This document shows, one piece after another, positions 1 to 64,000 of a DNA stretch of 64,000 bases. The translations under genes were made by a program, and so were the position numbers. How positions within the stretch are numbered: position 1 is the stretch's first letter; every line of letters starts with the position of its first letter. The notes under the pieces are model-generated. The model was not told the origin of the DNA. It did not search any database and saw only the letters and a list, made by a program, of their open reading frames with translations. The stretch is from an uncultured Flavobacteriaceae bacterium (GTDB taxonomy: Bacteria > Bacteroidota > Bacteroidia > Flavobacteriales > Flavobacteriaceae), in assembly GCA_947503005.1 (NCBI GenBank), contig CANNCA010000002.1, positions 496,001-560,000 of the forward strand. Reading direction: 5' to 3'.

Positions 1-1
1 A

Positions 2-286
2 AATCGAGATGATGCCTTTGGTATTACTTTAAGAGCGCATAGAGGAGGCGGTTTTACCAAAGACCGCTTGTACCTTAGCGGATTACGTAAAATATACAAG
101 CGATACCGGAAAGAGGAATCCATGGAACCTTTACTTTCTGGTAAAGTGTCTTTGGATTCTGAAATGGCCATTAAACGCTTGTCCAAAATGGGCTTGGTTA
201 GTAAAAATACCCACACCAATCTCGCCTATAGACAAAATAGGAACACCAACAAGACTTTAGATTTTATATTGAATAATCTGAAGTAA
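2..286 (+). CDS. C-terminus of a QEGLA-motif (DUF1704) hydrolase, start outside the window
   Basis: The frame is open from the first complete codon at base 2, so this is the 3' end of a gene that begins before the window; the ATG at 68 given by the ORF track is internal. The residues RGGGFTKDRLYLSG followed by a GK-x-SLD segment and a GL-x-x-x tail match the C-terminal block of the DUF1704 family ('flavohemoglobin expression-modulating QEGLA motif protein', a tyrosine/phenylalanine carboxypeptidase-like metal hydrolase). The QEGLA and metal-binding motifs lie upstream and cannot be seen here. The next gene starts 10 bp after the stop, so the two may be co-transcribed. Family assignment is from recognition of the conserved C-terminal block only. 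Confidence 0.75.
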   Translation, partial: NRDDAFGITLRAHRGGGFTKDRLYLSGLRKIYKRYRKEESMEPLLSGKVSLDSEMAIKRLSKMGLVSKNTHTNLAYRQNRNTNKTLDFILNNLK

Positions 287-295
287 AGCAAAAGA

Positions 296-1099
296 ATGAA
301 AAAGGCAAGGCGTTTTTTCAAGGTTTTGCTCGTATTAATGGCGATAACTTTAGGTATGCTATATCTTTTTCAGGAAAAGTTAATTTTCTACAGCAGTAAA
401 CTTCCAAAAGATTTTCAATATACGTTTGAAACGGAATTCGAAGAGTTGTTTCTGACCGCAAAAGACGGAGCTGTGCTTAACGGGCTTCACTTTAAAGCCA
501 AAAACCCAAAAGGTGTCATTCTTTATAACCATGGAAATGCAGGAGAACTCGATTCTTGGGGGAAATGGGGCGAACTATTGGTGAATCGATATTCGTACGA
601 TGTAGTTATTTGGGATTATCGCGGGTATGGAAAAAGTAAAGGAAAACGAAGACAGCAGCTCATGCTTGATGATGGATTACTCTTTTATAACTATTGCAAT
701 GAATTGTTTTCCGAAGACTTGATTACCATTTACGGTCGTTCATTGGGAGGTTTTTTTGCTACCCATATTACAAAGAAGCACCAACCAAGGCAATTGGTTC
801 TAGAATCTACCCCAACTAGCATTTTGAAAGTAGCAAACGAGTCATACCCATATTTACCTTCAAATTGGTTGTTGAAATTCAGATTCCAAAATGATGGCAA
901 TATTTCACAAATAGTTGAGCCGACCTTTTTTATTCATGGCACAGAAGATGATTTAATTCCATTTGAACATGGCCGGCGGTTGTACGAACTTTCCAAGGCT
1001 AAATCTAAACAATTCTACCCTGTGGAAGGAGGCAATCACAATGACCTTTCCAATTTTGAGGATAAGTACTTTAAAGCTTTGGATGAAATCTTTAATTAA
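296..1099 (+). CDS. Membrane-anchored alpha/beta hydrolase
   Basis: A 267-residue protein with one N-terminal hydrophobic segment (about residues 8-25) that probably anchors it in the inner membrane or acts as an uncleaved signal, followed by an alpha/beta hydrolase domain. The oxyanion motif HGN is near residue 79, the nucleophile elbow is GRSLGG with Ser149, the acid is probably Asp218 or Asp219 in HGTEDDLIP, and the base is His248 in GGNHND. This arrangement resembles the BEM46/YqkD-type serine hydrolases; the substrate cannot be deduced. It lies 10 bp downstream of the QEGLA gene and converges with the DCC-family gene, whose stop is only 5 bp away. Confidence 0.85.
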   Translation: MKKARRFFKVLLVLMAITLGMLYLFQEKLIFYSSKLPKDFQYTFETEFEELFLTAKDGAVLNGLHFKAKNPKGVILYNHGNAGELDSWGKWGELLVNRYSYDVVIWDYRGYGKSKGKRRQQLMLDDGLLFYNYCNELFSEDLITIYGRSLGGFFATHITKKHQPRQLVLESTPTSILKVANESYPYLPSNWLLKFRFQNDGNISQIVEPTFFIHGTEDDLIPFEHGRRLYELSKAKSKQFYPVEGGNHNDLSNFEDKYFKALDEIFN

Positions 1100-1104
1100 A
1101 TCGA

Positions 1105-1512
1105 TCAATCCAAAAACTTCGCTTGTAATTCGGGCGTAGGAATCATACAAGTTTCTTTTTGACCAAACCACTTATAACGGTTGCGCGCTATCAAATCGTA
1201 TACGATATCTCGTAAACCACTGGGAATCAAATTCAATAGCTTCGAAATAACACGATACCCTTTAAGATGCTGGCCAATCTTCAAAGCAGCTTCCGATTTG
1301 GTATAATATGCCACTCCCGGTTCAATAAAAATTACGGAATCCATCTTATCCGTATCAATGTTTCGCTCTGAGATGAGTTGCTGTCCGATTTCACTTTGCA
1401 GAGAAGCATAGCGGAAGATATCTTTTTTATCCCTCTTGATGACAAACTGAACAAAGCCATTGCAGAGATTGCAAACGCCATCGAAAAGGATTATTTTTTT
1501 TGTGTTAGCCAT
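1105..1512 (-). CDS. DCC family thiol-disulfide oxidoreductase-like protein (DUF393)
   Basis: A 135-residue protein that opens with the diagnostic FDGVCNLCNGF motif, giving the D-x-x-C-x-x-C signature (Asp11, Cys14, Cys17) of the DUF393/DCC family. Family members are small thioredoxin-fold-like proteins often labelled thiol-disulfide oxidoreductases; their physiological partners are mostly unknown. The length is normal for the family, and there is no signal peptide, so it is cytosolic. It converges on the alpha/beta hydrolase gene. The start ATG at 1512 gives the expected short lead-in before the motif. Confidence 0.9.
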   Translation of the reverse strand: MANTKKIILFDGVCNLCNGFVQFVIKRDKKDIFRYASLQSEIGQQLISERNIDTDKMDSVIFIEPGVAYYTKSEAALKIGQHLKGYRVISKLLNLIPSGLRDIVYDLIARNRYKWFGQKETCMIPTPELQAKFLD

Positions 1513-1693
1513 TCCTTTGTCAATCAGAATAAAACATCAGAGTGTATCTTTAATTTGGTATCATGCAAAGGTACTAATTGCAACTGAACGGGAACTCAAA
1601 TCACAGGATATTCAATAACATAACATGCATTGATTCTTCATATAATCGTATACGATAAATCGTAAGAACCTGATTATCAAATTAAGTACAATT

Positions 1694-3871
1694 CTATTTC
1701 TTCCGTTCCACTAATTCCAGTTGATCAACACTTACATTCGTAGTAAACATCCCATAATTAACAACTGCCTTGCCTTTTTCAAGGGAATGGATACTACCAA
1801 CGGCCTTTCCATCTATCATCCGAACACGGTCCCCGATCTTAAAAACCGGCCTCGGTATGTTCTTTTCTTTTAGAACAGCTTTTTTCTTTTCGACTTTCTT
1901 TTTCTGACGAATGACCTTAACTTCTTTTTGTACTTCTTGAGCAACTTGTGCTTTTTTGCTTCTTTCGGCTTTATCTTCTTTCGCTGATTTCTTTTTTCGT
2001 TTGCTGTTCTCGGTTTCTACAATGCGAATCAATTCCGATACCATGGCCCGTTTCTTCTTATCTTGAAAATACTTGTTGGCCACCTTGTCTACCTTATTGC
2101 CCAAATGCACCATACGCTGGTCATGGTCGTACAGCTCTTGGTAATTTTCGAGTTTTGATTTGATTTTGGCGTTCAGCTTTTCCAAGCGTGCGGCCTCTTC
2201 TCTTGCTTTGGACTCCTCTTCTTGCATTCTAGAGCCGGTTTTAGCCATTTTGCTGCGTTCTTTTTGCAATTTGGCTATCGTGGCATCAAAACGTACTTTG
2301 CCGCGCTCTATCTTCTTCTTTGCTTTGTTGACGAGGGAGTAGGGGATACCATTCTTCTGCGCTACCTCAAAGGTGAAGGAACTCCCTGCTTGTCCCAAAA
2401 CTAATTGAAAGGTCGGATCCAAGGTTTTACCGTCAAAAAGCATGTTTGCGTTGGATATATGAGGAAGTTCATTGGCCAATAACTTTAAATTTGAATAGTG
2501 AGTCGTAATCACGCCGTAGGCACCGCGTTCATAAAAGACCTCCAAAAAAGTTTCCGCGAGGGCACCACCAAGTTCAGGGTCACTCCCCGTTCCAAATTCG
2601 TCGATTAAGAACAACGTATTCTCATTGCACTTGCGTAGAAACGATTTCATGTTCTTCAGTCGGTAGCTGTAAGTACTTAGATGGTTTTCGATGGATTGAT
2701 TATCGCCGATATCCGTCAGGATAGTATCGAACAAGCAAACTTTACTCCGCTCATGAACGGGAACCAGCAAACCACTTTGCAGCATTACCTGCAACAATCC
2801 GATAGTTTTAAGGGTAATACTTTTCCCCCCGGCATTGGGTCCAGATATAACGATTATCCTATTCTCAGGATGTAGCTCGATAGTCTGCGGAAAGGTTTTT
2901 TCGTTTTTAAGAGTATTGTTCAAGTACAGTAGGGGATGGTAAGCATCACGCAAAAACATACTCCTATCCTCACTAAATCTCGGAAGCAATGCGTTCATCT
3001 CAGAGGCATATTTCGCTTTGGCCGCGGTTATATCAATATGTGCTAAAAATTCCTGATATTCGGTAAGTTCAGGCGTAAAGGGTTTAATAAGTGCAGTAAG
3101 CCTGTTCAGAATACGCTGTATTTCTTCACGTTCATCAAATTCGAGATTGTTCAATTCGCGACTGTGACGCAAAGTGGCCTCGGGTTCTATATATACGATG
3201 CTTCCTGTTTTCGAAGAACCCATGACCGAGCCTTTTATTTTCTTCCTGTACATCGCCTTTACCGCCAATACACGGCGGTTATCGAAAACGGATTCCCGAA
3301 TATCATCCAAATAATCAGAACCGTGATAGGTATTCAACGCCGCACTAAAACTCTGGCTTATTTTCCCCTTGACTCCGTTAATTTGTCTACGAATACTTTG
3401 CAAAGTGTCTGAGGCATTATCCTTGATTTCGCCAAATCGGTCGATAACATCATCGATATGTTTCGGAATTTCTTTGTTCTCTTCGACTCCCTCTGAAGTT
3501 TCGAACAATAGTGGGTAATACTCCTTAAACTTTTTGAAGAATTTTTTGTGCGTGGTTATCGTTTTACAAATGGTACCGATTTTGCTGAAACCACTGATTT
3601 CTAATGTGGTGTTCTCTATCCGCAAAAGCTGTAATTCTGCATGAATAGGTTCAAAACCGTGATTGGGTATTCGGTTTTCATTGATGAATGACGATAGATA
3701 CTCAGAAGTTTGTCCCAGAATGTTCCTAATCTCGGATTCTTCTTCAAACGGAACTATTGCCAACGCCTTTTCCTTACCTATCACGGTGTTGCAACGAGCA
3801 GAAAGCTGTTGCAGAACCGTATGGAATTCTAAATCTTCAAGTGCTTTTTTAAGGGTTTTATCCATCGTCAT
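1694..3871 (-). CDS. mutS2: MutS2-family ATPase without an Smr domain
   Basis: A 725-residue MutS2-like protein. MutS core and lever regions occupy roughly residues 1-330, then an ABC-type ATPase: Walker A GPNAGGKS near 344-351, Walker B LFLIDEFGTGSDPE near residue 430, and the H-loop TTHYSN. A charged Lys/Glu-rich coiled coil follows (about 530-660). The last 50 residues form a KOW/SH3-like segment beginning FKIGDRVRM. The C-terminal Smr nuclease domain of Bacillus-type MutS2 (about 780 residues) is absent; the ORF ends at a normal stop right after the KOW-like part. MutS2 proteins act on branched DNA or on collided ribosomes; without Smr, cleavage activity is doubtful. A second ATG (Met3) is an alternative start. 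Confidence 0.93.
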   Translation of the reverse strand: MTMDKTLKKALEDLEFHTVLQQLSARCNTVIGKEKALAIVPFEEESEIRNILGQTSEYLSSFINENRIPNHGFEPIHAELQLLRIENTTLEISGFSKIGTICKTITTHKKFFKKFKEYYPLLFETSEGVEENKEIPKHIDDVIDRFGEIKDNASDTLQSIRRQINGVKGKISQSFSAALNTYHGSDYLDDIRESVFDNRRVLAVKAMYRKKIKGSVMGSSKTGSIVYIEPEATLRHSRELNNLEFDEREEIQRILNRLTALIKPFTPELTEYQEFLAHIDITAAKAKYASEMNALLPRFSEDRSMFLRDAYHPLLYLNNTLKNEKTFPQTIELHPENRIIVISGPNAGGKSITLKTIGLLQVMLQSGLLVPVHERSKVCLFDTILTDIGDNQSIENHLSTYSYRLKNMKSFLRKCNENTLFLIDEFGTGSDPELGGALAETFLEVFYERGAYGVITTHYSNLKLLANELPHISNANMLFDGKTLDPTFQLVLGQAGSSFTFEVAQKNGIPYSLVNKAKKKIERGKVRFDATIAKLQKERSKMAKTGSRMQEEESKAREEAARLEKLNAKIKSKLENYQELYDHDQRMVHLGNKVDKVANKYFQDKKKRAMVSELIRIVETENSKRKKKSAKEDKAERSKKAQVAQEVQKEVKVIRQKKKVEKKKAVLKEKNIPRPVFKIGDRVRMIDGKAVGSIHSLEKGKAVVNYGMFTTNVSVDQLELVERKK

Positions 3872-3947
3872 CTAAAAACGATGGCAAAGGTAGGCAATAC
3901 GGTAATATATCGAAATCTGAAACCGGATTGTCTAAAACGTTAGTGTA

Positions 3948-4379
3948 TCAATGATCTCTCGGATTAATCACAATCAAGTCTTCATCGTTAGAAATCGGTT
4001 TCTCAATGGGTTGAATAGCGTTCTTGATCCGGATATATTCTTGCCAACGGTACGATTCTAGCACATCGGCCATTTCGGAAGTTTCTCTACTAGAAAGCTT
4101 TTTCAAGAGTTCGTATTTGGCTTTTACGGATAGTGTTTCGTCTTCTTCAACGGCTTTCTTTTTCACCAAGAAACGCGCTACCGTATTTTGAAATTGTAGT
4201 GCCTGTTCGCTACCCATCACCAATCGGGGTTGGTATCTTGCCGTGATATCAATTGCTTCTGCCCGAATTTTCCGATCAATCTTAAGGGCGTACAATGTTT
4301 GTGAAAAGCTTAAAAAATTGTTGAAAACGGCGAAAACAACCAGTAATACCGTTTTCATCATTAGAGGTTTAGTCTTCAT
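3948..4379 (-). CDS. Small secreted protein of unknown function
   Basis: I do not recognise the family. The ORF track starts at 4436, but ATG 4379 is preferred because it gives a clean signal peptide (n-region MKTK, hydrophobic core, probable cleavage after FLSFSQ). The mature part of about 115 residues is charged and helical, with a YQPRL motif and an LLKKL segment. It loosely resembles the small secreted pair at 23704 and 24183 (aromatic-x-P motif, then a DT and LL-x-x-L pattern), but the similarity is too weak to call homology by eye. It follows mutS2 on the same strand, 76 bp upstream of that gene. Confidence 0.65.
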   Translation of the reverse strand: MKTKPLMMKTVLLVVFAVFNNFLSFSQTLYALKIDRKIRAEAIDITARYQPRLVMGSEQALQFQNTVARFLVKKKAVEEDETLSVKAKYELLKKLSSRETSEMADVLESYRWQEYIRIKNAIQPIEKPISNDEDLIVINPRDH

Positions 4380-4659
4380 GATAAATAAGATATTAAGATG
4401 TATACCAAAAATAAATATATCCTTTTTTTCTGTCAAGTGACTGAATATTAATAAAAGTTAAAACTGCAAGCATGGAGGTCGTTTCAAAGCTAAAAGGGTC
4501 TTGTTGAACTAACCGAGCTAAGCTGTTGGATTTTTTTGAAATTCTTGTGCACAGCTGCTTTTTTCCTTTTTGTTGTACAATAAAAAGGTGTTATGGCAGT
4601 TATATCTTAACCTTAATTTTTGGGTATAACCTACTGAAAACCATAAAATTAATTGTCCA

Positions 4660-5709
4660 ATGAAAAACCAGATCAAAACCTTAGGCTTACTTGCACTTAC
4701 AATACTTCTTACCTCATGTGGCGCAACAAACAGATTGACCATGGGGGTGACGGAACCCGCCATCGTACATTTGCCCGCTGATGTTAAACGAGTCGGAATC
4801 ATAAACAGAAGCTTGCCTTCCAAAGGAAACAATGCGCTTGACAAGATTGATAAAATTCTATCTGCTGAAGGTTTAAATCTAGATAAAAAAGGGGCCGAAG
4901 CAGCTATTTCTTCGCTTTCCTCCGAACTTTCAGTAATAAAGAATTTTGAGGAAATCAAGATAATAGAAGATGTAGAAGAGGTCAAGAAAGGATTGGCGGT
5001 ATTGCCCGCGACCTTATCATGGGATGTGGTTGAACGTATATGTGAAGAAAATGATGTAGATGTGATCTTCTCCTTGGAGTTCTACGATACCGACACAAAG
5101 GCCAACTACAAAGTTACTACGATGAAGTTACCGAATAGCTTGGGTATCGATGTTGATGTACCAGCCCATGAGGTTACTTTGGCCACAAACATAGTTAACG
5201 GATGGCGTCTTTATGACCCACATATCAAAGAGGTCGTAGACGAGCGTCTTTTTAACAAAAACATGACATTCAGGGGCAGTGGTATTAACCCAATGAAGGC
5301 AGTTGAGGCAGTAGCCGGTCGTAACGAAACGGTTCAAGAATACAGTAGAAATGTTGGTATTGCTTATGCCAAGCGTTTAATACCCCGAACAAGGCGTATT
5401 GCTAGAGACTATTTCGTTCGTGGTACCGATAATTTTAAAATCGCCCAAAGAAGAGCTCAAGCAGGAGACTGGGACGGTGCGGCCGAGCTTTGGAAAAGAG
5501 AATTGAACAATCCTGATGAAAAAATTGCAGGTAGAGCCCATTACAATATGGCAATAAGCAACGAAATCAATGGTGATTTAGACAAGGCTATTCAATTTGC
5601 TTCAAAGTCTTATACCGATTATAGAACTAACATTGCCCTAGACTATGTAAATATTTTAAAGTATAGGGTACGGCAGAATCAAGTACTTGACCAGCAACTG
5701 GCTCGTTAA
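4660..5709 (+). CDS. TPR-like lipoprotein, DUF6340-type, copy 1
   Basis: A 349-residue lipoprotein: signal MKNQIKTLGLLALTILLTSC with the lipobox cysteine at residue 20, so exported and lipidated. The central region has an alternating alpha/beta pattern, and the last 110 residues form paired helices of TPR type (a W-D-G-A-A-E-L-W segment, then YNMAISNEINGDLDKAI). It is followed by a clear paralogue sharing domain order, the VDE and KGINP-type motifs, and the EREIP/TRRIARDYFVRGTD block. I believe this is the Bacteroidota DUF6340 family; its function is not known to me. It is preceded by about 220 bp of AT-rich non-coding DNA where I found no convincing promoter. Confidence 0.8.
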   Translation: MKNQIKTLGLLALTILLTSCGATNRLTMGVTEPAIVHLPADVKRVGIINRSLPSKGNNALDKIDKILSAEGLNLDKKGAEAAISSLSSELSVIKNFEEIKIIEDVEEVKKGLAVLPATLSWDVVERICEENDVDVIFSLEFYDTDTKANYKVTTMKLPNSLGIDVDVPAHEVTLATNIVNGWRLYDPHIKEVVDERLFNKNMTFRGSGINPMKAVEAVAGRNETVQEYSRNVGIAYAKRLIPRTRRIARDYFVRGTDNFKIAQRRAQAGDWDGAAELWKRELNNPDEKIAGRAHYNMAISNEINGDLDKAIQFASKSYTDYRTNIALDYVNILKYRVRQNQVLDQQLAR

Positions 5710-5743
5710 TCCTACTGTCTTGCCCCACTAAGTGATTTTGCAA

Positions 5744-6802
5744 ATGAAGTATTTATCAAAGTTTACTGTCATAGGTCTTTTAGTACTACTAGTAAGTTGC
5801 GGTTCAACTCAACAAGTGGTAATTAAATCTATGGAACCTGCAAAGGTAGATTTATCCGATAAGGTTGTCAGGATAGGTATTCTCAATAGCGGAGTTAATA
5901 CCAAAGAGGCTAATAAAAGCCAAGGTATTGAACGCTTGGTAGCTATAGAAGATCAATGGCTCAGCAAGAAAGGACAAGATGAAGCTTTGAAAACTCTAGT
6001 TCTTGAATTGCAAAAAGATAATCGTTTTGAAGTGGAGGTGTTGGATTCTTCGGCCAATTATATTACGGGGCTTAGTGAAAATCTTGGTGTTGTCTCTTGG
6101 AATAAGGTAAAATCCATCTGCGAGGAAAACCGGATAGATGCTCTTTTCCATTTAACACATTTTGATGCGGAAACAGCGGTCTCACTTAAAAAGACCAAGA
6201 TGGAACAACTCGATATGATGCGGGAGAAAACAAGGATATCCGCTCAAGAAATCACACTAGAGACCCTCATTCAGAACGGATGGAGAATTTACGACCCTTA
6301 CCTTGAAGAAGTTGTAGATGAGTTCACCTATAGTCAGCAGCTAATTTCAAAGGCAAAAGGCATTAACCCGGTGGCCGCATTACGAGCAATAGGAAGTAGA
6401 AGAGACAGTATGCTATCTAAAGGTAGGCAAACGGGAAATTTATTCGGTGAACGATTCAAACCTTATGAGCGCGAAATACCAAGAGAGTATTATGTCAAAG
6501 GAACGGATAAGTTAGTTCAAGCTGGTAAAATCATGGATACAGGCGATTTATCAATGGCAATAAAATTATGGGAAGAAGAAGTGGATAATCCAAAGGAGAA
6601 AATTAAAGGTAGAGCATGCCACAACCTTGCAGTTGGAATGGAACTCAATGGTGACTTGGTACAAGCTATAGAATGGGCTATCAAGGCGAACCAAAACTTC
6701 AATGATAAAAGCTCTTTAGGTTATTTAAAGGATTTAGAAAAGCGTAGGAGTCAAGAAACAATTGTAAAAGAACAACTGGCTCACTTGAGTTTCGAAGATT
6801 AA
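5744..6802 (+). CDS. TPR-like lipoprotein, DUF6340-type, copy 2
   Basis: A 352-residue lipoprotein paralogous to the upstream gene. The ORF track begins at a GTG (5732), but ATG 5744 gives the standard lipoprotein signal MKYLSKFTVIGLLVLLVSC. Shared landmarks with copy 1 are the post-lipobox GST/GAT segment, a WDVV/WNKV-x-x-ICEE block, GWR-x-YDP, VVDE, a G-x-NP motif, the REYYVKGTD block and C-terminal TPR-like helices ending in KEQLAH. The 34-bp spacer suggests one transcript with copy 1. By eye the copies agree in perhaps a third of positions, so the duplication is old. Function unknown. Confidence 0.8.
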   Translation: MKYLSKFTVIGLLVLLVSCGSTQQVVIKSMEPAKVDLSDKVVRIGILNSGVNTKEANKSQGIERLVAIEDQWLSKKGQDEALKTLVLELQKDNRFEVEVLDSSANYITGLSENLGVVSWNKVKSICEENRIDALFHLTHFDAETAVSLKKTKMEQLDMMREKTRISAQEITLETLIQNGWRIYDPYLEEVVDEFTYSQQLISKAKGINPVAALRAIGSRRDSMLSKGRQTGNLFGERFKPYEREIPREYYVKGTDKLVQAGKIMDTGDLSMAIKLWEEEVDNPKEKIKGRACHNLAVGMELNGDLVQAIEWAIKANQNFNDKSSLGYLKDLEKRRSQETIVKEQLAHLSFED

Positions 6803-6881
6803 GAAAGTTAGAATTTTTTTTTAGTTCCTTCAATAACTCCTACAATTCCTGTATTTTTGGATTTAAAGCTTTATTAAGTCG

Positions 6882-7547
6882 ATGAATGTTGAAATTCATT
6901 CCAGTTGGAAGGAAATACTATCCGATGAATTTCAGAAGCCATATTTTGAATCACTAACGTCATTCGTTAAGGAAGAGTATTCAAAAAATACATGTTATCC
7001 AAGGGGTGGCGAGATTTTCGCGGCATTCGATCATTGCCCATACGACCAGACCAAAGTGGTTATTATCGGACAAGATCCCTACCATGGACCGGGTCAGGCC
7101 AACGGTCTCTGCTTTTCAGTTAGAGAGGGAATTTCACACCCACCTTCATTAATCAATATTTTTAGGGAAATTGAAACTGATTTAGGAATACCTTATCCAG
7201 AAAGTGGTAACCTCGAAAGATGGGCCACTCAAGGTGTTCTCCTCCTCAATGCGACATTAACCGTTCGTGCCCAACAAGCGGGTAGCCACCAAAATAAAGG
7301 ATGGGAACAGTTCACAGATGCTGTAATCCGAAAGTTGTCAGAGCAAAAAAATGATTTAGTGTTTTTACTTTGGGGCGGTTTTGCAAAAAAAAAAGTTGGT
7401 CTAATTGATCATTCAAAACATCACATTTTGACAAGTGGGCATCCTTCTCCTTTAAGTGCAAATCGTGGTTACTGGTTCGGGAACAAGCATTTTAGTAAAA
7501 CTAATACTATTCTTAAAAGTATAATGGGCACTTCTATAGGTTGGTAG
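6882..7547 (+). CDS. ung: Uracil-DNA glycosylase, family 1
   Basis: A 221-residue enzyme of normal family-1 UDG length. It removes uracil from DNA by hydrolysing the N-glycosidic bond, starting base-excision repair. The water-activating motif GQDPYHG is at residues 63-69 (Asp65), the uracil-recognition stretch LLLNATLTV is near residue 120, and the minor-groove loop HPSPLSANRG begins at His187. All catalytic positions are intact. It is cytosolic and stands alone, 79 bp after the lipoprotein pair. Confidence 0.97.
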   Translation: MNVEIHSSWKEILSDEFQKPYFESLTSFVKEEYSKNTCYPRGGEIFAAFDHCPYDQTKVVIIGQDPYHGPGQANGLCFSVREGISHPPSLINIFREIETDLGIPYPESGNLERWATQGVLLLNATLTVRAQQAGSHQNKGWEQFTDAVIRKLSEQKNDLVFLLWGGFAKKKVGLIDHSKHHILTSGHPSPLSANRGYWFGNKHFSKTNTILKSIMGTSIGW

Positions 7548-7587
7548 GCATCTTCCAAATTATTGCCGAGAATTCTTGTTTTATAAT

Positions 7588-7618
7588 TACCATTCATGCA
7601 TTATTCGATACCATTCAT
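7588..7618. promoter_or_regulatory. Direct repeat TACCATTCAT-N11-TACCATTCAT, LytTR-type operator candidate
   Basis: Two perfect 10-bp direct repeats, TACCATTCAT at 7588-7597 and 7609-7618, are separated by 11 bp, a period of 21 bp or two helical turns. The four bases after each copy are also similar (GCATTA against ACATTA). LytTR-domain response regulators such as E. coli YpdB bind direct 10-bp repeats with an 11-bp spacer on one face of DNA. The site lies 72 bp upstream of the response-regulator gene at 7690 and about 43 bp upstream of a TAnnTTT-like element (TACTTTTA, 7661-7668), a normal activator position. Function is inferred from spacing and symmetry. Confidence 0.55.
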
Positions 7619-7689
7619 ACATTAAATAGCTATATTCTTATATTAAAGAAAGAAATTTACTACTTTTAGTTCGGCCAAACTATAATAGC

Positions 7690-8127
7690 ATGAGTTCTCC
7701 CACTTTGAAGTCTATTTTGTTGATAGATGATGATGAAATCAGCAACCTATTTAATAAAATATTCATAAGCAAACTCGATTTAGAGGTTGAGGTTGATGTT
7801 GTGTTTAATGGGGCAGAAGCAATAGAGTTTCTTAAAAGCATGGTTGCCGATGGTGAAAATTTGATTTTAAAACCCTGCCTTCTTTTGTTGGATATTCGAA
7901 TGCCCGTCATGGACGGATGGGAATTTTTGGAAGCGTATGACAATTTGTTGGATGAGGAAACCAAGAATCAAATTGTAATCGTTATGCTTACTACCAGTGA
8001 AGATGAAGGTGATACGATAAGGGCTATGAAAAATCCATACATTAAGGAAATTATTAAAAAGCCGCTATCGGAGAACAAATTCGACAAACTCATCAAAAAG
8101 TTTTTTATTCAGGAGAAAACCCATTAA
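7690..8127 (+). CDS. Single-domain response regulator (receiver only)
   Basis: A 145-residue CheY-like receiver. The acidic cluster is DDDE at 13-16, the phosphoacceptor is Asp68 in LLLLDIRMPVMDGWEF, the switch threonine is near residue 101, and the conserved lysine is in KKPLS near 124. There is no output domain, so it signals through protein contacts, typical of the many stand-alone receivers in flavobacteria. No histidine kinase is adjacent. A 10-N11-10 direct repeat upstream suggests control by a LytTR regulator. It converges on the substrate-binding-like gene 5 bp downstream. Confidence 0.93.
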   Translation: MSSPTLKSILLIDDDEISNLFNKIFISKLDLEVEVDVVFNGAEAIEFLKSMVADGENLILKPCLLLLDIRMPVMDGWEFLEAYDNLLDEETKNQIVIVMLTTSEDEGDTIRAMKNPYIKEIIKKPLSENKFDKLIKKFFIQEKTH

Positions 8128-8132
8128 TATTT

Positions 8133-8978
8133 TCACCACAATAGTTTATCGTTGGCTACCTCAAAGTCAATAAGCTTTAGTTCAAGTAAAGTGCCTTTTA
8201 CTTTTTTTAAGGTTTCAATTTCCAGCTGTTTTTGGCTCCAATGGGTTTTAGAAAGCCATTCTTTAATATCCTCTATTTTTTGACCATAGCGATTCGCAAG
8301 AGTCCGGTCTATACTAGGTATACTCTTGAATTCGATGGTATACCCATTAATTATTTCTAAAATGTGTTTGACCAAATTTTCGTTTTCATCAATGAAATCT
8401 GTTCTTGCGGCAATTACAAAACAGGGCCATGGGGTGGGACAATCTCCCAACCTCCTGAAAGTTTTTTTGTCTACTAGAGGTTTTGTTGTGAAGTGCTCCC
8501 ACATAAAATAATCGGCGGTACCAAGAGAAAGTGCTTCAACCGCACCTTCCAAATTATTGATGACTTCAAATTGAAGTATTCGGGTATCCCAATCCTGTTT
8601 TTCGGCATTCACATAGGCCATAAGATGACTTCCACTACCAAATCGACTAATGGCCGCCTTTGTGTTTTCAAGTTCGGAAATTTGATTAAACTTGCTGTTG
8701 TAGCCAACATGAATTCCCCAAAGAAGGGGAGTAGCGATATATTCCTGAACAATTTTTACAGGATTGCCCTCTGTAATACTTTTTACAATGCCTTCTGTTA
8801 AAATAATCGCCAAATCTGCCTGATTTTCTTTCAACATTTGGCTCATTCTACCGGTACCTTCGGAAACATCGGACCATGAAAGATTAATTCCACGTTCTTC
8901 AAATGCTCCTTCTTCAATAGCCATGTGCCAAGGAAGGTTAAAATGTTCGGGCACTCCAATAATTTTGACATTCTTCAT
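8133..8978 (-). CDS. Cytosolic substrate-binding-like protein (SsuA/THI5/NMT1 type)
   Basis: A 281-residue periplasmic-binding-protein-like fold of the NMT1/THI5/SsuA type: an N-terminal GVPEHFNLPWHMAIEEGAFEE segment (early strand then the 'slow helix' motif), a central RFGSGSHLMAY ligand-loop region and a second-lobe CPTPWPCFV segment. Unlike ABC-transporter binding proteins it has no signal peptide or lipobox, and no permease or ATPase gene is nearby. Its start overlaps the stop of the upstream nucleoside phosphorylase by 4 bp, indicating translational coupling. A cytosolic role as a ligand sensor or enzyme is more likely than transport. Related cytosolic folds with enzymatic roles exist (THI5, MqnA/MqnD), but I cannot assign it to those. 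Confidence 0.8.
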   Translation of the reverse strand: MKNVKIIGVPEHFNLPWHMAIEEGAFEERGINLSWSDVSEGTGRMSQMLKENQADLAIILTEGIVKSITEGNPVKIVQEYIATPLLWGIHVGYNSKFNQISELENTKAAISRFGSGSHLMAYVNAEKQDWDTRILQFEVINNLEGAVEALSLGTADYFMWEHFTTKPLVDKKTFRRLGDCPTPWPCFVIAARTDFIDENENLVKHILEIINGYTIEFKSIPSIDRTLANRYGQKIEDIKEWLSKTHWSQKQLEIETLKKVKGTLLELKLIDFEVANDKLLW

Positions 8979-9844
8979 GCAGTGAGTTTGGTCAAGGTGT
9001 ATTTTATTAGTTCATCAATAGATTTTTCTGGATTTTTAGAAAATTCTCCCGTGACTCTATTCGCCAGAATACAGTTCATTGAAATCGCTTGATGACCCAT
9101 TAATTTTGATAACCCATAAATACCGGAAGTTTCCATCTCGAGATTGGTTATTTTGAGTTTACCATAACGGAATGAGGCAATTTTGGAAATGAGGTTCTTT
9201 TCGTTGATTGCAGTTCTTAACTTTCTGCCTTGGGGCCCGTAAAAACCCGTATTTGTTGCCGTAAACCCAAATCGTATACGATTTGAAGTTAATTTTGAAG
9301 CTAGTGGCTCGTCACATTTTATAACGTAGGGAAATGATTTTAGGTCAGACCAATTGGAATGCGCAATAAACTTCTCGGCAATATCGTCATGCTGAATATG
9401 CTTATTCTCATAGAAGTGCAAAAGTGAATCAAAACCTATTGCATATTCACTCAACAAAAAAGAATCTACAGAAATTTCAGCTTGTATGGCTCCAGAAGTT
9501 CCGATTCGTATAAATTGAAGTTGTGTGATTTCTTTCTTTATCATTCTGGTTTCGAAGTCGATATTCACCAAAGCATCTAGTTCATTGAAGACGATATCTA
9601 TGTTATCGGTACCGATACCGGTCGAGATGACCGTAATGCGTTTACCGCTTAGAATTCCCGTATGCGTTAGAAATTCCCTTTTTCCTTTTTTTACTTCAAT
9701 GGAATCAAAGTATTGGGAGACATCTGTTACACGATCTGGGTCTCCAACTGTGATAATGGTAGTAGCAATGTCTTCTGGAAGTAAGTTTAAATGATAAATG
9801 CTGTTATCTGCATTTAAGATTAGCTCGGACGGCCCTAATTGCAT
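8975..9844 (-). CDS. Nucleoside phosphorylase (uridine phosphorylase-like)
   Basis: A 289-residue member of the PNP/UDP phosphorylase superfamily 1. The phosphate-binding start motif is VGDPDRV near residue 33, a STGIGTDN segment near 75 and a RIGTSGAIQ segment near 118 follow, and a LEMETSGIYGLS motif near residue 236 supplies the ribose/base-contacting Glu and Met. These enzymes cleave nucleosides with phosphate to base and ribose-1-phosphate. Base specificity cannot be read safely. It is the middle gene of a three-gene minus-strand operon, 1 bp after the DUF1835 gene and overlapping the substrate-binding-like gene by 4 bp. Confidence 0.9.
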   Translation of the reverse strand: MQLGPSELILNADNSIYHLNLLPEDIATTIITVGDPDRVTDVSQYFDSIEVKKGKREFLTHTGILSGKRITVISTGIGTDNIDIVFNELDALVNIDFETRMIKKEITQLQFIRIGTSGAIQAEISVDSFLLSEYAIGFDSLLHFYENKHIQHDDIAEKFIAHSNWSDLKSFPYVIKCDEPLASKLTSNRIRFGFTATNTGFYGPQGRKLRTAINEKNLISKIASFRYGKLKITNLEMETSGIYGLSKLMGHQAISMNCILANRVTGEFSKNPEKSIDELIKYTLTKLTA

Positions 9845-9845
9845 G

Positions 9846-10778
9846 TTATAACTTCAGTATTCTGTCCGTATCTGTGTTGTACAAGAAATTATATTTCAAC
9901 GCCCCACCTAAATAGACATCGTTGTCCTGAATACAAGAATAATAACTTGTTTGATTATCGAGAATTTCTTTCCCTGTTTTTGTGAGCCTTACGGGGTTAA
10001 AAGAAGAGAATAAAGGTTTTAAACGTGAAATTGCACGATCATACTGAGAATCCCCGAAGCCCAAACCTCCTTGATTCTTTAGAAGGGTGCTAATAAATGT
10101 TTTTTTAGAAGTAGGTTTGGTCTCAACGGCCAAGCTTAGAATTTTATTCTCCATTTCATTAAGACCATTCTTTATCGATGGAAATCGATGCAAATGTGAG
10201 GCTACGGCATCTGACAAATAATCAAACTGATAATCCTTAAAATCTCTCAGGTTTTCCAGACGAATTGGATTATCACTACAATACAATTGCCAAACATAAT
10301 CGGCATATTCGATATCGTCCTGCGTTAAAATGGTTCGATTCTCATAAAGGTCTAGTAATTTCTCGTCATCCAGTTCGTTCAAACCAAATAATCTATCCGA
10401 ATCATCTTCATTTCCACTGCAAACCAATGAAACTTCCGCGTACTTGCGATTAGCTTTCAACCAGCTCAATACGGCGAGCATATTGATTTGGCAAAACAAA
10501 TCGTACTCGAACCAGAGTACAATATGGTCTTGCTGCTTATGATTACATAGTGAACGGTACTCTTTTAAAGTCTTCTCGATAAACCATGATTTGGAAACCT
10601 TATAGTTTTTGTTGAGGAATTCAAAACGTGTTTTCCAAAAATTTTCGCTACCTACATTGGTGAGGGTCTTGCCCTCACAAAGCATCTCACGCCATGTGAT
10701 TACATCACCTTTTAGTTTGAGAGTGCTTAGTCTTTCTGTAAAAGCATCTCCGTTAGTAATATGCAATAGGGAACTCAT
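9846..10778 (-). CDS. DUF1835 domain protein
   Basis: A 310-residue protein. The N-terminal block LHITNGDAFTERL, the GDVITWREMLCEG segment and the later VLWFEYDLFCQ motif are the signature of DUF1835, followed by the usual helical C-terminal region. The biochemical function of the family is not known to me. There is no signal peptide. It is the first gene of the operon that continues into the nucleoside phosphorylase (1 bp spacing) and the substrate-binding-like gene. The 130 bp upstream of the start is AT-rich and probably holds the operon promoter, but I could not identify clear boxes. Confidence 0.85.
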   Translation of the reverse strand: MSSLLHITNGDAFTERLSTLKLKGDVITWREMLCEGKTLTNVGSENFWKTRFEFLNKNYKVSKSWFIEKTLKEYRSLCNHKQQDHIVLWFEYDLFCQINMLAVLSWLKANRKYAEVSLVCSGNEDDSDRLFGLNELDDEKLLDLYENRTILTQDDIEYADYVWQLYCSDNPIRLENLRDFKDYQFDYLSDAVASHLHRFPSIKNGLNEMENKILSLAVETKPTSKKTFISTLLKNQGGLGFGDSQYDRAISRLKPLFSSFNPVRLTKTGKEILDNQTSYYSCIQDNDVYLGGALKYNFLYNTDTDRILKL

Positions 10779-10908
10779 ACAGGTCTGTTGTTTAGATTAC
10801 GTCGTCTAAAAATAACATTTAATCGAAAAGGACAAAAGTTTTTAACTAAAAAATCATTTTAATTGACAATAAAAAACAGGAAAGCCAAGTATTCCGGTAT
10901 TTACGAAA

Positions 10909-11232
10909 TCAACCTCCAACACGTTTGACGGTAAAACCTTTTTTCTTCAAAATTTCCATGATTTTATCACGGTAATCGCCTTGGATTATGATAGTCTCAT
11001 TTTTGATGGTACCGCCAACACTTAGTTTGGTCTTGAGTTCTTTTGCGAGTATTTTAAAGTCTTGGTCCGCACCGGTATAACCCTCTAATATTGTTATTGG
11101 CTTACCCTTTCTTTTCTCATATTTACATATTATTGGGGCATCTTGAAGCCATACATCACTTATGACAGGTTGATCTTCCTTTGTTGGAGTATGTTCAGGG
11201 AAAAGATTTTTTAGCTGGTCTTTGAGATCCAT
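10909..11232 (-). CDS. SUI1/YciH-type translation initiation factor-like protein
   Basis: A 107-residue protein of the eIF1/SUI1 family as found in bacteria (YciH). The segment KRKGKPITILEGYTG, the KLSVGGTIKN stretch and the terminal GDYRDKIMEILKKKGF are the typical SUI1 core, which binds near the ribosomal P site and affects start-codon fidelity in characterised homologues. The length is normal for bacterial YciH. It lies 3 bp downstream of the 2OG-Fe(II) oxygenase gene on the same strand, so the two are probably co-transcribed. Confidence 0.92.
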   Translation of the reverse strand: MDLKDQLKNLFPEHTPTKEDQPVISDVWLQDAPIICKYEKRKGKPITILEGYTGADQDFKILAKELKTKLSVGGTIKNETIIIQGDYRDKIMEILKKKGFTVKRVGG

Positions 11233-11235
11233 CGA

Positions 11236-12186
11236 TTACTTTTTAATTAGGCCCAATTCAATCAATCGCTCATTTAAAAATTCCCCAGCGGTAATATCCT
11301 CAAAACCTTTCGGATTTTCAGAGTCGATACAATTCTCCAAGCAGTTCAATGGCATTTCGCTTATGGGATGCATAAAGAAAGGTATGGAGTACCGCGAAGT
11401 ACCCCAGAGTTCCTTTGGTGGGTTTACAACTTGGTGGATGGTGGATTTTAATTTGTTGTTCGTCAATCGTGAAAGCATATCTCCCACATTTATCATCAGT
11501 TGATCAGGCATTGCAATGGCATCAATCCATTCCCCTTGATGGTTCATCACTTGCAACCCCTTACCGTGCGCGCCCATTAAAAGGGTGATCAGGTTGATAT
11601 CACCATGGGCGGCAGCCCGAACCGCGTTTTTAGGTTCTTCGGTAATAGGTGGATAATGGATCGGACGTAGAATCGAATTCCCGTTTTTGATAAATTCATC
11701 AAAATAGGTTTCCTCCAATTCTAAATGCAATGCTAAGGCTCGAAGTACGTACTTCGCCGTTTTTTCCAACATTTTATAGGCTTCTTTTCCAATCCTGTTG
11801 AAATCGGGAAGCTCTTTTACTATTACATTGGAAGGATATTGCGCTTCTAGTTTCGGATTATTTTCAACATACTGCCCAAAATGCCAGAACTCCTTTAAAT
11901 CGCCTTCTTTCCTTCCTTTTGCATGTTCTTTCCCGAAAGATGTATATCCACGTTGGCCTCCAATGCCAGGTATTTCATAGGAGTCTTTTACCTTTTGTTC
12001 CAGTTCAAAAAACTTCTTGATCTCACTATAAAGGTCATCGACCAATTCCTGCGAAAGAAAATGTCCGCTCAAGGCCACAAACCCGATTTCCTCAAAGGCT
12101 TTTCCGATTTCTGAGATAAACTTTTCTTTACGGATGGCATCACCTGATGTAAAATCCTGCAAATCGACACTAGGTACAAGGCTCAT
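11236..12186 (-). CDS. 2-oxoglutarate/Fe(II)-type oxygenase, isopenicillin N synthase family
   Basis: The ORF track starts at 12315, but ATG 12186 is chosen because homologues begin with a short lead to the VPSVDLQDF segment and the upstream extension is low-complexity Lys/Arg/Thr. The resulting 316-residue protein has the non-haem iron DIOX_N and 2OG-FeII_Oxy domains. The metal triad is His194 and Asp196 (AAHGDINLITLL) with His251 (STIHQVV), and Arg265 in SRYSIPFF binds the co-substrate carboxylate. The reaction on its physiological substrate cannot be predicted. It is transcribed divergently from the E1 gene, sharing a 127-bp intergenic region. Confidence 0.9.
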   Translation of the reverse strand: MSLVPSVDLQDFTSGDAIRKEKFISEIGKAFEEIGFVALSGHFLSQELVDDLYSEIKKFFELEQKVKDSYEIPGIGGQRGYTSFGKEHAKGRKEGDLKEFWHFGQYVENNPKLEAQYPSNVIVKELPDFNRIGKEAYKMLEKTAKYVLRALALHLELEETYFDEFIKNGNSILRPIHYPPITEEPKNAVRAAAHGDINLITLLMGAHGKGLQVMNHQGEWIDAIAMPDQLMINVGDMLSRLTNNKLKSTIHQVVNPPKELWGTSRYSIPFFMHPISEMPLNCLENCIDSENPKGFEDITAGEFLNERLIELGLIKK

Positions 12187-12313
12187 AAAGCTATTATTGA
12201 TAGTTTTTTCAAAGTTAATAAATATTGTATGGGCAAATAGTAAACGCCTCTTTTTTGTAGTCTTTTTTGTTACATTTATCCCGCATTTTGCCCTATGACC
12301 TTTAAAATATAAC

Positions 12314-14290
12314 ATGCAATATCAAAACAAAGAAATATCTCAGAAATTTCAGCTTGCGCTATATGAGAGAATGCTGAAACCCCGCATGATAGAAGAGAAG
12401 ATGTTGATTTTACTGAGACAAGGCAAGATATCAAAGTGGTTTAGCGGAATCGGTCAAGAGGCAATTTCGGTTGGTGTTGCGAGTGCGATGAACGAGGAGG
12501 AATACATTCTTCCCATGCACCGGAACCTTGGTATTTTTACAACAAGAAACATTCCCTTGCATCGTCTTTTCGCACAATGGCAAGGAAAAGCGTCGGGGTT
12601 CACCAAAGGTCGAGATCGAAGTTTTCATTTTGGGACTCAGGATTACAAGATTGTTGGTATGATATCGCATTTGGGACCACAATTGGGTGTAGCCGACGGT
12701 ATTGCCTTGGCTGATGTTCTCAAAAAGAGAAAGCAGGTAACCGCAGTTTTTACCGGAGAAGGGGCGACTAGCGAAGGTGATTTTCATGAAGCATTAAACG
12801 TTGCCGCCGTCTGGGACCTACCGGTTTTGTTCTGTATCGAAAATAATGGATACGGTCTTTCAACGCCAACCAATGAACAGTATCGCTGTGAACATTTGGC
12901 CGATAAAGGAAAAGGCTATGGTATTGAGTCACATATAATTGACGGGAATAATATTCTTGAAGTCTATACAATGGTCAATGCCATATGCAAAAGAATGCGA
13001 AAGAAACCAGCACCCGTTTTGTTGGAATTTAAAACCTTTCGAATGCGTGGTCATGAAGAAGCGAGTGGTACCAAATACGTACCACAGGATTTAATGGATC
13101 AATGGGCCGCAAGAGATCCTCTCGAGAATTATGTTGAATTTTTAAGGAATAACAACATCCTCACCGAAGAAGAAGAAGTTGTGATAAAGAAGAAAATCAT
13201 TCATGAAATCGATGCGCATTTAAAGATCGCCTTTGACGAAAGTAAAGTGCAATCTTCGGAAAGCATAGAATTAGGAGATGTTTACCGGAAATTTGACTTC
13301 CAATTAGTTGAACCAAAATCAGAGCAAAAAAATATTAGACTTGTAGATGCTATTTCAGAGGGGCTGAAACAGTCGATGAAACGGCACGAGAACCTTGTGG
13401 TCATGGGGCAAGATATTGCCGACTATGGCGGAGTTTTCAAAATTACCGATGGTTTTGTGGAAGCTTTCGGGAAAGAACGCGTAAGAAACACGCCCATTTG
13501 CGAGTCGGCCATCGTAGCCGCGGCAGCGGGACTTTCTATCAATGGAATGAAAGCGGTAATGGAAATGCAGTTTGCCGATTTTGCAAGTACGGGGTTCAAT
13601 CCTATTGTCAATTATTTGGCGAAAATGCATTATCGATGGAATGAAAATGCTGACGTGGTGATCCGCATGCCGTGTGGAGGTGGTGTAGGAGCCGGACCGT
13701 TCCATTCTCAGACCAATGAGGCTTGGTTTACAAAGACACCAGGGTTAAAAGTTGTTTATCCAGCATTTCCGTATGACGCAAAGGGGTTATTGGCAACTGC
13801 TATAAACGATCCAAATCCTGTAATGTTCTTCGAGCACAAAGGTTTATATAGAAGCATTTACCAAGATGTTCCTACAGATTACTATACTTTACCTTTCGGA
13901 AAGGCTAGTTTAATCAAAGAAGGTAACGATATCACCGTAATATCTTACGGAGCCGGGGTACATTGGGCACTTAGCACGCTGAGAAAACATCCGGATATTT
14001 CCGCAGATCTCATCGATTTAAGAACATTAACACCTTTGGATATGGATGCCATCTATAAATCCGTTGAAAAAACAGGAAAAATAATTATTCTTCAAGAAGA
14101 CAGTCTTTTCGGCGGAATCGCAAGTGATATTTCTGCTTTGGTCATGGAAAACAGATTTGAAAATCTAGATGGGCCTATTAAACGTATTGCTAGTATAGAA
14201 ACACCTATTCCCTTTGCTAAAAATCTTGAAGACATGTATTTGCCCAAATCACGATTTGAAGACGCTTTATTAGAATTGATAGCGTATTGA
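12314..14290 (+). CDS. Fused alpha/beta E1 of a branched-chain-type 2-oxoacid dehydrogenase
   Basis: A 658-residue thiamine-diphosphate enzyme in which the alpha and beta E1 subunits are fused, as is usual in Bacteroidota. The alpha part (about 1-320) carries the ThDP motif GEGATSEGDFHEALN...ENN near residues 148-177; the beta part (about 340-658) starts at RLVDAISEGL and has the MGQDIADYGGVFK and PICESAIVAAAAG segments, then a transketolase C-terminal domain. It decarboxylates branched-chain 2-oxoacids and transfers the acyl group to lipoyl-E2. No E2 or E3 gene is adjacent. The branched-chain acyl-CoA produced could also prime iso-fatty-acid synthesis in such bacteria (inference). Confidence 0.93.
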   Translation: MQYQNKEISQKFQLALYERMLKPRMIEEKMLILLRQGKISKWFSGIGQEAISVGVASAMNEEEYILPMHRNLGIFTTRNIPLHRLFAQWQGKASGFTKGRDRSFHFGTQDYKIVGMISHLGPQLGVADGIALADVLKKRKQVTAVFTGEGATSEGDFHEALNVAAVWDLPVLFCIENNGYGLSTPTNEQYRCEHLADKGKGYGIESHIIDGNNILEVYTMVNAICKRMRKKPAPVLLEFKTFRMRGHEEASGTKYVPQDLMDQWAARDPLENYVEFLRNNNILTEEEEVVIKKKIIHEIDAHLKIAFDESKVQSSESIELGDVYRKFDFQLVEPKSEQKNIRLVDAISEGLKQSMKRHENLVVMGQDIADYGGVFKITDGFVEAFGKERVRNTPICESAIVAAAAGLSINGMKAVMEMQFADFASTGFNPIVNYLAKMHYRWNENADVVIRMPCGGGVGAGPFHSQTNEAWFTKTPGLKVVYPAFPYDAKGLLATAINDPNPVMFFEHKGLYRSIYQDVPTDYYTLPFGKASLIKEGNDITVISYGAGVHWALSTLRKHPDISADLIDLRTLTPLDMDAIYKSVEKTGKIIILQEDSLFGGIASDISALVMENRFENLDGPIKRIASIETPIPFAKNLEDMYLPKSRFEDALLELIAY

Positions 14291-14422
14291 CAAAACTTTG
14301 AAGACTTAAGCGTATTTCATCGAATATTCAATTTTTGAACCATAAATTTCGATTATCAGCGTTTGGTAGAAAGACTTAAAACTAAATTCCTACGTATATA
14401 AAAAACCCTAAATCAATTTCAA

Positions 14423-14905
14423 ATGAAAAAATGCGCCGTGTTCGTAATGTTAATCACCGTTTTGATTTCTTCGTGTTCTATTTCAAAAGCGGCAAAAGAC
14501 AAACGGAACTTACTGAGTGGCACTTGGACACTTGAAGACGTTTCCTATGAAAATGGAATAGCAAATTATAAATCAGTAATTTTCAATGATGCCCAAGATA
14601 TTTGTTTTGAGGGTAGCGACTGGTTCTTTAGAGATAATAATAGTACTGGACGATATACCATCGCCGCATCATCACTATGTGCGGCAGGGGATAGATTTAT
14701 CCGCTGGTCGGTAGTGGAAAATCCTGAGAATTATTCTAGTCAATTACAATTCAAACGTATTGATGAAAAAAATAAGGACATAACAGGTTTAGGTTATAGG
14801 CTTAATATTACGACACTAACGGCTAACGAAATGGTATTAAAATCAAATGTGGCTGTTGATGGCGAGGTCATTAACATCGTTTATAAATTCACAAGAAAAT
14901 CGTAA
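14423..14905 (+). CDS. Lipocalin-like lipoprotein
   Basis: A 160-residue lipoprotein: signal MKKCAVFVMLITVLISSC with lipobox Cys18. The mature part begins with LLSGTWTLEDVSY, the GxW lipocalin signature, and is predicted to be beta-rich, ending in IVYKFTRKS. Lipocalin-like lipoproteins of this size are often paired with an OmpA-type lipoprotein in flavobacteria, as seen here (11-bp spacing to the next gene). A ligand cannot be assigned. Confidence 0.82.
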   Translation: MKKCAVFVMLITVLISSCSISKAAKDKRNLLSGTWTLEDVSYENGIANYKSVIFNDAQDICFEGSDWFFRDNNSTGRYTIAASSLCAAGDRFIRWSVVENPENYSSQLQFKRIDEKNKDITGLGYRLNITTLTANEMVLKSNVAVDGEVINIVYKFTRKS

Positions 14906-14916
14906 ATAAAATCCCC

Positions 14917-15612
14917 ATGAAAAATCTTATCATTAAAAGTACATTTATATTTCTGTCATTTATTCTAATATTTAGTTGTAGCGCGGTTAAAAATGCAAAT
15001 CACAAACAAAAGGGAGCAGTTGTCGGAGCTACTAGCGGTGCCGTTATAGGCGGCGTACTTGGCAATAATGTTGGTAAAGGAGACAATACGGCTCTAGGTG
15101 CCATCATTGGTGCTGTTGTCGGTGGCGTTGCGGGAGGGTACATAGGTGATCGTATGGATAGACAAGCTGAACGAATCGAAGAAGAAATTCCGGGTGCGGA
15201 AGTAACAAGGGTTGGCGAAGGAATTAACGTTGTTTTCAATGAGGAGGCTGGAGTTTACTTTGACACAAGTAAATCAAATGTAAAAGGTACTTCAGCTACC
15301 ACTTTGAATAAATTAGCGGGTATCTTTAAAGAATACCCGAAGTCATATATTTTGGTTGAGGGCCATACTGATAGTGCTGGCCCTGAAGAATACAATATGA
15401 ATTTATCAAAACAACGTGCCGAATCGGTAACAAACTATTTGATAGCACAAGGAATCAACCAAGGTCGATTTACTACTAAATGGTATGGTGAACTGCAACC
15501 AAGAGCCGACAACTCGACTAGTGAAGGTAAAAGTAAGAACCGCCGAGTTGAACTGGCTATTGTAGCGAATCAGGAACTTAAGGATGAAGCAAAAAGTAAA
15601 ACTAGTAAATAA
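14917..15612 (+). CDS. OmpA-family lipoprotein with a glycine zipper
   Basis: A 231-residue lipoprotein. The signal ends with FSCSAVK (lipobox Cys21). A glycine-zipper segment follows (about 33-87: GAVVGATSGAVIGGVLG and GAIIGAVVGGVAGGYIG), able to insert in or oligomerise at the membrane. The C-terminal OmpA domain (about 110-220) contains ILVEGHTDSAG and the NLSKQRAESV motif that bind diaminopimelate of peptidoglycan. It probably tethers the outer membrane to the cell wall. It is co-transcribed with the lipocalin-like gene and followed by a strong terminator. Confidence 0.92.
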   Translation: MKNLIIKSTFIFLSFILIFSCSAVKNANHKQKGAVVGATSGAVIGGVLGNNVGKGDNTALGAIIGAVVGGVAGGYIGDRMDRQAERIEEEIPGAEVTRVGEGINVVFNEEAGVYFDTSKSNVKGTSATTLNKLAGIFKEYPKSYILVEGHTDSAGPEEYNMNLSKQRAESVTNYLIAQGINQGRFTTKWYGELQPRADNSTSEGKSKNRRVELAIVANQELKDEAKSKTSK

Positions 15613-15645
15613 CATAGTTAAAAGGATTAGCGCATAGCAGCTTTG

Positions 15646-15675
15646 AAATCCCGACCTTAGAGTCGGGATTTTTTA
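15646..15675 (+). terminator. Rho-independent terminator after the OmpA lipoprotein gene
   Basis: A 10-bp perfect stem AAATCCCGAC / GTCGGGATTT with a CTTAGA loop runs into a T-rich tail (TTTTATTCTT). It lies 33 bp after the OmpA-lipoprotein stop and only about 17 bp before the GTG start of the next gene, so it insulates the polyketide operon and leaves very little room for a promoter between them. Confidence 0.9.
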
Positions 15676-15691
15676 TTCTTATCTTTCTCAT

Positions 15692-16813
15692 GTGAATTGC
15701 TATGATATTATTATTGTTGGTGGGGGTTTGGCCGGACTAACGGCTGCACTGCACCTTTCCCAGAAAAACTATTCGATTTTAGTAATCGAAAAGAAGAAAT
15801 ATCCCTATCACAAGGTTTGTGGCGAGTATGTGTCCAAAGAAGTCATCCCTTATTTGGAGCAACTTGGTGTTTCGTTTGGGGAGATACAGGTAAAGAAAAT
15901 TGACACCTTACTTCTTAGTTCTAGTAGCGGAAAATCGGTTCAAACCAAACTTCCTTTGGGTGGCATTGGGATCAGTCGTTTTACCTTAGATCAGCTGCTT
16001 TATCAAAATGCGATTGAAAAGTGTGTTGATTTTCAAACAGATACCGTATTGAGTATCGATTACAGAGAAAATATTTTTTTTATCACAACGGAACACGGTC
16101 GGCAATTTAGTGCCACCCTTGTTATAGGTGCCTACGGAAAACGTGATGCGCTTGATAAGCGTTTAGATAGAACATTTATAAAAAAAAAATCAGCTTGGCT
16201 AGGAGTGAAAGCACACTATGAATTTGATGATTTTCCTGATAATCTAGTTGCGTTACACAATTTTAATGGAGGATACGGAGGATTGTCCAAAACGGAGACC
16301 GGCGCAGTGAATTTCTGTTATTTAACTGCCTATAAAAGCTTTCAAAAAGAAAAGAACATTGAGGAGTTTAACAATAATGTTGTTGCGCAAAATCCTTTTT
16401 TAAAGGAATTTCTTAAAAATGCCCAACCAATTTTTGATGAACCATTGACGATTGCTCAAATATCTTTCGATCAGAAAACGGCAATTAAAAACCACGTTCT
16501 GATGTGCGGAGATACCGCCGGATTGATACACCCGCTTTGTGGCAACGGAATGGCGATGGCAATTCATGCGGCAAAGATTGCTAGCGAACTAATTTTCGAC
16601 TATATGGAAAGCAACGACCGCAAGCGTGCGAAATTGGAACAAGAGTACCAACGACAATGGAGCCAAGCCTTTACAAAACGCCTATGGATGGGGAGAAAGT
16701 TACAGGCAATTTTGTTGAACAAAACTATGTCTAAGTTATCCATGAACCTTGCAATTCAAACACCGTCTTTGTTACAACAACTCATAAAGAATACTCACGG
16801 CAAAACCTTATGA
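15692..16813 (+). CDS. FAD-dependent oxidoreductase of the type III PKS cluster (geranylgeranyl-reductase-like)
   Basis: A 373-residue flavoprotein starting at GTG 15692; an ATG two bases upstream is out of frame and followed by TGA. The dinucleotide fold IIIVGGGLAGLTAAL (Gly10-x-Gly12-x-x-Gly15) is followed by VIEKKKYPYHKVCGEYVS, characteristic of the geranylgeranyl-reductase/aromatic-hydroxylase group, and the FAD pyrophosphate motif CGDTAGLIHPLCGNGMAMA lies near residue 270. It could hydroxylate or oxidise the cyclised polyketide, or reduce a double bond. It is the first gene of the operon and overlaps the methyltransferase by 4 bp. Confidence 0.88.
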   Translation: MNCYDIIIVGGGLAGLTAALHLSQKNYSILVIEKKKYPYHKVCGEYVSKEVIPYLEQLGVSFGEIQVKKIDTLLLSSSSGKSVQTKLPLGGIGISRFTLDQLLYQNAIEKCVDFQTDTVLSIDYRENIFFITTEHGRQFSATLVIGAYGKRDALDKRLDRTFIKKKSAWLGVKAHYEFDDFPDNLVALHNFNGGYGGLSKTETGAVNFCYLTAYKSFQKEKNIEEFNNNVVAQNPFLKEFLKNAQPIFDEPLTIAQISFDQKTAIKNHVLMCGDTAGLIHPLCGNGMAMAIHAAKIASELIFDYMESNDRKRAKLEQEYQRQWSQAFTKRLWMGRKLQAILLNKTMSKLSMNLAIQTPSLLQQLIKNTHGKTL

Positions 16814-17544
16814 TGTTCAAAGACCTGTCAAAAAGAAGCACTGAACCTGAACTAATGGATGATTTCCAGGGCAGTATAGATTTGCTAAAGGCAGTTTTCG
16901 AAGACATTAATAAAGTAAATCGAATTTTGGGAGGTAATCAAATTACCGTAAATGCCGTAGCGCGATTGATTCGAGAAAATCCAAAAGAAAAATATGTTAT
17001 TGTTGATATGGGTTGCGGCGATGGTAGTATGCTGCGTGAGGTAGCGCAATATTGCCGAAAAAAAGGCATTAAAACGGAACTTATCGGAATCGATTTGAAC
17101 CGTGAGGCCTTAAGTATTGCAATTGAGAATTCAACCGAATATTCAGAAATCAGTTTTCAATATGCTGACATTCTAACATTCAGTACTGAGACCCTGAATT
17201 GTGATATTGTGATAAATACGTTGACCATGCATCATTTTACCGACACGCAACTGGTAATTTTTTTAAACAAGTTCATTGAGCTGGGCAGAATAGGGGTTGT
17301 CATCAACGACCTGCAAAGAAGCCGTATAGCATATTATCTATTTAAACTCTTTAGTGTTATTTTTATAAAAACAAAAGTTGCTAAAATTGACGGTTTGATA
17401 TCTATAAATAAGGGATTTGTCAAATCTGATCTGTTGTCATACGCGAAAGGCCTCCCATCGGTGTCGCATCAAATTAAATGGAAATGGGCCTTCAGATATG
17501 TATGGGTTATGAAGCCGATTCGAAAAAGAAAAGTATATGAGTGA
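16810..17544 (+). CDS. Class I SAM-dependent methyltransferase of the type III PKS cluster
   Basis: A 244-residue Rossmann-type methyltransferase. Motif I VDMGCGDGS is at about 65-73, the ribose-binding acidic motif is IGIDLN near 91, motif II is YADILTF, and a motif III-like TLTMHHFTD follows. The C-terminal half contains a hydrophobic stretch near residues 175-187 that may associate with membrane or lipid substrate. It overlaps the flavoprotein upstream (ATGA) and the polyketide synthase downstream (8 bp), so the three are translationally coupled. The likely job is O- or C-methylation of the polyketide product; the acceptor is inferred from context only. Confidence 0.88.
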   Translation: MMFKDLSKRSTEPELMDDFQGSIDLLKAVFEDINKVNRILGGNQITVNAVARLIRENPKEKYVIVDMGCGDGSMLREVAQYCRKKGIKTELIGIDLNREALSIAIENSTEYSEISFQYADILTFSTETLNCDIVINTLTMHHFTDTQLVIFLNKFIELGRIGVVINDLQRSRIAYYLFKLFSVIFIKTKVAKIDGLISINKGFVKSDLLSYAKGLPSVSHQIKWKWAFRYVWVMKPIRKRKVYE

Positions 17545-18592
17545 GACCCGAATTGTTACCGTTGCAAAAACGTTACCTGAATATTGTCGCAGTACAGAAG
17601 AAATTATTCCTTTTGTGAAAATATGGCTGGCGGATGAAGAAGAACGTTTCCAAAGAAAGGTCGTTAAGATTTTCGAAGGAGCTGCAGTAGAGAAGCGTTA
17701 CGGTATTATGAACATTGAAGAGGTGTTTAGCGCTACTTCTTTCGAGGATAAAAATGCTATTTATGTTCGAGAAGTAAAGAAACTTGGAAAGGCCGTTTTG
17801 CAAAAAGCACTTAATCAAAGCGCTTGGCAAGCAGATTCTTTGGACTATATTATAACGGTAAGCTGCACGGGTATCATGATTCCATCGTTAGATGCCTATT
17901 TGATTAACGATTTAGGGTTACGTGAAGATGTTGTGCGTCTTCCGGTAACAGAGATGGGTTGCGCGGCCGGTATTTCAGGACTCATTTATGCGCACAACTT
18001 TCTTAAATCAAACCCAGGAAAGCGCATTGCATTAGTTGCCGTGGAAAGTCCGACCGCCACTTTTCAATTGAATGACCATTCGATGGCGAATATGGTAAGC
18101 GCGGCTATCTTTGGTGATGGGGCGGCATGTGTATTACTGTCTTCCGAAGAAGATGCTATAGGACCTAAGATACTCGGTGAAGCCATGTACCACTTTAAAG
18201 ATGCAACCCACATGATGGGTTTTGATTTGACCAATCACGGATTGAAGATGATACTAGATCCATCGGTTCCGGAGACGATTGCGGAACATTTTCCAAAAAT
18301 CGTACATCCGTTTCTTGAAGTTTACGGAACATCCATCGATGGGGTCGATCATTTAATTTTTCATCCTGGAGGGCGAAAAATTGTTCAAACTGTTGAGGAG
18401 TTATTCGGTAAATTAGGAAAAAATATAGACGATACACGTGAGGTTCTACGAGCTTATGGTAATATGAGTAGTGCCACTGTATTGTACGTTTTAGAACGTT
18501 TTATGAACAAGGACATACCTAAAGGAGAGAAAGGATTACTTTTAAGTTTTGGCCCCGGATTTTCGGCACAGCGGGTGTTATTGGAGTGGTAG
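17537..18592 (+). CDS. Type III polyketide synthase (chalcone/stilbene synthase family)
   Basis: A 351-residue homodimer-type condensing enzyme. The catalytic triad is complete: Cys142 in TEMGCAAGISG, His276 in LIFHPGGRK and Asn309 in YGNMSSATVLY; the C-terminal loop SFGPGFSAQ also fits. Type III PKSs extend a starter acyl unit with malonyl-CoA and cyclise the chain to resorcinols, pyrones or phloroglucinols. The length is that of bacterial enzymes. It is flanked by tailoring genes upstream and acyl-chain-building genes downstream, suggesting a long or specialised acyl starter supplied by the local carrier protein. Chain length and cyclisation mode cannot be read from sequence alone. Confidence 0.95.
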   Translation: MSETRIVTVAKTLPEYCRSTEEIIPFVKIWLADEEERFQRKVVKIFEGAAVEKRYGIMNIEEVFSATSFEDKNAIYVREVKKLGKAVLQKALNQSAWQADSLDYIITVSCTGIMIPSLDAYLINDLGLREDVVRLPVTEMGCAAGISGLIYAHNFLKSNPGKRIALVAVESPTATFQLNDHSMANMVSAAIFGDGAACVLLSSEEDAIGPKILGEAMYHFKDATHMMGFDLTNHGLKMILDPSVPETIAEHFPKIVHPFLEVYGTSIDGVDHLIFHPGGRKIVQTVEELFGKLGKNIDDTREVLRAYGNMSSATVLYVLERFMNKDIPKGEKGLLLSFGPGFSAQRVLLEW

Positions 18593-18610
18593 TATTACAT
18601 TGAAGAAGAT

Positions 18611-19402
18611 ATGAATGATATATCAAATACAATAAATTGGGCCTTGATTCTTGGAGGCAGTAGCGGTTTAGGTCTCGCAACCGCAAAAAAGTTAGCAAGA
18701 CATGGATTTCATATTATAATTGTTCATAGAGATGCACGGGTTGATTTACAGCGGATTGAAAGTGATTTTGAAGAAATTACTTCAAGTGGAGTTCAGTTAA
18801 AAAGTTTTAATATCGATGTAGCCAATCCCGAAAAACGGATTTCCGTTTTGGAAGAAATAGCAACCACTATCGCCTCTGACAAAATAAAAGTACTGGTACA
18901 CAGTATTGCCAAGGGAAGTCTTAAACCCATGCAGTCAGATTCAGGAAACACTTTGGAACACCAAGACTTTACAATTACCCTGAATGCAATGGCACTAAGC
19001 CTTTATGATTGGGTAAAAGCAATTCACAATGACGGCTTATTTGCAGATGATACAAGAATTATTTCTTTTACCAGCGAGGGCAATGCAAAAGCTTGGCCCG
19101 GTTATGCTGCGGTTTCAGCGGCCAAAGTCACTTTAGAGGCTTTAACACGGAACATTGCACTTGAATTTGCATCATCAGGAATCAAAGCGAACTGTATTCA
19201 GGCGGGAGCTACAGAAACACCTGCGTTTTCAATGATTCCAAATAGTAATAAATTAAAAGAAAGTGCATTAAAACGGAATCCCAATAGGCGCTTGACCACT
19301 CCCGAAGATGTCGCTAACGTAGTTTATCTGTTAACAACCAATGAAGCCAAATGGATAACTGGTACGGTAATTAAGGTTGATGGAGGAGAAAGTTTGATGT
19401 AG
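18611..19402 (+). CDS. Enoyl-ACP reductase-like SDR (FabI/FabL type) of the cluster
   Basis: A 263-residue short-chain dehydrogenase/reductase with the cofactor motif ILGGSSGLGLA near 13-23. The active-site spacing is Tyr165-x6-Lys172 (GYAAVSAAK), the pattern of enoyl-ACP reductases FabI and FabL; classical ketoreductases have Tyr-x3-Lys. The following LEALTRNIALEFASSGIKANCIQAGATET also resembles FabL. It probably reduces the trans-2-enoyl intermediate on the cluster's ACP. It lies 18 bp after the PKS gene. A role as ketoreductase cannot be fully excluded without a structure or assay. Confidence 0.82.
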   Translation: MNDISNTINWALILGGSSGLGLATAKKLARHGFHIIIVHRDARVDLQRIESDFEEITSSGVQLKSFNIDVANPEKRISVLEEIATTIASDKIKVLVHSIAKGSLKPMQSDSGNTLEHQDFTITLNAMALSLYDWVKAIHNDGLFADDTRIISFTSEGNAKAWPGYAAVSAAKVTLEALTRNIALEFASSGIKANCIQAGATETPAFSMIPNSNKLKESALKRNPNRRLTTPEDVANVVYLLTTNEAKWITGTVIKVDGGESLM

Positions 19403-19408
19403 AAACCC

Positions 19409-19434
19409 CTGTCAGTTCGAGCCGGTCTCGACCT
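19409..19434. repeat. Degenerate palindromic intergenic repeat inside the PKS operon
   Basis: The stretch CTGTCAGTTCGAGCCGGTCTCGACCT just after the reductase stop contains an imperfect inverted repeat (TCGAG / CTCGA). It resembles the small palindromic element (GTCAGTTCGAG...CTCGA) that I recall as frequent between flavobacterial genes. It occupies part of the 86-bp gap before the dehydratase gene, the widest gap in this otherwise compact operon. Confidence 0.4.
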
Positions 19435-19488
19435 AAGTATTTCTGAAGAAACTTCTTGGTTGCGATTGTAGTTACAAACGAAAAAAGA

Positions 19489-19932
19489 ATGAAATTCAAA
19501 AGTATCATACAAAAACTTCCCTTTAGAAAACCCTTCCTTTTTGTGGATGAGCTTTTGGAAATTGATGATAAAGGCGCAAAGGGGTGCTATATTTTCCCTA
19601 AAATTTCCGATTTCTATAAAGGTCATTTTAAGGATAACCCAGTTACTCCTGGGGTTATTTTGACAGAATGTTGCGCCCAAATCGGACTGGTTTGTTTAGG
19701 AATCCATTTGTTGGGCGGCGCAACCGATACAAATTTGAAAATAGGTCTGACCAGTTCTGAAATGGAGTTTTTACTTCCCGTATTTCCAGGAGAGAAAGTT
19801 ATAGTATCCTCGAAAAAAGTATATTTCAGATTCCAGAAACTAAAATGCGAGGTAAAAATGCATAATAGAGAAGGAAAATTGGTCTGTAAAGGTATCATTG
19901 CAGGAATGTTCAAATCTGATAAGAATGGGTAG
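19489..19932 (+). CDS. FabZ-like 3-hydroxyacyl-ACP dehydratase of the cluster
   Basis: The ORF track starts at a TTG (19456); ATG 19489 is chosen because the A-rich lead AAACGAAAAAAGA precedes it and the product (147 residues) has FabZ length. It is a single hotdog domain: PFRKPFLFVDELLE, then YKGHFKDNPVTPGV with catalytic His46, then ILTECCAQIG with catalytic Glu60. It should dehydrate 3-hydroxyacyl chains on the ACP. Its stop overlaps the ketosynthase start by 8 bp, so they are coupled. Housekeeping fabZ would be elsewhere in the genome. Confidence 0.88.
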   Translation: MKFKSIIQKLPFRKPFLFVDELLEIDDKGAKGCYIFPKISDFYKGHFKDNPVTPGVILTECCAQIGLVCLGIHLLGGATDTNLKIGLTSSEMEFLLPVFPGEKVIVSSKKVYFRFQKLKCEVKMHNREGKLVCKGIIAGMFKSDKNG

Positions 19933-21199
19933 ACGCGTAGTTATTACAGGATTAGGCGTATGTGCCCCGAATGGAATTGGATTGACCGATTTCACAAGAG
20001 CTTTGCAAAAAGGAAAGAGTGGAGTCCGTTTTCAACCCCGATTGGCCGAGTTGAAATTCGGCTGTCAAATAGCCGCAGAACCTTTGGTCCCGGACAACCT
20101 TGTAGAAAAGTATTTTACCCCGCTTCAACTTCGGGGATTGAATGCAAGTGGCCTTGTTTATGGCGTAATTGCTGGCACGGACGCATGGAACGATGCTGGA
20201 TTGAAACCAAATACCGGAGAAAGCCCAGATTGGGATAGTGGCATCATTTTTGGCACGGGGATTCTAGGGGTGGATAAATTCCGTGAATCGATTCATTTGG
20301 TAGATGGTCAAAATGTGAGGCGTTTGGGAAGTACTACGGTTCTTCAAACCATGGCAAGTGGAATTAGTGCTTATTTAGGAGGGATTCTAGGTTGCGGCAA
20401 TCAGGTGACTACGAATTCTTCGGCTTGTACAACGGGGACAGAAGGTATTTTGATGGCCTTTGACCGAATAACAGCTGGTAAAGCGGAACGCATGCTTGCA
20501 GGAAGTTGTAGTGATAGTGGTCCTTACGTTTGGGGCGGTTTTGACGCGATGCGTATTCTTCCGAGACAATATAATGATAATCCGACAAAAGCAAGTAGGC
20601 CTATGAGCGCCTCTGCTGCCGGTTTCGTTCCCGGAAGCGGGGCAGGGGCTTTGGTTCTAGAGTCATTGGATAGTGCGTTGGCTCGTGGTGCCAAAATCTA
20701 TGCTGAAGTATTGGGCGGGGCGGTCAATAGTGGGGGACAAAGAGGAGATGGTACCATGACGGCACCAAATAGTGAAGCAGTGCAACATTGTATTACGGAG
20801 GCCATTCTTCATTCGGGAATCGAAAAAAGTGATATCGATGTCATCAACGGGCATTTGACCGCTACCTCCAAAGATGCTTTGGAAATCGAAAATTGGAGTG
20901 AAGCTTTGAATCGCTCAGGAACAGATTTTCCATTTATTAATTCTTTTAAAGGGCTTTTTGGTCATTGCTTGGCTGCAGCGGGAAGTATTGAATGTGTCGG
21001 AGCGTTACTACAATTTCAGGAAAAAGAAGTTTTTGGCAATGTGAATTGTGAAGATGTACATTCTGAAATCGAAAAACATATTTCTGCTTCAAGAATACCC
21101 CGTAAAACGGAGAAATTTATTCCTAAAATCATTGCCAAGGCAAGTTTCGGCTTTGGAGACGTGAACGCTTGTGTTATTTTTGCTGCTTTTAACGACTGA
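19925..21199 (+). CDS. Beta-ketoacyl-ACP synthase (FabF-like) of the cluster
   Basis: Start ATG 19925 (MGRRVVITGLGV) is preferred over the ORF-track start at 19898. The 424-residue protein has the thiolase fold with the Cys-His-His set of decarboxylating ketosynthases: Cys168 in TTNSSACTTGTEG, His310 in INGHLTATSKD and His347 in FKGLFGHCLAAAG, with Lys342 also present. It condenses malonyl-ACP with an acyl primer. The INGHLTAT motif differs from the VNAHGTST of housekeeping FabF, in keeping with a specialised enzyme. It overlaps the dehydratase gene by 8 bp and precedes the ACP gene by 72 bp. Confidence 0.9.
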   Translation: MGRRVVITGLGVCAPNGIGLTDFTRALQKGKSGVRFQPRLAELKFGCQIAAEPLVPDNLVEKYFTPLQLRGLNASGLVYGVIAGTDAWNDAGLKPNTGESPDWDSGIIFGTGILGVDKFRESIHLVDGQNVRRLGSTTVLQTMASGISAYLGGILGCGNQVTTNSSACTTGTEGILMAFDRITAGKAERMLAGSCSDSGPYVWGGFDAMRILPRQYNDNPTKASRPMSASAAGFVPGSGAGALVLESLDSALARGAKIYAEVLGGAVNSGGQRGDGTMTAPNSEAVQHCITEAILHSGIEKSDIDVINGHLTATSKDALEIENWSEALNRSGTDFPFINSFKGLFGHCLAAAGSIECVGALLQFQEKEVFGNVNCEDVHSEIEKHISASRIPRKTEKFIPKIIAKASFGFGDVNACVIFAAFND

Positions 21200-21234
21200 G
21201 AAGATTCATTACGCCAAATTCCAAGCCTAAACTC

Positions 21235-21261
21235 AAATATCAGTATTGAAATTTGATATTT
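21235..21261 (+). other. AT-rich inverted repeat upstream of the cluster ACP gene
   Basis: AAATATCA (21235-21242) and TGATATTT (21254-21261) form an 8-bp inverted repeat with an 11-base spacer, ending 10 bp before the ACP start codon. There is no T-tract, so it is not a terminator. It could be an mRNA hairpin tuning ACP translation or a palindromic operator; nothing proves either. Confidence 0.35.
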
Positions 21262-21271
21262 AAACAAAATA

Positions 21272-21523
21272 ATGAACGAAGAACGATATCAAAAACTAAA
21301 GGAAATTGTTAAAATATACCTTCCAGAGGATGTTTCAGTAGAAGATATATCCATGGAAAGCCATTTTATTAATGAACTCAATATCAATTCGGCAAACTTG
21401 GTGGACATTGTTCTTGATGTCGAGGATGCATTTGATATTATGTTGGAAAATGAGGATATGGATCAAATGCAAACCGTTATGGACGCACTGCAAATCATTG
21501 AAAAGAAATTGACTGTTAAATGA
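21272..21523 (+). CDS. Acyl carrier protein of the cluster
   Basis: An 83-residue acidic four-helix carrier protein. Ser40 in NINSANLVDIV is the probable 4'-phosphopantetheine site; the usual Asp-Ser-Leu motif is Asn-Ser-Ala here. The following DIVLDVEDAFDI helix, which docks to synthases, fits the ACP family. It probably carries the acyl chain built by the adjacent ketosynthase, dehydratase and reductase. Its stop overlaps the start of the membrane-protein gene by 4 bp. Confidence 0.9.
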   Translation: MNEERYQKLKEIVKIYLPEDVSVEDISMESHFINELNINSANLVDIVLDVEDAFDIMLENEDMDQMQTVMDALQIIEKKLTVK

Positions 21524-21954
21524 TTGGCGAGTTCTTATTATGGGCGAAGTCGAAGTTGAGTGTTGATAAACGACTTATTGCACTTTACTGCATTGTTTAT
21601 GTTTTATGGGGTCTTTTGATGAATTGGTTCGGCACTGCGATTGAGATTGCCAAATTCACTTATTGGTGGCAAGTAATAACCTGTTACATTTTGTACATGG
21701 TACCTATATCCCTGCTTTTACGAAATTTACCATTTCACACCCAATATGCTTATGGACTTATAGCCATGGGGCTTTTGGAATTCGGGGGATACGCGCTGGA
21801 AACTTCATATGCGTATCCGAATAACCTATTGGACCAGTTTTTTGGAGAACGTAATTTTGCCTTGGGGATGGCATTGTTCTTTGCGCTTTATTTTCCTATT
21901 GGGAATTGGGGCGTTCAGAAAATTTATAACATAATGTTTTCGAAAAACAACTAA
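21520..21954 (+). CDS. Small four-helix membrane protein ending the cluster
   Basis: I do not recognise this 144-residue protein. Hydrophobic segments lie at about 19-36, 47-66, 76-92 and 112-130, giving four predicted membrane helices. Notable polar residues within or near them are Glu87 (GLLEFGGYALE) and a Tyr/Trp-rich second segment. It overlaps the ACP gene by 4 bp (ATGA), so it belongs to the operon. Possible roles are membrane docking of the acyl-processing enzymes, an integral-membrane tailoring enzyme, or export of a lipid product. No motif decides between them. Confidence 0.75.
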   Translation: MIGEFLLWAKSKLSVDKRLIALYCIVYVLWGLLMNWFGTAIEIAKFTYWWQVITCYILYMVPISLLLRNLPFHTQYAYGLIAMGLLEFGGYALETSYAYPNNLLDQFFGERNFALGMALFFALYFPIGNWGVQKIYNIMFSKNN

Positions 21955-22000
21955 AGAGTCTTCGCGAACTTTGCATAAACCTTTGTACTCTTCGTGTTTA
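21955..22000. repeat. Degenerate Bacteroidota intergenic repeat at the end of the PKS operon
   Basis: The sequence after the last cluster stop (AGAGTCTTCGCGAACTTTGCATAAACCTTTGTACTCTTCGTG) follows the pattern CTTxGCGAACTTTGCGTAAACCTTxGxxCTCTT that I recall as a recurring intergenic sequence in flavobacterial genomes, here with several changes. It has no coding potential. It lies between the convergent cluster operon and the terC gene. Confidence 0.4.
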
Positions 22001-22025
22001 CGTTCAGTCGAAAAAGGTAATTAAA

Positions 22026-22973
22026 TCAAGCTCCTTCCACTTTCTCAGGAATTGTCAACGAAGCTACAATTCCACCAATTAATGAAACCGATATTACTGT
22101 TAACGAAACCCATTCGGGCAAATGTATGTAATGCGAAAAAAGCATCTTTAATCCGACAAAGGCTAAAATAACTACCAGGCTGTAATTGATAAAACGGAAT
22201 TTCTCCAGCATTCGAGAAATCAAGAAGTACATGGATCGGAGGCCAAGAATGGCCAATATGTTTGAACTAAACACCAGAAAAGGATCCGCGGTAATCGCTA
22301 AGATGGCGGGTATGCTATCTAAAGCAAAGAGAATATCAGTCAGTTCGATTACTATTAGGGCAACGAACAGGGGGGTGGCTGCTTTAATTCCCATACGCTT
22401 GACAAAAAACGAATCATCTTGAATGGTTCCTGTTATGGGATAGATTTTCTTTATTTGACGAAATACAAATGATTTTTTCGGGTCGAATTCCTCCTCTTCT
22501 CCCTTCAACATCTTAAAGGCAGTGTAGAGTAGAAAAACTCCAAATACATAAATAATCCATTCGAATCGTGTAATCAACGCTACACCGAACAAGATCATCA
22601 AAGCTCTAAAAAGAATCGCGCCCAAAATCCCCCAGAAAAGCACCCTGTGCTGGTAAATTGGAGGTATTTTAAACGATGCGAAAATAACCGCGATGACAAA
22701 GACATTGTCGACACTCAACGATAGTTCAATTAAATACCCTGTTACATATTTTAGAACTGCATTGCTTGGTGTCAGCCCAGTTGGATTTTCTACCAAACCT
22801 GTTGTAAACAGCCAATAGATGACCCCGCTAAAGCTTAAGGCAACGGTCACCCAAATGGCGGTCCAGATACTAGCTTCTTTGGTTTTAATTACATGGTTTT
22901 CCTTATTAAATACCCCTAGGTCTAAAGCTAAAAAAACAAGGATACAAGCAATGAAAACAATCCAAACCCACAT
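22026..22973 (-). CDS. TerC/Alx-family membrane protein
   Basis: A 315-residue integral membrane protein with about nine hydrophobic segments. The N-terminal LDLGVFNKENHVI, the ELSLSVDNVFVIAVIF motif and the ELTDILFALDSIPAILAIT motif, with their membrane-embedded acidic residues, are the TerC/Alx signatures. Characterised Alx and TerC proteins act in manganese export or metal homeostasis. The length and topology match the Alx subgroup. It converges on the PKS operon and has a roughly 70-bp spacer to the YceI gene, whose stop lies upstream. Confidence 0.93.
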   Translation of the reverse strand: MWVWIVFIACILVFLALDLGVFNKENHVIKTKEASIWTAIWVTVALSFSGVIYWLFTTGLVENPTGLTPSNAVLKYVTGYLIELSLSVDNVFVIAVIFASFKIPPIYQHRVLFWGILGAILFRALMILFGVALITRFEWIIYVFGVFLLYTAFKMLKGEEEEFDPKKSFVFRQIKKIYPITGTIQDDSFFVKRMGIKAATPLFVALIVIELTDILFALDSIPAILAITADPFLVFSSNILAILGLRSMYFLISRMLEKFRFINYSLVVILAFVGLKMLFSHYIHLPEWVSLTVISVSLIGGIVASLTIPEKVEGA

Positions 22974-23045
22974 ATCGCGAAAAATTTGGCGCGAAGTTAC
23001 GTATCATTTTGTTAAAGAAAAGTGTGACAGTGGCTTTTTTGAGGA

Positions 23046-23558
23046 CTAGTTGACTTTAAATGACATTTGCACTTCGACCTTGTTCGCCTCGCGACTTTTC
23101 TTCATCACTTCGATACCGTAGTCTGATGAAAACAAAGTCGTAGTACCCAATAAGCGACCATCGAGTTCTTTAAAAGCAATTGAGATGGGCTTAGTTATAC
23201 CTTTCATGGTCAGTTCACCTTCTACGGTAAACCCTTTTTCATTTTCGCTAATCGATTTACTTTCAAAACCGATTTGCGGAAACGCATCCACATCAAAATA
23301 CTTACCGCCCTTAAGCGACCAATTTCGAAGAAAATTACCAGAATCCAATGTTTTTGTTTCCACAGTCCCTTTGAATGTAGAATTGGAAATGTTGTTTCGG
23401 TCAATTTTTGAGGAAGAACTGAAACCTGAAATGGTTCCTTTTACTCTCTTAGAAATAAAGGTAAAAGTAACTTGTGCATCCGAAAGTGTGGCTTGATGCT
23501 GTCCGTACAACTGTCCTACGGAGTAGCTTAGAAATATTATTAGGATAATATGCTTCAT
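23046..23558 (-). CDS. YceI-family lipid-binding secreted protein
   Basis: The ORF track starts at 23579; ATG 23558 is preferred because it directly begins a signal peptide (MKHIILIIFLSYSVGQLYGQ). The 170-residue precursor holds a YceI lipocalin-like beta-barrel: VTFTFISKRVKGTISGF, a SGNFLRNWSLKGGKYFDVDAFPQI-type block and a GELTMKGITKPI segment. YceI proteins bind isoprenoid or other lipophilic molecules in the periplasm. It is on the strand opposite the small secreted pair, from which it is separated by about 145 bp of probable divergent promoter DNA. Confidence 0.9.
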   Translation of the reverse strand: MKHIILIIFLSYSVGQLYGQHQATLSDAQVTFTFISKRVKGTISGFSSSSKIDRNNISNSTFKGTVETKTLDSGNFLRNWSLKGGKYFDVDAFPQIGFESKSISENEKGFTVEGELTMKGITKPISIAFKELDGRLLGTTTLFSSDYGIEVMKKSREANKVEVQMSFKVN

Positions 23559-23703
23559 TATTAGGATATTGATTACCAAATCTCAATTTACAGAATTCAG
23601 GACAAACTGCGCATTAATATCGATATTGGTCATGTTAAATTGTCTTTAATTACAGTGTATTCAAAAAACTACTACATTGCGCTGAGAACACACCTATCTT
23701 GAA

Positions 23704-24045
23704 ATGAAAAGAATTGTAGTTATATTTAGTTACACAGTACTCTTTTTTATAGGAACCACCTCGGTATTTGCTCAAAATGACCATCAGTCAAACAGCAAAA
23801 TTGATACCGGAAATCTTGATGAAGAGGATGAAGGTCCGATTATGTATAAATTTGAACCTGACTACCTAAGTGCCATAGAAAAGCGTCGAGAGGAGATCGC
23901 GGAGACAAGAAAGGTTTTAGACACTCTTGATATTACCGAAAAGAAACGTAGAAAATTGATTCGGGATTTGTACAAAAATGGACTCACTAAAAGGCTTTCT
24001 AAAGTATTGCTTGTTGAAAACAAGTATGAAGAAAATGAGAATTAG
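23704..24045 (+). CDS. Small secreted protein, paralogue A
   Basis: A 113-residue precursor with a clear signal peptide (core VVIFSYTVLFFIGTTSVFA, cleavage after FAQ). The mature part is about 90 residues, highly charged and helical: a FEPDYLSAIEKRREE segment, then LDTLDITEKKRRKLIRDLYKNG and RLSKVLLVENK. It aligns along its length with the next gene (24183), so the two form a tandem family. I recognise no domain. It may be an exported helical or regulatory peptide-like protein. Confidence 0.7.
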   Translation: MKRIVVIFSYTVLFFIGTTSVFAQNDHQSNSKIDTGNLDEEDEGPIMYKFEPDYLSAIEKRREEIAETRKVLDTLDITEKKRRKLIRDLYKNGLTKRLSKVLLVENKYEENEN

Positions 24046-24120
24046 TTTTTCATAAGACTTTGACAATCAATTTACTCATCGTTAAAACGTCAATAAATTA
24101 TGGCGAATTGTCACCAAACC

Positions 24121-24150
24121 TTGAAAAGCGCTGGTGAATACTTATTTTTC
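24121..24150 (+). promoter_or_regulatory. Bacteroidota-type promoter upstream of gene 24183
   Basis: TTG at 24121-24123, exactly 19 bp, then TATTTTTC at 24143-24150. This fits the primary sigma-factor consensus of Bacteroidota (TTG-N19-TAnnTTTG) with one mismatch in the -7 element. The start codon at 24183 lies 33 bp downstream, giving a 5' leader of about 25 bases. It suggests that the second small secreted gene is transcribed independently of the first. Confidence 0.6.
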
Positions 24151-24182
24151 ATATCTTGTGAACAGAACATTATCCAAAAACT

Positions 24183-24545
24183 ATGAGAACAGTTCGAACA
24201 CTTTTGTTCGCATGGATCTTTTTATCGTTTACCCTTCAGGTCCTCGCTCAAGAGAAAACCGAGAGCGTACTATTAAGAAAGGACTTTGAAATTCAAAAGC
24301 ATACATTAATGGAGCGATTTGAACCAGAGTACGTTGTTTCTGCTCAAAACAGAGCCGAAATGAAAAGAAAGAGAATCGCTAATGCTGAATATACTTTGAA
24401 TATTCTTGATACCATTCAAATTTCGAATCGAAAACGAAAACAGCTACTCCGCGATTTGAAATATAATCCTTTTTCAGACCGGCTGAACAAGTTTATCGTA
24501 GATTCCAAATTTGAAGATGAAGCAGTATTACAGCAGCAAAATTAG
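24183..24545 (+). CDS. Small secreted protein, paralogue B
   Basis: A 120-residue precursor: signal MRTVRTLLFAWIFLSFTLQVLAQ, then a charged helical domain. It shares with paralogue A the order FEPEY, an arginine/glutamate-rich helix, LDT-x-x-I, a KRKQLLRDL motif and a final RL-x-K segment. Its own promoter (24121-24150) lies just upstream. Function unknown. The stop is 5 bp from the convergent HPF gene. Confidence 0.7.
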   Translation: MRTVRTLLFAWIFLSFTLQVLAQEKTESVLLRKDFEIQKHTLMERFEPEYVVSAQNRAEMKRKRIANAEYTLNILDTIQISNRKRKQLLRDLKYNPFSDRLNKFIVDSKFEDEAVLQQQN

Positions 24546-24550
24546 ATGCT

Positions 24551-24853
24551 TCAAAAGGTTCTCATTTTCGCTTTTCGCTTGACCAATTGACGTTCCAAAT
24601 CCGAAACGGCTTCAGCAATCGACACTTCAAAAGTTGCGTTACTAGCTTCTGCAAATAGTCTAGGCCCGGGAGTGCTAAGGCGCATATTGCAAATCATTCC
24701 TGTATCAGGTTCGCTGGTATTTTCGGTCTTAAAAAAGACATCCGCACGAATAACGAAATGATACTTGTTCAATAATTTTTCTAGTTTCTCGGCCGCTAAA
24801 ATTTCAAGCCGGTTACTGGCTTTCACACCGTGGTATTCAAAGTTGATGTTCAT
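24551..24853 (-). CDS. Short-form ribosome hibernation factor HPF/RaiA
   Basis: A 100-residue protein of the sigma-54 modulation/YfiA family. The fold pattern beta-alpha-beta-beta-beta-alpha is visible: INFEYHGVKASNRLEILAAEKLEKL, VIRADVFFKTE, ICNMRLSTPGPRLFAEA, then a C-terminal helix with VSDLERQLVKRKAK. Short HPF proteins bind the 30S subunit in the mRNA/tRNA channel and inactivate ribosomes in stationary phase or starvation. The long-form C-terminal dimerisation domain is absent. Confidence 0.92.
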   Translation of the reverse strand: MNINFEYHGVKASNRLEILAAEKLEKLLNKYHFVIRADVFFKTENTSEPDTGMICNMRLSTPGPRLFAEASNATFEVSIAEAVSDLERQLVKRKAKMRTF

Positions 24854-25046
24854 ATAGGCATATTTGGTTTTTAAAGCTAAGTATGATATTGTATAAAAGC
24901 AAGCAGAAGTAACTAAATCATTGAATTAAAATTAATTAATTGTTAAAGTCTGATATTCTGATAATTAGAATAATCTCCGTGTCTCTTTTTTTCGTAAATT
25001 AAAGTGCCTATTTGTAGTAATGTGTTTAACTTAATATCCCACTTCC

Positions 25047-25367
25047 ATGAAATCTGATAATAAAAAGTTCGATCAAAGTACATTACTTGTACGATTGGAG
25101 CGCAATCAACACGACCTCTTAAAGATGAAATCGGCTTTGAGTTCTTATGTTTGCGAGCCACGCACACCAAGCCTTTTTGAGCGGTGTGAAACTTTAAAAC
25201 ATAAATTAGAAAATCTAAGTAATACCAATGTAGAGATTATACAATCGCTAAAGGGCCGTAAAAAAAGTGTAAGTAATTATGTAGAACGAGCGAAACAACA
25301 ATTTCAAGAGTTTTATCAGTTACAGCGTGGTATAGAAGACTATGTCGCCGGCGCTCGATATCATTAG
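25047..25367 (+). CDS. Small cytosolic helical protein, unknown
   Basis: A 106-residue protein without signal peptide or membrane segment. It is almost entirely helical and charged (RLERNQHDLLKMKSAL; CETLKHKLENLSNTNVEII; VERAKQQFQEFYQLQ), suggesting a helical bundle or coiled coil. I do not recognise a family. It is preceded by about 190 bp of AT-rich DNA that may carry the promoter and is followed after 71 bp by the EamA transporter. The coding call rests on the length, the ATG and absence of a competing ORF. Confidence 0.6.
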   Translation: MKSDNKKFDQSTLLVRLERNQHDLLKMKSALSSYVCEPRTPSLFERCETLKHKLENLSNTNVEIIQSLKGRKKSVSNYVERAKQQFQEFYQLQRGIEDYVAGARYH

Positions 25368-25438
25368 TATGTTTTTGACCATAGCAATAAAGGTCTTATG
25401 CTTCCGTATATTTGCCCATAGTTATTCGATTACGGTGC

Positions 25439-26284
25439 ATGAATTTAAAGAAGGCCATTATATTTATGGTGTTAAGTACTATAGCCTTTACCGGTATGAA
25501 CGGGCTATTAAAATACCTCACACATTATAATGGCTACCAGCTTGTTTTTTTCAGGTCTCTAGGGTCGTTATTTTTTACCTTCGGATTTTTGATAAGTCAA
25601 AGAATTCCCATTTTAGGAACGAACAGGAAATTACTTTTACTACGAGGGGTACTTGGATCGACTTCGATGCTCTTATTTTTTATCGCTGTGCATTACATGC
25701 CTATCGGTTCAGCAGTGGCATTGCGTTACATTGCTCCAATATTCGCTGCTATTTTTGCTATTATAATCCTAAAGGAAAATGTACGACCACTTCAATGGAT
25801 ATTTTTTGCCATCGCCTTTGCAGGGGTTTTGGTCTTAAAGGGTTTTGATGATTCCATAGCTCCAATCGGCCTGATATTAGTTTTGTTGGCCTCTGTTTTT
25901 AGTGGTTTAGTATATATCGTTATTCGAAAGATTGGGCTAAGGGAACATCCCGTAGTTATTGTCAACTATTTTATGTGTACCGCTACTATTGTTGGTGGAG
26001 TTGGGGCTATTTTTAATTGGATAACGCCTACCCGAACTGATTTGATGCTACTTCTCAGTCTCGGGGTATTCGGTTATTTTGGACAATTGTTCATGACAAA
26101 AGCCTTTCAAATGGGCGAAATTAATATCATAGCCCCCATTAAGTACGTTGAAGTAGTTTTTGCCATTATTGTAGGTGTCGGGTTCTTAGGCGAAACCTAC
26201 TCACTCTTTAGTTTTATGGGCATGGTGTTGATTATTGCAGGCATGCTTCTGAATATTTGGTATAAAAGCAAGAATCAAACCTAG
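25439..26284 (+). CDS. EamA/DMT-family transporter
   Basis: The ORF track starts at a TTG (25412); ATG 25439 directly precedes the first membrane segment and is chosen. The 281-residue protein has ten predicted helices in two EamA repeats (first MNLKKAIIFMVLSTIAFTGMNGLLKYL, second beginning PIGLILVLLASVFSGLVYI). Conserved motifs such as RYIAPIFAAIFA and the GE-x-x-S near the end of the second repeat are present. These are drug/metabolite exporters; the substrate cannot be predicted. It converges on the Bcr/CflA-type gene 2 bp away. Confidence 0.9.
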   Translation: MNLKKAIIFMVLSTIAFTGMNGLLKYLTHYNGYQLVFFRSLGSLFFTFGFLISQRIPILGTNRKLLLLRGVLGSTSMLLFFIAVHYMPIGSAVALRYIAPIFAAIFAIIILKENVRPLQWIFFAIAFAGVLVLKGFDDSIAPIGLILVLLASVFSGLVYIVIRKIGLREHPVVIVNYFMCTATIVGGVGAIFNWITPTRTDLMLLLSLGVFGYFGQLFMTKAFQMGEINIIAPIKYVEVVFAIIVGVGFLGETYSLFSFMGMVLIIAGMLLNIWYKSKNQT

Positions 26285-26286
26285 AA

Positions 26287-27501
26287 CTATACGCTTTTCG
26301 CAAATTTTTCTTTTACACTCATTTTTAGATAGTAAAGAATGCCGATGGAAAGCATTGAGCATATTGAGAAACCAATGAATATGGGTAGGGCGGTATCATT
26401 TACATACCTGCCGATGAATGTACTTATTGGCACTGACATTAATGTGGAAATAAAACCAGTAATCGCTGCTCCTATACCGGCAATATGACCAATGGGTTCC
26501 ATAGCCAAGGCCCTAAGGTTTCCGAAAAGAAAACCAATCGCAAAAAATTGCAATCCGAAAAATAGTAGTAGAATCTCTACGGAAGGATTACCAGTATTCG
26601 CAAACAAAAAAACGTACAAAATTGAAATACAGAAATAGGTAATTAAAAAGGTAGTGACCATTTTTTCCATGCCGAATTTCAATACTAAGGTTCCATTTAA
26701 AAAAGTAGAAGTTCCGATAGTTATGGCCAATCCAGCAAAAATGAACGGAAATTCTTCCTTAAGCTCATATTGCTCCTGAAAAATTTGTTGTGCCGTACTG
26801 AGGTAGACCAAAAAAGAGCCTACTATGAAACCGGAGATAACCGTGAAACCGAGGGTACGTTTGTACTTTATCAACTCTTTCATTCCATCAACAAATATGG
26901 TTTTGGAAAAGGGTATACGGTTTGCCACGGACAACGTTTCGGGTTGACGACGCCAAAACCAGAGGGAAACTAGTAGCGCAAAAATTAGTTGCACGTAAAA
27001 AATGGCCTGCCAGTTATAAGTGTCAAGTATCCATTTCCCCATGGCAGGAGCAACCATTGGCACTAATAAAAACACCACGGTAATGAACGACATGATGCGC
27101 GCCATAAAATCACCCTGATATACATCTCGGACCATTGCTATACTTATGGTTCTCGGGGCGGATAAGGCTATGCCCTGTAAAATTCTTCCGGCAACCATCA
27201 TTTCAAGACTAGTGGCATAAATACAAATGAAACTGGCTAGAATGAAAAATGCGAATCCCAGGTATACAATCGGTTTTCTCCCTAAACTATCTGAAATGGG
27301 TCCAAAAATCAAAGGGCCGACACCTAAACCCAAAAAAATCATAATGATGAGCAATTGGTTATCGACCGGGTCGGTTACACCGATGGAAAATCCGATGACG
27401 TCCAATGCAGGTAAAAGGGCATCGATTGCCAAAGCAACTACAGACATCAACGATGCCATTAACAATACAAACTCAAGTTGTGGGAGCCTCTTTTTTAACA
27501 T
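26287..27501 (-). CDS. MFS multidrug efflux transporter, Bcr/CflA-like
   Basis: A 404-residue major-facilitator protein with 12 predicted helices. The motif-A loop GPISDSLGRKPIVYLGF lies between helices 2 and 3, and RILQGIALSAPRTISIAMVRDVYQG fits the Bcr/CflA subgroup, as does the N-terminal VALAIDALLPALDVIG. It is likely a proton-driven drug exporter. It is transcribed divergently from the TlpA-type gene with about 125 bp between them. Confidence 0.92.
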   Translation of the reverse strand: MLKKRLPQLEFVLLMASLMSVVALAIDALLPALDVIGFSIGVTDPVDNQLLIIMIFLGLGVGPLIFGPISDSLGRKPIVYLGFAFFILASFICIYATSLEMMVAGRILQGIALSAPRTISIAMVRDVYQGDFMARIMSFITVVFLLVPMVAPAMGKWILDTYNWQAIFYVQLIFALLVSLWFWRRQPETLSVANRIPFSKTIFVDGMKELIKYKRTLGFTVISGFIVGSFLVYLSTAQQIFQEQYELKEEFPFIFAGLAITIGTSTFLNGTLVLKFGMEKMVTTFLITYFCISILYVFLFANTGNPSVEILLLFFGLQFFAIGFLFGNLRALAMEPIGHIAGIGAAITGFISTLMSVPISTFIGRYVNDTALPIFIGFSICSMLSIGILYYLKMSVKEKFAKSV

Positions 27502-27626
27502 CCCGCAAAAATAGTGGTTTTGCTTGGTTAAAAGGATGGGTTAGGTTTATCATTTTGTAAAACGATTTTCTTTTGAAGCTTGGTCAATAAATAAGAAGAG
27601 TGTAATTTCATCGAGCTAATCTTAGA

Positions 27627-28154
27627 ATGCAAATCCTTATGGACATGATTAAAAATTATTTGCTTTTGACCATTCTTTTGACCGGTGTTTTAAGTTGCAA
27701 GAATATTTCAAAGCAAGAAGCCGATAGCGAAAATGGGGAATCGGTTGCGATATCCAAAAAGCAAATAAGTTCTTTTACTGATTTAGAAGGTAATCCCGTT
27801 GAGCTATCCGATTATAAAGGAAAGCGCGTATTATTAAATTATTGGGCCACTTGGTGTCGACCGTGTATAGAGGAAATGCCCTCTTTGCTGACCGCTCAGG
27901 AAGTTTTGACCAAGGAGAACTACGTATTCCTTTTGGCTTCCGACCAGTCTATGGAAAAAATAAAAGTGTTCAAGGACAAAAAGGGATTCGATTTCACCTT
28001 TTTAAAATTCAACGGTTCGTTAGCCGACATGCAAATCAATGCTTTGCCTGCGACCTTTATCTACAATGAATCTGGCAAATTCATGAATCGAATCGATGGT
28101 GCTACCGAATGGGATTCCCCAAGAATTATTGACAAATTAAAGGCCATAAAATAA
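27627..28154 (+). CDS. TlpA-like thioredoxin-fold lipoprotein
   Basis: A 175-residue periplasm-facing lipoprotein. Three ATGs (27627, 27639, 27645) could start it; the last gives the most typical lipoprotein signal (MIKNYLLLTILLTGVLSC). The thioredoxin domain has the redox motif WATWCRPCIEEMP (Cys77 and Cys80 from the first ATG) and the cis-Pro segment NALPATFIY. It should reduce disulfides or metal-liganding cysteines outside the cytoplasm. The stop codon shares one base with the next start (TAATG), so it is translationally coupled to the CxCC-containing lipoprotein, a likely partner or substrate. Confidence 0.93.
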   Translation: MQILMDMIKNYLLLTILLTGVLSCKNISKQEADSENGESVAISKKQISSFTDLEGNPVELSDYKGKRVLLNYWATWCRPCIEEMPSLLTAQEVLTKENYVFLLASDQSMEKIKVFKDKKGFDFTFLKFNGSLADMQINALPATFIYNESGKFMNRIDGATEWDSPRIIDKLKAIK

Positions 28155-29368
28155 TGCGCTTACTATTTTATTTAGGGATTCTTTTCTTTTTCACGCCTGT
28201 ATCATGTGCCAAAAAGTCGAAGCAAAAGGTCGGTGAAGCACAATCAATAACTTCTCCTGCAGGCACTAATGCTTCATTACCTTATTTATTCACTAATACT
28301 GAAACCACACTACTATCATGGATAGAAGAAGTAAATGATAGTCTAGTCAGTTTACGGTATTCCGAATTGAAAGAAGGCGAGTGGCTGAATCCAACTACTA
28401 TTGTCAGCGGAAGCGATTGGTTCGTAAATTGGGCCGACTTTCCGTCCATAGTGGAAAATAACGGTCATCTCTTTTCCCATATACTCAAGAAGTCTTCTGA
28501 GGGCACTTATTCTTATGATGTGAAAATGAATCTTAAACGTGCAGGTACTTCAGCATGGTATACTGAAATGCCATTGCATTCAGATCAGACTCCCACCGAG
28601 CACGGTTTTGTAACTGCAATTCCTTATCAAGCTGACTCGTTCTTTGTTACTTGGTTGGATGGTAGAAATACGGAAGAAATAGACGGTCAAGAACGTGGTG
28701 CCATGACAATACGAGCGGCGGAAGTTTCGGTTAAAGGCGAAATTGTAAATGAGGTGCTACTAGATTCCCGTACTTGTGATTGTTGTCAAACAACAGCTGC
28801 AGTAACTGAAAACGGTCCGGTGGTAATTTACCGCGATAGGACTGAGAATGAAATCAGGGATATCAGTATTGTTCGCCTGGTCAATAGCAAATGGACCAAT
28901 CCGGTATCGATACATGAAGATAATTGGAAAATTAATGGATGTCCTGTGAACGGCCCTAAAGCAGCCGCGATCGAAAACGTGTTGGTAGTGGCATGGTTTA
29001 CCGGAGCCAATGAGCAATCAGCAGTAGAAATTGCATTCTCGAATGACAATGGGACGAATTTTAATGCACCGATAACCATTGGGTCAGACAATGTTATTGG
29101 CCGGGTAGATGTAGTTTTATTAGATAAAAATACCGCATTGGTAAGCTATGTTGAATCGAAGGATAAAAGTGCTCAATTAAAAGTAGCCAAAATCAATCAG
29201 TCAGGAGAAGTATCAAATGCAAAAGTTATAACGGAAATAAGTGCTTCACGCAAATCAGGTTTTCCGCAGATGGAATTGGTTGGTGATAAAATTCTTTTTG
29301 CTTGGACCGATGTCCTGAGTGGAAAGTCAAATGTGCGAACTTCCCTCATATCCATAAATGACCTATAA
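28154..29368 (+). CDS. BNR/sialidase-like propeller lipoprotein with a CxCC motif
   Basis: A 404-residue lipoprotein (lipobox Cys18 in FFFTPVSC). The mature part is beta-rich with sialidase/BNR-like repeats; an Asp-box-like SNDNGTNFNAP occurs near residue 295. It has a striking Cys cluster, DSRTCDCCQTT (Cys208, Cys210, Cys211), and another Cys in INGCPVNGPK (Cys263). The catalytic Arg triad of true sialidases is not evident, so 'exo-alpha-sialidase' would be an overcall. Coupling to a TlpA-type reductase suggests the cysteines are redox-active or bind a metal. A terminator follows directly. Confidence 0.8.
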   Translation: MRLLFYLGILFFFTPVSCAKKSKQKVGEAQSITSPAGTNASLPYLFTNTETTLLSWIEEVNDSLVSLRYSELKEGEWLNPTTIVSGSDWFVNWADFPSIVENNGHLFSHILKKSSEGTYSYDVKMNLKRAGTSAWYTEMPLHSDQTPTEHGFVTAIPYQADSFFVTWLDGRNTEEIDGQERGAMTIRAAEVSVKGEIVNEVLLDSRTCDCCQTTAAVTENGPVVIYRDRTENEIRDISIVRLVNSKWTNPVSIHEDNWKINGCPVNGPKAAAIENVLVVAWFTGANEQSAVEIAFSNDNGTNFNAPITIGSDNVIGRVDVVLLDKNTALVSYVESKDKSAQLKVAKINQSGEVSNAKVITEISASRKSGFPQMELVGDKILFAWTDVLSGKSNVRTSLISINDL

Positions 29369-29394
29369 AAAACCTCCGAAGAAATAAGGTTTTT
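29368..29394 (+). terminator. Rho-independent terminator after the TlpA/BNR pair
   Basis: The 8-bp stem AAAAACCT / AGGTTTTT begins at the last base of the stop codon and ends in a run of T. The A-rich 5' arm and T-rich 3' arm would also permit termination from the opposite strand. Confidence 0.75.
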
Positions 29395-29542
29395 AAGTTA
29401 TATTTTTATTTTTCGCTTGCTATATTTATGAACTGAAAACAATTTCTCAGAAGAATCCCCCCCGTTTTACATTAAAACAAGTCAAATACCCATTAATAGT
29501 ACTTTCTGGGTTCTTGATATTTAAGTATTTAAAAAATAGATT

Positions 29543-31489
29543 ATGGCGATAGGTTGGGTTAGAGCGTATTCAGATGAATTTATCCATTTCAAAGATATCG
29601 TTGGAGAGAGTAAGAAAGATAAATCATTTTATCGACAGGGATTCCGCACTAAGATTCATGAACTTCAAGATGAGAATTCTCCCGTACTCCAAGAGTTGAA
29701 ATGGGAAGACGAAGTGGAACTACCAGATGGCATCGGTTCTGGGTCGTTTACAAAAGTTATTTTTCAAGGGAATGAAGGTTTTGTAAAAAGAAGCCATTTA
29801 GTGGAGGTTGGCTTTGTTCACAATTTGGAAGAAGGAGAAGACAATCGTTTCATAGCGCAGTTGGAAACCAATGTTCGTACCATCAAACTGTTATGGGGTG
29901 ATCTAGTCCAAATTCGTAAGCGAGAAGGAGATAAATGCAAGGTAAAGGCAAGAAACTGGTTTGGCACAATGGACACAAATCGAATTATTGACAAGGCACT
30001 GTTGGATATTTTTTTTATTGATGTTGGCCAGGGGGATGGTATCCTCGTTAGATTTCCGGAAGGAAAGCACTTGCTTATTGATGGAGGACTACAGCGTAAG
30101 AATCAAATGACGGGCAAGAATGCAGCTGATTTTCTAGACTGGAAGTTCCATGCAGACTATGGCCATTTCAAAATCACGCTTGACGGTATGATGGCTTCGC
30201 ACTGTGATTCCGATCATTATGGGGGACTGTGGGACTTGGTCAAAGAGCCAATTGCAGAGGATAAAGAATTGGATTGTGTTGAATTGAAAATAAAGGAGTT
30301 CTTTCACGCGGGATTGTCACGATGGAAAAAAAGAGAAAACCTTGCAAATCCTCACAAAGATGGTCTTGGACCAACATCAGATGGATGGTTTGTACGCTTA
30401 CTAGGGGATCGAACAGACGTAGAAGAATCTGTGGAGGAGAACAGTGAGAATACCCTTCAGGGAGATTGGGGCTCATTTATAAAAGCTGTTCTTGATCAAG
30501 ATGCGGATACCACGATTGAAAGAGTTGGTGTTAAAGAAGAAGAAATAAAAAACGGAACTGACTTTCCTCAAATATGGAAAAATGACTCCGAATGTGCGAT
30601 TAAAGTACTCGCCCCAATAACCAGACAAGTCAATGGTATAGATGCATTGAAAGACTTAGGTGTAAAATCTATAAATACAAACGGTCACAGTATCTGTTTA
30701 CGGTTAGATTATGGATCTGCACGTATTCTACTCACTGGGGATCTTAACAGCGCCAGTATGAATTGGATTTCAGAAGTCTTTGAAGATCGAATCAATGAAT
30801 TTTCTTGTGATGCCGCTAAAGCATGTCATCATGGAAGTCATGATATCTCATATAAATTCTTAAAGGAAATAAACGCTGCGGCTACTGTTATTTGTTCTGG
30901 TGATTCAGAAGGATATGCACATCCTCGTCCCGAAATTGTTGCAGCGAGTGCGGTTACCGGCTTTGTTGCGGTAGATGAAGTGAAAGACAAGCTGATTACC
31001 CCCTTGATATATATGACGGAGATTGAGCGCTCTGTTTCATTGGGCAGGCTCACCCATATACGACTAAAAAACTTTCCAGACATTGCTAATACGGTAAAAG
31101 AAGAGGTTGTTTTCGCTACAAGCCCTGATTTAATTAGCAATTCGGCTTTGTATTCCTATCGCGAAAGAAAAATTATGGATGACATGGATGACACGAATGA
31201 AAAAGAAGACTTTAAGGATGAAATTGAAGAGCGTGAAAAAGATTTATTGGAATCAAGTTTTGAGAAGCAGGTAAACGCTGAAACCGAAGCTGATTTTCAT
31301 TATCAAACGGTTCATAAGTTTACTACACCATATGGTAATCAAAGATTAAAAGGTACACGCATCATGACAAAGAATCACTACGGATTGGTAACCGTACGTA
31401 CGGATGGCGAAACGATGATGTGTGCAACCATGACAGAAACTGGTGATGGGTGGTCTACAAAAAGTTTTCCTGCACGATTCGTCAACTAA
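29543..31489 (+). CDS. Large metallo-beta-lactamase-fold protein (ComEC-hydrolase-like) with extra N- and C-terminal domains
   Basis: A 648-residue cytosolic protein without signal peptide or membrane segments. Residues 1-140 form a beta-rich region (HFKDIVGESKKDKSFYRQGF; EGFVKRSHLVEV) that could contain SH3-like folds. The MBL domain (about 153-480) opens with FFIDVGQGDGILVRFPEGKHLLIDGG, has the metal motif SHCDSDHYGG (His220, Asp222, Asp224, His225), then LLTGDLN and KACHHGSHDIS, all as in the C-terminal domain of ComEC. An acidic linker (about 545-580) leads to a small basic C-terminal domain. The ComEC channel is missing, so it is not a DNA uptake protein. It stands alone after a terminator. 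Confidence 0.82.
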   Translation: MAIGWVRAYSDEFIHFKDIVGESKKDKSFYRQGFRTKIHELQDENSPVLQELKWEDEVELPDGIGSGSFTKVIFQGNEGFVKRSHLVEVGFVHNLEEGEDNRFIAQLETNVRTIKLLWGDLVQIRKREGDKCKVKARNWFGTMDTNRIIDKALLDIFFIDVGQGDGILVRFPEGKHLLIDGGLQRKNQMTGKNAADFLDWKFHADYGHFKITLDGMMASHCDSDHYGGLWDLVKEPIAEDKELDCVELKIKEFFHAGLSRWKKRENLANPHKDGLGPTSDGWFVRLLGDRTDVEESVEENSENTLQGDWGSFIKAVLDQDADTTIERVGVKEEEIKNGTDFPQIWKNDSECAIKVLAPITRQVNGIDALKDLGVKSINTNGHSICLRLDYGSARILLTGDLNSASMNWISEVFEDRINEFSCDAAKACHHGSHDISYKFLKEINAAATVICSGDSEGYAHPRPEIVAASAVTGFVAVDEVKDKLITPLIYMTEIERSVSLGRLTHIRLKNFPDIANTVKEEVVFATSPDLISNSALYSYRERKIMDDMDDTNEKEDFKDEIEEREKDLLESSFEKQVNAETEADFHYQTVHKFTTPYGNQRLKGTRIMTKNHYGLVTVRTDGETMMCATMTETGDGWSTKSFPARFVN

Positions 31490-31630
31490 TCGAAATTTTC
31501 AAAATGAAGTGCCTGCTAAGTAATTTGAAGCGAATCAAGTATACCCGTTATTCGTTTTCAATAAAAATATCCATCTTAAGATTGATGAGAAGTTCGTATT
31601 TTTAGTTTCATTTAAAATTTTGCCGTTAAA

Positions 31631-32833
31631 ATGTGGACTCAATTAGAAAAGTATAGGTTGTTTATTGCCATTCTAGTACTTGTAACATCATGCAAACAAG
31701 AGAAGCAAGTCGAACAAATCAAGGAAAAACCTTTGGTTCAATATGATGAGCCAGCTTCAACCTTGCCAATTGATAGATTAAACCTCCCCGAAGGGTTTAA
31801 AATAGAAGTGTATGCCGATAGTATTGACGGTGCCAGATCAATGGCTATGGGTGACGATGGTACACTTTTCGTGGGCACGCGTAATGAAAACACCATTTAT
31901 GCGATTCAGGATCGTGATAAAGATTATCGAGCTGATAAAGTAACCGTATTGGATACATCCTTGAACGTTCCAAATGGAATTGCTTTCAGAAACGGGTCAC
32001 TTTATGTCGCAGAAGTAAATCGATTGTTGCGGTATGACAATATTGAATCCCAATTGGATAGTCTTCCAGAACCTAAAATAGTTTATGATGATTACCCAAC
32101 AGAATTTCATCACGGGTGGAAGTACATTGCCTTTGGTCCTGATGACAAATTGTATGTTCCTGTAGGGGCACCTTGTAATATTTGCGATTCTACGGTGAGT
32201 GACAAAAGATTTGCCACCATTACACGAATGGATGCCGATGGAAGCAATAGAGAAATTTATGCGCATGGCGTTCGGAATTCGGTAGGATTTACTTGGCATC
32301 CCGACACCAAAGAATTCTATTTTACTGACAATGGTCGTGACATGATGGGTGATGATATTCCTCCTTGTGAGTTAAATCGGGTGAGCGAAGCAGGTCAACA
32401 TTTTGGCTATCCCTTTTGTCATGGGGGTGTCGTTAAAGACCCTGAGTTCGGTGACAAAAGACCTTGTTCTGATTTTGTTTCGCCAATTCTTGCCTTAGGC
32501 GCCCATGTAGCACCCTTAGCCGTAAAATTTAATACTGGAAACATGTTCCCGGAGAAGTACAAGCACTATGCCTTTGTTGCGGAGCATGGTTCATGGAACC
32601 GTTCAAAAAAAGTAGGGTATAAAGTATCCATGGTAAAGTTGGAAAACAATGAAGCCGTTGCCTATGAAACCTTTCTTGATGGTTGGCTCGATGAAGCGGA
32701 ACAAGAACGTTTTGGTAGGCCAGTGGACCTTTTGTTTCTCAAAGATGGTTCTTTGCTAATTTCTGATGATTTCGGTGATGCTATTTACCGTGTTTCATAT
32801 GATTCGGCAAACGCCCAGGTCGCTTTGAATTAA
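31631..32833 (+). CDS. Sorbosone/glucose dehydrogenase-like propeller lipoprotein
   Basis: A 400-residue lipoprotein (lipobox Cys21 in LVLVTSC) of the GSDH/L-sorbosone dehydrogenase family. Typical motifs are LPEGFKIEVYAD at the start, MAMGDDGTLFVGTR, FHHGWKYIAFGPDDKLYV, AHGVRNSVGFTWHP, FTDNGRDMMGDD, AEHGSWNRS and the final SLLISDDFGDAIYRVS. Such six-bladed propellers use PQQ to oxidise sugars or aldehydes in the periplasm, although several homologues have no proven activity. It starts the run of exported proteins that continues to about 51 kb. It is separated from the first VPS10-like gene by 125 bp containing a hairpin. Confidence 0.88.
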   Translation: MWTQLEKYRLFIAILVLVTSCKQEKQVEQIKEKPLVQYDEPASTLPIDRLNLPEGFKIEVYADSIDGARSMAMGDDGTLFVGTRNENTIYAIQDRDKDYRADKVTVLDTSLNVPNGIAFRNGSLYVAEVNRLLRYDNIESQLDSLPEPKIVYDDYPTEFHHGWKYIAFGPDDKLYVPVGAPCNICDSTVSDKRFATITRMDADGSNREIYAHGVRNSVGFTWHPDTKEFYFTDNGRDMMGDDIPPCELNRVSEAGQHFGYPFCHGGVVKDPEFGDKRPCSDFVSPILALGAHVAPLAVKFNTGNMFPEKYKHYAFVAEHGSWNRSKKVGYKVSMVKLENNEAVAYETFLDGWLDEAEQERFGRPVDLLFLKDGSLLISDDFGDAIYRVSYDSANAQVALN

Positions 32834-32915
32834 TAATAACTCTGTTTATTAGATTCTAGTTTTTCTATGTCTTATTTAGGTTTTTAACGGAAGCCCCTGT
32901 TTTTTGCGGGACTAG

Positions 32916-32951
32916 CCCTCAAATAATCGAATAAAGCGTTATTTTAGAGGG
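32916..32951 (+). other. Imperfect hairpin immediately upstream of the first VPS10-like gene
   Basis: CCCTCAAATAA and TTATTTTAGAGGG can pair with one or two bulges across a 12-base loop. The 3' arm ends 7 bp before the ATG at 32959. A second short hairpin (AGCCCC...GGGACT) lies just before it. There is no T-tract in the right place for termination of the upstream gene, so it could be a leader structure in the mRNA or a palindromic repeat. Confidence 0.4.
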
Positions 32952-32958
32952 TCTCGAT

Positions 32959-35900
32959 ATGAGCTATAAAAAACCGACCAGGATGAGAACCTATATTACT
33001 GCCTTTTTTTGCCTGTTTCTATTTCATTTGGAGGCACAAATTGATACCTCCCAATTCCAAAATTTAGAATACCGCATGATTGGTCCCTTTCGAGGTGGCC
33101 GTACAGTTGGTGCAGTAGGGATTCCTACCCAACCAAACGTTTTCTTTATCGGACACAATAATGGTGGCGTTTGGAAAACAGATGATTATGGTCGTACCTG
33201 GAACCCGATTTTCGATGATGCGCCCACAGGTTCGGTAGGGGATTTAGCGGTATCGCCTTCAAATCCCGATATTATATATGTAGGTACTGGCGAAGGATTA
33301 CACCGTCCTGATTTGGCCGTTGGCGATGGTATCTTTAAATCGGTTGATGGAGGGAAAACATGGAACCACATCGGTTTAGGTGACATTCAACAAGTCAGTC
33401 GTGTAATAGTACATCCGACAAATCCAGACATTGTTTTTGTGGCAGGATTGGGTCATCCCTACGGTGCCAATGAAATGAGGGGTGTTTTTCGTTCTTTGGA
33501 CGGAGGTGGTACCTGGGAGAAAACACTTTATATCAATCAGAATACCGGAGCGGTTCAGGTGGAATTCGATCCTAGTCATCCACAAGTGCTGTTTGCAGAT
33601 ATGTGGGAACATTTAGAAGGACCTTGGGAGAATGCAAAATTCACAGGACCTAATAGCGGTTTATACAAATCAATCGATGGTGGCACCACCTGGATTAAAA
33701 TCACCAAAGGCTTACCAACTACGGAGCAGGGATTGGGAAGAATAGGCGTTGCTATTGCTCCAAGTAATTCCAACCGCATGTACGCGACCGTAGACGCTAA
33801 AGAAAATGGAGGAATCTATATCAGTAATGATAATGGTGAAAATTGGTCATTGATCAATACGGACTATCGCTTATGGGGCAGGGGAAGTGATTTTGCGGAA
33901 ATTAAAGTGCATCCAAAAAATGAGGATATACTATTTGTGGGCAATATTGCTTCTTACAAATCAGAAGACGGAGGTAAAAGCTGGATGTCTCTAAAAGGCG
34001 CTCCAGGAGGTGACGACTACCATCGAATTTGGATAAATCCATTACACCCTGATATTATGCTCTTCGCTGCGGACCAAGGTGCGGTGGTTACGGTAAACGC
34101 AGGCAAAACATGGAGTTCTTGGTACAACCAACCTACATCGCAATTGTATCATGTGAGTACTGATAATCAATTTCCGTATTGGGTCTATGGCGGTCAACAG
34201 GAAAGTGGTGCGATTGCCGTTGCAAGTAGAAGTAACGGTGGGCAAATTTCCTTTCGGGAATTCATGGGGGTGGGAGCCGATGAGTATGCCTATGTTGCTC
34301 CAGACCCCAAAGACCCGAATATAGTTTATGGCGGTCGGGTAATCAAATTCAATAAGAGCACGGGGCAATCACAAGTGGTCGCTCCGGAAGTATTGCGCTC
34401 TGGAAAAGTACGGTTTCTAAGAACGATGCCCTTACTCTTTCATCCTGCAGATGACAACATGCTCCTCTTCGGAACTAACATTGTTTTTAAAACGATGGAT
34501 GGTGGCCAAACTTGGGAAGAAATTAGTCCTGATTTGACAAGAAAACAACCGGAAATTCCGGAAAGTGTCGGTGACTTTAAGACAGATGAAATGAAGTCCA
34601 TGGCGCAAAGGGCCATAGTCTATGCGCTAGGTCCTTCACCTTTGAATAAAGATATCATTTGGGCAGGTACCGATGACGGATTGGTACATGTCACCAAGGA
34701 TAGTGGAACAAACTGGGCAGATGTCACGCCCCCGGAAATAGAGTCTTGGGATAAGGTTTCCCAAATTGATGCAGGTCATTTCGATGAAGGCACCGCCTAC
34801 ATTGCTGTGAATGCCATTCGCAAGGACAATATGCTTCCTTTGATTTATAAAACTCATGATTTTGGACAATCGTGGGAGTTGATTTCCAACGGAATGAATC
34901 CCATGGGACCTGTAAATACGGTACGGGAAGACCATACTGCAAAAGGATTATTGTTCGCGGGAACAGAACGAGAGGTCTATTTTTCAGTGGATGATGGTGC
35001 CAACTGGCAGTCGTTACGGTTGAATATGCCGGCATCCTCAATTCGAGATTTGGTCATTCATGAAAATGATTTGGTCATTGGCACACATGGGCGGTCCATC
35101 TGGATTTTGGATGATTTCAGCCCGTTAAGAGAATTGGCAGAACTCCCGCAAGAAAGTCCATATTTATTTCAACCCAGTGTAGCGACAAGGGTTCGGTTCA
35201 ATATGTTTACTGATACACCTTTGCCGCCGGAAGAACCCACAGGCGAGAATCCACCTGATGGAGCGCTATTGGATTATTACCTTCCAACAGCCGCCAAAGA
35301 AGTTTCCATCGAGATTTTAGATGATCAAAAAGTGGTGAATTCGTTCAGTAGTAAAACTGTTTTACAATTGCCCGACAGCACGAAACTACCGCATCCTACT
35401 TATTGGATTCGTCCCTTAGAAAAACCATCCACTGAGAAAGGGCATCAACGTTTTGTCTGGAATTTACGCTATGCGGACCCTCCAGGCGCGGACCGAAGTT
35501 ATGCGATAGCTGCAGTTTTGGAAAACACACCGGACGGCCCCGTGGGCCCGTTCGTTGCACCAGGTAAATATACTGTGAAGCTAACCGTTGATGGCACAAT
35601 TTTTCAAAAGGAAATTGTTGTCCGTTTGGATCCACGTTCAAAACTTTCACCACAAGGTTTAGAATTACAAACTTCGCTTTCTATGATCGTGTATGAAGCC
35701 TATAAACAATTGCATTCCCTTCGCGAAGTTGCAAAAGTAACTTCAAATAACAGAAAACTCAGAGGCAAGAAGCTTTCGGCAATTAAAAATTTTATTGGAG
35801 TAGGAGAACCTGAAAATGGAGATCCCTTATACGGTAGCATAAGAGAAGTGCAAATCGAAAATGAAACCGTAGTCGGACTTCAAGGGAAATTACTCTATCT

Positions 35901-36018
35901 TTTGATAGTACTTCAAAATGCAGATGCCAAACCTACTTCTCCGACCGAAAAAGCGGTTCAAAAAATGATAAAAAGAACTGAAGAAATGAAAACCAAATGG
36001 CAGTCCATTTCAAAATAG
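32959..36018 (+). CDS. VPS10/BNR propeller protein, paralogue 1
   Basis: A 1,019-residue exported protein. The signal peptide is best seen from Met9 (MRTYITAFFCLFLFHLEAQ), so 32983 is an alternative start. About residues 30-720 are BNR/Asp-box beta-propeller repeats: KTDDYGRTW, KSVDGGKTW, RSLDGGGTW, KSIDGGTTW, KSEDGGKSW and KTMDGGQTW. A beta-rich module follows, then a helical tail beginning at the shared LDPRSKLS segment. Often annotated 'glycosyl hydrolase', but no glycosidase active site is visible; a sortilin-like binding role is as likely. Two paralogues follow in the same locus (36047 and 42365). Confidence 0.9.
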   Translation: MSYKKPTRMRTYITAFFCLFLFHLEAQIDTSQFQNLEYRMIGPFRGGRTVGAVGIPTQPNVFFIGHNNGGVWKTDDYGRTWNPIFDDAPTGSVGDLAVSPSNPDIIYVGTGEGLHRPDLAVGDGIFKSVDGGKTWNHIGLGDIQQVSRVIVHPTNPDIVFVAGLGHPYGANEMRGVFRSLDGGGTWEKTLYINQNTGAVQVEFDPSHPQVLFADMWEHLEGPWENAKFTGPNSGLYKSIDGGTTWIKITKGLPTTEQGLGRIGVAIAPSNSNRMYATVDAKENGGIYISNDNGENWSLINTDYRLWGRGSDFAEIKVHPKNEDILFVGNIASYKSEDGGKSWMSLKGAPGGDDYHRIWINPLHPDIMLFAADQGAVVTVNAGKTWSSWYNQPTSQLYHVSTDNQFPYWVYGGQQESGAIAVASRSNGGQISFREFMGVGADEYAYVAPDPKDPNIVYGGRVIKFNKSTGQSQVVAPEVLRSGKVRFLRTMPLLFHPADDNMLLFGTNIVFKTMDGGQTWEEISPDLTRKQPEIPESVGDFKTDEMKSMAQRAIVYALGPSPLNKDIIWAGTDDGLVHVTKDSGTNWADVTPPEIESWDKVSQIDAGHFDEGTAYIAVNAIRKDNMLPLIYKTHDFGQSWELISNGMNPMGPVNTVREDHTAKGLLFAGTEREVYFSVDDGANWQSLRLNMPASSIRDLVIHENDLVIGTHGRSIWILDDFSPLRELAELPQESPYLFQPSVATRVRFNMFTDTPLPPEEPTGENPPDGALLDYYLPTAAKEVSIEILDDQKVVNSFSSKTVLQLPDSTKLPHPTYWIRPLEKPSTEKGHQRFVWNLRYADPPGADRSYAIAAVLENTPDGPVGPFVAPGKYTVKLTVDGTIFQKEIVVRLDPRSKLSPQGLELQTSLSMIVYEAYKQLHSLREVAKVTSNNRKLRGKKLSAIKNFIGVGEPENGDPLYGSIREVQIENETVVGLQGKLLYLLIVLQNADAKPTSPTEKAVQKMIKRTEEMKTKWQSISK

Positions 36019-36046
36019 AACAGAATAAATTAAAACTAAGACACCT

Positions 36047-39000
36047 ATGAAAATATTACGTTTTACCATGATAGTTCTGCTTTGTCTGAGCTCAGGACTT
36101 GTTGCACAACGAAAGAAAAAAAGCACGGCTCCCGTGATTTCCGAAAGACTTTACGAATCAATGAAATATCGAAATATCGGTCCTTTTCGTGGAGGTCGCT
36201 CCACAACGGTGACCGGTATCCCTAATGATATTTTCACCTATTATATGGGTGCTACGGGAGGTGGTGTATGGAAAACTGAGGATGGTGGAAATACTTGGAA
36301 TAATATTTCCGATGGCTATTTTAACACTACAGGAATTGGAGACATTACGCCTGCACCATCCAACCCCAATATCATTTATGTGGGTACCGGGGAATCTCCA
36401 GTACGTGGTGTAAAGACTTCCCATGGCGATGGACTTTACAAGTCAACCGATGCCGGTAAGACTTGGAAACACATGGGGCTTGAAAAAACGAGACATATTA
36501 GTGATGTCTACGTGCATCCGAAAAATCCTGATAAAGTATTTGTAGCTGCTCAAGGTAATCCCTGGGGACCGAACGAAGAACGTGGTGTGTATCTGTCTGA
36601 AGATGGGGGAGAAACCTTTGAGAAAATTCTATATGTAAACCAGAATTCAGGTATTGTCGATATGACAGTGGATCCCAATAACCCAGATTTTATGATGGTG
36701 GCTTCTTGGGAGTTTTGGCGCAAACCATGGGTCGTACATAATGGTGGGCCTGGCTGCCGTATTTATAAAACCACTGATGGTGGTAAAAATTGGAAGGAAA
36801 TCACCAAAGGATTGCCGGAACTGAAAGGAAAAATGGGAGTCGATATTTCGCCCGCAAATCCCAATATCGTGTATATCGCCATTGATGCTGTAGGTGACAA
36901 AGCAGGTGTCTACCGCTCCGAAGACGCCGGAGAAAGTTTCAAGCAAATGACAAATGACGCTACTACGTATGCACGTTCTTGGTACTATATGCACATCATT
37001 GCAGACCCCATTGATGAAGATGAAGTTTGGGTAATGAACAGTTTTGCCATGAAATCGATTGACGGCGGAAAAACCTTTAAAGGAATGAAAGGTAGCCATG
37101 TGGATCATCACGACCTATGGATTAATCCGAACAATAATGATATTATGGTCAATGCCAACGATGGTGGTGGTTCGGTCACCTTTAATGGTGGAAAAACCTG
37201 GTCAACTATGTACAATCAGCCTACAGGTCAGTTTTACCGGTTGATTACCGATAACGGTCATCCATATCGCATATATTCAGGACAACAGGACAATAGCACC
37301 ATAGCAATCGATAGCCGCGTAGTGGATAACGGTATCGGAGAAATGCATTGGGATGTTATGCGGGCCGGAGAATCGTCAACGGTTGCCGTAGACCCTGATA
37401 ATCCACGTTTTGTGTATTCGACCTACTTCGCAAGTAATTTTGTGGAATGGGACCGTGATATCGATAATACGCGAACGGTAATGCCTTATCCCACACGGGT
37501 AACAGGCGAACAACCAAAAAACCTAAAGTACCGCGCCAATTGGAACGGACCTGTAATTGTTTCTCCCCATAATCCAAACGTGATTTATTATGGTTCTCAG
37601 TACGTAATGAAATCCTCCGATAGGGGCGTCACTTGGGAAGTGTTGAGCGAAGATTTGACCCGTAATGATAAGGAACATCAAGGCAAAGGTGGAGAACCGA
37701 TTAGCAATGAGCAGATTACTGCGGAGAGCTACAACAATTTGTTCAATATCGAAGAATCATCCTTAAGAGAAGGAGTCATTTGGGTCGGCTCTGATGATGG
37801 ATTGGTGCACGTCACTCAAGATGGTGGGAAAACTTGGACCAACGTGACTCCCAACGGACTTAAAGAAAGCATCATCAACGTGGTAGAACCTTCCCCTCAT
37901 GATGCTGCTACTGCTTATATCGCGGTTGCAGGCTATAAAATGAATGATTTTACACCTTATATATTTAAGACAAATAACTATGGGGCCACCTGGACGAAAA
38001 TCGTTAACGGAATTCCTGGAAACACCTTTGCAAGAAGTGTCCGTGAAGACCCTGATAGAAAAGGATTGTTGTATGCTGGGACCGAAACCGGAGTTTTTGT
38101 TTCATTCGATGACGGTAACCAATGGTTGCCATTGCAAAATAATTTACCCGAAGTTCCGATAACTGATTTGAGAGTAAAACGAAAAGATTTGGTAGTTGCC
38201 ACTCAGGGAAGGGCTTTATGGATCTTAGATGATTTGACGCCATTGCATCAAATTTCCGATGAAATTGCCAATGCAGATTATTACCTTTTTAAACCTAATG
38301 ATACCAACGCAGAGCTTTCGGTGGCCTACAGTATTGACGGGGGATTTGGAGAAAACCCTCCGCAGGGCGCTCAAATTAATTATGTATTGAACAAAGAGAT
38401 TTCCGATGACATTCCGATGTCATTGGAAATTAGGAATGATAGCGGCGAGGTAGTTCATTCAGAGTTTTCTCATCTGACTAAAGTAGGATGCGATTCCTTG
38501 ATTAAGCCTCAATTAAGGCGTAAGAAGGGGTCACATCGCTATTCTTGGAACATGAAAATTGGTCGTTTTGATTGTCTTACCGAATTATATACTACCAATC
38601 GTGATTTAACCGCCTATAATGCAGCTCCCGGAAAGTATACGGTTCGTTTGAACATTGGAGATTTCACTCAAGATCAAGATTTTGAAATTACCATCGATCC
38701 ACGAATCGCTAATAGTATCGAAAATGTAACGGCCGCGTATCAAGAACGTGATAAAATTTCCAAATCCATTTATGAAGGTGCAACTCAGATGGCAAAGGGC
38801 GTACGCGACCTTCAAAAAATTAAGCAGCAATTAGATTTTGTGCTTTCGGCCACTGATGATGAAAATCTCAAAAAGCAGGGTATAAATCTAAATCAAACTT
38901 TGGACGATTGGATTTCCAAGATTCTCCAAAAGGAAATGCGAACGTTTCAAAGTAATTACATGTTCGAAGCGCGACTGCTCATCAAGTTCAAGGACTTCTT

Positions 39001-39178
39001 GAACCGCATCGGAAAAGGAAATTTGCCTGTTACACAAGGTACACGCGATGTAACAGAAGATTATTTACAACAGTGGCAAGCTCTGAAATCGAGTTTGAAT
39101 ACCATTAAGGGTAGTGAGGTTGCTAAATACAACAAGCTATTAGAAGCAGCCGGTTTACCAGAGCTGTACTGGCCATAA
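36047..39178 (+). CDS. VPS10/BNR propeller protein, paralogue 2
   Basis: A 1,043-residue exported protein with signal MKILRFTMIVLLCLSSGLVAQ. It has the same architecture as the previous gene: start motif MKYRNIGPFRGGRSTTV, Asp-boxes KTEDGGNTW, KSTDAGKTW, LSEDGGETF, KTTDGGKNW, RSEDAGESF and VTQDGGKTW, then the Ig-like segment ending in FEITIDPRIANS and a coiled helical tail. It lies 28 bp after paralogue 1, so probably in one transcript. No catalytic motif of a known hydrolase is visible. The next gene (class V aminotransferase) begins 39 bp later. Confidence 0.9.
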   Translation: MKILRFTMIVLLCLSSGLVAQRKKKSTAPVISERLYESMKYRNIGPFRGGRSTTVTGIPNDIFTYYMGATGGGVWKTEDGGNTWNNISDGYFNTTGIGDITPAPSNPNIIYVGTGESPVRGVKTSHGDGLYKSTDAGKTWKHMGLEKTRHISDVYVHPKNPDKVFVAAQGNPWGPNEERGVYLSEDGGETFEKILYVNQNSGIVDMTVDPNNPDFMMVASWEFWRKPWVVHNGGPGCRIYKTTDGGKNWKEITKGLPELKGKMGVDISPANPNIVYIAIDAVGDKAGVYRSEDAGESFKQMTNDATTYARSWYYMHIIADPIDEDEVWVMNSFAMKSIDGGKTFKGMKGSHVDHHDLWINPNNNDIMVNANDGGGSVTFNGGKTWSTMYNQPTGQFYRLITDNGHPYRIYSGQQDNSTIAIDSRVVDNGIGEMHWDVMRAGESSTVAVDPDNPRFVYSTYFASNFVEWDRDIDNTRTVMPYPTRVTGEQPKNLKYRANWNGPVIVSPHNPNVIYYGSQYVMKSSDRGVTWEVLSEDLTRNDKEHQGKGGEPISNEQITAESYNNLFNIEESSLREGVIWVGSDDGLVHVTQDGGKTWTNVTPNGLKESIINVVEPSPHDAATAYIAVAGYKMNDFTPYIFKTNNYGATWTKIVNGIPGNTFARSVREDPDRKGLLYAGTETGVFVSFDDGNQWLPLQNNLPEVPITDLRVKRKDLVVATQGRALWILDDLTPLHQISDEIANADYYLFKPNDTNAELSVAYSIDGGFGENPPQGAQINYVLNKEISDDIPMSLEIRNDSGEVVHSEFSHLTKVGCDSLIKPQLRRKKGSHRYSWNMKIGRFDCLTELYTTNRDLTAYNAAPGKYTVRLNIGDFTQDQDFEITIDPRIANSIENVTAAYQERDKISKSIYEGATQMAKGVRDLQKIKQQLDFVLSATDDENLKKQGINLNQTLDDWISKILQKEMRTFQSNYMFEARLLIKFKDFLNRIGKGNLPVTQGTRDVTEDYLQQWQALKSSLNTIKGSEVAKYNKLLEAAGLPELYWP

Positions 39179-39217
39179 TACTTGAAAATCAGTTTTAAGA
39201 AATGCGAAATAAATTTT

Positions 39218-40498
39218 ATGAATAATCGAAGGAAATTTTTAAGAACAGGTGCTTTGGCTGCTTTAGCTGCTCCCTTGGCTTCTTTAGATACCCAAAAAAG
39301 TTGGTCGCTCGAAGCCCTTAAAATGTCTTATGCCGATACTGAGGCATATTGGCGAATGATCCGTAAACAATTTCCCCTAAAGGAAGGACAGACCTACTTC
39401 AATAATGGTACTATGGGCCCATCTCCGGGGTATGTTTTGGATACCATGATGAATCACATGTTGCATTTCAATAAAGAAGCAGCTACTATTGATTATAAAG
39501 ATGGCTCAGGGCCAGAATTATTGAGTGGTTATTTTCCATATGAAGAACTACGAACCAAATTGGCAAAAATCATCAATTGTGATTTCAAGGAGTTATCATT
39601 GGTACAAAATGCCACTTTTGGAATGAACTACGTTGGAATGGGCCTAGAATTGAAAAAAGGGGATGAACTCCTAAACACTGACCAGGAACATGGAGGCGGT
39701 TTTGGTGCGTGGCAAGTGCTAGCTAAACGAAAGGGGTGTGTTTACAAACAAGCTAAGATTCCAGTTCCCGTTAATGATCCTCAGGAAATATTTGATGCCA
39801 TCTTTAAGGAAGTGACCCGTAAAACCAAGGTGATTGCAATTCCGCATATTGTTTCAGTTTACGGTACCATAATGCCTGTAAAGGAAATTTGTTCAGAGGC
39901 AAGAAAACGAGGTATTTTCACGGTTTTAGACGGTGCCCAATGCGTCGGACAAATTAAGGTCGATGTAAAAGACATTGGCTGTGATGCCTATTATTCAAGC
40001 CTACATAAGTGGATGCTGGCTCCGGCCGGAAACGGAATTTTATACATCAATAGAAATGAGGCCCCAAAAATCTGGTCCACTATAGCGAGCTACAACTGGG
40101 ACAACCAAGAAGATCACGGCTTTCGTTTAATGCAAAACGGAACAGGGAATCCAGCACTTTTGGCCGGGTTTGATGCCGCAGTCGATTTTTTCAATACCGT
40201 CGGTGAAGACCGATGGATTAATAGAATCAAAGAGCTTGGGTCCCATCTACGAAATGGATTGAAAGAAATGCCACATGTGACCCTCCATTCCTCAACAAAT
40301 GAGGCCATGGCAGCCGGATTAACCACCTATTCCGTGAAAGGCTTAACGGGTCCCGAATTACAAAAAACTTTGTGGGAAAGAGAACGCCTACAACCACGTT
40401 CGGTTGGCGACGAACTGCTACGACACTCGGTACATATTTATAATTCCAAAGCGGAAATTGATAGCGCACTTCAAGTAATCCATTCCCTCGAGTCTTGA
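39218..40498 (+). CDS. Tat-exported class V aminotransferase (isopenicillin N epimerase-like)
   Basis: The ORF track begins at a TTG (39182); ATG 39218 is chosen because it gives the twin-arginine signal MNNRRKFLRTGALAALAAPLA. The 426-residue PLP enzyme has the fold-type I class V domain: NNGTMGPSP substrate/cofactor loop, Asp238 in VLDGAQCVGQ pairing with the pyridine nitrogen, and the Schiff-base Lys264 in SSLHKWMLAP. The family covers cysteine desulfurases, epimerases and aminotransferases acting on amino acids or peptides. Tat export fits folding with PLP in the cytoplasm. It sits between VPS10-like paralogue 2 and gamma-glutamyltransferase. Confidence 0.9.
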   Translation: MNNRRKFLRTGALAALAAPLASLDTQKSWSLEALKMSYADTEAYWRMIRKQFPLKEGQTYFNNGTMGPSPGYVLDTMMNHMLHFNKEAATIDYKDGSGPELLSGYFPYEELRTKLAKIINCDFKELSLVQNATFGMNYVGMGLELKKGDELLNTDQEHGGGFGAWQVLAKRKGCVYKQAKIPVPVNDPQEIFDAIFKEVTRKTKVIAIPHIVSVYGTIMPVKEICSEARKRGIFTVLDGAQCVGQIKVDVKDIGCDAYYSSLHKWMLAPAGNGILYINRNEAPKIWSTIASYNWDNQEDHGFRLMQNGTGNPALLAGFDAAVDFFNTVGEDRWINRIKELGSHLRNGLKEMPHVTLHSSTNEAMAAGLTTYSVKGLTGPELQKTLWERERLQPRSVGDELLRHSVHIYNSKAEIDSALQVIHSLES

Positions 40499-40540
40499 TG
40501 TTGCCTGTGCTTTTTTAATGAAAAATGATAATACCATTCC

Positions 40541-42244
40541 ATGAAATCTAATACTTATAAAATACTTTGTTTTTTAGTCGTTTTAAGTTTTAGCGGATAT
40601 GCTCAAGACCGCTTAACCGGAGAAAGCTTCACAACTCGTTCCGAAATACTAGCAAAAAACGGCATGGCCGCGACGAGTCAACCCTTAGCGACGCAAGTGG
40701 CCCTTGACATACTGAAGAAAGGGGGTAGTGCCATGGATGCTGCCATAGCCGCAAATGCAATGCTTGGTCTGGTAGAACCTGCAAGTTGCGGAATTGGGGG
40801 CGATATTTTTGCGATTGTTTGGAGCGCAAAAGACCAAAAACTCTTTGGCTTCAATGGAAGTGGAAGAGCTCCAAAATCGCTCACCATTGACTATTTCATG
40901 GAAAAGGACATGAAGTATGTACCCTTTTATGGACCATTACCAGTAACGGTTCCTGGTTGTGTGGATGGGTGGTTCGCCTTGCATGATAAATTCGGAAAAC
41001 TTCCTATGGAAGATTTACTAGCTCCTGCCATTCAATATGGTCGTGAAGGTTTTCCGGTTTCCGAGGTCATTGCCTATGAAATGGCCTCTAATTATGAAGT
41101 TTTGAAAGACCAACCCGGTTTTGCCAACACTTATATGCCAAAAGGAAGACCTCCAGTGAAAGGAGAAGTGTTTCAGAATACTGATTTGGCAAATACCTAT
41201 GAACAGATTTCAAAAAAAGGACGCGATGCCTTTTATAAAGGTGCTATTGCAAAAACTATCGCGGCATACATGAAAAAGCACGGTGGATTTATAACCTTGG
41301 ATGATTTGTCCGCCCACACTTCAAATTTCATAGAACCCGTATCCGTAAATTATCGTGGCTATGAAGTTTGGGAACTTCCACCAAACGGTCAAGGAACTGC
41401 AGCCCTGCAAATGTTGAATATTTTGGAAGGATTCGACATTGCCTCCATGGGATTTGGAAGTCCTGAATACCTTCATGTTCTGACTGAAGCCAAAAAACTT
41501 GCCTATGAAGACCGCGCCAAGTTCTATGCCGACCCCGAATTCAATAAGATTCCTTTAGATGCTTTGTTATCGGAAGCGTATACTGGAAAACGTAAGGGAC
41601 TTATTGATGTAAATAAAGCAGCTAATTCATATCCTGCAGGGGATTTGGAAATAGAAACGGGAAATACAACCTATTTGACCGTCGCCGATAAAGACGGCAA
41701 TATGGTGTCTTTGATTCAAAGTATTTATTCAGAATTCGCATCGGGAATGGTGCCCGATGGTTTGGGTTTCGTACTCCAAAATCGAGGACAAATGTTCAAT
41801 GTACAGGATAGGACACATGCGAACGCTCTAGAACCTGGCAAGAGACCGTTCCACACGATTATTCCTGCCTTTATCACCAAAGAAGGCAAACCTTGGGTGA
41901 GTTTTGGATTGATGGGAGGTGCTGTGCAACCTCAAGGCCATGCCCAAATCATAGTAAATGTGGTGGATTTCGGAATGAACCTGCAGGAAGCTGGAGATGC
42001 CCCTAGGATGAGACATCGCGGTAGTTCGCAACCCACAGGTTCTCAAATGACCAACGGCGGAACCTTGTATTTGGAAAGTGGATTTAATCCAGAAACCGTT
42101 AGGGAACTGCGAAAGAAAGGACATAAAATCGGTTTTGGTGTCGGGATGTTCGGCGGCTATCAAGCCATAGGTGTCGATTTGAAGAACGGAGTATACACTG
42201 GTGCCTCAGAATCCCGAAAAGATGGGCAGGCCGCGGGGTATTGA
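40541..42244 (+). CDS. ggt: Gamma-glutamyltransferase, exported
   Basis: A 567-residue Ntn-hydrolase precursor with signal MKSNTYKILCFLVVLSFSGYAQ. Landmarks are AATSQPLATQVALDILKKGGSAMDAAIA, EPASCGIGGDIFAI, and the autoprocessing site before Thr376 in GNTTYLTVADKDGN, which becomes the nucleophile of the small subunit. The small-subunit residues SIYSEFASGMVPDGLGF and the GLMGGAVQPQGH-type loop are present. It hydrolyses or transfers gamma-glutamyl groups of glutathione or gamma-glutamyl peptides in the periplasm. Together with the neighbouring PLP enzyme it could recycle sulfur or amino acids from peptides (inference). Confidence 0.93.
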   Translation: MKSNTYKILCFLVVLSFSGYAQDRLTGESFTTRSEILAKNGMAATSQPLATQVALDILKKGGSAMDAAIAANAMLGLVEPASCGIGGDIFAIVWSAKDQKLFGFNGSGRAPKSLTIDYFMEKDMKYVPFYGPLPVTVPGCVDGWFALHDKFGKLPMEDLLAPAIQYGREGFPVSEVIAYEMASNYEVLKDQPGFANTYMPKGRPPVKGEVFQNTDLANTYEQISKKGRDAFYKGAIAKTIAAYMKKHGGFITLDDLSAHTSNFIEPVSVNYRGYEVWELPPNGQGTAALQMLNILEGFDIASMGFGSPEYLHVLTEAKKLAYEDRAKFYADPEFNKIPLDALLSEAYTGKRKGLIDVNKAANSYPAGDLEIETGNTTYLTVADKDGNMVSLIQSIYSEFASGMVPDGLGFVLQNRGQMFNVQDRTHANALEPGKRPFHTIIPAFITKEGKPWVSFGLMGGAVQPQGHAQIIVNVVDFGMNLQEAGDAPRMRHRGSSQPTGSQMTNGGTLYLESGFNPETVRELRKKGHKIGFGVGMFGGYQAIGVDLKNGVYTGASESRKDGQAAGY

Positions 42245-42364
42245 TTGACGAAATAGTTAAATGTAAGCCTAACCGAATAGTGCATGGTGAAAAAGACGAA
42301 TACCAACTATATGTTTACTATTTGGACACAAACCTTTGAACTAATCAATTTGAGACTTTATAAT

Positions 42365-45300
42365 ATGAATTTTAAATTTTTACACAGCCTTTCCATCTTA
42401 CTCTCAATAATTGTCGTGACAATTTCAACCGCTCAAGATTTCGAAGCGTTGCAATATCGTACCGTTGGTCCTGAAAGAGGAGGAAGGGTGACCACCGTTA
42501 CGGGTACACCCCAATTACCGGGAACTTTTTATTTAGGTGCCTCGGGTGGCGGCGTATGGAAATCGGAAGATTACGGCACCAGTTGGAACAATGTTTCCGA
42601 TGGCTTTTTCGCTACTCCGTCTATCGGGGCTATCGAGGTAGCGACCAACGACCCGAATATAGTTTATGTAGGTACTGGTTCGGATGGGCTACGTAGCAAC
42701 GTAATCGCTGGCAAAGGAATTTACAAATCCATTGATGCGGGTGAAACTTGGGAACACATCGGTTTAAAAAATGTGGGGCAAATTGGAGCCGTTGAAATCG
42801 ACCCTACAAACCACAATGTGGTTTGGGTGGCTGCAATCGGCAATGCCTTCAGGCCTAATGAAGAGCGCGGAATATTCAAAACTACGGATGGGGGTAAAAA
42901 TTGGCAAAAAGTGCTGTTCATTTCCAATGAAGTCGGGTTTTCCGATTTGGAACTACTTCCGGGAAATCCGAATGTGATTTATGCCGCGGCGTGGAAAGCG
43001 CAACGAAAACCTTGGACGATTATCTCTGGGGGGAAGTCTGATGAAGGCGGCATCTACAAATCCATTAATGGTGGAAAAGATTGGGTAAAACTCCAAGACG
43101 GACTCCCGAAAAGCACTATCGGTAAAATAGATTTGGCGGTTTCTGCGAGTGATTCACGTATTTTATATGCCGTTATCGAAGCCCCAGAGAAGGAGGGGGG
43201 CTTGTATAAATCTGTTAACCAGGGCAAAACGTTTGAACAGGTTTCAGATAACAAAGGGTTGGTCAACCGACCCTTTTATTATACCAATGTGGAGGTAGAC
43301 CCAACAAATTCAGACATTGTGTATTCCAATGCGAATCCGATATTGAAATCCGTCGACGGCGGAAAAACTTGGAAACGCATGAGCGTTCCCCATGGCGACA
43401 ATCATGATATATGGCTGAATCCGAACAACCCGGAAATTTTGATACAAGCGAATGATGGTGGTGCCAATGTCAGTCTTAACGGTGGCAAAACATGGTCTAC
43501 TCAATTCAACCAACCTACCGCAGAACTTTATCAGGTGGAAGTTGACGATCAATATCCATATTGGCTATACGCTGGTCAGCAAGACAACTATTCTACCATT
43601 GCAGTTCCGAGTTTTCCGCCGTATGCCATTCAAAATACCGGTTCTGGCTGGATTATAAATACTGGTGGTTGTGAAACAGGGCCGGCAGTTCCCAAGCCTG
43701 GCGACCACAATACGGTGTATGCAAATTGCAAAGGTCGATTTGGGGTTTTCAATAAGTTGACAGGAGTGGAGAAAAGTTATTATGTGGGCGCCTCTAACAT
43801 CTACGGGCACGATCCGAAGGATTTAAAATATCGTTTTCAAAGGGTCGCACCGATTCATGTTTCGCCTCATAATCCTGATGTGGTCTATCACGGGTCACAA
43901 TATTTACATAAAACTAATAATGACGGACAATTATGGGAAACCATCTCACCTGACTTGACCGCTTTTGAGGCCGACAAACAAGTGATTTCAGGGAGTCCGA
44001 TTACCCGGGATATTACAGGGGAAGAATACTATAGCACCTTATATTCTATTCGAGAATCGAAACTCAAGGAAGGGCTGATTTGGACGGGATCAAACGACGG
44101 TGTTATTTACGTAACCCAGGATGGTGGAAAAACTTGGAACGATGTAACACCTAAAAAACTTCCCAAAGGGGGACGGGTAGAATCCGTAGAACCCTCACAG
44201 CATGATATCGGCACGGCATATATTGCCATAGATCGCCATTTACTGGGGGATGAAAAGCCGTATTTGTTGAAGACAAGCGATTATGGTAAAACCTGGGAGT
44301 TGTTGAGTTCCGAAACCAGGGGAATTCCCTCTGACCATAGCACGCGCGTACTTCGTGAAGATCCGGTTCGTAAAGGCTTGCTCTATTCAGGCACAGAATT
44401 CGGAATGTTCATTTCCTTCGATGATGGAAAAAATTGGGAACCTTTTCAACAGAATCTTCCGGTAACGCCGATAACCGATTTAAAAATTTTTCGTGGAGAT
44501 TTAATCCTTAGTACCATGGGAAGGGGATTTTGGATTTTAGACAATATCACATCACTCCGAGATACTGCCATGAAGACCGTAGAAAATAAACCCTATTTAT
44601 TCGCCCCGGATACAACCATTCGCTATCGGTATCCATTGGTAAGGGCAACCAATACATTTCCAGAATTTCCAAGAACGAGTGTTTATCTGGATTATTTTCT
44701 CCCAGAAAACTCCAAAAATGGATTGAAATTGGAAATTTTGAACGCTAAGAATGAATCTCTAGTAACCATTCTTAGTGACAGTACGCAACTGAAATCCACT
44801 GTTGAAGAAGTGGAGGATATGAACCTTAGTCAAACCTTTCGTTATGTCAATGAAAAATTGACAAATAATAAAGGTTTGAATCGTTTTGCCTGGGATTTAC
44901 GGCAAAAAGGCCCTTGGGACAAAGACACCAAAAAACGATTCAAAAACGGCACAATGGTGCCTCCAGGAAGGTACACCGCGAGATTAAGTGTGGGAGAGCA
45001 ACTAGTGGAACAATCCTTTGAAATAGTGATTGACCCAAGAGTGAAAAAAGAAGGAATCTCGGATAGCGATATTGAAAAACAACTAGCGATGCAATTAAAA
45101 GTCAGTGATTTGCTTTCTGAGGCACGAAAGTTACAGGCCGATTTGGAGAAAGAATCCAAATTATTGAAGCGAAAAGAAGATAAAAAGGAGCGTTTAGAAA
45201 AAGTGAACCGAATAATAGCACAATTAAAGAACGCTGAAGGCGCGTATCCGCAACAGATGCTCATAGCACAAATTGGCTACTTGTATTATATGATCAATGG

Positions 45301-45391
45301 GGCGGATCAGGTTTTGGGCCAAGATGCCGCGGAGCGTTACCAAGAATTAGTGGCAACTTTCGGCGCCTTGAAAAAAGAGGCTGCTATTTGA
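42365..45391 (+). CDS. VPS10/BNR propeller protein, paralogue 3
   Basis: The ORF track begins at 42284; ATG 42365 is chosen because it starts a signal peptide (MNFKFLHSLSILLSIIVVTISTAQ). The 1,008-residue protein repeats the architecture of the other two: LQYRTVGPERGGRVTTV, Asp-boxes KSEDYGTSW, KSIDAGETW, KTTDGGKNW, KSVDGGKTW, VTQDGGKTW and KTSDYGKTW, then FEIVIDPRVKKEG and a Lys/Glu-rich helical tail. It follows ggt by 120 bp. A cluster of small hairpins follows its stop. Function unknown; possibly extracellular ligand binding or proteolysis support. Confidence 0.9.
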   Translation: MNFKFLHSLSILLSIIVVTISTAQDFEALQYRTVGPERGGRVTTVTGTPQLPGTFYLGASGGGVWKSEDYGTSWNNVSDGFFATPSIGAIEVATNDPNIVYVGTGSDGLRSNVIAGKGIYKSIDAGETWEHIGLKNVGQIGAVEIDPTNHNVVWVAAIGNAFRPNEERGIFKTTDGGKNWQKVLFISNEVGFSDLELLPGNPNVIYAAAWKAQRKPWTIISGGKSDEGGIYKSINGGKDWVKLQDGLPKSTIGKIDLAVSASDSRILYAVIEAPEKEGGLYKSVNQGKTFEQVSDNKGLVNRPFYYTNVEVDPTNSDIVYSNANPILKSVDGGKTWKRMSVPHGDNHDIWLNPNNPEILIQANDGGANVSLNGGKTWSTQFNQPTAELYQVEVDDQYPYWLYAGQQDNYSTIAVPSFPPYAIQNTGSGWIINTGGCETGPAVPKPGDHNTVYANCKGRFGVFNKLTGVEKSYYVGASNIYGHDPKDLKYRFQRVAPIHVSPHNPDVVYHGSQYLHKTNNDGQLWETISPDLTAFEADKQVISGSPITRDITGEEYYSTLYSIRESKLKEGLIWTGSNDGVIYVTQDGGKTWNDVTPKKLPKGGRVESVEPSQHDIGTAYIAIDRHLLGDEKPYLLKTSDYGKTWELLSSETRGIPSDHSTRVLREDPVRKGLLYSGTEFGMFISFDDGKNWEPFQQNLPVTPITDLKIFRGDLILSTMGRGFWILDNITSLRDTAMKTVENKPYLFAPDTTIRYRYPLVRATNTFPEFPRTSVYLDYFLPENSKNGLKLEILNAKNESLVTILSDSTQLKSTVEEVEDMNLSQTFRYVNEKLTNNKGLNRFAWDLRQKGPWDKDTKKRFKNGTMVPPGRYTARLSVGEQLVEQSFEIVIDPRVKKEGISDSDIEKQLAMQLKVSDLLSEARKLQADLEKESKLLKRKEDKKERLEKVNRIIAQLKNAEGAYPQQMLIAQIGYLYYMINGADQVLGQDAAERYQELVATFGALKKEAAI

Positions 45392-45410
45392 TACTTTAAA
45401 TAGTAAACAA

Positions 45411-45498
45411 CCTCGGGGCAAGCCCGCGAGGCATTAGAAGGAAAATTAACATTGATTTCGACGCAAGCGTCGGAGCATTTTAAATCTCGATTATCGAG
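45411..45498. repeat. Three consecutive GC-rich palindromes
   Basis: Three hairpins occur in 88 bp between paralogue 3 and the S15-like hydrolase gene: CCTCGGGGC-AA-GCCCGCGAGG (45411-45431), CGACGC-AA-GCGTCG (45459-45472) and CTCGA-TTA-TCGAG (45486-45498). Two share an AA loop. None has a following T-tract. The arrangement resembles compound REP-type elements found between flavobacterial genes; the copies elsewhere in the genome cannot be checked here. Confidence 0.6.
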
Positions 45499-45548
45499 TA
45501 AAAATATATATCGTTAACTTTCATCGTTACTAACAAAACCATAACAAA

Positions 45549-47432
45549 ATGAAAATACGGCTCTTCCTAATTGTAATGCTTTTTCTTTCTGCATTTCAAT
45601 ACGTACAAGCTCAAGAGGATAACGACATTCTTGAAAAAATCCAAGAAATCGCTATCATCGACCAAAAGGTGATGATGCCTATGCGAGACGGTATACGTTT
45701 GGCTACAGATATTTATCGGCCTAAAACGGAGGAGAAAGTCCCGATTATCTTTTCCCGTACACCTTATAACTTCAATTCTTGGGGTGACGGTGAACAGCGC
45801 ACACGAACTGCAGAAAGGGCCTACGAAGCAGTAAAAAGAGGATATGCCTATGTTGTTCAAAATGAACGTGGCCGGTATTTTTCCGAAGGCGAGTGGGATA
45901 TTCTGGGCGTGCCGCTAACCGATGGCTATGATGCCTTTTCATGGATGAAAGACCAGTCCTGGTCCAATGGTAAAATCGGGACTTATGGTTGTTCAAGTAC
46001 TGCAGAATGGCAAATGGCAGTCGCTGCTTTGGATCATCCTTCACATGCTGCGATGGTGCCACAGGGATTTGGAGCAGGTGTAGGAACGGTTGGAGATATT
46101 GTTGAACAGGGCAACTGGTACCGTGGGGGTGCGGAGCAGCTGTTGTTCTTTTCGTGGTTGTACGGTGTGGAACATGATAAGTTCAAACCACGGATTCCCG
46201 ATGGAGCGACCCAAGAAGACCTGATCCGTATTTCACGGTTCTATGATTTAGCACCTGAAAATCCTCCAGTAGATATGGCACAGGCTTTGAGTCACTTGCC
46301 GATTCAAGATATTTTGAAGAATATCAACGGTAAAAAAGAAATTTTTGATAAAATGGTCCGTCGTAAACCTAACGACCCGCAATGGTACGAAGGAGGATTG
46401 TATCACGATACGATGGAAATCGGGGTACCAAGTTTCTGGTTCGCCTCTTGGTACGATGTTTCCATTACCCCCAATTTGGCATTGTTCAATCATGTTCGGA
46501 ATAAATCCAAAGACCCTGCTATTCGAGAGAATCAATATTTAGTGATTGCTCCGACTTTACATTGCGCATACACACGAGCTACCGAAAATACTATAGTTGG
46601 CGAACGAAGTGTGGGCGATGCACGATTGAACTATGCCGAGCAAATATATAGCTGGTGGGATCTTTGGTTAAAAGGAGCAACTAATGACTTTAAAGCGAAA
46701 ACTCCACGTGTACAGTTCTACACCATGGGTAGCAACAAATGGCAGGCTTCGGAACAATGGCCTCCGGCAGACGCTAAAATGATCACCTATTATTTGAACA
46801 GTAACGGCGATGCCAATACGGTAAACGGTAGTGGGGTATTGACCAAGAAGAAAGTCTCAAAAGACAATCCAGATACTTTCACTTATGACCCTATGAACCC
46901 TGTTATCTCTTTGGGAGGCAATGTTTGTTGTACCGGTAACGCGGTTAAGGGCGGTGCTTACGACCAGCAACAACAAGAAAAGGAACGCGACGATATTTTG
47001 GTATACACTTCAGAGGAGCTAAAAAAAGGTACTGAAGTCAGTGGTTTTATCGAGTCAACGCTTTATGTTTCTTCGGATGCGAAGGACACGGATTTTACGA
47101 TAAAATTAATCGATGTATATCCCGATGGAACCGCCTATAATTTAGATGAAACCATACAACGAGTACGCTACCGCGAAGGATATGACAATGAAGTATTCAT
47201 GGAAGATGGTCAAGTGTACAAAGTTGATCTGACCCCAATGTCTACCAGCAACTACTTCGAAAAAGGCCACCGCATCCGGATCGAGGTTTCGAGCAGTAAT
47301 TTTCCACGTTTTGCCCGTAACTTGAATACTGGAGGTAACAATTATGATGAATCCGAAGGGGTGGTTGCAACGAATACGGTGCATCATTCCAGACAGTATC
47401 CCTCACAGATTCGTCTTCCTATCCGAAAATAA
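45549..47432 (+). CDS. Exported CocE/NonD (peptidase S15)-type hydrolase
   Basis: A 627-residue exported alpha/beta hydrolase with signal [22 protein letters not shown]. The N-terminal [17 protein letters not shown] opening is the S15/CocE hallmark. The nucleophile elbow is [12 protein letters not shown] (probably Ser149). A jelly-roll C-terminal domain (about 430-627) includes [17 protein letters not shown] and [21 protein letters not shown], as in glutaryl-7-ACA acylase and cocaine esterase. The family contains X-Pro dipeptidyl-peptidases and alpha-amino-acid ester hydrolases; the specificity is open. The next gene begins 1 bp after its stop. Confidence 0.92.
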
Positions 47433-47433
47433 T

Positions 47434-48162
47434 ATGAGGCGAAAGTTATTTCCTTTACTGGCAGTATACCTTTTTGTTTTACCTGTTCAACAATGTAAGG
47501 GTCAGGAAAAGGAGGCTGAAATTGTTTATTCCTATAAAAAGGGAGACCCAAACGGCATTGGAAAATGGTACATGGGTCGTGAAATTGCTCATGTGATGGG
47601 CTTTCAAGGAATGAGCTGGCTCGAGCGCCCTGAACGCGAGGAAGAAGAAAACACCTCCGTTCTGTTGAAAAATATGGAAATTGAACCGACCGATACCATT
47701 GCAGATATTGGTGCAGGTTCAGGCTTCCATGTATTTAAAATGGCGACCATGGCAACCGAAGGTGAGATTTATGCCGTTGATATACAAGATGAAATGTTGA
47801 AAGCCATACAACAGAAAAAAGAAGAAAACGATGTAAACAATATCACCACGATTAAAGGAAGTGCCAAAAGTGTCAACTTACCCGAGAATGCGATTGATAA
47901 GATACTACTGGTAGATGTATACCATGAATTCGATTATCCCTCAGAGATGCTCGCTACTATTAAAAAAGCACTGCGGCCTGAAGGAAAGGTTTTTCTTATT
48001 GAATATCGGGGTGAAGATGCTGACGTACCTATCAAGCGACTGCATAAAATGACTGAGGCCCAAGCCGTTAAAGAGTTTAAAGCTGCTGGTTTTTTGTTGA
48101 AAGAGAACATCAGTAACCTGCCTTGGCAGCATTGTATGGTTTTTGTAGTAGGAAAAGAGTAG
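47434..48162 (+). CDS. Exported SAM-dependent methyltransferase-like protein
   Basis: The ORF track starts inside the upstream gene (47344); ATG 47434 is chosen because it lies directly after that stop and begins an export signal (MRRKLFPLLAVYLFVLPVQQC, possibly a lipoprotein with Cys21). The 242-residue protein has a class I methyltransferase domain: ADIGAGSGFHVFKMA (motif I), YAVDIQDEM, and a LVDVYHEFDYP motif resembling UbiE/COQ5 types, then GKVFLIEYRGED. A SAM enzyme outside the cytoplasm is puzzling because SAM is not known to be abundant there. It is likely co-expressed with the S15-like hydrolase. Confidence 0.85.
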   Translation: MRRKLFPLLAVYLFVLPVQQCKGQEKEAEIVYSYKKGDPNGIGKWYMGREIAHVMGFQGMSWLERPEREEEENTSVLLKNMEIEPTDTIADIGAGSGFHVFKMATMATEGEIYAVDIQDEMLKAIQQKKEENDVNNITTIKGSAKSVNLPENAIDKILLVDVYHEFDYPSEMLATIKKALRPEGKVFLIEYRGEDADVPIKRLHKMTEAQAVKEFKAAGFLLKENISNLPWQHCMVFVVGKE

Positions 48163-48388
48163 CATTTTGAAAGTGTTTTGGAAACATTACTGGGGAGAAA
48201 ATGACGGAAAAAATCAATGAACGATAGTATTATAAGTCCCAGATATCTACAAAATCGAGTCTAATTGAAACCTAACAAAATGTCGAAAAAGTAAAGTCTT
48301 GAGAACAGTTCTAAGGCAATACCTAATACGGATTCCGATACTTAATGCTTAACTTTAATCCGAACGGTATTTGGAAAGGGTATACGAT

Positions 48389-49300
48389 ATGAAAAACAAT
48401 ACGGAAATCAACAGAAGGAATTTTATGAAAAAAGCAGGAATGTTGACCGCTGCTAGCGTCTTGCCGCTGCCAAGTTTCGCAACTACTTCAAAACCCAAAT
48501 TTAAAATGGGTTTGCAGCTCTTTACCGTTCGGGACACCATGGCGGAAAATCCTGTAGCAACTCTTAAAACTGTAGCTGCCTTGGGGTATCAAGATTTGGA
48601 AACCTACGGTTATGATGGTGAAAAGGACATGTATTACGGATTTAAAGCCTCCGAATTCAAGGAAATATTGGATGATTTACAACTTACTGCCACCAGTGGT
48701 CACTACGGTTTTTCAGATTATTTTAAAAGTTCAGATAATGATATGAAACGCTTTGTAGACCAATGTATTACGGGTGCAAAAGCATTGAATAAAAGATATA
48801 TTACTTGGCCATGGTTGGCACCAGAATACCGAACTATTGAAAATTTCAAAATACTAGCTGAGAAATTAAATAGCATAGGGGAGCAGGTCGCAAAAGCTGG
48901 GCTGGGTTTTGCCTATCACAATCACGATTTTGAGTTTACCGACCATCATGGCGAACACGGATATAGTAGTATTCTGTATGATACCGACCCTGAGCTGGTG
49001 AAACTTCAAATGGATATGTATTGGGTAGAACATTCCTCAAAATTAAGTCCTAAGCAACTCATAGAGAACCACCCTGGCCGCTTTGTGATGTGGCATATTA
49101 AAGATATGGATAAGTTGACGCGTGATTATACCGAATTAGGTAATGGATCTATCGATTACATTACCATGTTGTCCGATATCGATACCGACGCCTTAGAATA
49201 TTATTATTTGGAACAAGGTGGGAATTTTGCCCAAAATTCAATGCAGAGTATCACCGATAGCGCCGACTATTTTAAAAAACACCTACAACGCTTCCTTTAA
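48389..49300 (+). CDS. Tat-exported sugar-phosphate isomerase/epimerase-like TIM barrel
   Basis: The ORF track starts at a TTG (48371); ATG 48389 gives the twin-arginine signal MKNNTEINRRNFMKKAGMLTAASVLPLPSFA. The 303-residue protein has a xylose-isomerase-like (AP endonuclease 2 superfamily) barrel: MGLQLFTVRDTMAENPVATLKTVAALGYQDLETYG, FAYHNHDFEF (metal-binding His and Glu), QMDMYWVEHS and MWHIKDMDKL. Such Tat-exported barrels are common in Bacteroidota and often act on oxidised sugars. It is separated from the previous gene by about 225 bp with no visible feature. Confidence 0.9.
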   Translation: MKNNTEINRRNFMKKAGMLTAASVLPLPSFATTSKPKFKMGLQLFTVRDTMAENPVATLKTVAALGYQDLETYGYDGEKDMYYGFKASEFKEILDDLQLTATSGHYGFSDYFKSSDNDMKRFVDQCITGAKALNKRYITWPWLAPEYRTIENFKILAEKLNSIGEQVAKAGLGFAYHNHDFEFTDHHGEHGYSSILYDTDPELVKLQMDMYWVEHSSKLSPKQLIENHPGRFVMWHIKDMDKLTRDYTELGNGSIDYITMLSDIDTDALEYYYLEQGGNFAQNSMQSITDSADYFKKHLQRFL

Positions 49301-49368
49301 AAAGCCAGTGAACGGTAACCTATTTCAACACATCACCAAACACTAAGCGGCTGATTTTTTCGTTCTAG

Positions 49369-49396
49369 TAGCTCGCACCTTCGACTTGTGCTGCTA
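49369..49396. other. Hairpin in the leader of gene 49409
   Basis: TAGC-TC-GCAC and GTGC-T-GCTA form a bulged stem around a CCTTCGACTT loop, 12 bp before the ATG at 49409. There is no T-tract. It may be a palindromic repeat remnant or a leader structure. Confidence 0.35.
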
Positions 49397-49408
49397 AAAC
49401 CCAAAACT

Positions 49409-50161
49409 ATGAAAACCAAACTACGCGTAATTTTCGGACTTTTTATTTTCATGTTTCTTTTTTCGTTCCAAGCCCAATCGCAAGAGAATAATTTTAAAAA
49501 AGGGACCATAATCTTAAACAATAAGAAGAATATTGAAGCCTATATCAGTATCGATTTTAGGTTTCCCCAACGTTTTCAATCTTCGATTACCTATGTCAGT
49601 CCACAGGAATACGAAAAATTTCAACAGACCGGAAAGTTAAAAGGCAAGAGCAAGAAAAGTCTAAAACCCAAAGAAATTGAAGGATTTGATTTGGAAAATG
49701 GAAAATCCTTTCGAACAGTTAAATATACGGACCTTAGCAGTTCGAGCACTATGGGAATGATCCCTAAAAAATTATGTCTTGAACAGATGGTTGATGGAAA
49801 AATCGACGTTTACAAATTGTACAGTCACACCACTGGGAAAATTTCATATGAGGTAATCGGTGCTATCAATGCGAGTAAAGATGAGAATGATGACAGTATA
49901 TTAATCGACTATCTACAAGATAATTTTCAACTTTTGGTACAAAAAGACACCGACAACCCCAGAAATTTGATGGCGGTCAATTTATTGAATTATATTGGTG
50001 ATAATGAACGGGTAAAAGAAAATTATACCAAAAACCACTACGGATTCCGTGATGAATTTACCGATGACGGCTCCGCTATTGTCAGCAAAAAATTAGAAGC
50101 TAGCTTTTTAAGGCTCTTAGAAGATTATGACCCAGCTGTGAACGCTCAGTTAAGTAAATAA
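49409..50161 (+). CDS. Secreted protein of unknown function
   Basis: The ORF track starts at a GTG (49388); ATG 49409 gives the signal peptide MKTKLRVIFGLFIFMFLFSFQAQSQ. The 250-residue precursor is followed by a Lys-rich mixed alpha/beta protein: FKKGTIILNNKKNIEAYISIDFRFPQRF near the start, a GFDLENGKSFRTVKYTDL segment and an acidic C-terminal half. It resembles the flavobacterial secreted proteins that begin with an 'x-x-G-x-I-x-x-x-x-G/N' strand, but I cannot name a family. A strong terminator follows. Confidence 0.7.
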   Translation: MKTKLRVIFGLFIFMFLFSFQAQSQENNFKKGTIILNNKKNIEAYISIDFRFPQRFQSSITYVSPQEYEKFQQTGKLKGKSKKSLKPKEIEGFDLENGKSFRTVKYTDLSSSSTMGMIPKKLCLEQMVDGKIDVYKLYSHTTGKISYEVIGAINASKDENDDSILIDYLQDNFQLLVQKDTDNPRNLMAVNLLNYIGDNERVKENYTKNHYGFRDEFTDDGSAIVSKKLEASFLRLLEDYDPAVNAQLSK

Positions 50162-50183
50162 AATTGCTTCGTTATATAGAATC

Positions 50184-50216
50184 AAAAAAACACCCCGTTA
50201 TGAGGTGTTTTTTTTT
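50184..50216 (+). terminator. Rho-independent terminator after gene 49409
   Basis: AAAAAAACACC and GGTGTTTTTTTTT form an 11-bp stem with a CCGTTATGA loop and a long T-run. The A-run on the 5' side makes it potentially bidirectional. Confidence 0.85.
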
Positions 50217-50311
50217 GTCTTACCTATTTCGTTTTATGAGTGTCCACTATGAATGTCGGATAACTGCCGAAAAAATCATACCTTTTTCGAATATACCTAA
50301 CATTTCGAAAA

Positions 50312-51196
50312 ATGATGCACTCCCTACTCAAAAGACGAAAATGGTTCCCGATTACTTTGTTCTTACTAATGATTATTTGCTTCACTGCTTGTAAACAGCA
50401 GGTTGAACACAACCACGACGAAGAATGGATTTCGCTATTCGATGGAACCAATTACGACGATTGGACCCCAAAATTCAAAGGTGCTGAATTGGGAGTGAAT
50501 TATAAAGACCGCTTTGTGTACAAAGATAGTATGCTAAGTGTACGCTACGTAGAAAACGATACCTTTAAGGGTAATTTTGGCCACCTGTATTACAAGAATA
50601 AATTCTCTCATTACAAATTAAAGGCTACCTACCGGTTTGTGGGAGAACAGATGACCAAAGGTCCCGGATGGGCAGTTCGAAATAATGGATTGATGTTGCA
50701 TTGCCAAGAGCCTTCGACAATTGGCCTTGAACAAGATTTCCCAATATCCTTAGAATTACAACTGTTGGGCGGTAACGGTACCGATGACCGAACTACCGCC
50801 AACTTATGTACGCCGGGCACCAATGTAGTGATGGGCGACACCTTGTTTCGACCTCATTGTATTAGTTCTTCCTCCAAAACCTACCATGGTGACCAATGGG
50901 TCGAAGTAGAGGCGCTGGTTCTCGGTGATTCTTTAGTGCAACATCTGATGGAAGGCCAAGTAGTCATGGAGTTTAATAAACCGACCATTGGAGGAGGGGC
51001 AATCAGTGGTTATACAGAAAGCGCGTACGTAGAGGGAAAACCCTTAACGGAAGGACACATTTCGATTCAGGCGGAAACGGCTCCCATTGACTTTAAATCC
51101 ATTGAACTGCTGAACCTTTGTGGCTGTATGGACGAGAAAGCAAAAAACTACAAGTCGTATTATGTAAAAGCGGATAATTCGACCTGTGAATATTAA
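50312..51196 (+). CDS. DUF1080 (3-keto-disaccharide hydrolase-like) lipoprotein
   Basis: A 294-residue lipoprotein (signal ending LLMIICFTAC, then KQQ). The mature protein starts with WISLFDGTNYDDW, the DUF1080 hallmark, and folds as a jelly-roll lectin-like domain with LKATYRFVGE and PGWAVRNNGLMLHCQEP segments. Family members cleave 3-keto-glycosides, fitting the TIM-barrel epimerase-like gene two positions upstream. The C-terminus carries an unusual Cys-containing tail (LCGCMDEKAKNYKSYY). It is 12 bp before the cupin gene and probably in one operon with it. Confidence 0.88.
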   Translation: MMHSLLKRRKWFPITLFLLMIICFTACKQQVEHNHDEEWISLFDGTNYDDWTPKFKGAELGVNYKDRFVYKDSMLSVRYVENDTFKGNFGHLYYKNKFSHYKLKATYRFVGEQMTKGPGWAVRNNGLMLHCQEPSTIGLEQDFPISLELQLLGGNGTDDRTTANLCTPGTNVVMGDTLFRPHCISSSSKTYHGDQWVEVEALVLGDSLVQHLMEGQVVMEFNKPTIGGGAISGYTESAYVEGKPLTEGHISIQAETAPIDFKSIELLNLCGCMDEKAKNYKSYYVKADNSTCEY

Positions 51197-51208
51197 AACA
51201 AATCTAGT

Positions 51209-51580
51209 GTGGTAAACAAAATTCATTGGGATGACGTGCCAACAGAACAGGTAACCCCAAAAATGCAACGGAAATTGGTATACGGTGAGAAAGTTATGAT
51301 TGCAAGAATGCAGTTCAAAGATGGATTTCTAGTCCCACTACACCATCATGAAAACGAACAGATTACCCAAGTACTATCGGGAACAATTCGTTTTTGGTTC
51401 GGTGCGAACAAAGAACAACAGTTGGATCTCAATGCCGGAGAATCGGTTGTCATACCTGCTCACGTACCTCATGAAGCCTTAATGGTCGGCGATGTTGAAG
51501 AAATCGATACCTGGGCTCCGATTCGGGAAGATTGGCTTGACGGCTCTGATGAGTATCTTAGAAGTAAAAAAGACTCGTAG
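51209..51580 (+). CDS. Single-domain cupin
   Basis: A 123-residue cupin starting at GTG 51209, which gives the conserved opening VNKIHWDDVPTEQVTP. Cupin motif 1 is PLHHHENEQITQVLSGTIRF with metal-binding His, His and Glu; motif 2 is GESVVIPAHVPHEAL with the final His. No signal peptide, so cytosolic. These small cupins are metal-dependent isomerases, dioxygenases or binding proteins; the substrate is unknown. It lies in a small set with the DUF1080 lipoprotein and an SDR. Confidence 0.9.
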   Translation: MVNKIHWDDVPTEQVTPKMQRKLVYGEKVMIARMQFKDGFLVPLHHHENEQITQVLSGTIRFWFGANKEQQLDLNAGESVVIPAHVPHEALMVGDVEEIDTWAPIREDWLDGSDEYLRSKKDS

Positions 51581-51604
51581 TTTCAAGTTGAACACAGTCG
51601 AAAC
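51580..51604. repeat. Palindromic repeat remnant between cupin and SDR genes
   Basis: GTTTCAAGTTGAACACAGTCGAAAC overlaps the last base of the cupin stop. The ends GTTTC and GAAAC are inverted, and the AGTTGAACACAGTCGAAAC part resembles the common flavobacterial intergenic palindrome (AGTTGAGCxCAGTCGAAA), as I recall it. Confidence 0.4.
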
Positions 51605-51631
51605 CAGGTAGAGGAACCTTATCTAAATTAA

Positions 51632-52393
51632 ATGACTAAAATCGACCTAACCAACAAAACAATTTTATTGACAGGCGCTTCCGACGGTATAGGAAGGGGA
51701 GTGGCCGACTATCTCATGCAAATGGGAGCGAAGGTGGCCGTGCACTACAATAGCAATAAGGCTGCAGCGGAAGCTTTGGTGGACAAACACCAAAATGGGT
51801 CCCAAAGTTTTCAGGCCGATTTAGCTGTAGAAGCGGAAGTTTTTTCACTTTTTGAAAGAGTAGTGGCTCATTTCGGAAAAATAGATGTCATTATATTGAA
51901 TGCAGGGGTATTCCTGCCACATTCCACCACATCGGATACGAAAGAGTGGCTCACGGTTTGGAAAAAAACAATGTCGATTAATTTAGATGCAGTGGGATTG
52001 TTGACCAAACTTTGCCTTGACCATTTTCTAGAGCAAGGAGAAGGTCGTTTCGTGTATATGGGAAGTAGGGCCGTGTTTCGCGGTGAAACGGAGGAATATT
52101 TGGCCTATGCCGCTTCCAAAGGAGGACTGACTTCTTTGGCGCGAAGTGTCGCCCGTTCTTTTGGAAAACAGAATATCAAGTCCTTTATAGTATCTCCAGG
52201 CTTTACCCGTACCCAAATGGCGGAGCAGTTTATAGCGACCCATGGCGAAGAACGGATACTGAACGAAATCGCATTAAATGAGCTTACCAAACCGGCGGAT
52301 TTGGCGCCGCTGATCGCTTTAATGTGTAGCGATCAAATGGACCATGCTACCGGAGCGACCATTGACGTAAATGCAGGAAGTCATATTCGATAA
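51632..52393 (+). CDS. Short-chain dehydrogenase/reductase
   Basis: A 253-residue classical SDR: cofactor motif LLTGASDGIGRGVADY, NNAG-equivalent ILNAGVFLPH, and active site YAYAASKGGLTSLARS with the Tyr-x3-Lys spacing; the GSR before it supplies Ser. The C-terminal ATGATIDVNAGSHIR is normal. It is an NAD(P)-dependent alcohol/ketone oxidoreductase without an assignable substrate. It follows the cupin by about 50 bp and might act in the same pathway on oxidised sugars (inference). Confidence 0.92.
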   Translation: MTKIDLTNKTILLTGASDGIGRGVADYLMQMGAKVAVHYNSNKAAAEALVDKHQNGSQSFQADLAVEAEVFSLFERVVAHFGKIDVIILNAGVFLPHSTTSDTKEWLTVWKKTMSINLDAVGLLTKLCLDHFLEQGEGRFVYMGSRAVFRGETEEYLAYAASKGGLTSLARSVARSFGKQNIKSFIVSPGFTRTQMAEQFIATHGEERILNEIALNELTKPADLAPLIALMCSDQMDHATGATIDVNAGSHIR

Positions 52394-52478
52394 GATGTAG
52401 TTGCTATTTAGATACAGACAACCTATCATTTGGAACGATTATTGGTGCATTTGAAGTGGGAATTTTAAAGAACATGAT

Positions 52479-53021
52479 ATGAAAATCAAGAAATTCGCAT
52501 TGCCAATATTAGTAGGACTATTTTTCATTGCCTGTGGTTCTACAAACCAAGTGGTAGAGGCTAATACCGAGTTGGATAGCATGATGCAACGGGAATCGTT
52601 CCAAATTGATGTAAAGGCCGCGGAACCACAAGTAACAACAGCCATAGCGCAAATCGGGAGTAGTGGAATGATGCGACCGGGCAATACCATAAGTCGTATC
52701 GATGTGACGGGCGAAGGCTATTTTGTAAAGCTTGATGGAGAAAACGTGTCTGCTAATTTACCATATTACGGGGAGCGACAAATGGGAGGAGGCTACGGAA
52801 GTGACACAGGAATCACATTCGATACTACGGTCAAAGACCTACAACTAACGAAGAACGAGGAAACGCACAGCTATGTGGTGACGTTCAGCGTGGACAATAC
52901 TTCAGAATCCTATTTTTTTACGATTGATGTTGGCGCAAGTCTTAATAGTACCACGAGAGTCCGCAGCTCGCATAGAAACCGTATTCGATACACCGGAGTG
53001 GTAAAGGAATTGGAGGACTAG
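52479..53021 (+). CDS. DUF4251 lipoprotein
   Basis: A 180-residue lipoprotein (signal MKIKKFALPILVGLFFIAC). The mature part is beta-rich with the DUF4251 landmarks: SFQIDVKAAEPQ, ISRIDVTGEGYFVKLDGENVSANLPYYGERQMGGGYG, then a final TVDVGA-like strand and RIRYTGVV. Family function is unknown to me; it is widespread in Bacteroidota. It converges on the minus-strand gene at 53063. Confidence 0.88.
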   Translation: MKIKKFALPILVGLFFIACGSTNQVVEANTELDSMMQRESFQIDVKAAEPQVTTAIAQIGSSGMMRPGNTISRIDVTGEGYFVKLDGENVSANLPYYGERQMGGGYGSDTGITFDTTVKDLQLTKNEETHSYVVTFSVDNTSESYFFTIDVGASLNSTTRVRSSHRNRIRYTGVVKELED

Positions 53022-53062
53022 TGCGTTAGCGGCTTGCCATTTTATTTGAATCCGTAAGAACC

Positions 53063-54490
53063 CTATTTACTGGCTTTCCATTTTGACCAACTTTTCCCGA
53101 GGTCCCTGCTTTCGAACCAGTTATCCTTTGAACATTCGGCGTAAATTACGGAACCATCTTCCGAGGGTGAGAATCTGTTGCAATCGCCTCTTGGTAGATT
53201 TCTAACCGCCCAACCTGGTGCCGTGTGCTCTTTGACATAAAGATAAGCTGGCCTTTTAGCGGTAGCACTTTGCTTCAAAATAGGGCCAACGAAAATATGA
53301 CTAGACGTTTCGGAAACCAGCGGAACCTTTTTGACATCTTCAGACAGGGCAACTGGTTGAAAATCGATATTGTCATAACCCGATTGTAATAGTATAAGGT
53401 CCTTTTCTTCCTTTGGGGAATATATATATACATGGTCTTTCCCCTTATATATTTTGGGGTAGGTAACTGTAGGGAATATGGTAAATATGCCCGGACTTTT
53501 TTGCTCCCTTCTATAGGTGAGTTGCTCATTCCAGTTAAAGGAAGTATCCGCTGAAAATATATTAAAATGGGCATCGACCAATAAAAACCGGCCTTCTTTA
53601 ATTAGCGTTAATTCAGGCGCCTTTTCCAATCCCTTGGGTAAAGGCATAAAGTCCAATCCAGTGTCATCTCCATATAAAAAGCTACCATTCTCCAAGGTGC
53701 AAAGTAGCTTTCCTTCAGGCAGTATTTTCATGGCCTTGATTTCTTGGTAGGTCGGGGTAGGAATAAGTTCATAGGAAGTAATCTTACCATCCGCGTTTTG
53801 TGTCAATTTGAATACCATACCCAACGTGGTGCGTAGGTACTTCATGTTCTTACGAGGATTTCGATTCTCATTCTTCACGATGGCATCGGCAAAGGAGGTG
53901 ATCAAGTTGTCTACGGTTTTATTTTCCAAAAATTTCCAGGCGGGCTGAAGGCTGTTAAGGTTGGCCTCGTAGGCGGGCATATAAATGTTGACATACTGTT
54001 TTACATCCGCCGTATTATCTAGTTTCAATAGCATCACCGACTTGGCTTCCTTGTTTTCACGAATCAGGAAAATCATTCCTCCATTGGTGACCTGACCGGC
54101 CTTGACTACAAATGTCTCATCAATCGAAACTCTTTGGTATTCCCCATACCCAATTACACCAATTCCGATTTTTATTGCGGTCATTTCATACTCCCCCTCA
54201 CGGAGTTCCAGGTTAATAAATTCGTTCTTCTTGGCATACAATGCGGTCTTGCCACTGGCTTTCTTTCTATTCAACAAGCCCTTGCGTTTGTATTCGATTT
54301 CGATCCGGGTAACATCATTGAACGATTCCTTGTTCCATGAGAACTGGATGGAGAATAGGCCTTTGGTATCTTCGGGTTGTGCGACCCTTGGGGTGGTAGT
54401 AGCATAAGATGGGATGCTTGTAACCATGAACAAAAGAGTGGATAAAACTAAAAGGAAATTGCGGTTTTGAAGGAGGTTGAAAGCTTTCAT
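53063..54490 (-). CDS. Secreted propeller-like protein of unknown function
   Basis: A 475-residue exported protein (signal NRNFLLVLSTLLFMVTSIPSYA). The N-terminal third (about 45-150) looks like a beta-sandwich (FSIQFSWNKESFNDV; GEYEMTAIKIGIGVIGYG). The second half is beta-rich with short repeats, and the last residues contain an Asp-box SRDLGKSWSKW, so a BNR-type propeller is likely. It is 5 bp downstream of the outer-membrane beta-barrel gene, so both are co-transcribed and may be partners at the cell surface. Confidence 0.7.
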   Translation of the reverse strand: MKAFNLLQNRNFLLVLSTLLFMVTSIPSYATTTPRVAQPEDTKGLFSIQFSWNKESFNDVTRIEIEYKRKGLLNRKKASGKTALYAKKNEFINLELREGEYEMTAIKIGIGVIGYGEYQRVSIDETFVVKAGQVTNGGMIFLIRENKEAKSVMLLKLDNTADVKQYVNIYMPAYEANLNSLQPAWKFLENKTVDNLITSFADAIVKNENRNPRKNMKYLRTTLGMVFKLTQNADGKITSYELIPTPTYQEIKAMKILPEGKLLCTLENGSFLYGDDTGLDFMPLPKGLEKAPELTLIKEGRFLLVDAHFNIFSADTSFNWNEQLTYRREQKSPGIFTIFPTVTYPKIYKGKDHVYIYSPKEEKDLILLQSGYDNIDFQPVALSEDVKKVPLVSETSSHIFVGPILKQSATAKRPAYLYVKEHTAPGWAVRNLPRGDCNRFSPSEDGSVIYAECSKDNWFESRDLGKSWSKWKASK

Positions 54491-54495
54491 AGGAG

Positions 54496-55101
54496 TTATT
54501 TTCTAAAAATAAAGTTTAAGGATAGGCCCAGATACCGGTTTTTCCAAGTATCTGAGGTAGTTGTATTGATCATGTTGGTCAAGCCTTGGTAATAATTGAC
54601 TCGTAGCTTTATGAGCCGGGCAAACTGAAGGCCGGTACCAAAACTTATTCCAGAGGATAGAGACTTGATATCACCCTCTTCCTTTCCGATAATCAATTCT
54701 ACCGGTTCGTCATCGATTCGGGTAATCGCCCTGGTATTGTATTCCAAACTGGCACCCCCATCGATGAACCATTGCAGCTTATCGCCATTCAAATCAAAAG
54801 CATAGCCTATGCTGACGGGAAGGTCGAAACTGTTGACGGCCCAGGTTTCCTCGGCAAATTTGAACCCCTTTTGCATGTAGAGTAGGGCCCCTCGAAGAAA
54901 TAGGGCATCGGTTATATGGTACTCACCCACATAACCTGCACGTGGTCCGACAGCATTCTTGGCATCGACTTCCACATTTTCAATATTAAAATCGGCGTTC
55001 ATCAGATTGGCGCCTAATTCAAAGCCATGGCTCATTTGGCCTCTGACCATAGCGCATAGTAAAAACATATAAATGAGTAGATGTGGTCTCATAGGTTTCA
55101 A
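54496..55101 (-). CDS. PorT-type outer-membrane beta-barrel protein
   Basis: A 201-residue outer-membrane protein: signal MKPMRPHLLIYMFLLCAMVRG, then alternating amphipathic strands (GFELGANLMNADF; DALFLRGALLYMQKGF; GISFGTGLQFARL; LKLRVNYYQGLT) and the terminal strand YLGLSLNFIFRK. It fits the eight-stranded PorT/OMP_b-brl_2 family common in Bacteroidota. It is the first gene of a two-gene operon with the propeller-like protein. A 268-bp AT-rich region separates it from the divergent PCMT gene. Confidence 0.88.
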   Translation of the reverse strand: MKPMRPHLLIYMFLLCAMVRGQMSHGFELGANLMNADFNIENVEVDAKNAVGPRAGYVGEYHITDALFLRGALLYMQKGFKFAEETWAVNSFDLPVSIGYAFDLNGDKLQWFIDGGASLEYNTRAITRIDDEPVELIIGKEEGDIKSLSSGISFGTGLQFARLIKLRVNYYQGLTNMINTTTSDTWKNRYLGLSLNFIFRK

Positions 55102-55369
55102 GATTTGGGTTATTATGAGTCCATTTATAACGAATTTAATTTTGATTTAGTACTAGATTAAGGCATTGATCTGTTTAGCAATTAAGCTTAATCGTTAGTG
55201 GAAAAGAGATGCAATGAATCTTGAAGTAGCGCACTGTTCGTACAGGGGGCGGGCAATGGTAAACTGAAACCACTTGAAAAAATGGTTTTTTCATATCATT
55301 GGGGAAAAATGTTCCTGTTTTTTAATACCTTATTTGAAAAACAAACCGATTGTCTTAGAATTTGATATA

Positions 55370-56059
55370 ATGAAAACCTTAACCATCATCTTATGTGTTC
55401 TTTTTAGCATTCATGCTACATCACAAGAAGATTATGCCATCCTCAGAAAGAATATGGTAGAAAAGCAAATTCAAGCCCGTGGCGTTACCCATCTTCCCAC
55501 CTTGACCGCCATGCTAAATGTACCACGCCATGAATTCGTACCTGAAGCCGTAAAGCCCTACGCGTATTTTGACCAACCTTTACCGATCGGCGACGGACAG
55601 ACCATTTCACAGCCCTATATCGTAGCCTTTATGACAGAAGCCTTACGGCTAAAAAAGACTGACCGAGTGTTGGAAATCGGCACGGGATCTGGGTATCAGG
55701 CAGCGGTACTGGCAACAATCGTGGATTCGGTTTACACCATTGAAATTGTGGAGAAGCTGGCCCTCGAAGCCAAGCAGCGGTTAAAAACAATGAAGTACAA
55801 CAATATATTGGTTAGGTCAGGCGACGGTTACCATGGTTGGCCCGAAAAAGCTCCTTTTGATGCCATCATGGTGACGGCCGGAGCGGAAACCATACCGCAA
55901 GCTTTGATAGATCAGCTTAAAATTGGGGGCCGACTCATCATTCCCGTGGGGCCGCATAACGGAGTACGTCAATTGGTACTCGCCACGAAAAAGAAGAATA
56001 AGATTACGAAAAAGAATTTGATGTCCGTTCGGTTTGTGCCGTTTACGCGTGATGAATAA
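55370..56059 (+). CDS. pcm: Exported protein-L-isoaspartate O-methyltransferase
   Basis: The ORF track starts at 55274; ATG 55370 is chosen because it begins a signal peptide (MKTLTIILCVLFSIHATSQ). The 229-residue protein has the full PCMT family pattern: VEKQIQARGV, PRHEFVPEAVKPYAYFDQPLPIGDGQTISQPYIVA (substrate region), VLEIGTGSGYQAAVLA (SAM motif I) and GAETIPQALIDQLK...GGRLIIPVG. PCMT repairs isoaspartyl residues in aged proteins. Export is unusual for a SAM enzyme. A decayed copy of its 3' end occurs at 62168, 6 kb downstream, in the same orientation. Confidence 0.92.
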   Translation: MKTLTIILCVLFSIHATSQEDYAILRKNMVEKQIQARGVTHLPTLTAMLNVPRHEFVPEAVKPYAYFDQPLPIGDGQTISQPYIVAFMTEALRLKKTDRVLEIGTGSGYQAAVLATIVDSVYTIEIVEKLALEAKQRLKTMKYNNILVRSGDGYHGWPEKAPFDAIMVTAGAETIPQALIDQLKIGGRLIIPVGPHNGVRQLVLATKKKNKITKKNLMSVRFVPFTRDE

Positions 56060-56387
56060 ACTTTTAAATTATTCAGAAAGGCGACAAGATGAGGCGTTGG
56101 ACTTTGAAAGGTAAGGGGTTTAAAAAATCCTATTTAACCAGTATCCAATGTTAGTTGTTCATTGTCTCTTGGACGCATTTGTTTTATTGATTCTTTAAAG
56201 ATATTTTAAAAAAAGTGTTCATTTCAAATGTACATATTGCTACAGCCTATCAATCATTTGTATACAATGAGAGCTTACTTGAATAGTATTATCTTATTGA
56301 AATCAATTTTCAAAAAAACATAAATGACGAGTTTGAACAAGTTTAAAATAGCATGGAATAATTCAATATAAACAATTATTAAAGTTT
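56060..56387. other. AT-rich non-coding region
   Basis: A 328-bp stretch between the PCMT stop and the end of the convergent 1,479-residue gene. It is AT-rich with no ORF of note, no tRNA-like fold and no strong terminator; only short A/T runs and a weak ATTTTAAAAAAAG segment are seen. Nothing in it is supported as a feature. Confidence 0.5.
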
Positions 56388-59300
56388 TTACAGTCTAAAA
56401 TGGAATCCTACACCCGCCGTCAGCCACTTATAGTTAAGGGGGTGGCCTGATAATCCAATATAATTGACGCCTAGGGAAAGTCGGTGCGCGGCATTGAGCT
56501 CAAAATCCAACCCAACGCCAAGATCTAATCCCAGATATGCTTTGTCCTTTGGGATAAAGTGCACACCCGGCCCTAACTCGCCATAAGCGTTTAGGTTTGC
56601 GGATAGTGGCAGATACCCCTTGAGTTGGAGTGCTCCGAAGGCCACATTCAAATTGGGATTAAAATGATCCAGACCGGCCAATAGTTGAACACTGAGGGAC
56701 TTCTTAAATCGCCATTCCAAATCCAATTTTCCATAAAGACCTGTATTGAAGTTATTCCCTAAATTTCCTTGTGGCAATGTCGCTCCGGCATGGATGCTGG
56801 CAAACCAATTTCCGGCACTAGAAGGGTCAGGGAAAATCCCATCATACCAAACCTCATCGTATAATTCTATGGAAATATCGGGTTTGCTATCCGTTACGGT
56901 CGTAATGTCAATTTCATAAGTTCCGTCTCCGAGATCTCTGATATCGGTCGTCGTACCCGTCGTACTGTTAATATCTAAATAGGTGCCGTAATCTGGTCCT
57001 AGGTAGTTGCCATATTCGTCTTTGGGTTCAAACGTCCAAGTCCAGGTATAGTTACCGCTAGAATCTGGACCTTGCTTATTGGTCCTTACATCAGAATCGT
57101 CAAAATCAAAATTTGAAAAGCGGACAACGATTGAGCGTTGTTCTTCCCTAACGAACTCACCTAGATAGGGATGGGTTCCTGCAATCTTATAAATTACGGT
57201 ATATGTCCCCGGCACATTGGTATTTGTGATATTTGCGCGAAACACCTTGTCCGAACTTGGAGTCAAAGTTATTGTATTCTGTACAGGCTTCATTTGATTT
57301 ACGAAACTAGGTTTTTGGCTCAAAAGGGTCAACTTTTGAGCTCCTAAGGGAAGATTAGGTTCAAAGGCCGTAATCCCCGTTGCGGGTCTTGGTGTTGTGC
57401 TCAACAAGGTGCCCAGACCCTTGCCCGATCTGAGAACAGTAGCCGTTACACTAATATCTTCAGTTACCAAATCTCCGTTTACAAGCACCTCCGTACCTAT
57501 TTCTATGGGCTTGCCCACTGTCTGTGGATAGACTCCTGTTGAGAAATTATATTTCAATGAAGATTCGTCGGTAATGGCGGCCACTTCATAGGATGCGGGA
57601 CTTGCCCCATTCCGAAGAGCAATAGCCCATTCTCCTTCATATTTAGGTCCTTTCATAATATTGAGGCGTTCGTAGGGAAATGTAAAGATTTGATAAAACT
57701 GGCCGCTGATTCTATCAGCCAACTGTGTTACATCGGTAGAACCCTTTCGTATGGAAACCCCCACCTCATCACCACGTTCATAGCTAACTTTGAATACAAT
57801 TTTCCTGGTGGTATTATTAATGGTAAAGTTTTCCTGTTTGGTGGTAACCAATGTTCCTTTTCTATAAGCTACTAACTGGGGACTAAAGCTTCGCAAAACG
57901 TCTACCAATTCTTCAACATAGAACTGCCTTAAGTCCTCATCAGGTGCCGTTGTCAGTTTTGTGATTCCATCGGTGGCACTCGAAATATCGGCGAGTTGTG
58001 TTTCAAAAGATGAAGTAGCCCCAATACCGATAGTATTTACCTTTATGCCAAGAGCATTATCCAAGGTTGTAGCCGGACTCGTAGGGCTGATATTTGAATT
58101 TGGGCCATATTCGCCATTCACAATATCGAGAGATGGAAATGCCACACCCGGATCTACATTTTGTACGCCATCGGTCAATAAAATAATATTTCTTGGCCTA
58201 GTGTCATCCGTTAATTCGTTAATTGCATTCTGCAGACCTCCGCCCATAGCGGTCAATTCCGAAGCCGTGGTGTTTTGTGCTCTTACATCATCGATCATCG
58301 TATCCGTATTTGGAATTACCGGTACCATTACATCGCCTCCCACAGTAAACTCATCTACATTTGTTCTAAAATAGACAGCACCTATTCGATCATCATCGAC
58401 GGCCAGTCCTTTCCACAATTGTGCAAAAATTTCCACGGCATCCTTTAGTACGTCCAGTTTAGTATCGCAGCCGGAACAGGCGTCGTTCAGCATACTTCCG
58501 GATATATCCATAACCAGGGCCACGTCTACAGGATCCCTTTCTGAAAAATTAAAGGTCCAAGCACCCCTTCCCATTAATCCTACAAGTAAAATTTCATCTT
58601 CAGTATCGTACTCCATGTCGAATACGGGAGCTTGAGGAAGATTCGTTCCCAAAGGCGCCCAGATGTTAAAAGCAGGTCCAGAGGCGATGTAGACTCCCAA
58701 ATCCGTTCCAACAGCCAGAATATCCTCTCCGCTGTTCGGAATATAGGCTACGGAACGGAAGGTACCTGGATTAAGACCTCCCAGATTCCCTGTAATATCC
58801 GTATAGCTTCCCCCGGTATCATCGGTCTCAAAAACACTGTTGTTATCTATGATGTAGGCGGACTGTGAATCGTCTGGATCCAAGGATATCCCAATTACAA
58901 ATCCCCCCGAATACGCCGTGGAATTGTTAAAATTTCCTGCACCGGCTGCGGTTCGTATCTGTACATTGAACCCAGAACCAGCATAAATGATGTTAGCATT
59001 ATCATTGGCCCCATAAGCCAAAACATCCGAGCCTCCACTGTTTATAGTAAAATTGCCAATACTGGTTAAGGTATTGCCCTGATCCAGAGACTCAAAAAGA
59101 CCTCCATTTGTGGCAATCAATATATTATTCCCGTTTTGTGAATTAATTTTTATTGGGTTAACAAAAGCGAACCCGCCAATGGGCAGGCCAGTGGCCAAGT
59201 CGGTAAGGGAGGGAAAAAATTGACTCTGAAAGACATTACCCGAAGAATACACCCTTCTACGAAAATTCCCAAGTACTTGCGAACTTGAAAAGCGCGTGGA

Positions 59301-60827
59301 GCTAGAAGTGCTGCTGATATCATCAACTGCAATATCACCGCCATCGCCCTGGGTTATCGAATTCCACGTACTGTTTGTAGGAAATTCTTGTTGCGGCACC
59401 CCATTATCTTGTAATCCAGCAATAACGATATTGGCATTGGCATCCCAGTCCATACTGTGAATCTCTGCAATATTGATATTTCCGTTAAGGGAAAACCAAT
59501 CGCCGGTCGCGTCTTCCGGGGAAGTTTGTTTATAGACCCCGCCGTCATCGCCTTCTATCAAATCACCATTGGCATCCCAATCCATATCTCGGGAATCGGC
59601 GTGAGGTGCACTATTTCCCGCTGTTCCCACGTGGGTAATACTGGTAAATTGGCTTCCGCTAGGTAGGGAGGCATCAATTCTAAAAAGTCGACCCGTAAAA
59701 TTATTTGCATTGAGGGAGTTAGGCCAAATAAAAGGGACAGTCGTAGGTTCATTTCCCCAGGGCTGTCGATCACCGCCTACATAGACTACATTGTCATCTG
59801 AGGGATCAGCCGTTATGGAAAGATGCCTGCCACCCTGACCTCCAACATGAATGCCATAGGAAATACCGGTCTCAATCGTGGTGGGTATGTCCAATGCGGT
59901 CCAAGTAGAACCGCCGTTTCCAGAACGAAATACTGCCGAAAGGTTACTAGCGGCGACAACGGCCACGAAGACATTATCATTATTACCGACGGCCAATTCA
60001 AGATTGCCAAAGCCCAGGCTAGCATCTACCGTAGCATCACTCACCTTTGTCCAGTTGGCACCGGTATCGGTGCTTTTATAAATTCCATTCGTGCCTGAGT
60101 TCGTATAAAAAATCGTGTTGTCATTAGGATCACCCACCAAGTCGAACGAGCCTCCAGCTGGCAGTCCTGTCCCCACGTCACCGGAAATTTGGTTCCAGGT
60201 AACTCCTGTGTCCGTAGTCTGCCAAATACCGCTACTGATCGTGGCTGCAATGATGGTTGATCCTCTTGCAGCAATCCCCGTTATATTCTGAGTAGCAAAG
60301 TTTCCGCCTGTATCAATGTTTGTCCATGGTCCTGACCCTGTAGTAGTACGAAAGACTCCTGGGGTTCCTCCGGAGGTAGTTCCGAAAGAGCTTATATTCC
60401 GATTATTACCTAAGACCAATGTATTTCCGGTAGCATCGGTCGGGTCAAACTCCAGCGCACCAATGGCCTGACTGGACAAATCGCTCGTGATCATCGTCCA
60501 GGTGGGAGTAGTATCCTGAGCGTTCAAGGTACGCCAAACACCCCCGCCAACACTGCCTATGTATAGAATATCGGCATTCGTCAAATGAGGCGTAACGCAA
60601 TTTACCGCACCCGCAATATGTCCGTCCGTGATTCCTTCAACCTGGCCATTTTCGCTAGGGCCTGGACCCTGTTGAATCCATTGTGCGGTAGCGAACAGGG
60701 GCAAGAGGCAAAATATGAGCACCCTAATAATTCCATCCCTACGATAGCGTATCCCGTTTGGACTATGAATTTGGGTTTTCCTTTTAATTTCCGATGCTGG
60801 TAATCGATATGAGGTCATATGTTTCAT
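56388..60827 (-). CDS. Giant surface protein: BNR propeller + von Willebrand A + outer-membrane beta-barrel
   Basis: A 1,479-residue exported protein with an unusually long pre-signal (core IRVLIFCLLPLFATA, about 34-48). Residues 50-760 are a VPS10/BNR-like propeller (YIGSVGGGVWRT; KSTDTGANWTKV; RSGNGGSTWTAL). A vWA domain follows (about 763-975) with the MIDAS motif MDISGSM and a short disulfide candidate NDACSGCDTK, then beta-sandwich segments (about 980-1330) and a 140-residue C-terminal part of amphipathic strands ending WLTAGVGFHFRL, typical of an outer-membrane barrel. The barrel probably anchors the propeller and vWA domain at the surface. It is about 150 bp downstream of the lipoprotein gene at 61943. 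Confidence 0.85.
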   Translation of the reverse strand: MKHMTSYRLPASEIKRKTQIHSPNGIRYRRDGIIRVLIFCLLPLFATAQWIQQGPGPSENGQVEGITDGHIAGAVNCVTPHLTNADILYIGSVGGGVWRTLNAQDTTPTWTMITSDLSSQAIGALEFDPTDATGNTLVLGNNRNISSFGTTSGGTPGVFRTTTGSGPWTNIDTGGNFATQNITGIAARGSTIIAATISSGIWQTTDTGVTWNQISGDVGTGLPAGGSFDLVGDPNDNTIFYTNSGTNGIYKSTDTGANWTKVSDATVDASLGFGNLELAVGNNDNVFVAVVAASNLSAVFRSGNGGSTWTALDIPTTIETGISYGIHVGGQGGRHLSITADPSDDNVVYVGGDRQPWGNEPTTVPFIWPNSLNANNFTGRLFRIDASLPSGSQFTSITHVGTAGNSAPHADSRDMDWDANGDLIEGDDGGVYKQTSPEDATGDWFSLNGNINIAEIHSMDWDANANIVIAGLQDNGVPQQEFPTNSTWNSITQGDGGDIAVDDISSTSSSTRFSSSQVLGNFRRRVYSSGNVFQSQFFPSLTDLATGLPIGGFAFVNPIKINSQNGNNILIATNGGLFESLDQGNTLTSIGNFTINSGGSDVLAYGANDNANIIYAGSGFNVQIRTAAGAGNFNNSTAYSGGFVIGISLDPDDSQSAYIIDNNSVFETDDTGGSYTDITGNLGGLNPGTFRSVAYIPNSGEDILAVGTDLGVYIASGPAFNIWAPLGTNLPQAPVFDMEYDTEDEILLVGLMGRGAWTFNFSERDPVDVALVMDISGSMLNDACSGCDTKLDVLKDAVEIFAQLWKGLAVDDDRIGAVYFRTNVDEFTVGGDVMVPVIPNTDTMIDDVRAQNTTASELTAMGGGLQNAINELTDDTRPRNIILLTDGVQNVDPGVAFPSLDIVNGEYGPNSNISPTSPATTLDNALGIKVNTIGIGATSSFETQLADISSATDGITKLTTAPDEDLRQFYVEELVDVLRSFSPQLVAYRKGTLVTTKQENFTINNTTRKIVFKVSYERGDEVGVSIRKGSTDVTQLADRISGQFYQIFTFPYERLNIMKGPKYEGEWAIALRNGASPASYEVAAITDESSLKYNFSTGVYPQTVGKPIEIGTEVLVNGDLVTEDISVTATVLRSGKGLGTLLSTTPRPATGITAFEPNLPLGAQKLTLLSQKPSFVNQMKPVQNTITLTPSSDKVFRANITNTNVPGTYTVIYKIAGTHPYLGEFVREEQRSIVVRFSNFDFDDSDVRTNKQGPDSSGNYTWTWTFEPKDEYGNYLGPDYGTYLDINSTTGTTTDIRDLGDGTYEIDITTVTDSKPDISIELYDEVWYDGIFPDPSSAGNWFASIHAGATLPQGNLGNNFNTGLYGKLDLEWRFKKSLSVQLLAGLDHFNPNLNVAFGALQLKGYLPLSANLNAYGELGPGVHFIPKDKAYLGLDLGVGLDFELNAAHRLSLGVNYIGLSGHPLNYKWLTAGVGFHFRL

Positions 60828-60977
60828 TGTGTAAAAATTTATATCAGTATTCCGTAAACTTTTAGCTAAAGGGTGACTGGTCGTCGTAAGACGAATACAT
60901 TGTTATGGTATTAAACAAGTTTTAAAGAAGGGCGTAATGCCCCCAAAGGACAAACAATAGTGTGTCCATAGGACGAA

Positions 60978-61943
60978 TTAGGGGGGAGTGGGTCCTCGAT
61001 ATACAGAATCCAAAACCTCGTTCTTCCAAAGTATGGCACCGGTCTGTAGGTTCACTGCCACCAATTGTCGTGGCACTTCGTTCATTTTACCGCCAGTTCT
61101 ATTGGAGTAGGGGCCTTCCTCATAGATCAGCGTGCTGCCCATGACAAAGAAAGGGGCATATGATCTGTAGGTGCTTATTTCACCTATTTTTTGTTTGGAG
61201 CTGGAGTTGTAAATTTCCCAGACATAGTTATTTAGCGTATCGTCGGTAGTAGTTTTTCGACTAATGAGGACGTGTTGTTTGTCGCTGGACAAGAATTGTT
61301 GGCTGCCATCCTCTTTATTCTGGATCTTTTTATCGGATATCGGTACTATGGTTTCCGAAAAACTAACAGGTAGGTTTTGCTGTGCTATGGGATTTAACTG
61401 TCTGGAATTTACATTGTATTGGAAAGCGCCCGAGTTTTGGAGTAAACTATCCATCTCGCGTATCCCTTTCAACATTTTTTGCTGGTAGCTCCATCCGAAA
61501 TAGGTAAGGTTGCCGACGACTTTTGTTTTTAACCGGAACTGATCCGTTGCGGTTTGGCCCAAATTTGCTCTTATCCCTGTAGGTAATGTTATAGAATCCG
61601 TGGCCATGAGTGATCCGTTGCCGCTTATATTAAATCGGCCCAATATCACATTTTGGGGCGATGCAGTAGATTCCATTTGGCAAACCAATCGATTACCCGC
61701 AATGGCCATAGGTTTGGCATTTCTAACACTGGTCCAAAGTGTCGCCCCAGTTGCTATGGCTACGGCACTTACCTTACGAACTGGGGTCATAATAAATAAC
61801 TGTCCACTCCCAGGATCCACTACAATACCTTCGCCCATGGAAAAGGGTTCATTGTTACCGGTCTGGGCTATTAATTGTGATTTACATCCTAGGTTACTTA
61901 GGAGTACTAATAGAAGAAGAACTCTTAACATTTGATTTTCCAT
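60978..61943 (-). CDS. Propeller-like lipoprotein of unknown function
   Basis: A 321-residue lipoprotein; a start at Met5 (61931) gives the cleaner signal MLRVLLLLVLLSNLGC. The mature part is beta-rich, and paired segments such as VSAVAIATGATLWTSV and LVAVNLQTGAILWKNEV resemble PQQ-type propeller blades at both ends, so a PQQ-like fold is likely. No catalytic residues are recognised. It may be in an operon with the giant surface protein on the same strand, 150 bp further on. That gap contains a short perfect inverted repeat TCGTC-GTAA-GACGA. Confidence 0.7.
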   Translation of the reverse strand: MENQMLRVLLLLVLLSNLGCKSQLIAQTGNNEPFSMGEGIVVDPGSGQLFIMTPVRKVSAVAIATGATLWTSVRNAKPMAIAGNRLVCQMESTASPQNVILGRFNISGNGSLMATDSITLPTGIRANLGQTATDQFRLKTKVVGNLTYFGWSYQQKMLKGIREMDSLLQNSGAFQYNVNSRQLNPIAQQNLPVSFSETIVPISDKKIQNKEDGSQQFLSSDKQHVLISRKTTTDDTLNNYVWEIYNSSSKQKIGEISTYRSYAPFFVMGSTLIYEEGPYSNRTGGKMNEVPRQLVAVNLQTGAILWKNEVLDSVYRGPTPP

Positions 61944-62167
61944 AATAATTATTTTATCAAAAAATTTTAGAATTATGGGGGGCAGGCATCTCGGGAGTAT
62001 TTCTGGTATTATGTACTTTCAATTTATATGCCAGAGCAAATGTACGAATAGCTTTACATCTAAAAACCAAAATTTCATAATTGGGGGCTATAGATGTATC
62101 GATAACCACTTTTTCTGTATTGTATGTTTTTATTCGGAACTCTGAAAACCGAAGGCTATAAAAGGGA

Positions 62168-62386
62168 GAAAAAGCGCCTTTTGATACGATAATGGTCACC
62201 GCAGGCGCCGAAACTATTCCACAACCTTTGGTCGATCAATTAAAAGTAGGAGGACGAATGATTATTCCCATCGGGCCGCATAACGGAGTACGTCAATTGG
62301 TACTCGCCACGAAAAAGAAGAATAAGAATAGCAAAAAGAATTTGATGTCCGTTCGGTTTGTGCCGTTTACAAGGAATAAAGAGTAG
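62168..62386 (+). pseudogene. 3' remnant of a protein-isoaspartate methyltransferase gene
   Basis: In-frame homology to the exported PCMT gene begins at EKAPFD (62168) and runs to the stop at 62386; nothing recognisable remains 5' of it, so the SAM site and signal are lost. The ORF-track entry 62192-62386 is part of this. The first ~105 bp differ from the PCMT gene at 27 positions (about 74% identity, mostly third positions), but the following ~98 bp differ at only three, including a 55-bp and a 38-bp identical run. This points to recent gene conversion or recombination in the 3' end. Confidence 0.85.
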
Positions 62387-62537
62387 TGGAAGCTAGCGTA
62401 AATTGAACAAGACATACCGACGAAACCACGAAAGGAACAATCTGACCTTCAATCTTGACAGTTCGGTCAATTTTGCAAGGGTTTATGTTACATAATTATG
62501 CTTCTTTGTATTCAAGTTGAACTAATCAATCAAAATT

Positions 62538-64000
62538 ATGAAGGCACTTACCATCAAACACATCGTTTTAGTTATTGCGCTGCAAGTTTATTCAGGTATT
62601 GCAAACGGTCAAGAATCCTTATCGACGGCACAATGGCAGGAAGATCTACGTTTTTTACAAAAAACGGTACATTCAGATTTTCCTTTCCTATTTAAAAAAG
62701 TGAAAAAAGAAGCTTGGGATGCCGAGGTCGAAAAGCTATCTGCACAAATTCCGGATTTAGAAGAGCATGAAATCAAAATAGGTCTGACCCGTATGGTTTC
62801 GCTTTTCGAATATGGTCATACGCAAATTCCATTTAGTACGGTTTCCGAAAAGGGTGTACTACCGATAAATCTTTATCATTTTAAGGATGGTATTTATGTG
62901 GAGGGTACTTTAAAGGAACATAACGCGATTTTAGGCGCTAAACTGCTTAAAGTGGGGGAGTTTGATGTAGCCAAAGCCTTGGAAATGGTCCGACCGGTCG
63001 TTCCGGTGGAAAACGAGTCTTATTTTAAGGCATACGGATTGCGGTTTCTGACCGTACCAACGGTATTGCACGCCCAAGGAGTGATTCCAGATTATTCCCA
63101 AAAGATAACCCTAACGTTCGAAAAAGAAGGCAAGCCGATGGAATATACCCTAGCTGCCATACCGGTAGATGATTTGTCGAAAGGCTACGGATTTACAATA
63201 CCGAATTCAGATTGGGCAAGTGTCCGTGAAGCGGGGAGTACCCCATTGTATTTAAAACAGTTGAATGAGACTTATTTTTATTTTGAGTATTTACCGGAAT
63301 CCAAAACATTATATGCCAGGCAAAGCTCTGTTTTCGACCATGAAAAAGAAAAGATAAAGGATTTTTACAAGCGGCTCTTTGAATTTATCGACAACAACGA
63401 AATTGACAGGTTGATTTATGATGTTCGGCTGAACGGAGGCGGTAACAATTACAATAACAAGCAATTTATACAAGGGATAATGGCCCGCCCAGAAATCAAT
63501 GCCCAGGGTAAGTTCATTTACATAATAGGGCGCAGAACATTTTCGGCATGTCAGAATTTGACCAATGAAATAGAGAATTATACGAATGCCGTAATGATTG
63601 GGGAACCAACCGCCGAGAATAAGAATTTCTATGGCGATAACAAAAAGGTAACCTTGCCCAATTCAAAAATCGATGCGTATTTGTCGTTCGCTTGGTGGCA
63701 AGACAAACCCCAATGGGAAAATGCGGACGCAACAGTGCCACATTTTCCGAAGGAATTGACTTTCGAGGAGTACCGTACCAACCAAGATCCCGTAGTTGAC
63801 TTTGCAATGAGCAATGATTTTGAGGGCTACCTTGTCAATCCGATGGATCATTTTAGACAACTATTTATGGCAGGGAAGATGGAACAATTGAAAACCGATG
63901 CCACGCGTATTCTTAAAGATCCCCTATATGCACATATACCTTTTAAACGGGAATTTAAACAAACAGGCGAGAATCTACTCTCACAGGGCGTATATGATGG
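62538..64000 (+). CDS. S41-like peptidase, exported, truncated by the window end
   Basis: This ORF is missing from the supplied track because it has no stop in the window; ATG 62538 opens a frame that is continuous to base 64000 (487 codons). It has a signal peptide (MKALTIKHIVLVIALQVYSGIANGQ), an N-terminal helical domain (QWQEDLRFLQKTVHSDFPF), a possible PDZ-like middle and the S41 (tail-specific protease) core: LIYDVRLNGGGNN near 292-304, then GRRTFSACQNL with candidate nucleophile Ser336 and a MIGEPTAE loop. The final residues continue into a TPR-like segment. The C-terminus and stop are outside the window. Confidence 0.85.
   Translation, partial: MKALTIKHIVLVIALQVYSGIANGQESLSTAQWQEDLRFLQKTVHSDFPFLFKKVKKEAWDAEVEKLSAQIPDLEEHEIKIGLTRMVSLFEYGHTQIPFSTVSEKGVLPINLYHFKDGIYVEGTLKEHNAILGAKLLKVGEFDVAKALEMVRPVVPVENESYFKAYGLRFLTVPTVLHAQGVIPDYSQKITLTFEKEGKPMEYTLAAIPVDDLSKGYGFTIPNSDWASVREAGSTPLYLKQLNETYFYFEYLPESKTLYARQSSVFDHEKEKIKDFYKRLFEFIDNNEIDRLIYDVRLNGGGNNYNNKQFIQGIMARPEINAQGKFIYIIGRRTFSACQNLTNEIENYTNAVMIGEPTAENKNFYGDNKKVTLPNSKIDAYLSFAWWQDKPQWENADATVPHFPKELTFEEYRTNQDPVVDFAMSNDFEGYLVNPMDHFRQLFMAGKMEQLKTDATRILKDPLYAHIPFKREFKQTGENLLSQGVYD

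Follow-up and report, generated by a model that had tools for sequence, protein, structure and literature searches.

A stand-alone ComEC-type metallo-β-lactamase protein with SH3b-like domains, predicted to be a phosphodiesterase, from a Flavobacteriaceae genome

Recent work has shown that ComEC-type metallo-β-lactamase (MBL) nucleases act as pro-enzymes with a partner protease in several unrelated immune systems. A branch of these proteins that is fused to SH3b-like domains, has a complete active site, and lacks any partner raises the question of how a potentially lethal DNase would be kept in check, and what its target would be. One such protein is encoded in the window, by which we mean the whole 64,000-nucleotide stretch of DNA analyzed here, from an uncultured Flavobacteriaceae bacterium. 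The gene and its parts are as follows.

29543 to 31489, plus strand: whole gene, encoding a stand-alone ComEC-type MBL protein of 648 amino acids, long form (open reading frame, homologues, AlphaFold)
29543 to 29866, plus strand: N-terminal "GWIRAY" segment and first SH3b-like barrel, residues 1 to 108 (phmmer, model strands, Foldseek, Pfam)
29879 to 29998, plus strand: second SH3b-like barrel, residues 113 to 152, with the pattern LLWGDxV...VxARGxxG (alignments, model)
29999 to 31039, plus strand: ComEC-type MBL core, residues 153 to 499, with D180, H220-x-D222-x-D224-H225, D400, H429-H-G-S432, and H460-P
Residues 235 to 373: family-specific ordered insertion in the MBL core, with a conserved H255
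31040 to 31378, plus strand: helical insertion of the long form, residues 500 to 612, earlier called an acidic linker (alignments, model)
31379 to 31486, plus strand: probable terminal β-hairpin, YGLVTVRTDG, residues 613 to 648, conserved family-wide

The open reading frame described in an earlier, sequence-only reading was recovered exactly, with an ATG start and 648 open codons. The coding gene is genuine: 13 long-form homologues, mostly from other phyla, align with it over the full length at 41 to 57% identity, and these alignments begin mostly at the same start region, M..GWIRAY. The gene is present as a single copy in its own 4.58-Mb genome, and gaps of 174 nucleotides upstream and 141 nucleotides downstream uphold the view that it is monogenic. 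The terminator said to precede it is an AT-rich hairpin at 29368 to 29394 that is no more stable than shuffled sequence (z score of -0.57) and was not detected in a scan for the terminator consensus. Lactamase_B is the sole Pfam match of the protein, Pfam and NCBIfam give its family no functional name, and a search of a library of papers found no account of a stand-alone SH3-MBL family.

The nearest solved structure, by sequence and by fold alike, is the MBL domain of Moorella glycerini ComEC (PDB 9ic4), which was matched with an E value of 1.1e-14 in phmmer, 4e-20 with a profile, and 9e-14 in Foldseek, where the TM score by target length was 0.75. Mutations in the Moorella nuclease covered five metal residues (H598, D600, D602, H603, and D700) and two residues with a putative role in DNA binding (H725 and S728); most of the metal mutants had almost no activity left, while the drop was about 5-fold in D600A and about 3-fold in S728A (PMC12455585). 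All seven residues are present in the window protein, where an HMMER alignment with scripted numbering places them at H220, D222, D224, H225, D400, H429, and S432, respectively. Across 75 relatives, the first six never vary, and S432 shows at least 90% conservation. The protein shows the MBL fold and the H-x-D-x-D-H, GD (Asp), HHGS, and HP motifs of the wider class, so that the ComEC-type core with metal residues that had been proposed is upheld by profile, alignment, and fold. It is highly likely that the protein combines SH3b-like domains with a phosphodiesterase of the ComEC MBL type. Cleavage of nucleic acid or of another phosphodiester, as the sequence-only reading had suggested, is the natural prediction for a soluble ComEC-like MBL protein that has no partner gene, keeps all of its catalytic residues, and carries extra domains.

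The explanation that we favor, with modest confidence, is that of a two-metal MBL phosphodiesterase that is self-contained in the cytosol, most probably cuts DNA in the way the ComEC MBL domain does, and serves as a stand-alone mobile accessory. A metal-activated water, with H220, D222, D224, H225, and D400 as ligands and D224 as the general base, would attack a phosphodiester held near H429 and S432. DNA is predicted, by a slight preference, to be the main substrate.

The likeness to ComEC does not amount to identity. The protein scores 54.4 bits against the NCBIfam model ComEC_Rec2 (TIGR00361), for which the curated cut-off is 190, and it likewise falls below the curated cut-offs for Avs1a (NF041809; 49.8 bits versus 420) and 6A-MBL (NF058524; 30.3 bits versus 220). 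Identity as ComEC was rejected on this score and because the protein has no hydrophobic segment, the OB fold and channel are absent from its model, and the genome carries a separate ComEC gene. The highest 19-residue hydropathy is 1.16, in agreement with the earlier statement that there is no channel, and no signal peptide or transmembrane segment was found in the window protein. The genome's own ComEC (G000:C3, L168:1159-3174) has a C-terminal MBL-like region without recognizable HxDxDH and HHGS motifs, and competence of the strain, if it exists, would call for a separate nuclease. However, it is scarcely plausible that the window protein is this missing nuclease of natural transformation, complementing ComEC: of 21 relatives examined, 20 had a ComEC match, whereas the MBL family occurs in only 4 of 15 congeners, a rarity that argues against nuclease supply in trans, and the window protein is soluble and has no link to competence genes. 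The ComEC of a congener (G201; L170) has the same look as that of the window genome, with the motifs missing.

The AlphaFold model of the window protein was made from a 75-sequence alignment with the window protein as lead and the long-form clade included, and it reached a mean pLDDT of 93.8 and a pTM of 0.92. An earlier model from 16 mostly short forms had left residues 43 to 111 and 499 to 611 largely unresolved, and it was the long-form clade that resolved them. The layout is a short N-terminal segment, SH3-like barrels at about residues 35 to 108 and 113 to 152, the MBL domain, a helical insertion (533 to 579), and a terminal sheet and hairpin (584 to 643). The N-terminal domain had been described as beta-rich, which is correct, and it is better described as two SH3b-like barrels, one family-wide and one restricted to the long form. 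The first barrel and the GWIRAY segment are limited to the long-form clade, and phmmer with residues 1 to 112 matches L098 to L109 and L114. The second, with model strands at 113 to 117, 121 to 128, 131 to 136, and 139 to 144, is shared with short-form relatives in the alignments. The SH3b β-barrel fold is indicated by Foldseek matches to tandem-SH3b endolysins and NlpC/P60 proteins (4krt, 6biq) at E values of about 1e-4 and, in the viral library, to SH3b lysins; the output gives no residue ranges, and these matches were placed on the N-terminal barrels from their fold. At the sequence level there is a weak Pfam match, to SH3_16, in one homologue. In ComEC, DNA binding by the MBL domain alone is undetectable, and the OB fold recruits DNA (PMC12455585). 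The two barrels of the window protein, which stand in place of the OB fold and channel, may bring in substrate or a partner, or may inhibit the enzyme; they take the N-terminal position, and we infer that they could do the job of the OB fold.

The region previously called an acidic linker is mildly acidic, with a net charge of -6 over the 113 residues from 500 to 612, and it is modeled as an ordered helical insertion with helices at 533 to 579 of high confidence. Short forms lack this insertion or have a much reduced version of it, and it keeps its position throughout the long-form clade. It might shape substrate access or oligomerization. The final 36 residues (613 to 648), earlier taken for an added C-terminal module, are probably the closing hairpin of the MBL fold, which the insertion interrupts, since they form the protein end in every family member, some short forms reach them almost directly after STELARS, and the C terminus of Escherichia coli YcaI has a similar G-x-x-x-V...G hairpin. 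The PDB sequence alignments end before this hairpin.

The net charge is -31 for the whole protein, -22 for the MBL core, and +6 for the second SH3b-like barrel. Such strong acidity is unusual for a nucleic-acid enzyme and counts against a DNase, though the second barrel is basic and the ComEC MBL domain likewise shows no detectable DNA binding of its own. Esters of many other kinds are also handled by MBL-fold enzymes, and the Foldseek list, after 9ic4, continues with RNase J, tRNase Z, CPSF73, and cAMP-bound MBL proteins. The acidity would suit a phosphodiesterase or phosphoesterase that acts on nucleotides, cyclic nucleotides, or some other small ester rather than on nucleic acid and whose SH3b-like domains bind protein or glycan. 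The breadth of the MBL superfamily favors the same idea, as do the Foldseek matches to cAMP-bound MBL proteins and to the phosphodiesterase tw9814. SH3b domains, moreover, are characteristic of cell-wall enzymes, and a phosphorylcholine esterase is the nearest structural match of the ComEC MBL domain (PMC12455585). We nevertheless consider a small-ester enzyme improbable, as the ComEC nuclease is by far the best match, including at the putative DNA-binding positions H725 and S728, and no signal peptide or transmembrane segment would direct the protein to the cell wall.

Relatives of the protein are numerous and scattered. When 84,980 species genomes were scanned with degenerate patterns from an alignment that had a short form as lead, 256 relatives emerged, 80 of which were fetched; a genome scan with the window protein alone, a poor choice of peptides, gave none. 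The relatives, at least 256, come from Bacteroidota, Pseudomonadota, Acidobacteriota, Planctomycetota, Gemmatimonadota, Nitrospirota, Myxococcota, Verrucomicrobiota, Actinomycetota, and one Lokiarchaeota bin, and bins, including this one, may contain contaminant contigs. Most are 480 to 520 amino acids long and have one SH3b-like barrel. The long form, of 625 to 710 amino acids, comprises 13 homologues and the window protein, with the extra N-terminal domain and the insertion in common, and its 14 rows, from five phyla, make up one branch with an SH-aLRT value of 99 in a quick tree that carries SH-aLRT support only. The nearest named row among the homologues is Arenibacter (L102). With its own genome counted, the family occurs in 13 of 201 sampled genomes of the taxonomic family, 4 of 15 of the genus, and 3 of 396 of the phylum. 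No relative was found in phage records, and viral contigs gave no long-form relative and one remote match (23%) for the short form. The family is thus widespread yet patchily distributed, and these frequencies, the five-phylum clade, and the variable genomic slots indicate that it spreads horizontally as an accessory module.

The slot that holds the gene in the window, 29369 to 31630, lies between sialidase-like and sorbosone-dehydrogenase genes and is variable within the genus. In two congeners (G204 and G211), the flanks, MFS-TlpA-sialidase-like on one side and sorbosone dehydrogenase-VPS10-like on the other, are conserved, and the MBL gene is replaced by a sulfatase (G204) or by a 383-amino-acid protein with a weak endonuclease/exonuclease/phosphatase match (G211); the same slot in congeners lies at L149:2762-4744 and L150:3551-4702. 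Elsewhere, next to an XdhC-like gene, a second slot is occupied in G201 and G213 by MBL-family members with only 27% identity to each other, whereas most flanking genes are 89 to 98% identical. These two members (L035:8492-10039 and L036:8641-10017) occupy different positions in one variable region, inside which one gene is 73% identical between the two genomes. Five other genomes with the second slot, including the window genome, have other genes or none there. Accessory or conflict genes would be expected to show such repeated arrival of divergent members at a variable site, and the pattern alone is no proof of defense. The flanks of the MBL gene in the window hold no defense or mobile genes, and the neighbors are metabolic or envelope genes, as might be expected for an ordinary housekeeping hydrolase that a few lineages happen to have retained. 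Such an origin is very unlikely, as a vertically inherited gene would not be expected to be so patchily distributed, to form cross-phylum clades, or to sit in variable slots.

Other parts of the window were also inspected by eye. Three paralogous large VPS10/sortilin-like β-propeller proteins are encoded nearly in tandem (32959 to 36018, 36047 to 39178, and 42284 to 45391), with aminotransferase-V-like and γ-glutamyltransferase-like genes between the second and the third. A compact cluster at 15692 to 21199 resembles a type III polyketide synthase locus, with genes for an FAD monooxygenase, a methyltransferase, a chalcone-synthase-like protein, an SDR reductase, a FabZ-like dehydratase, and a ketosynthase.

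That the gene has no partner, as first stated for the window, was confirmed in a survey of immediate neighbors at 92 homologous loci, where none recurs. All-against-all clustering of these neighbors yielded no non-homologous family beyond the synteny of related hosts. At 42 of the 92 loci, the homologue has no same-strand neighbor within 100 nucleotides, and at the remaining loci the adjacent genes are mutually unrelated (EutBC, MFS, EPSP synthase, GMP synthase, and others). Small membrane proteins, seen beside L038/L039, L050, and L062/L065, were considered as partners and rejected, as they account for 7.3% of the genes next to the homologues and 5.7% of those at a distance. Neither a characterized homologue with another function nor consistent housekeeping neighbors emerged. 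The defense-like setting that had been proposed was not borne out, as PADLOC matches numbered 42 families (114 genes) among adjacent genes versus 49 families (105 genes) among distant genes, with no excess in this coarse test, which counts families and not members. On a plasmid of Rhizobium leguminosarum (L018:9911-12248), a relative adjoins an S1/P1 nuclease gene, and two Ku genes are near.

The accessory phosphodiesterase that we favor would need no linked partner. A role in immunity, or in some other conflict with foreign DNA, is suggested only tentatively, and an antiphage function is possible. It is rather doubtful that it is a single-gene immune nuclease, in which the SH3b-like domains and helical insertion would detect an invader and set the nuclease free without a separate protease and sensor; if it were, the divergence in the second slot between near-identical flanks would represent turnover under conflict.

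HamM, Avs1a, and CanC are nucleases of related type that stay inactive, and do not cut DNA, until a trypsin-like or caspase-like partner protease cleaves the disordered loops that cover the active site (PMC12799240). The window protein might be a gated pro-nuclease of this kind, with its activating protease encoded elsewhere in the genome. By profile, it has the same kind of MBL core as LmuA, RTasMBL, and Avs1a, with PADLOC E values of 1.7e-16, 2.1e-15, and 2.1e-11, respectively, and it also matches PDC-M48B, all in the MBL core only; residues 235 to 373, between HxDxDH and the GD motif, and residues 500 to 612 could serve as gates. However, members of the gated group adjoin their protease gene (PMC12799240), as do the Avs1a-like comparators L157 and L159, which are 401 to 426 amino acids long and directly beside a trypsin-STAND gene (trypsin-STAND as read by eye), while no recurring protease was found at the 92 homologous loci or among the window neighbors. 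The gating loops, two insertions that block the active site and have conserved cleavage residues, are described as disordered, and the insertions of the window protein are modeled at a pLDDT of about 80 to 98, with no segment below 50. Since the window family lacks a linked protease and its model has no disordered gate, membership in the gated group was rejected as far as tested, and a protease encoded elsewhere is quite unlikely.

Among known systems, the closest comparison for the enzyme that we favor is the ComEC/Rec2 MBL domain (9ic4), which has the same fold, the H-x-D-x-D-H motif, and the D700, HHGS (H725, S728), and GHP positions. Compared with ComEC, the window protein is cytosolic, has N-terminal SH3b-like barrels instead of the OB fold and channel, and adds a family insertion of about 80 residues after HxDxDH and a long helical insertion before the last hairpin. 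The SH3b domains of endolysins and NlpC/P60 peptidases occur in secreted or phage cell-wall hydrolases, whereas those of the window protein precede a cytosolic MBL enzyme. The likeness to 6A-MBL, an anti-phage MBL-fold protein, is weak and confined to the MBL-core profile, far under the cut-off, and the window gene shows no partner genes. Avs1a (AVAST), HamM (Hachiman), LmuA (Lamassu), RTasMBL (DRT), and CanC (Canu) share the soluble ComEC-type MBL core and its motifs with moderate scores, but they are shorter and have disordered gates and a trypsin- or caspase-type protease gene alongside, whereas the window family has SH3b-like domains, ordered insertions, and no linked protease. In the window protein, ordered parts might conceivably block the active site. 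Our best guess is that the catalytic act is similar to that of the gated pro-nucleases.
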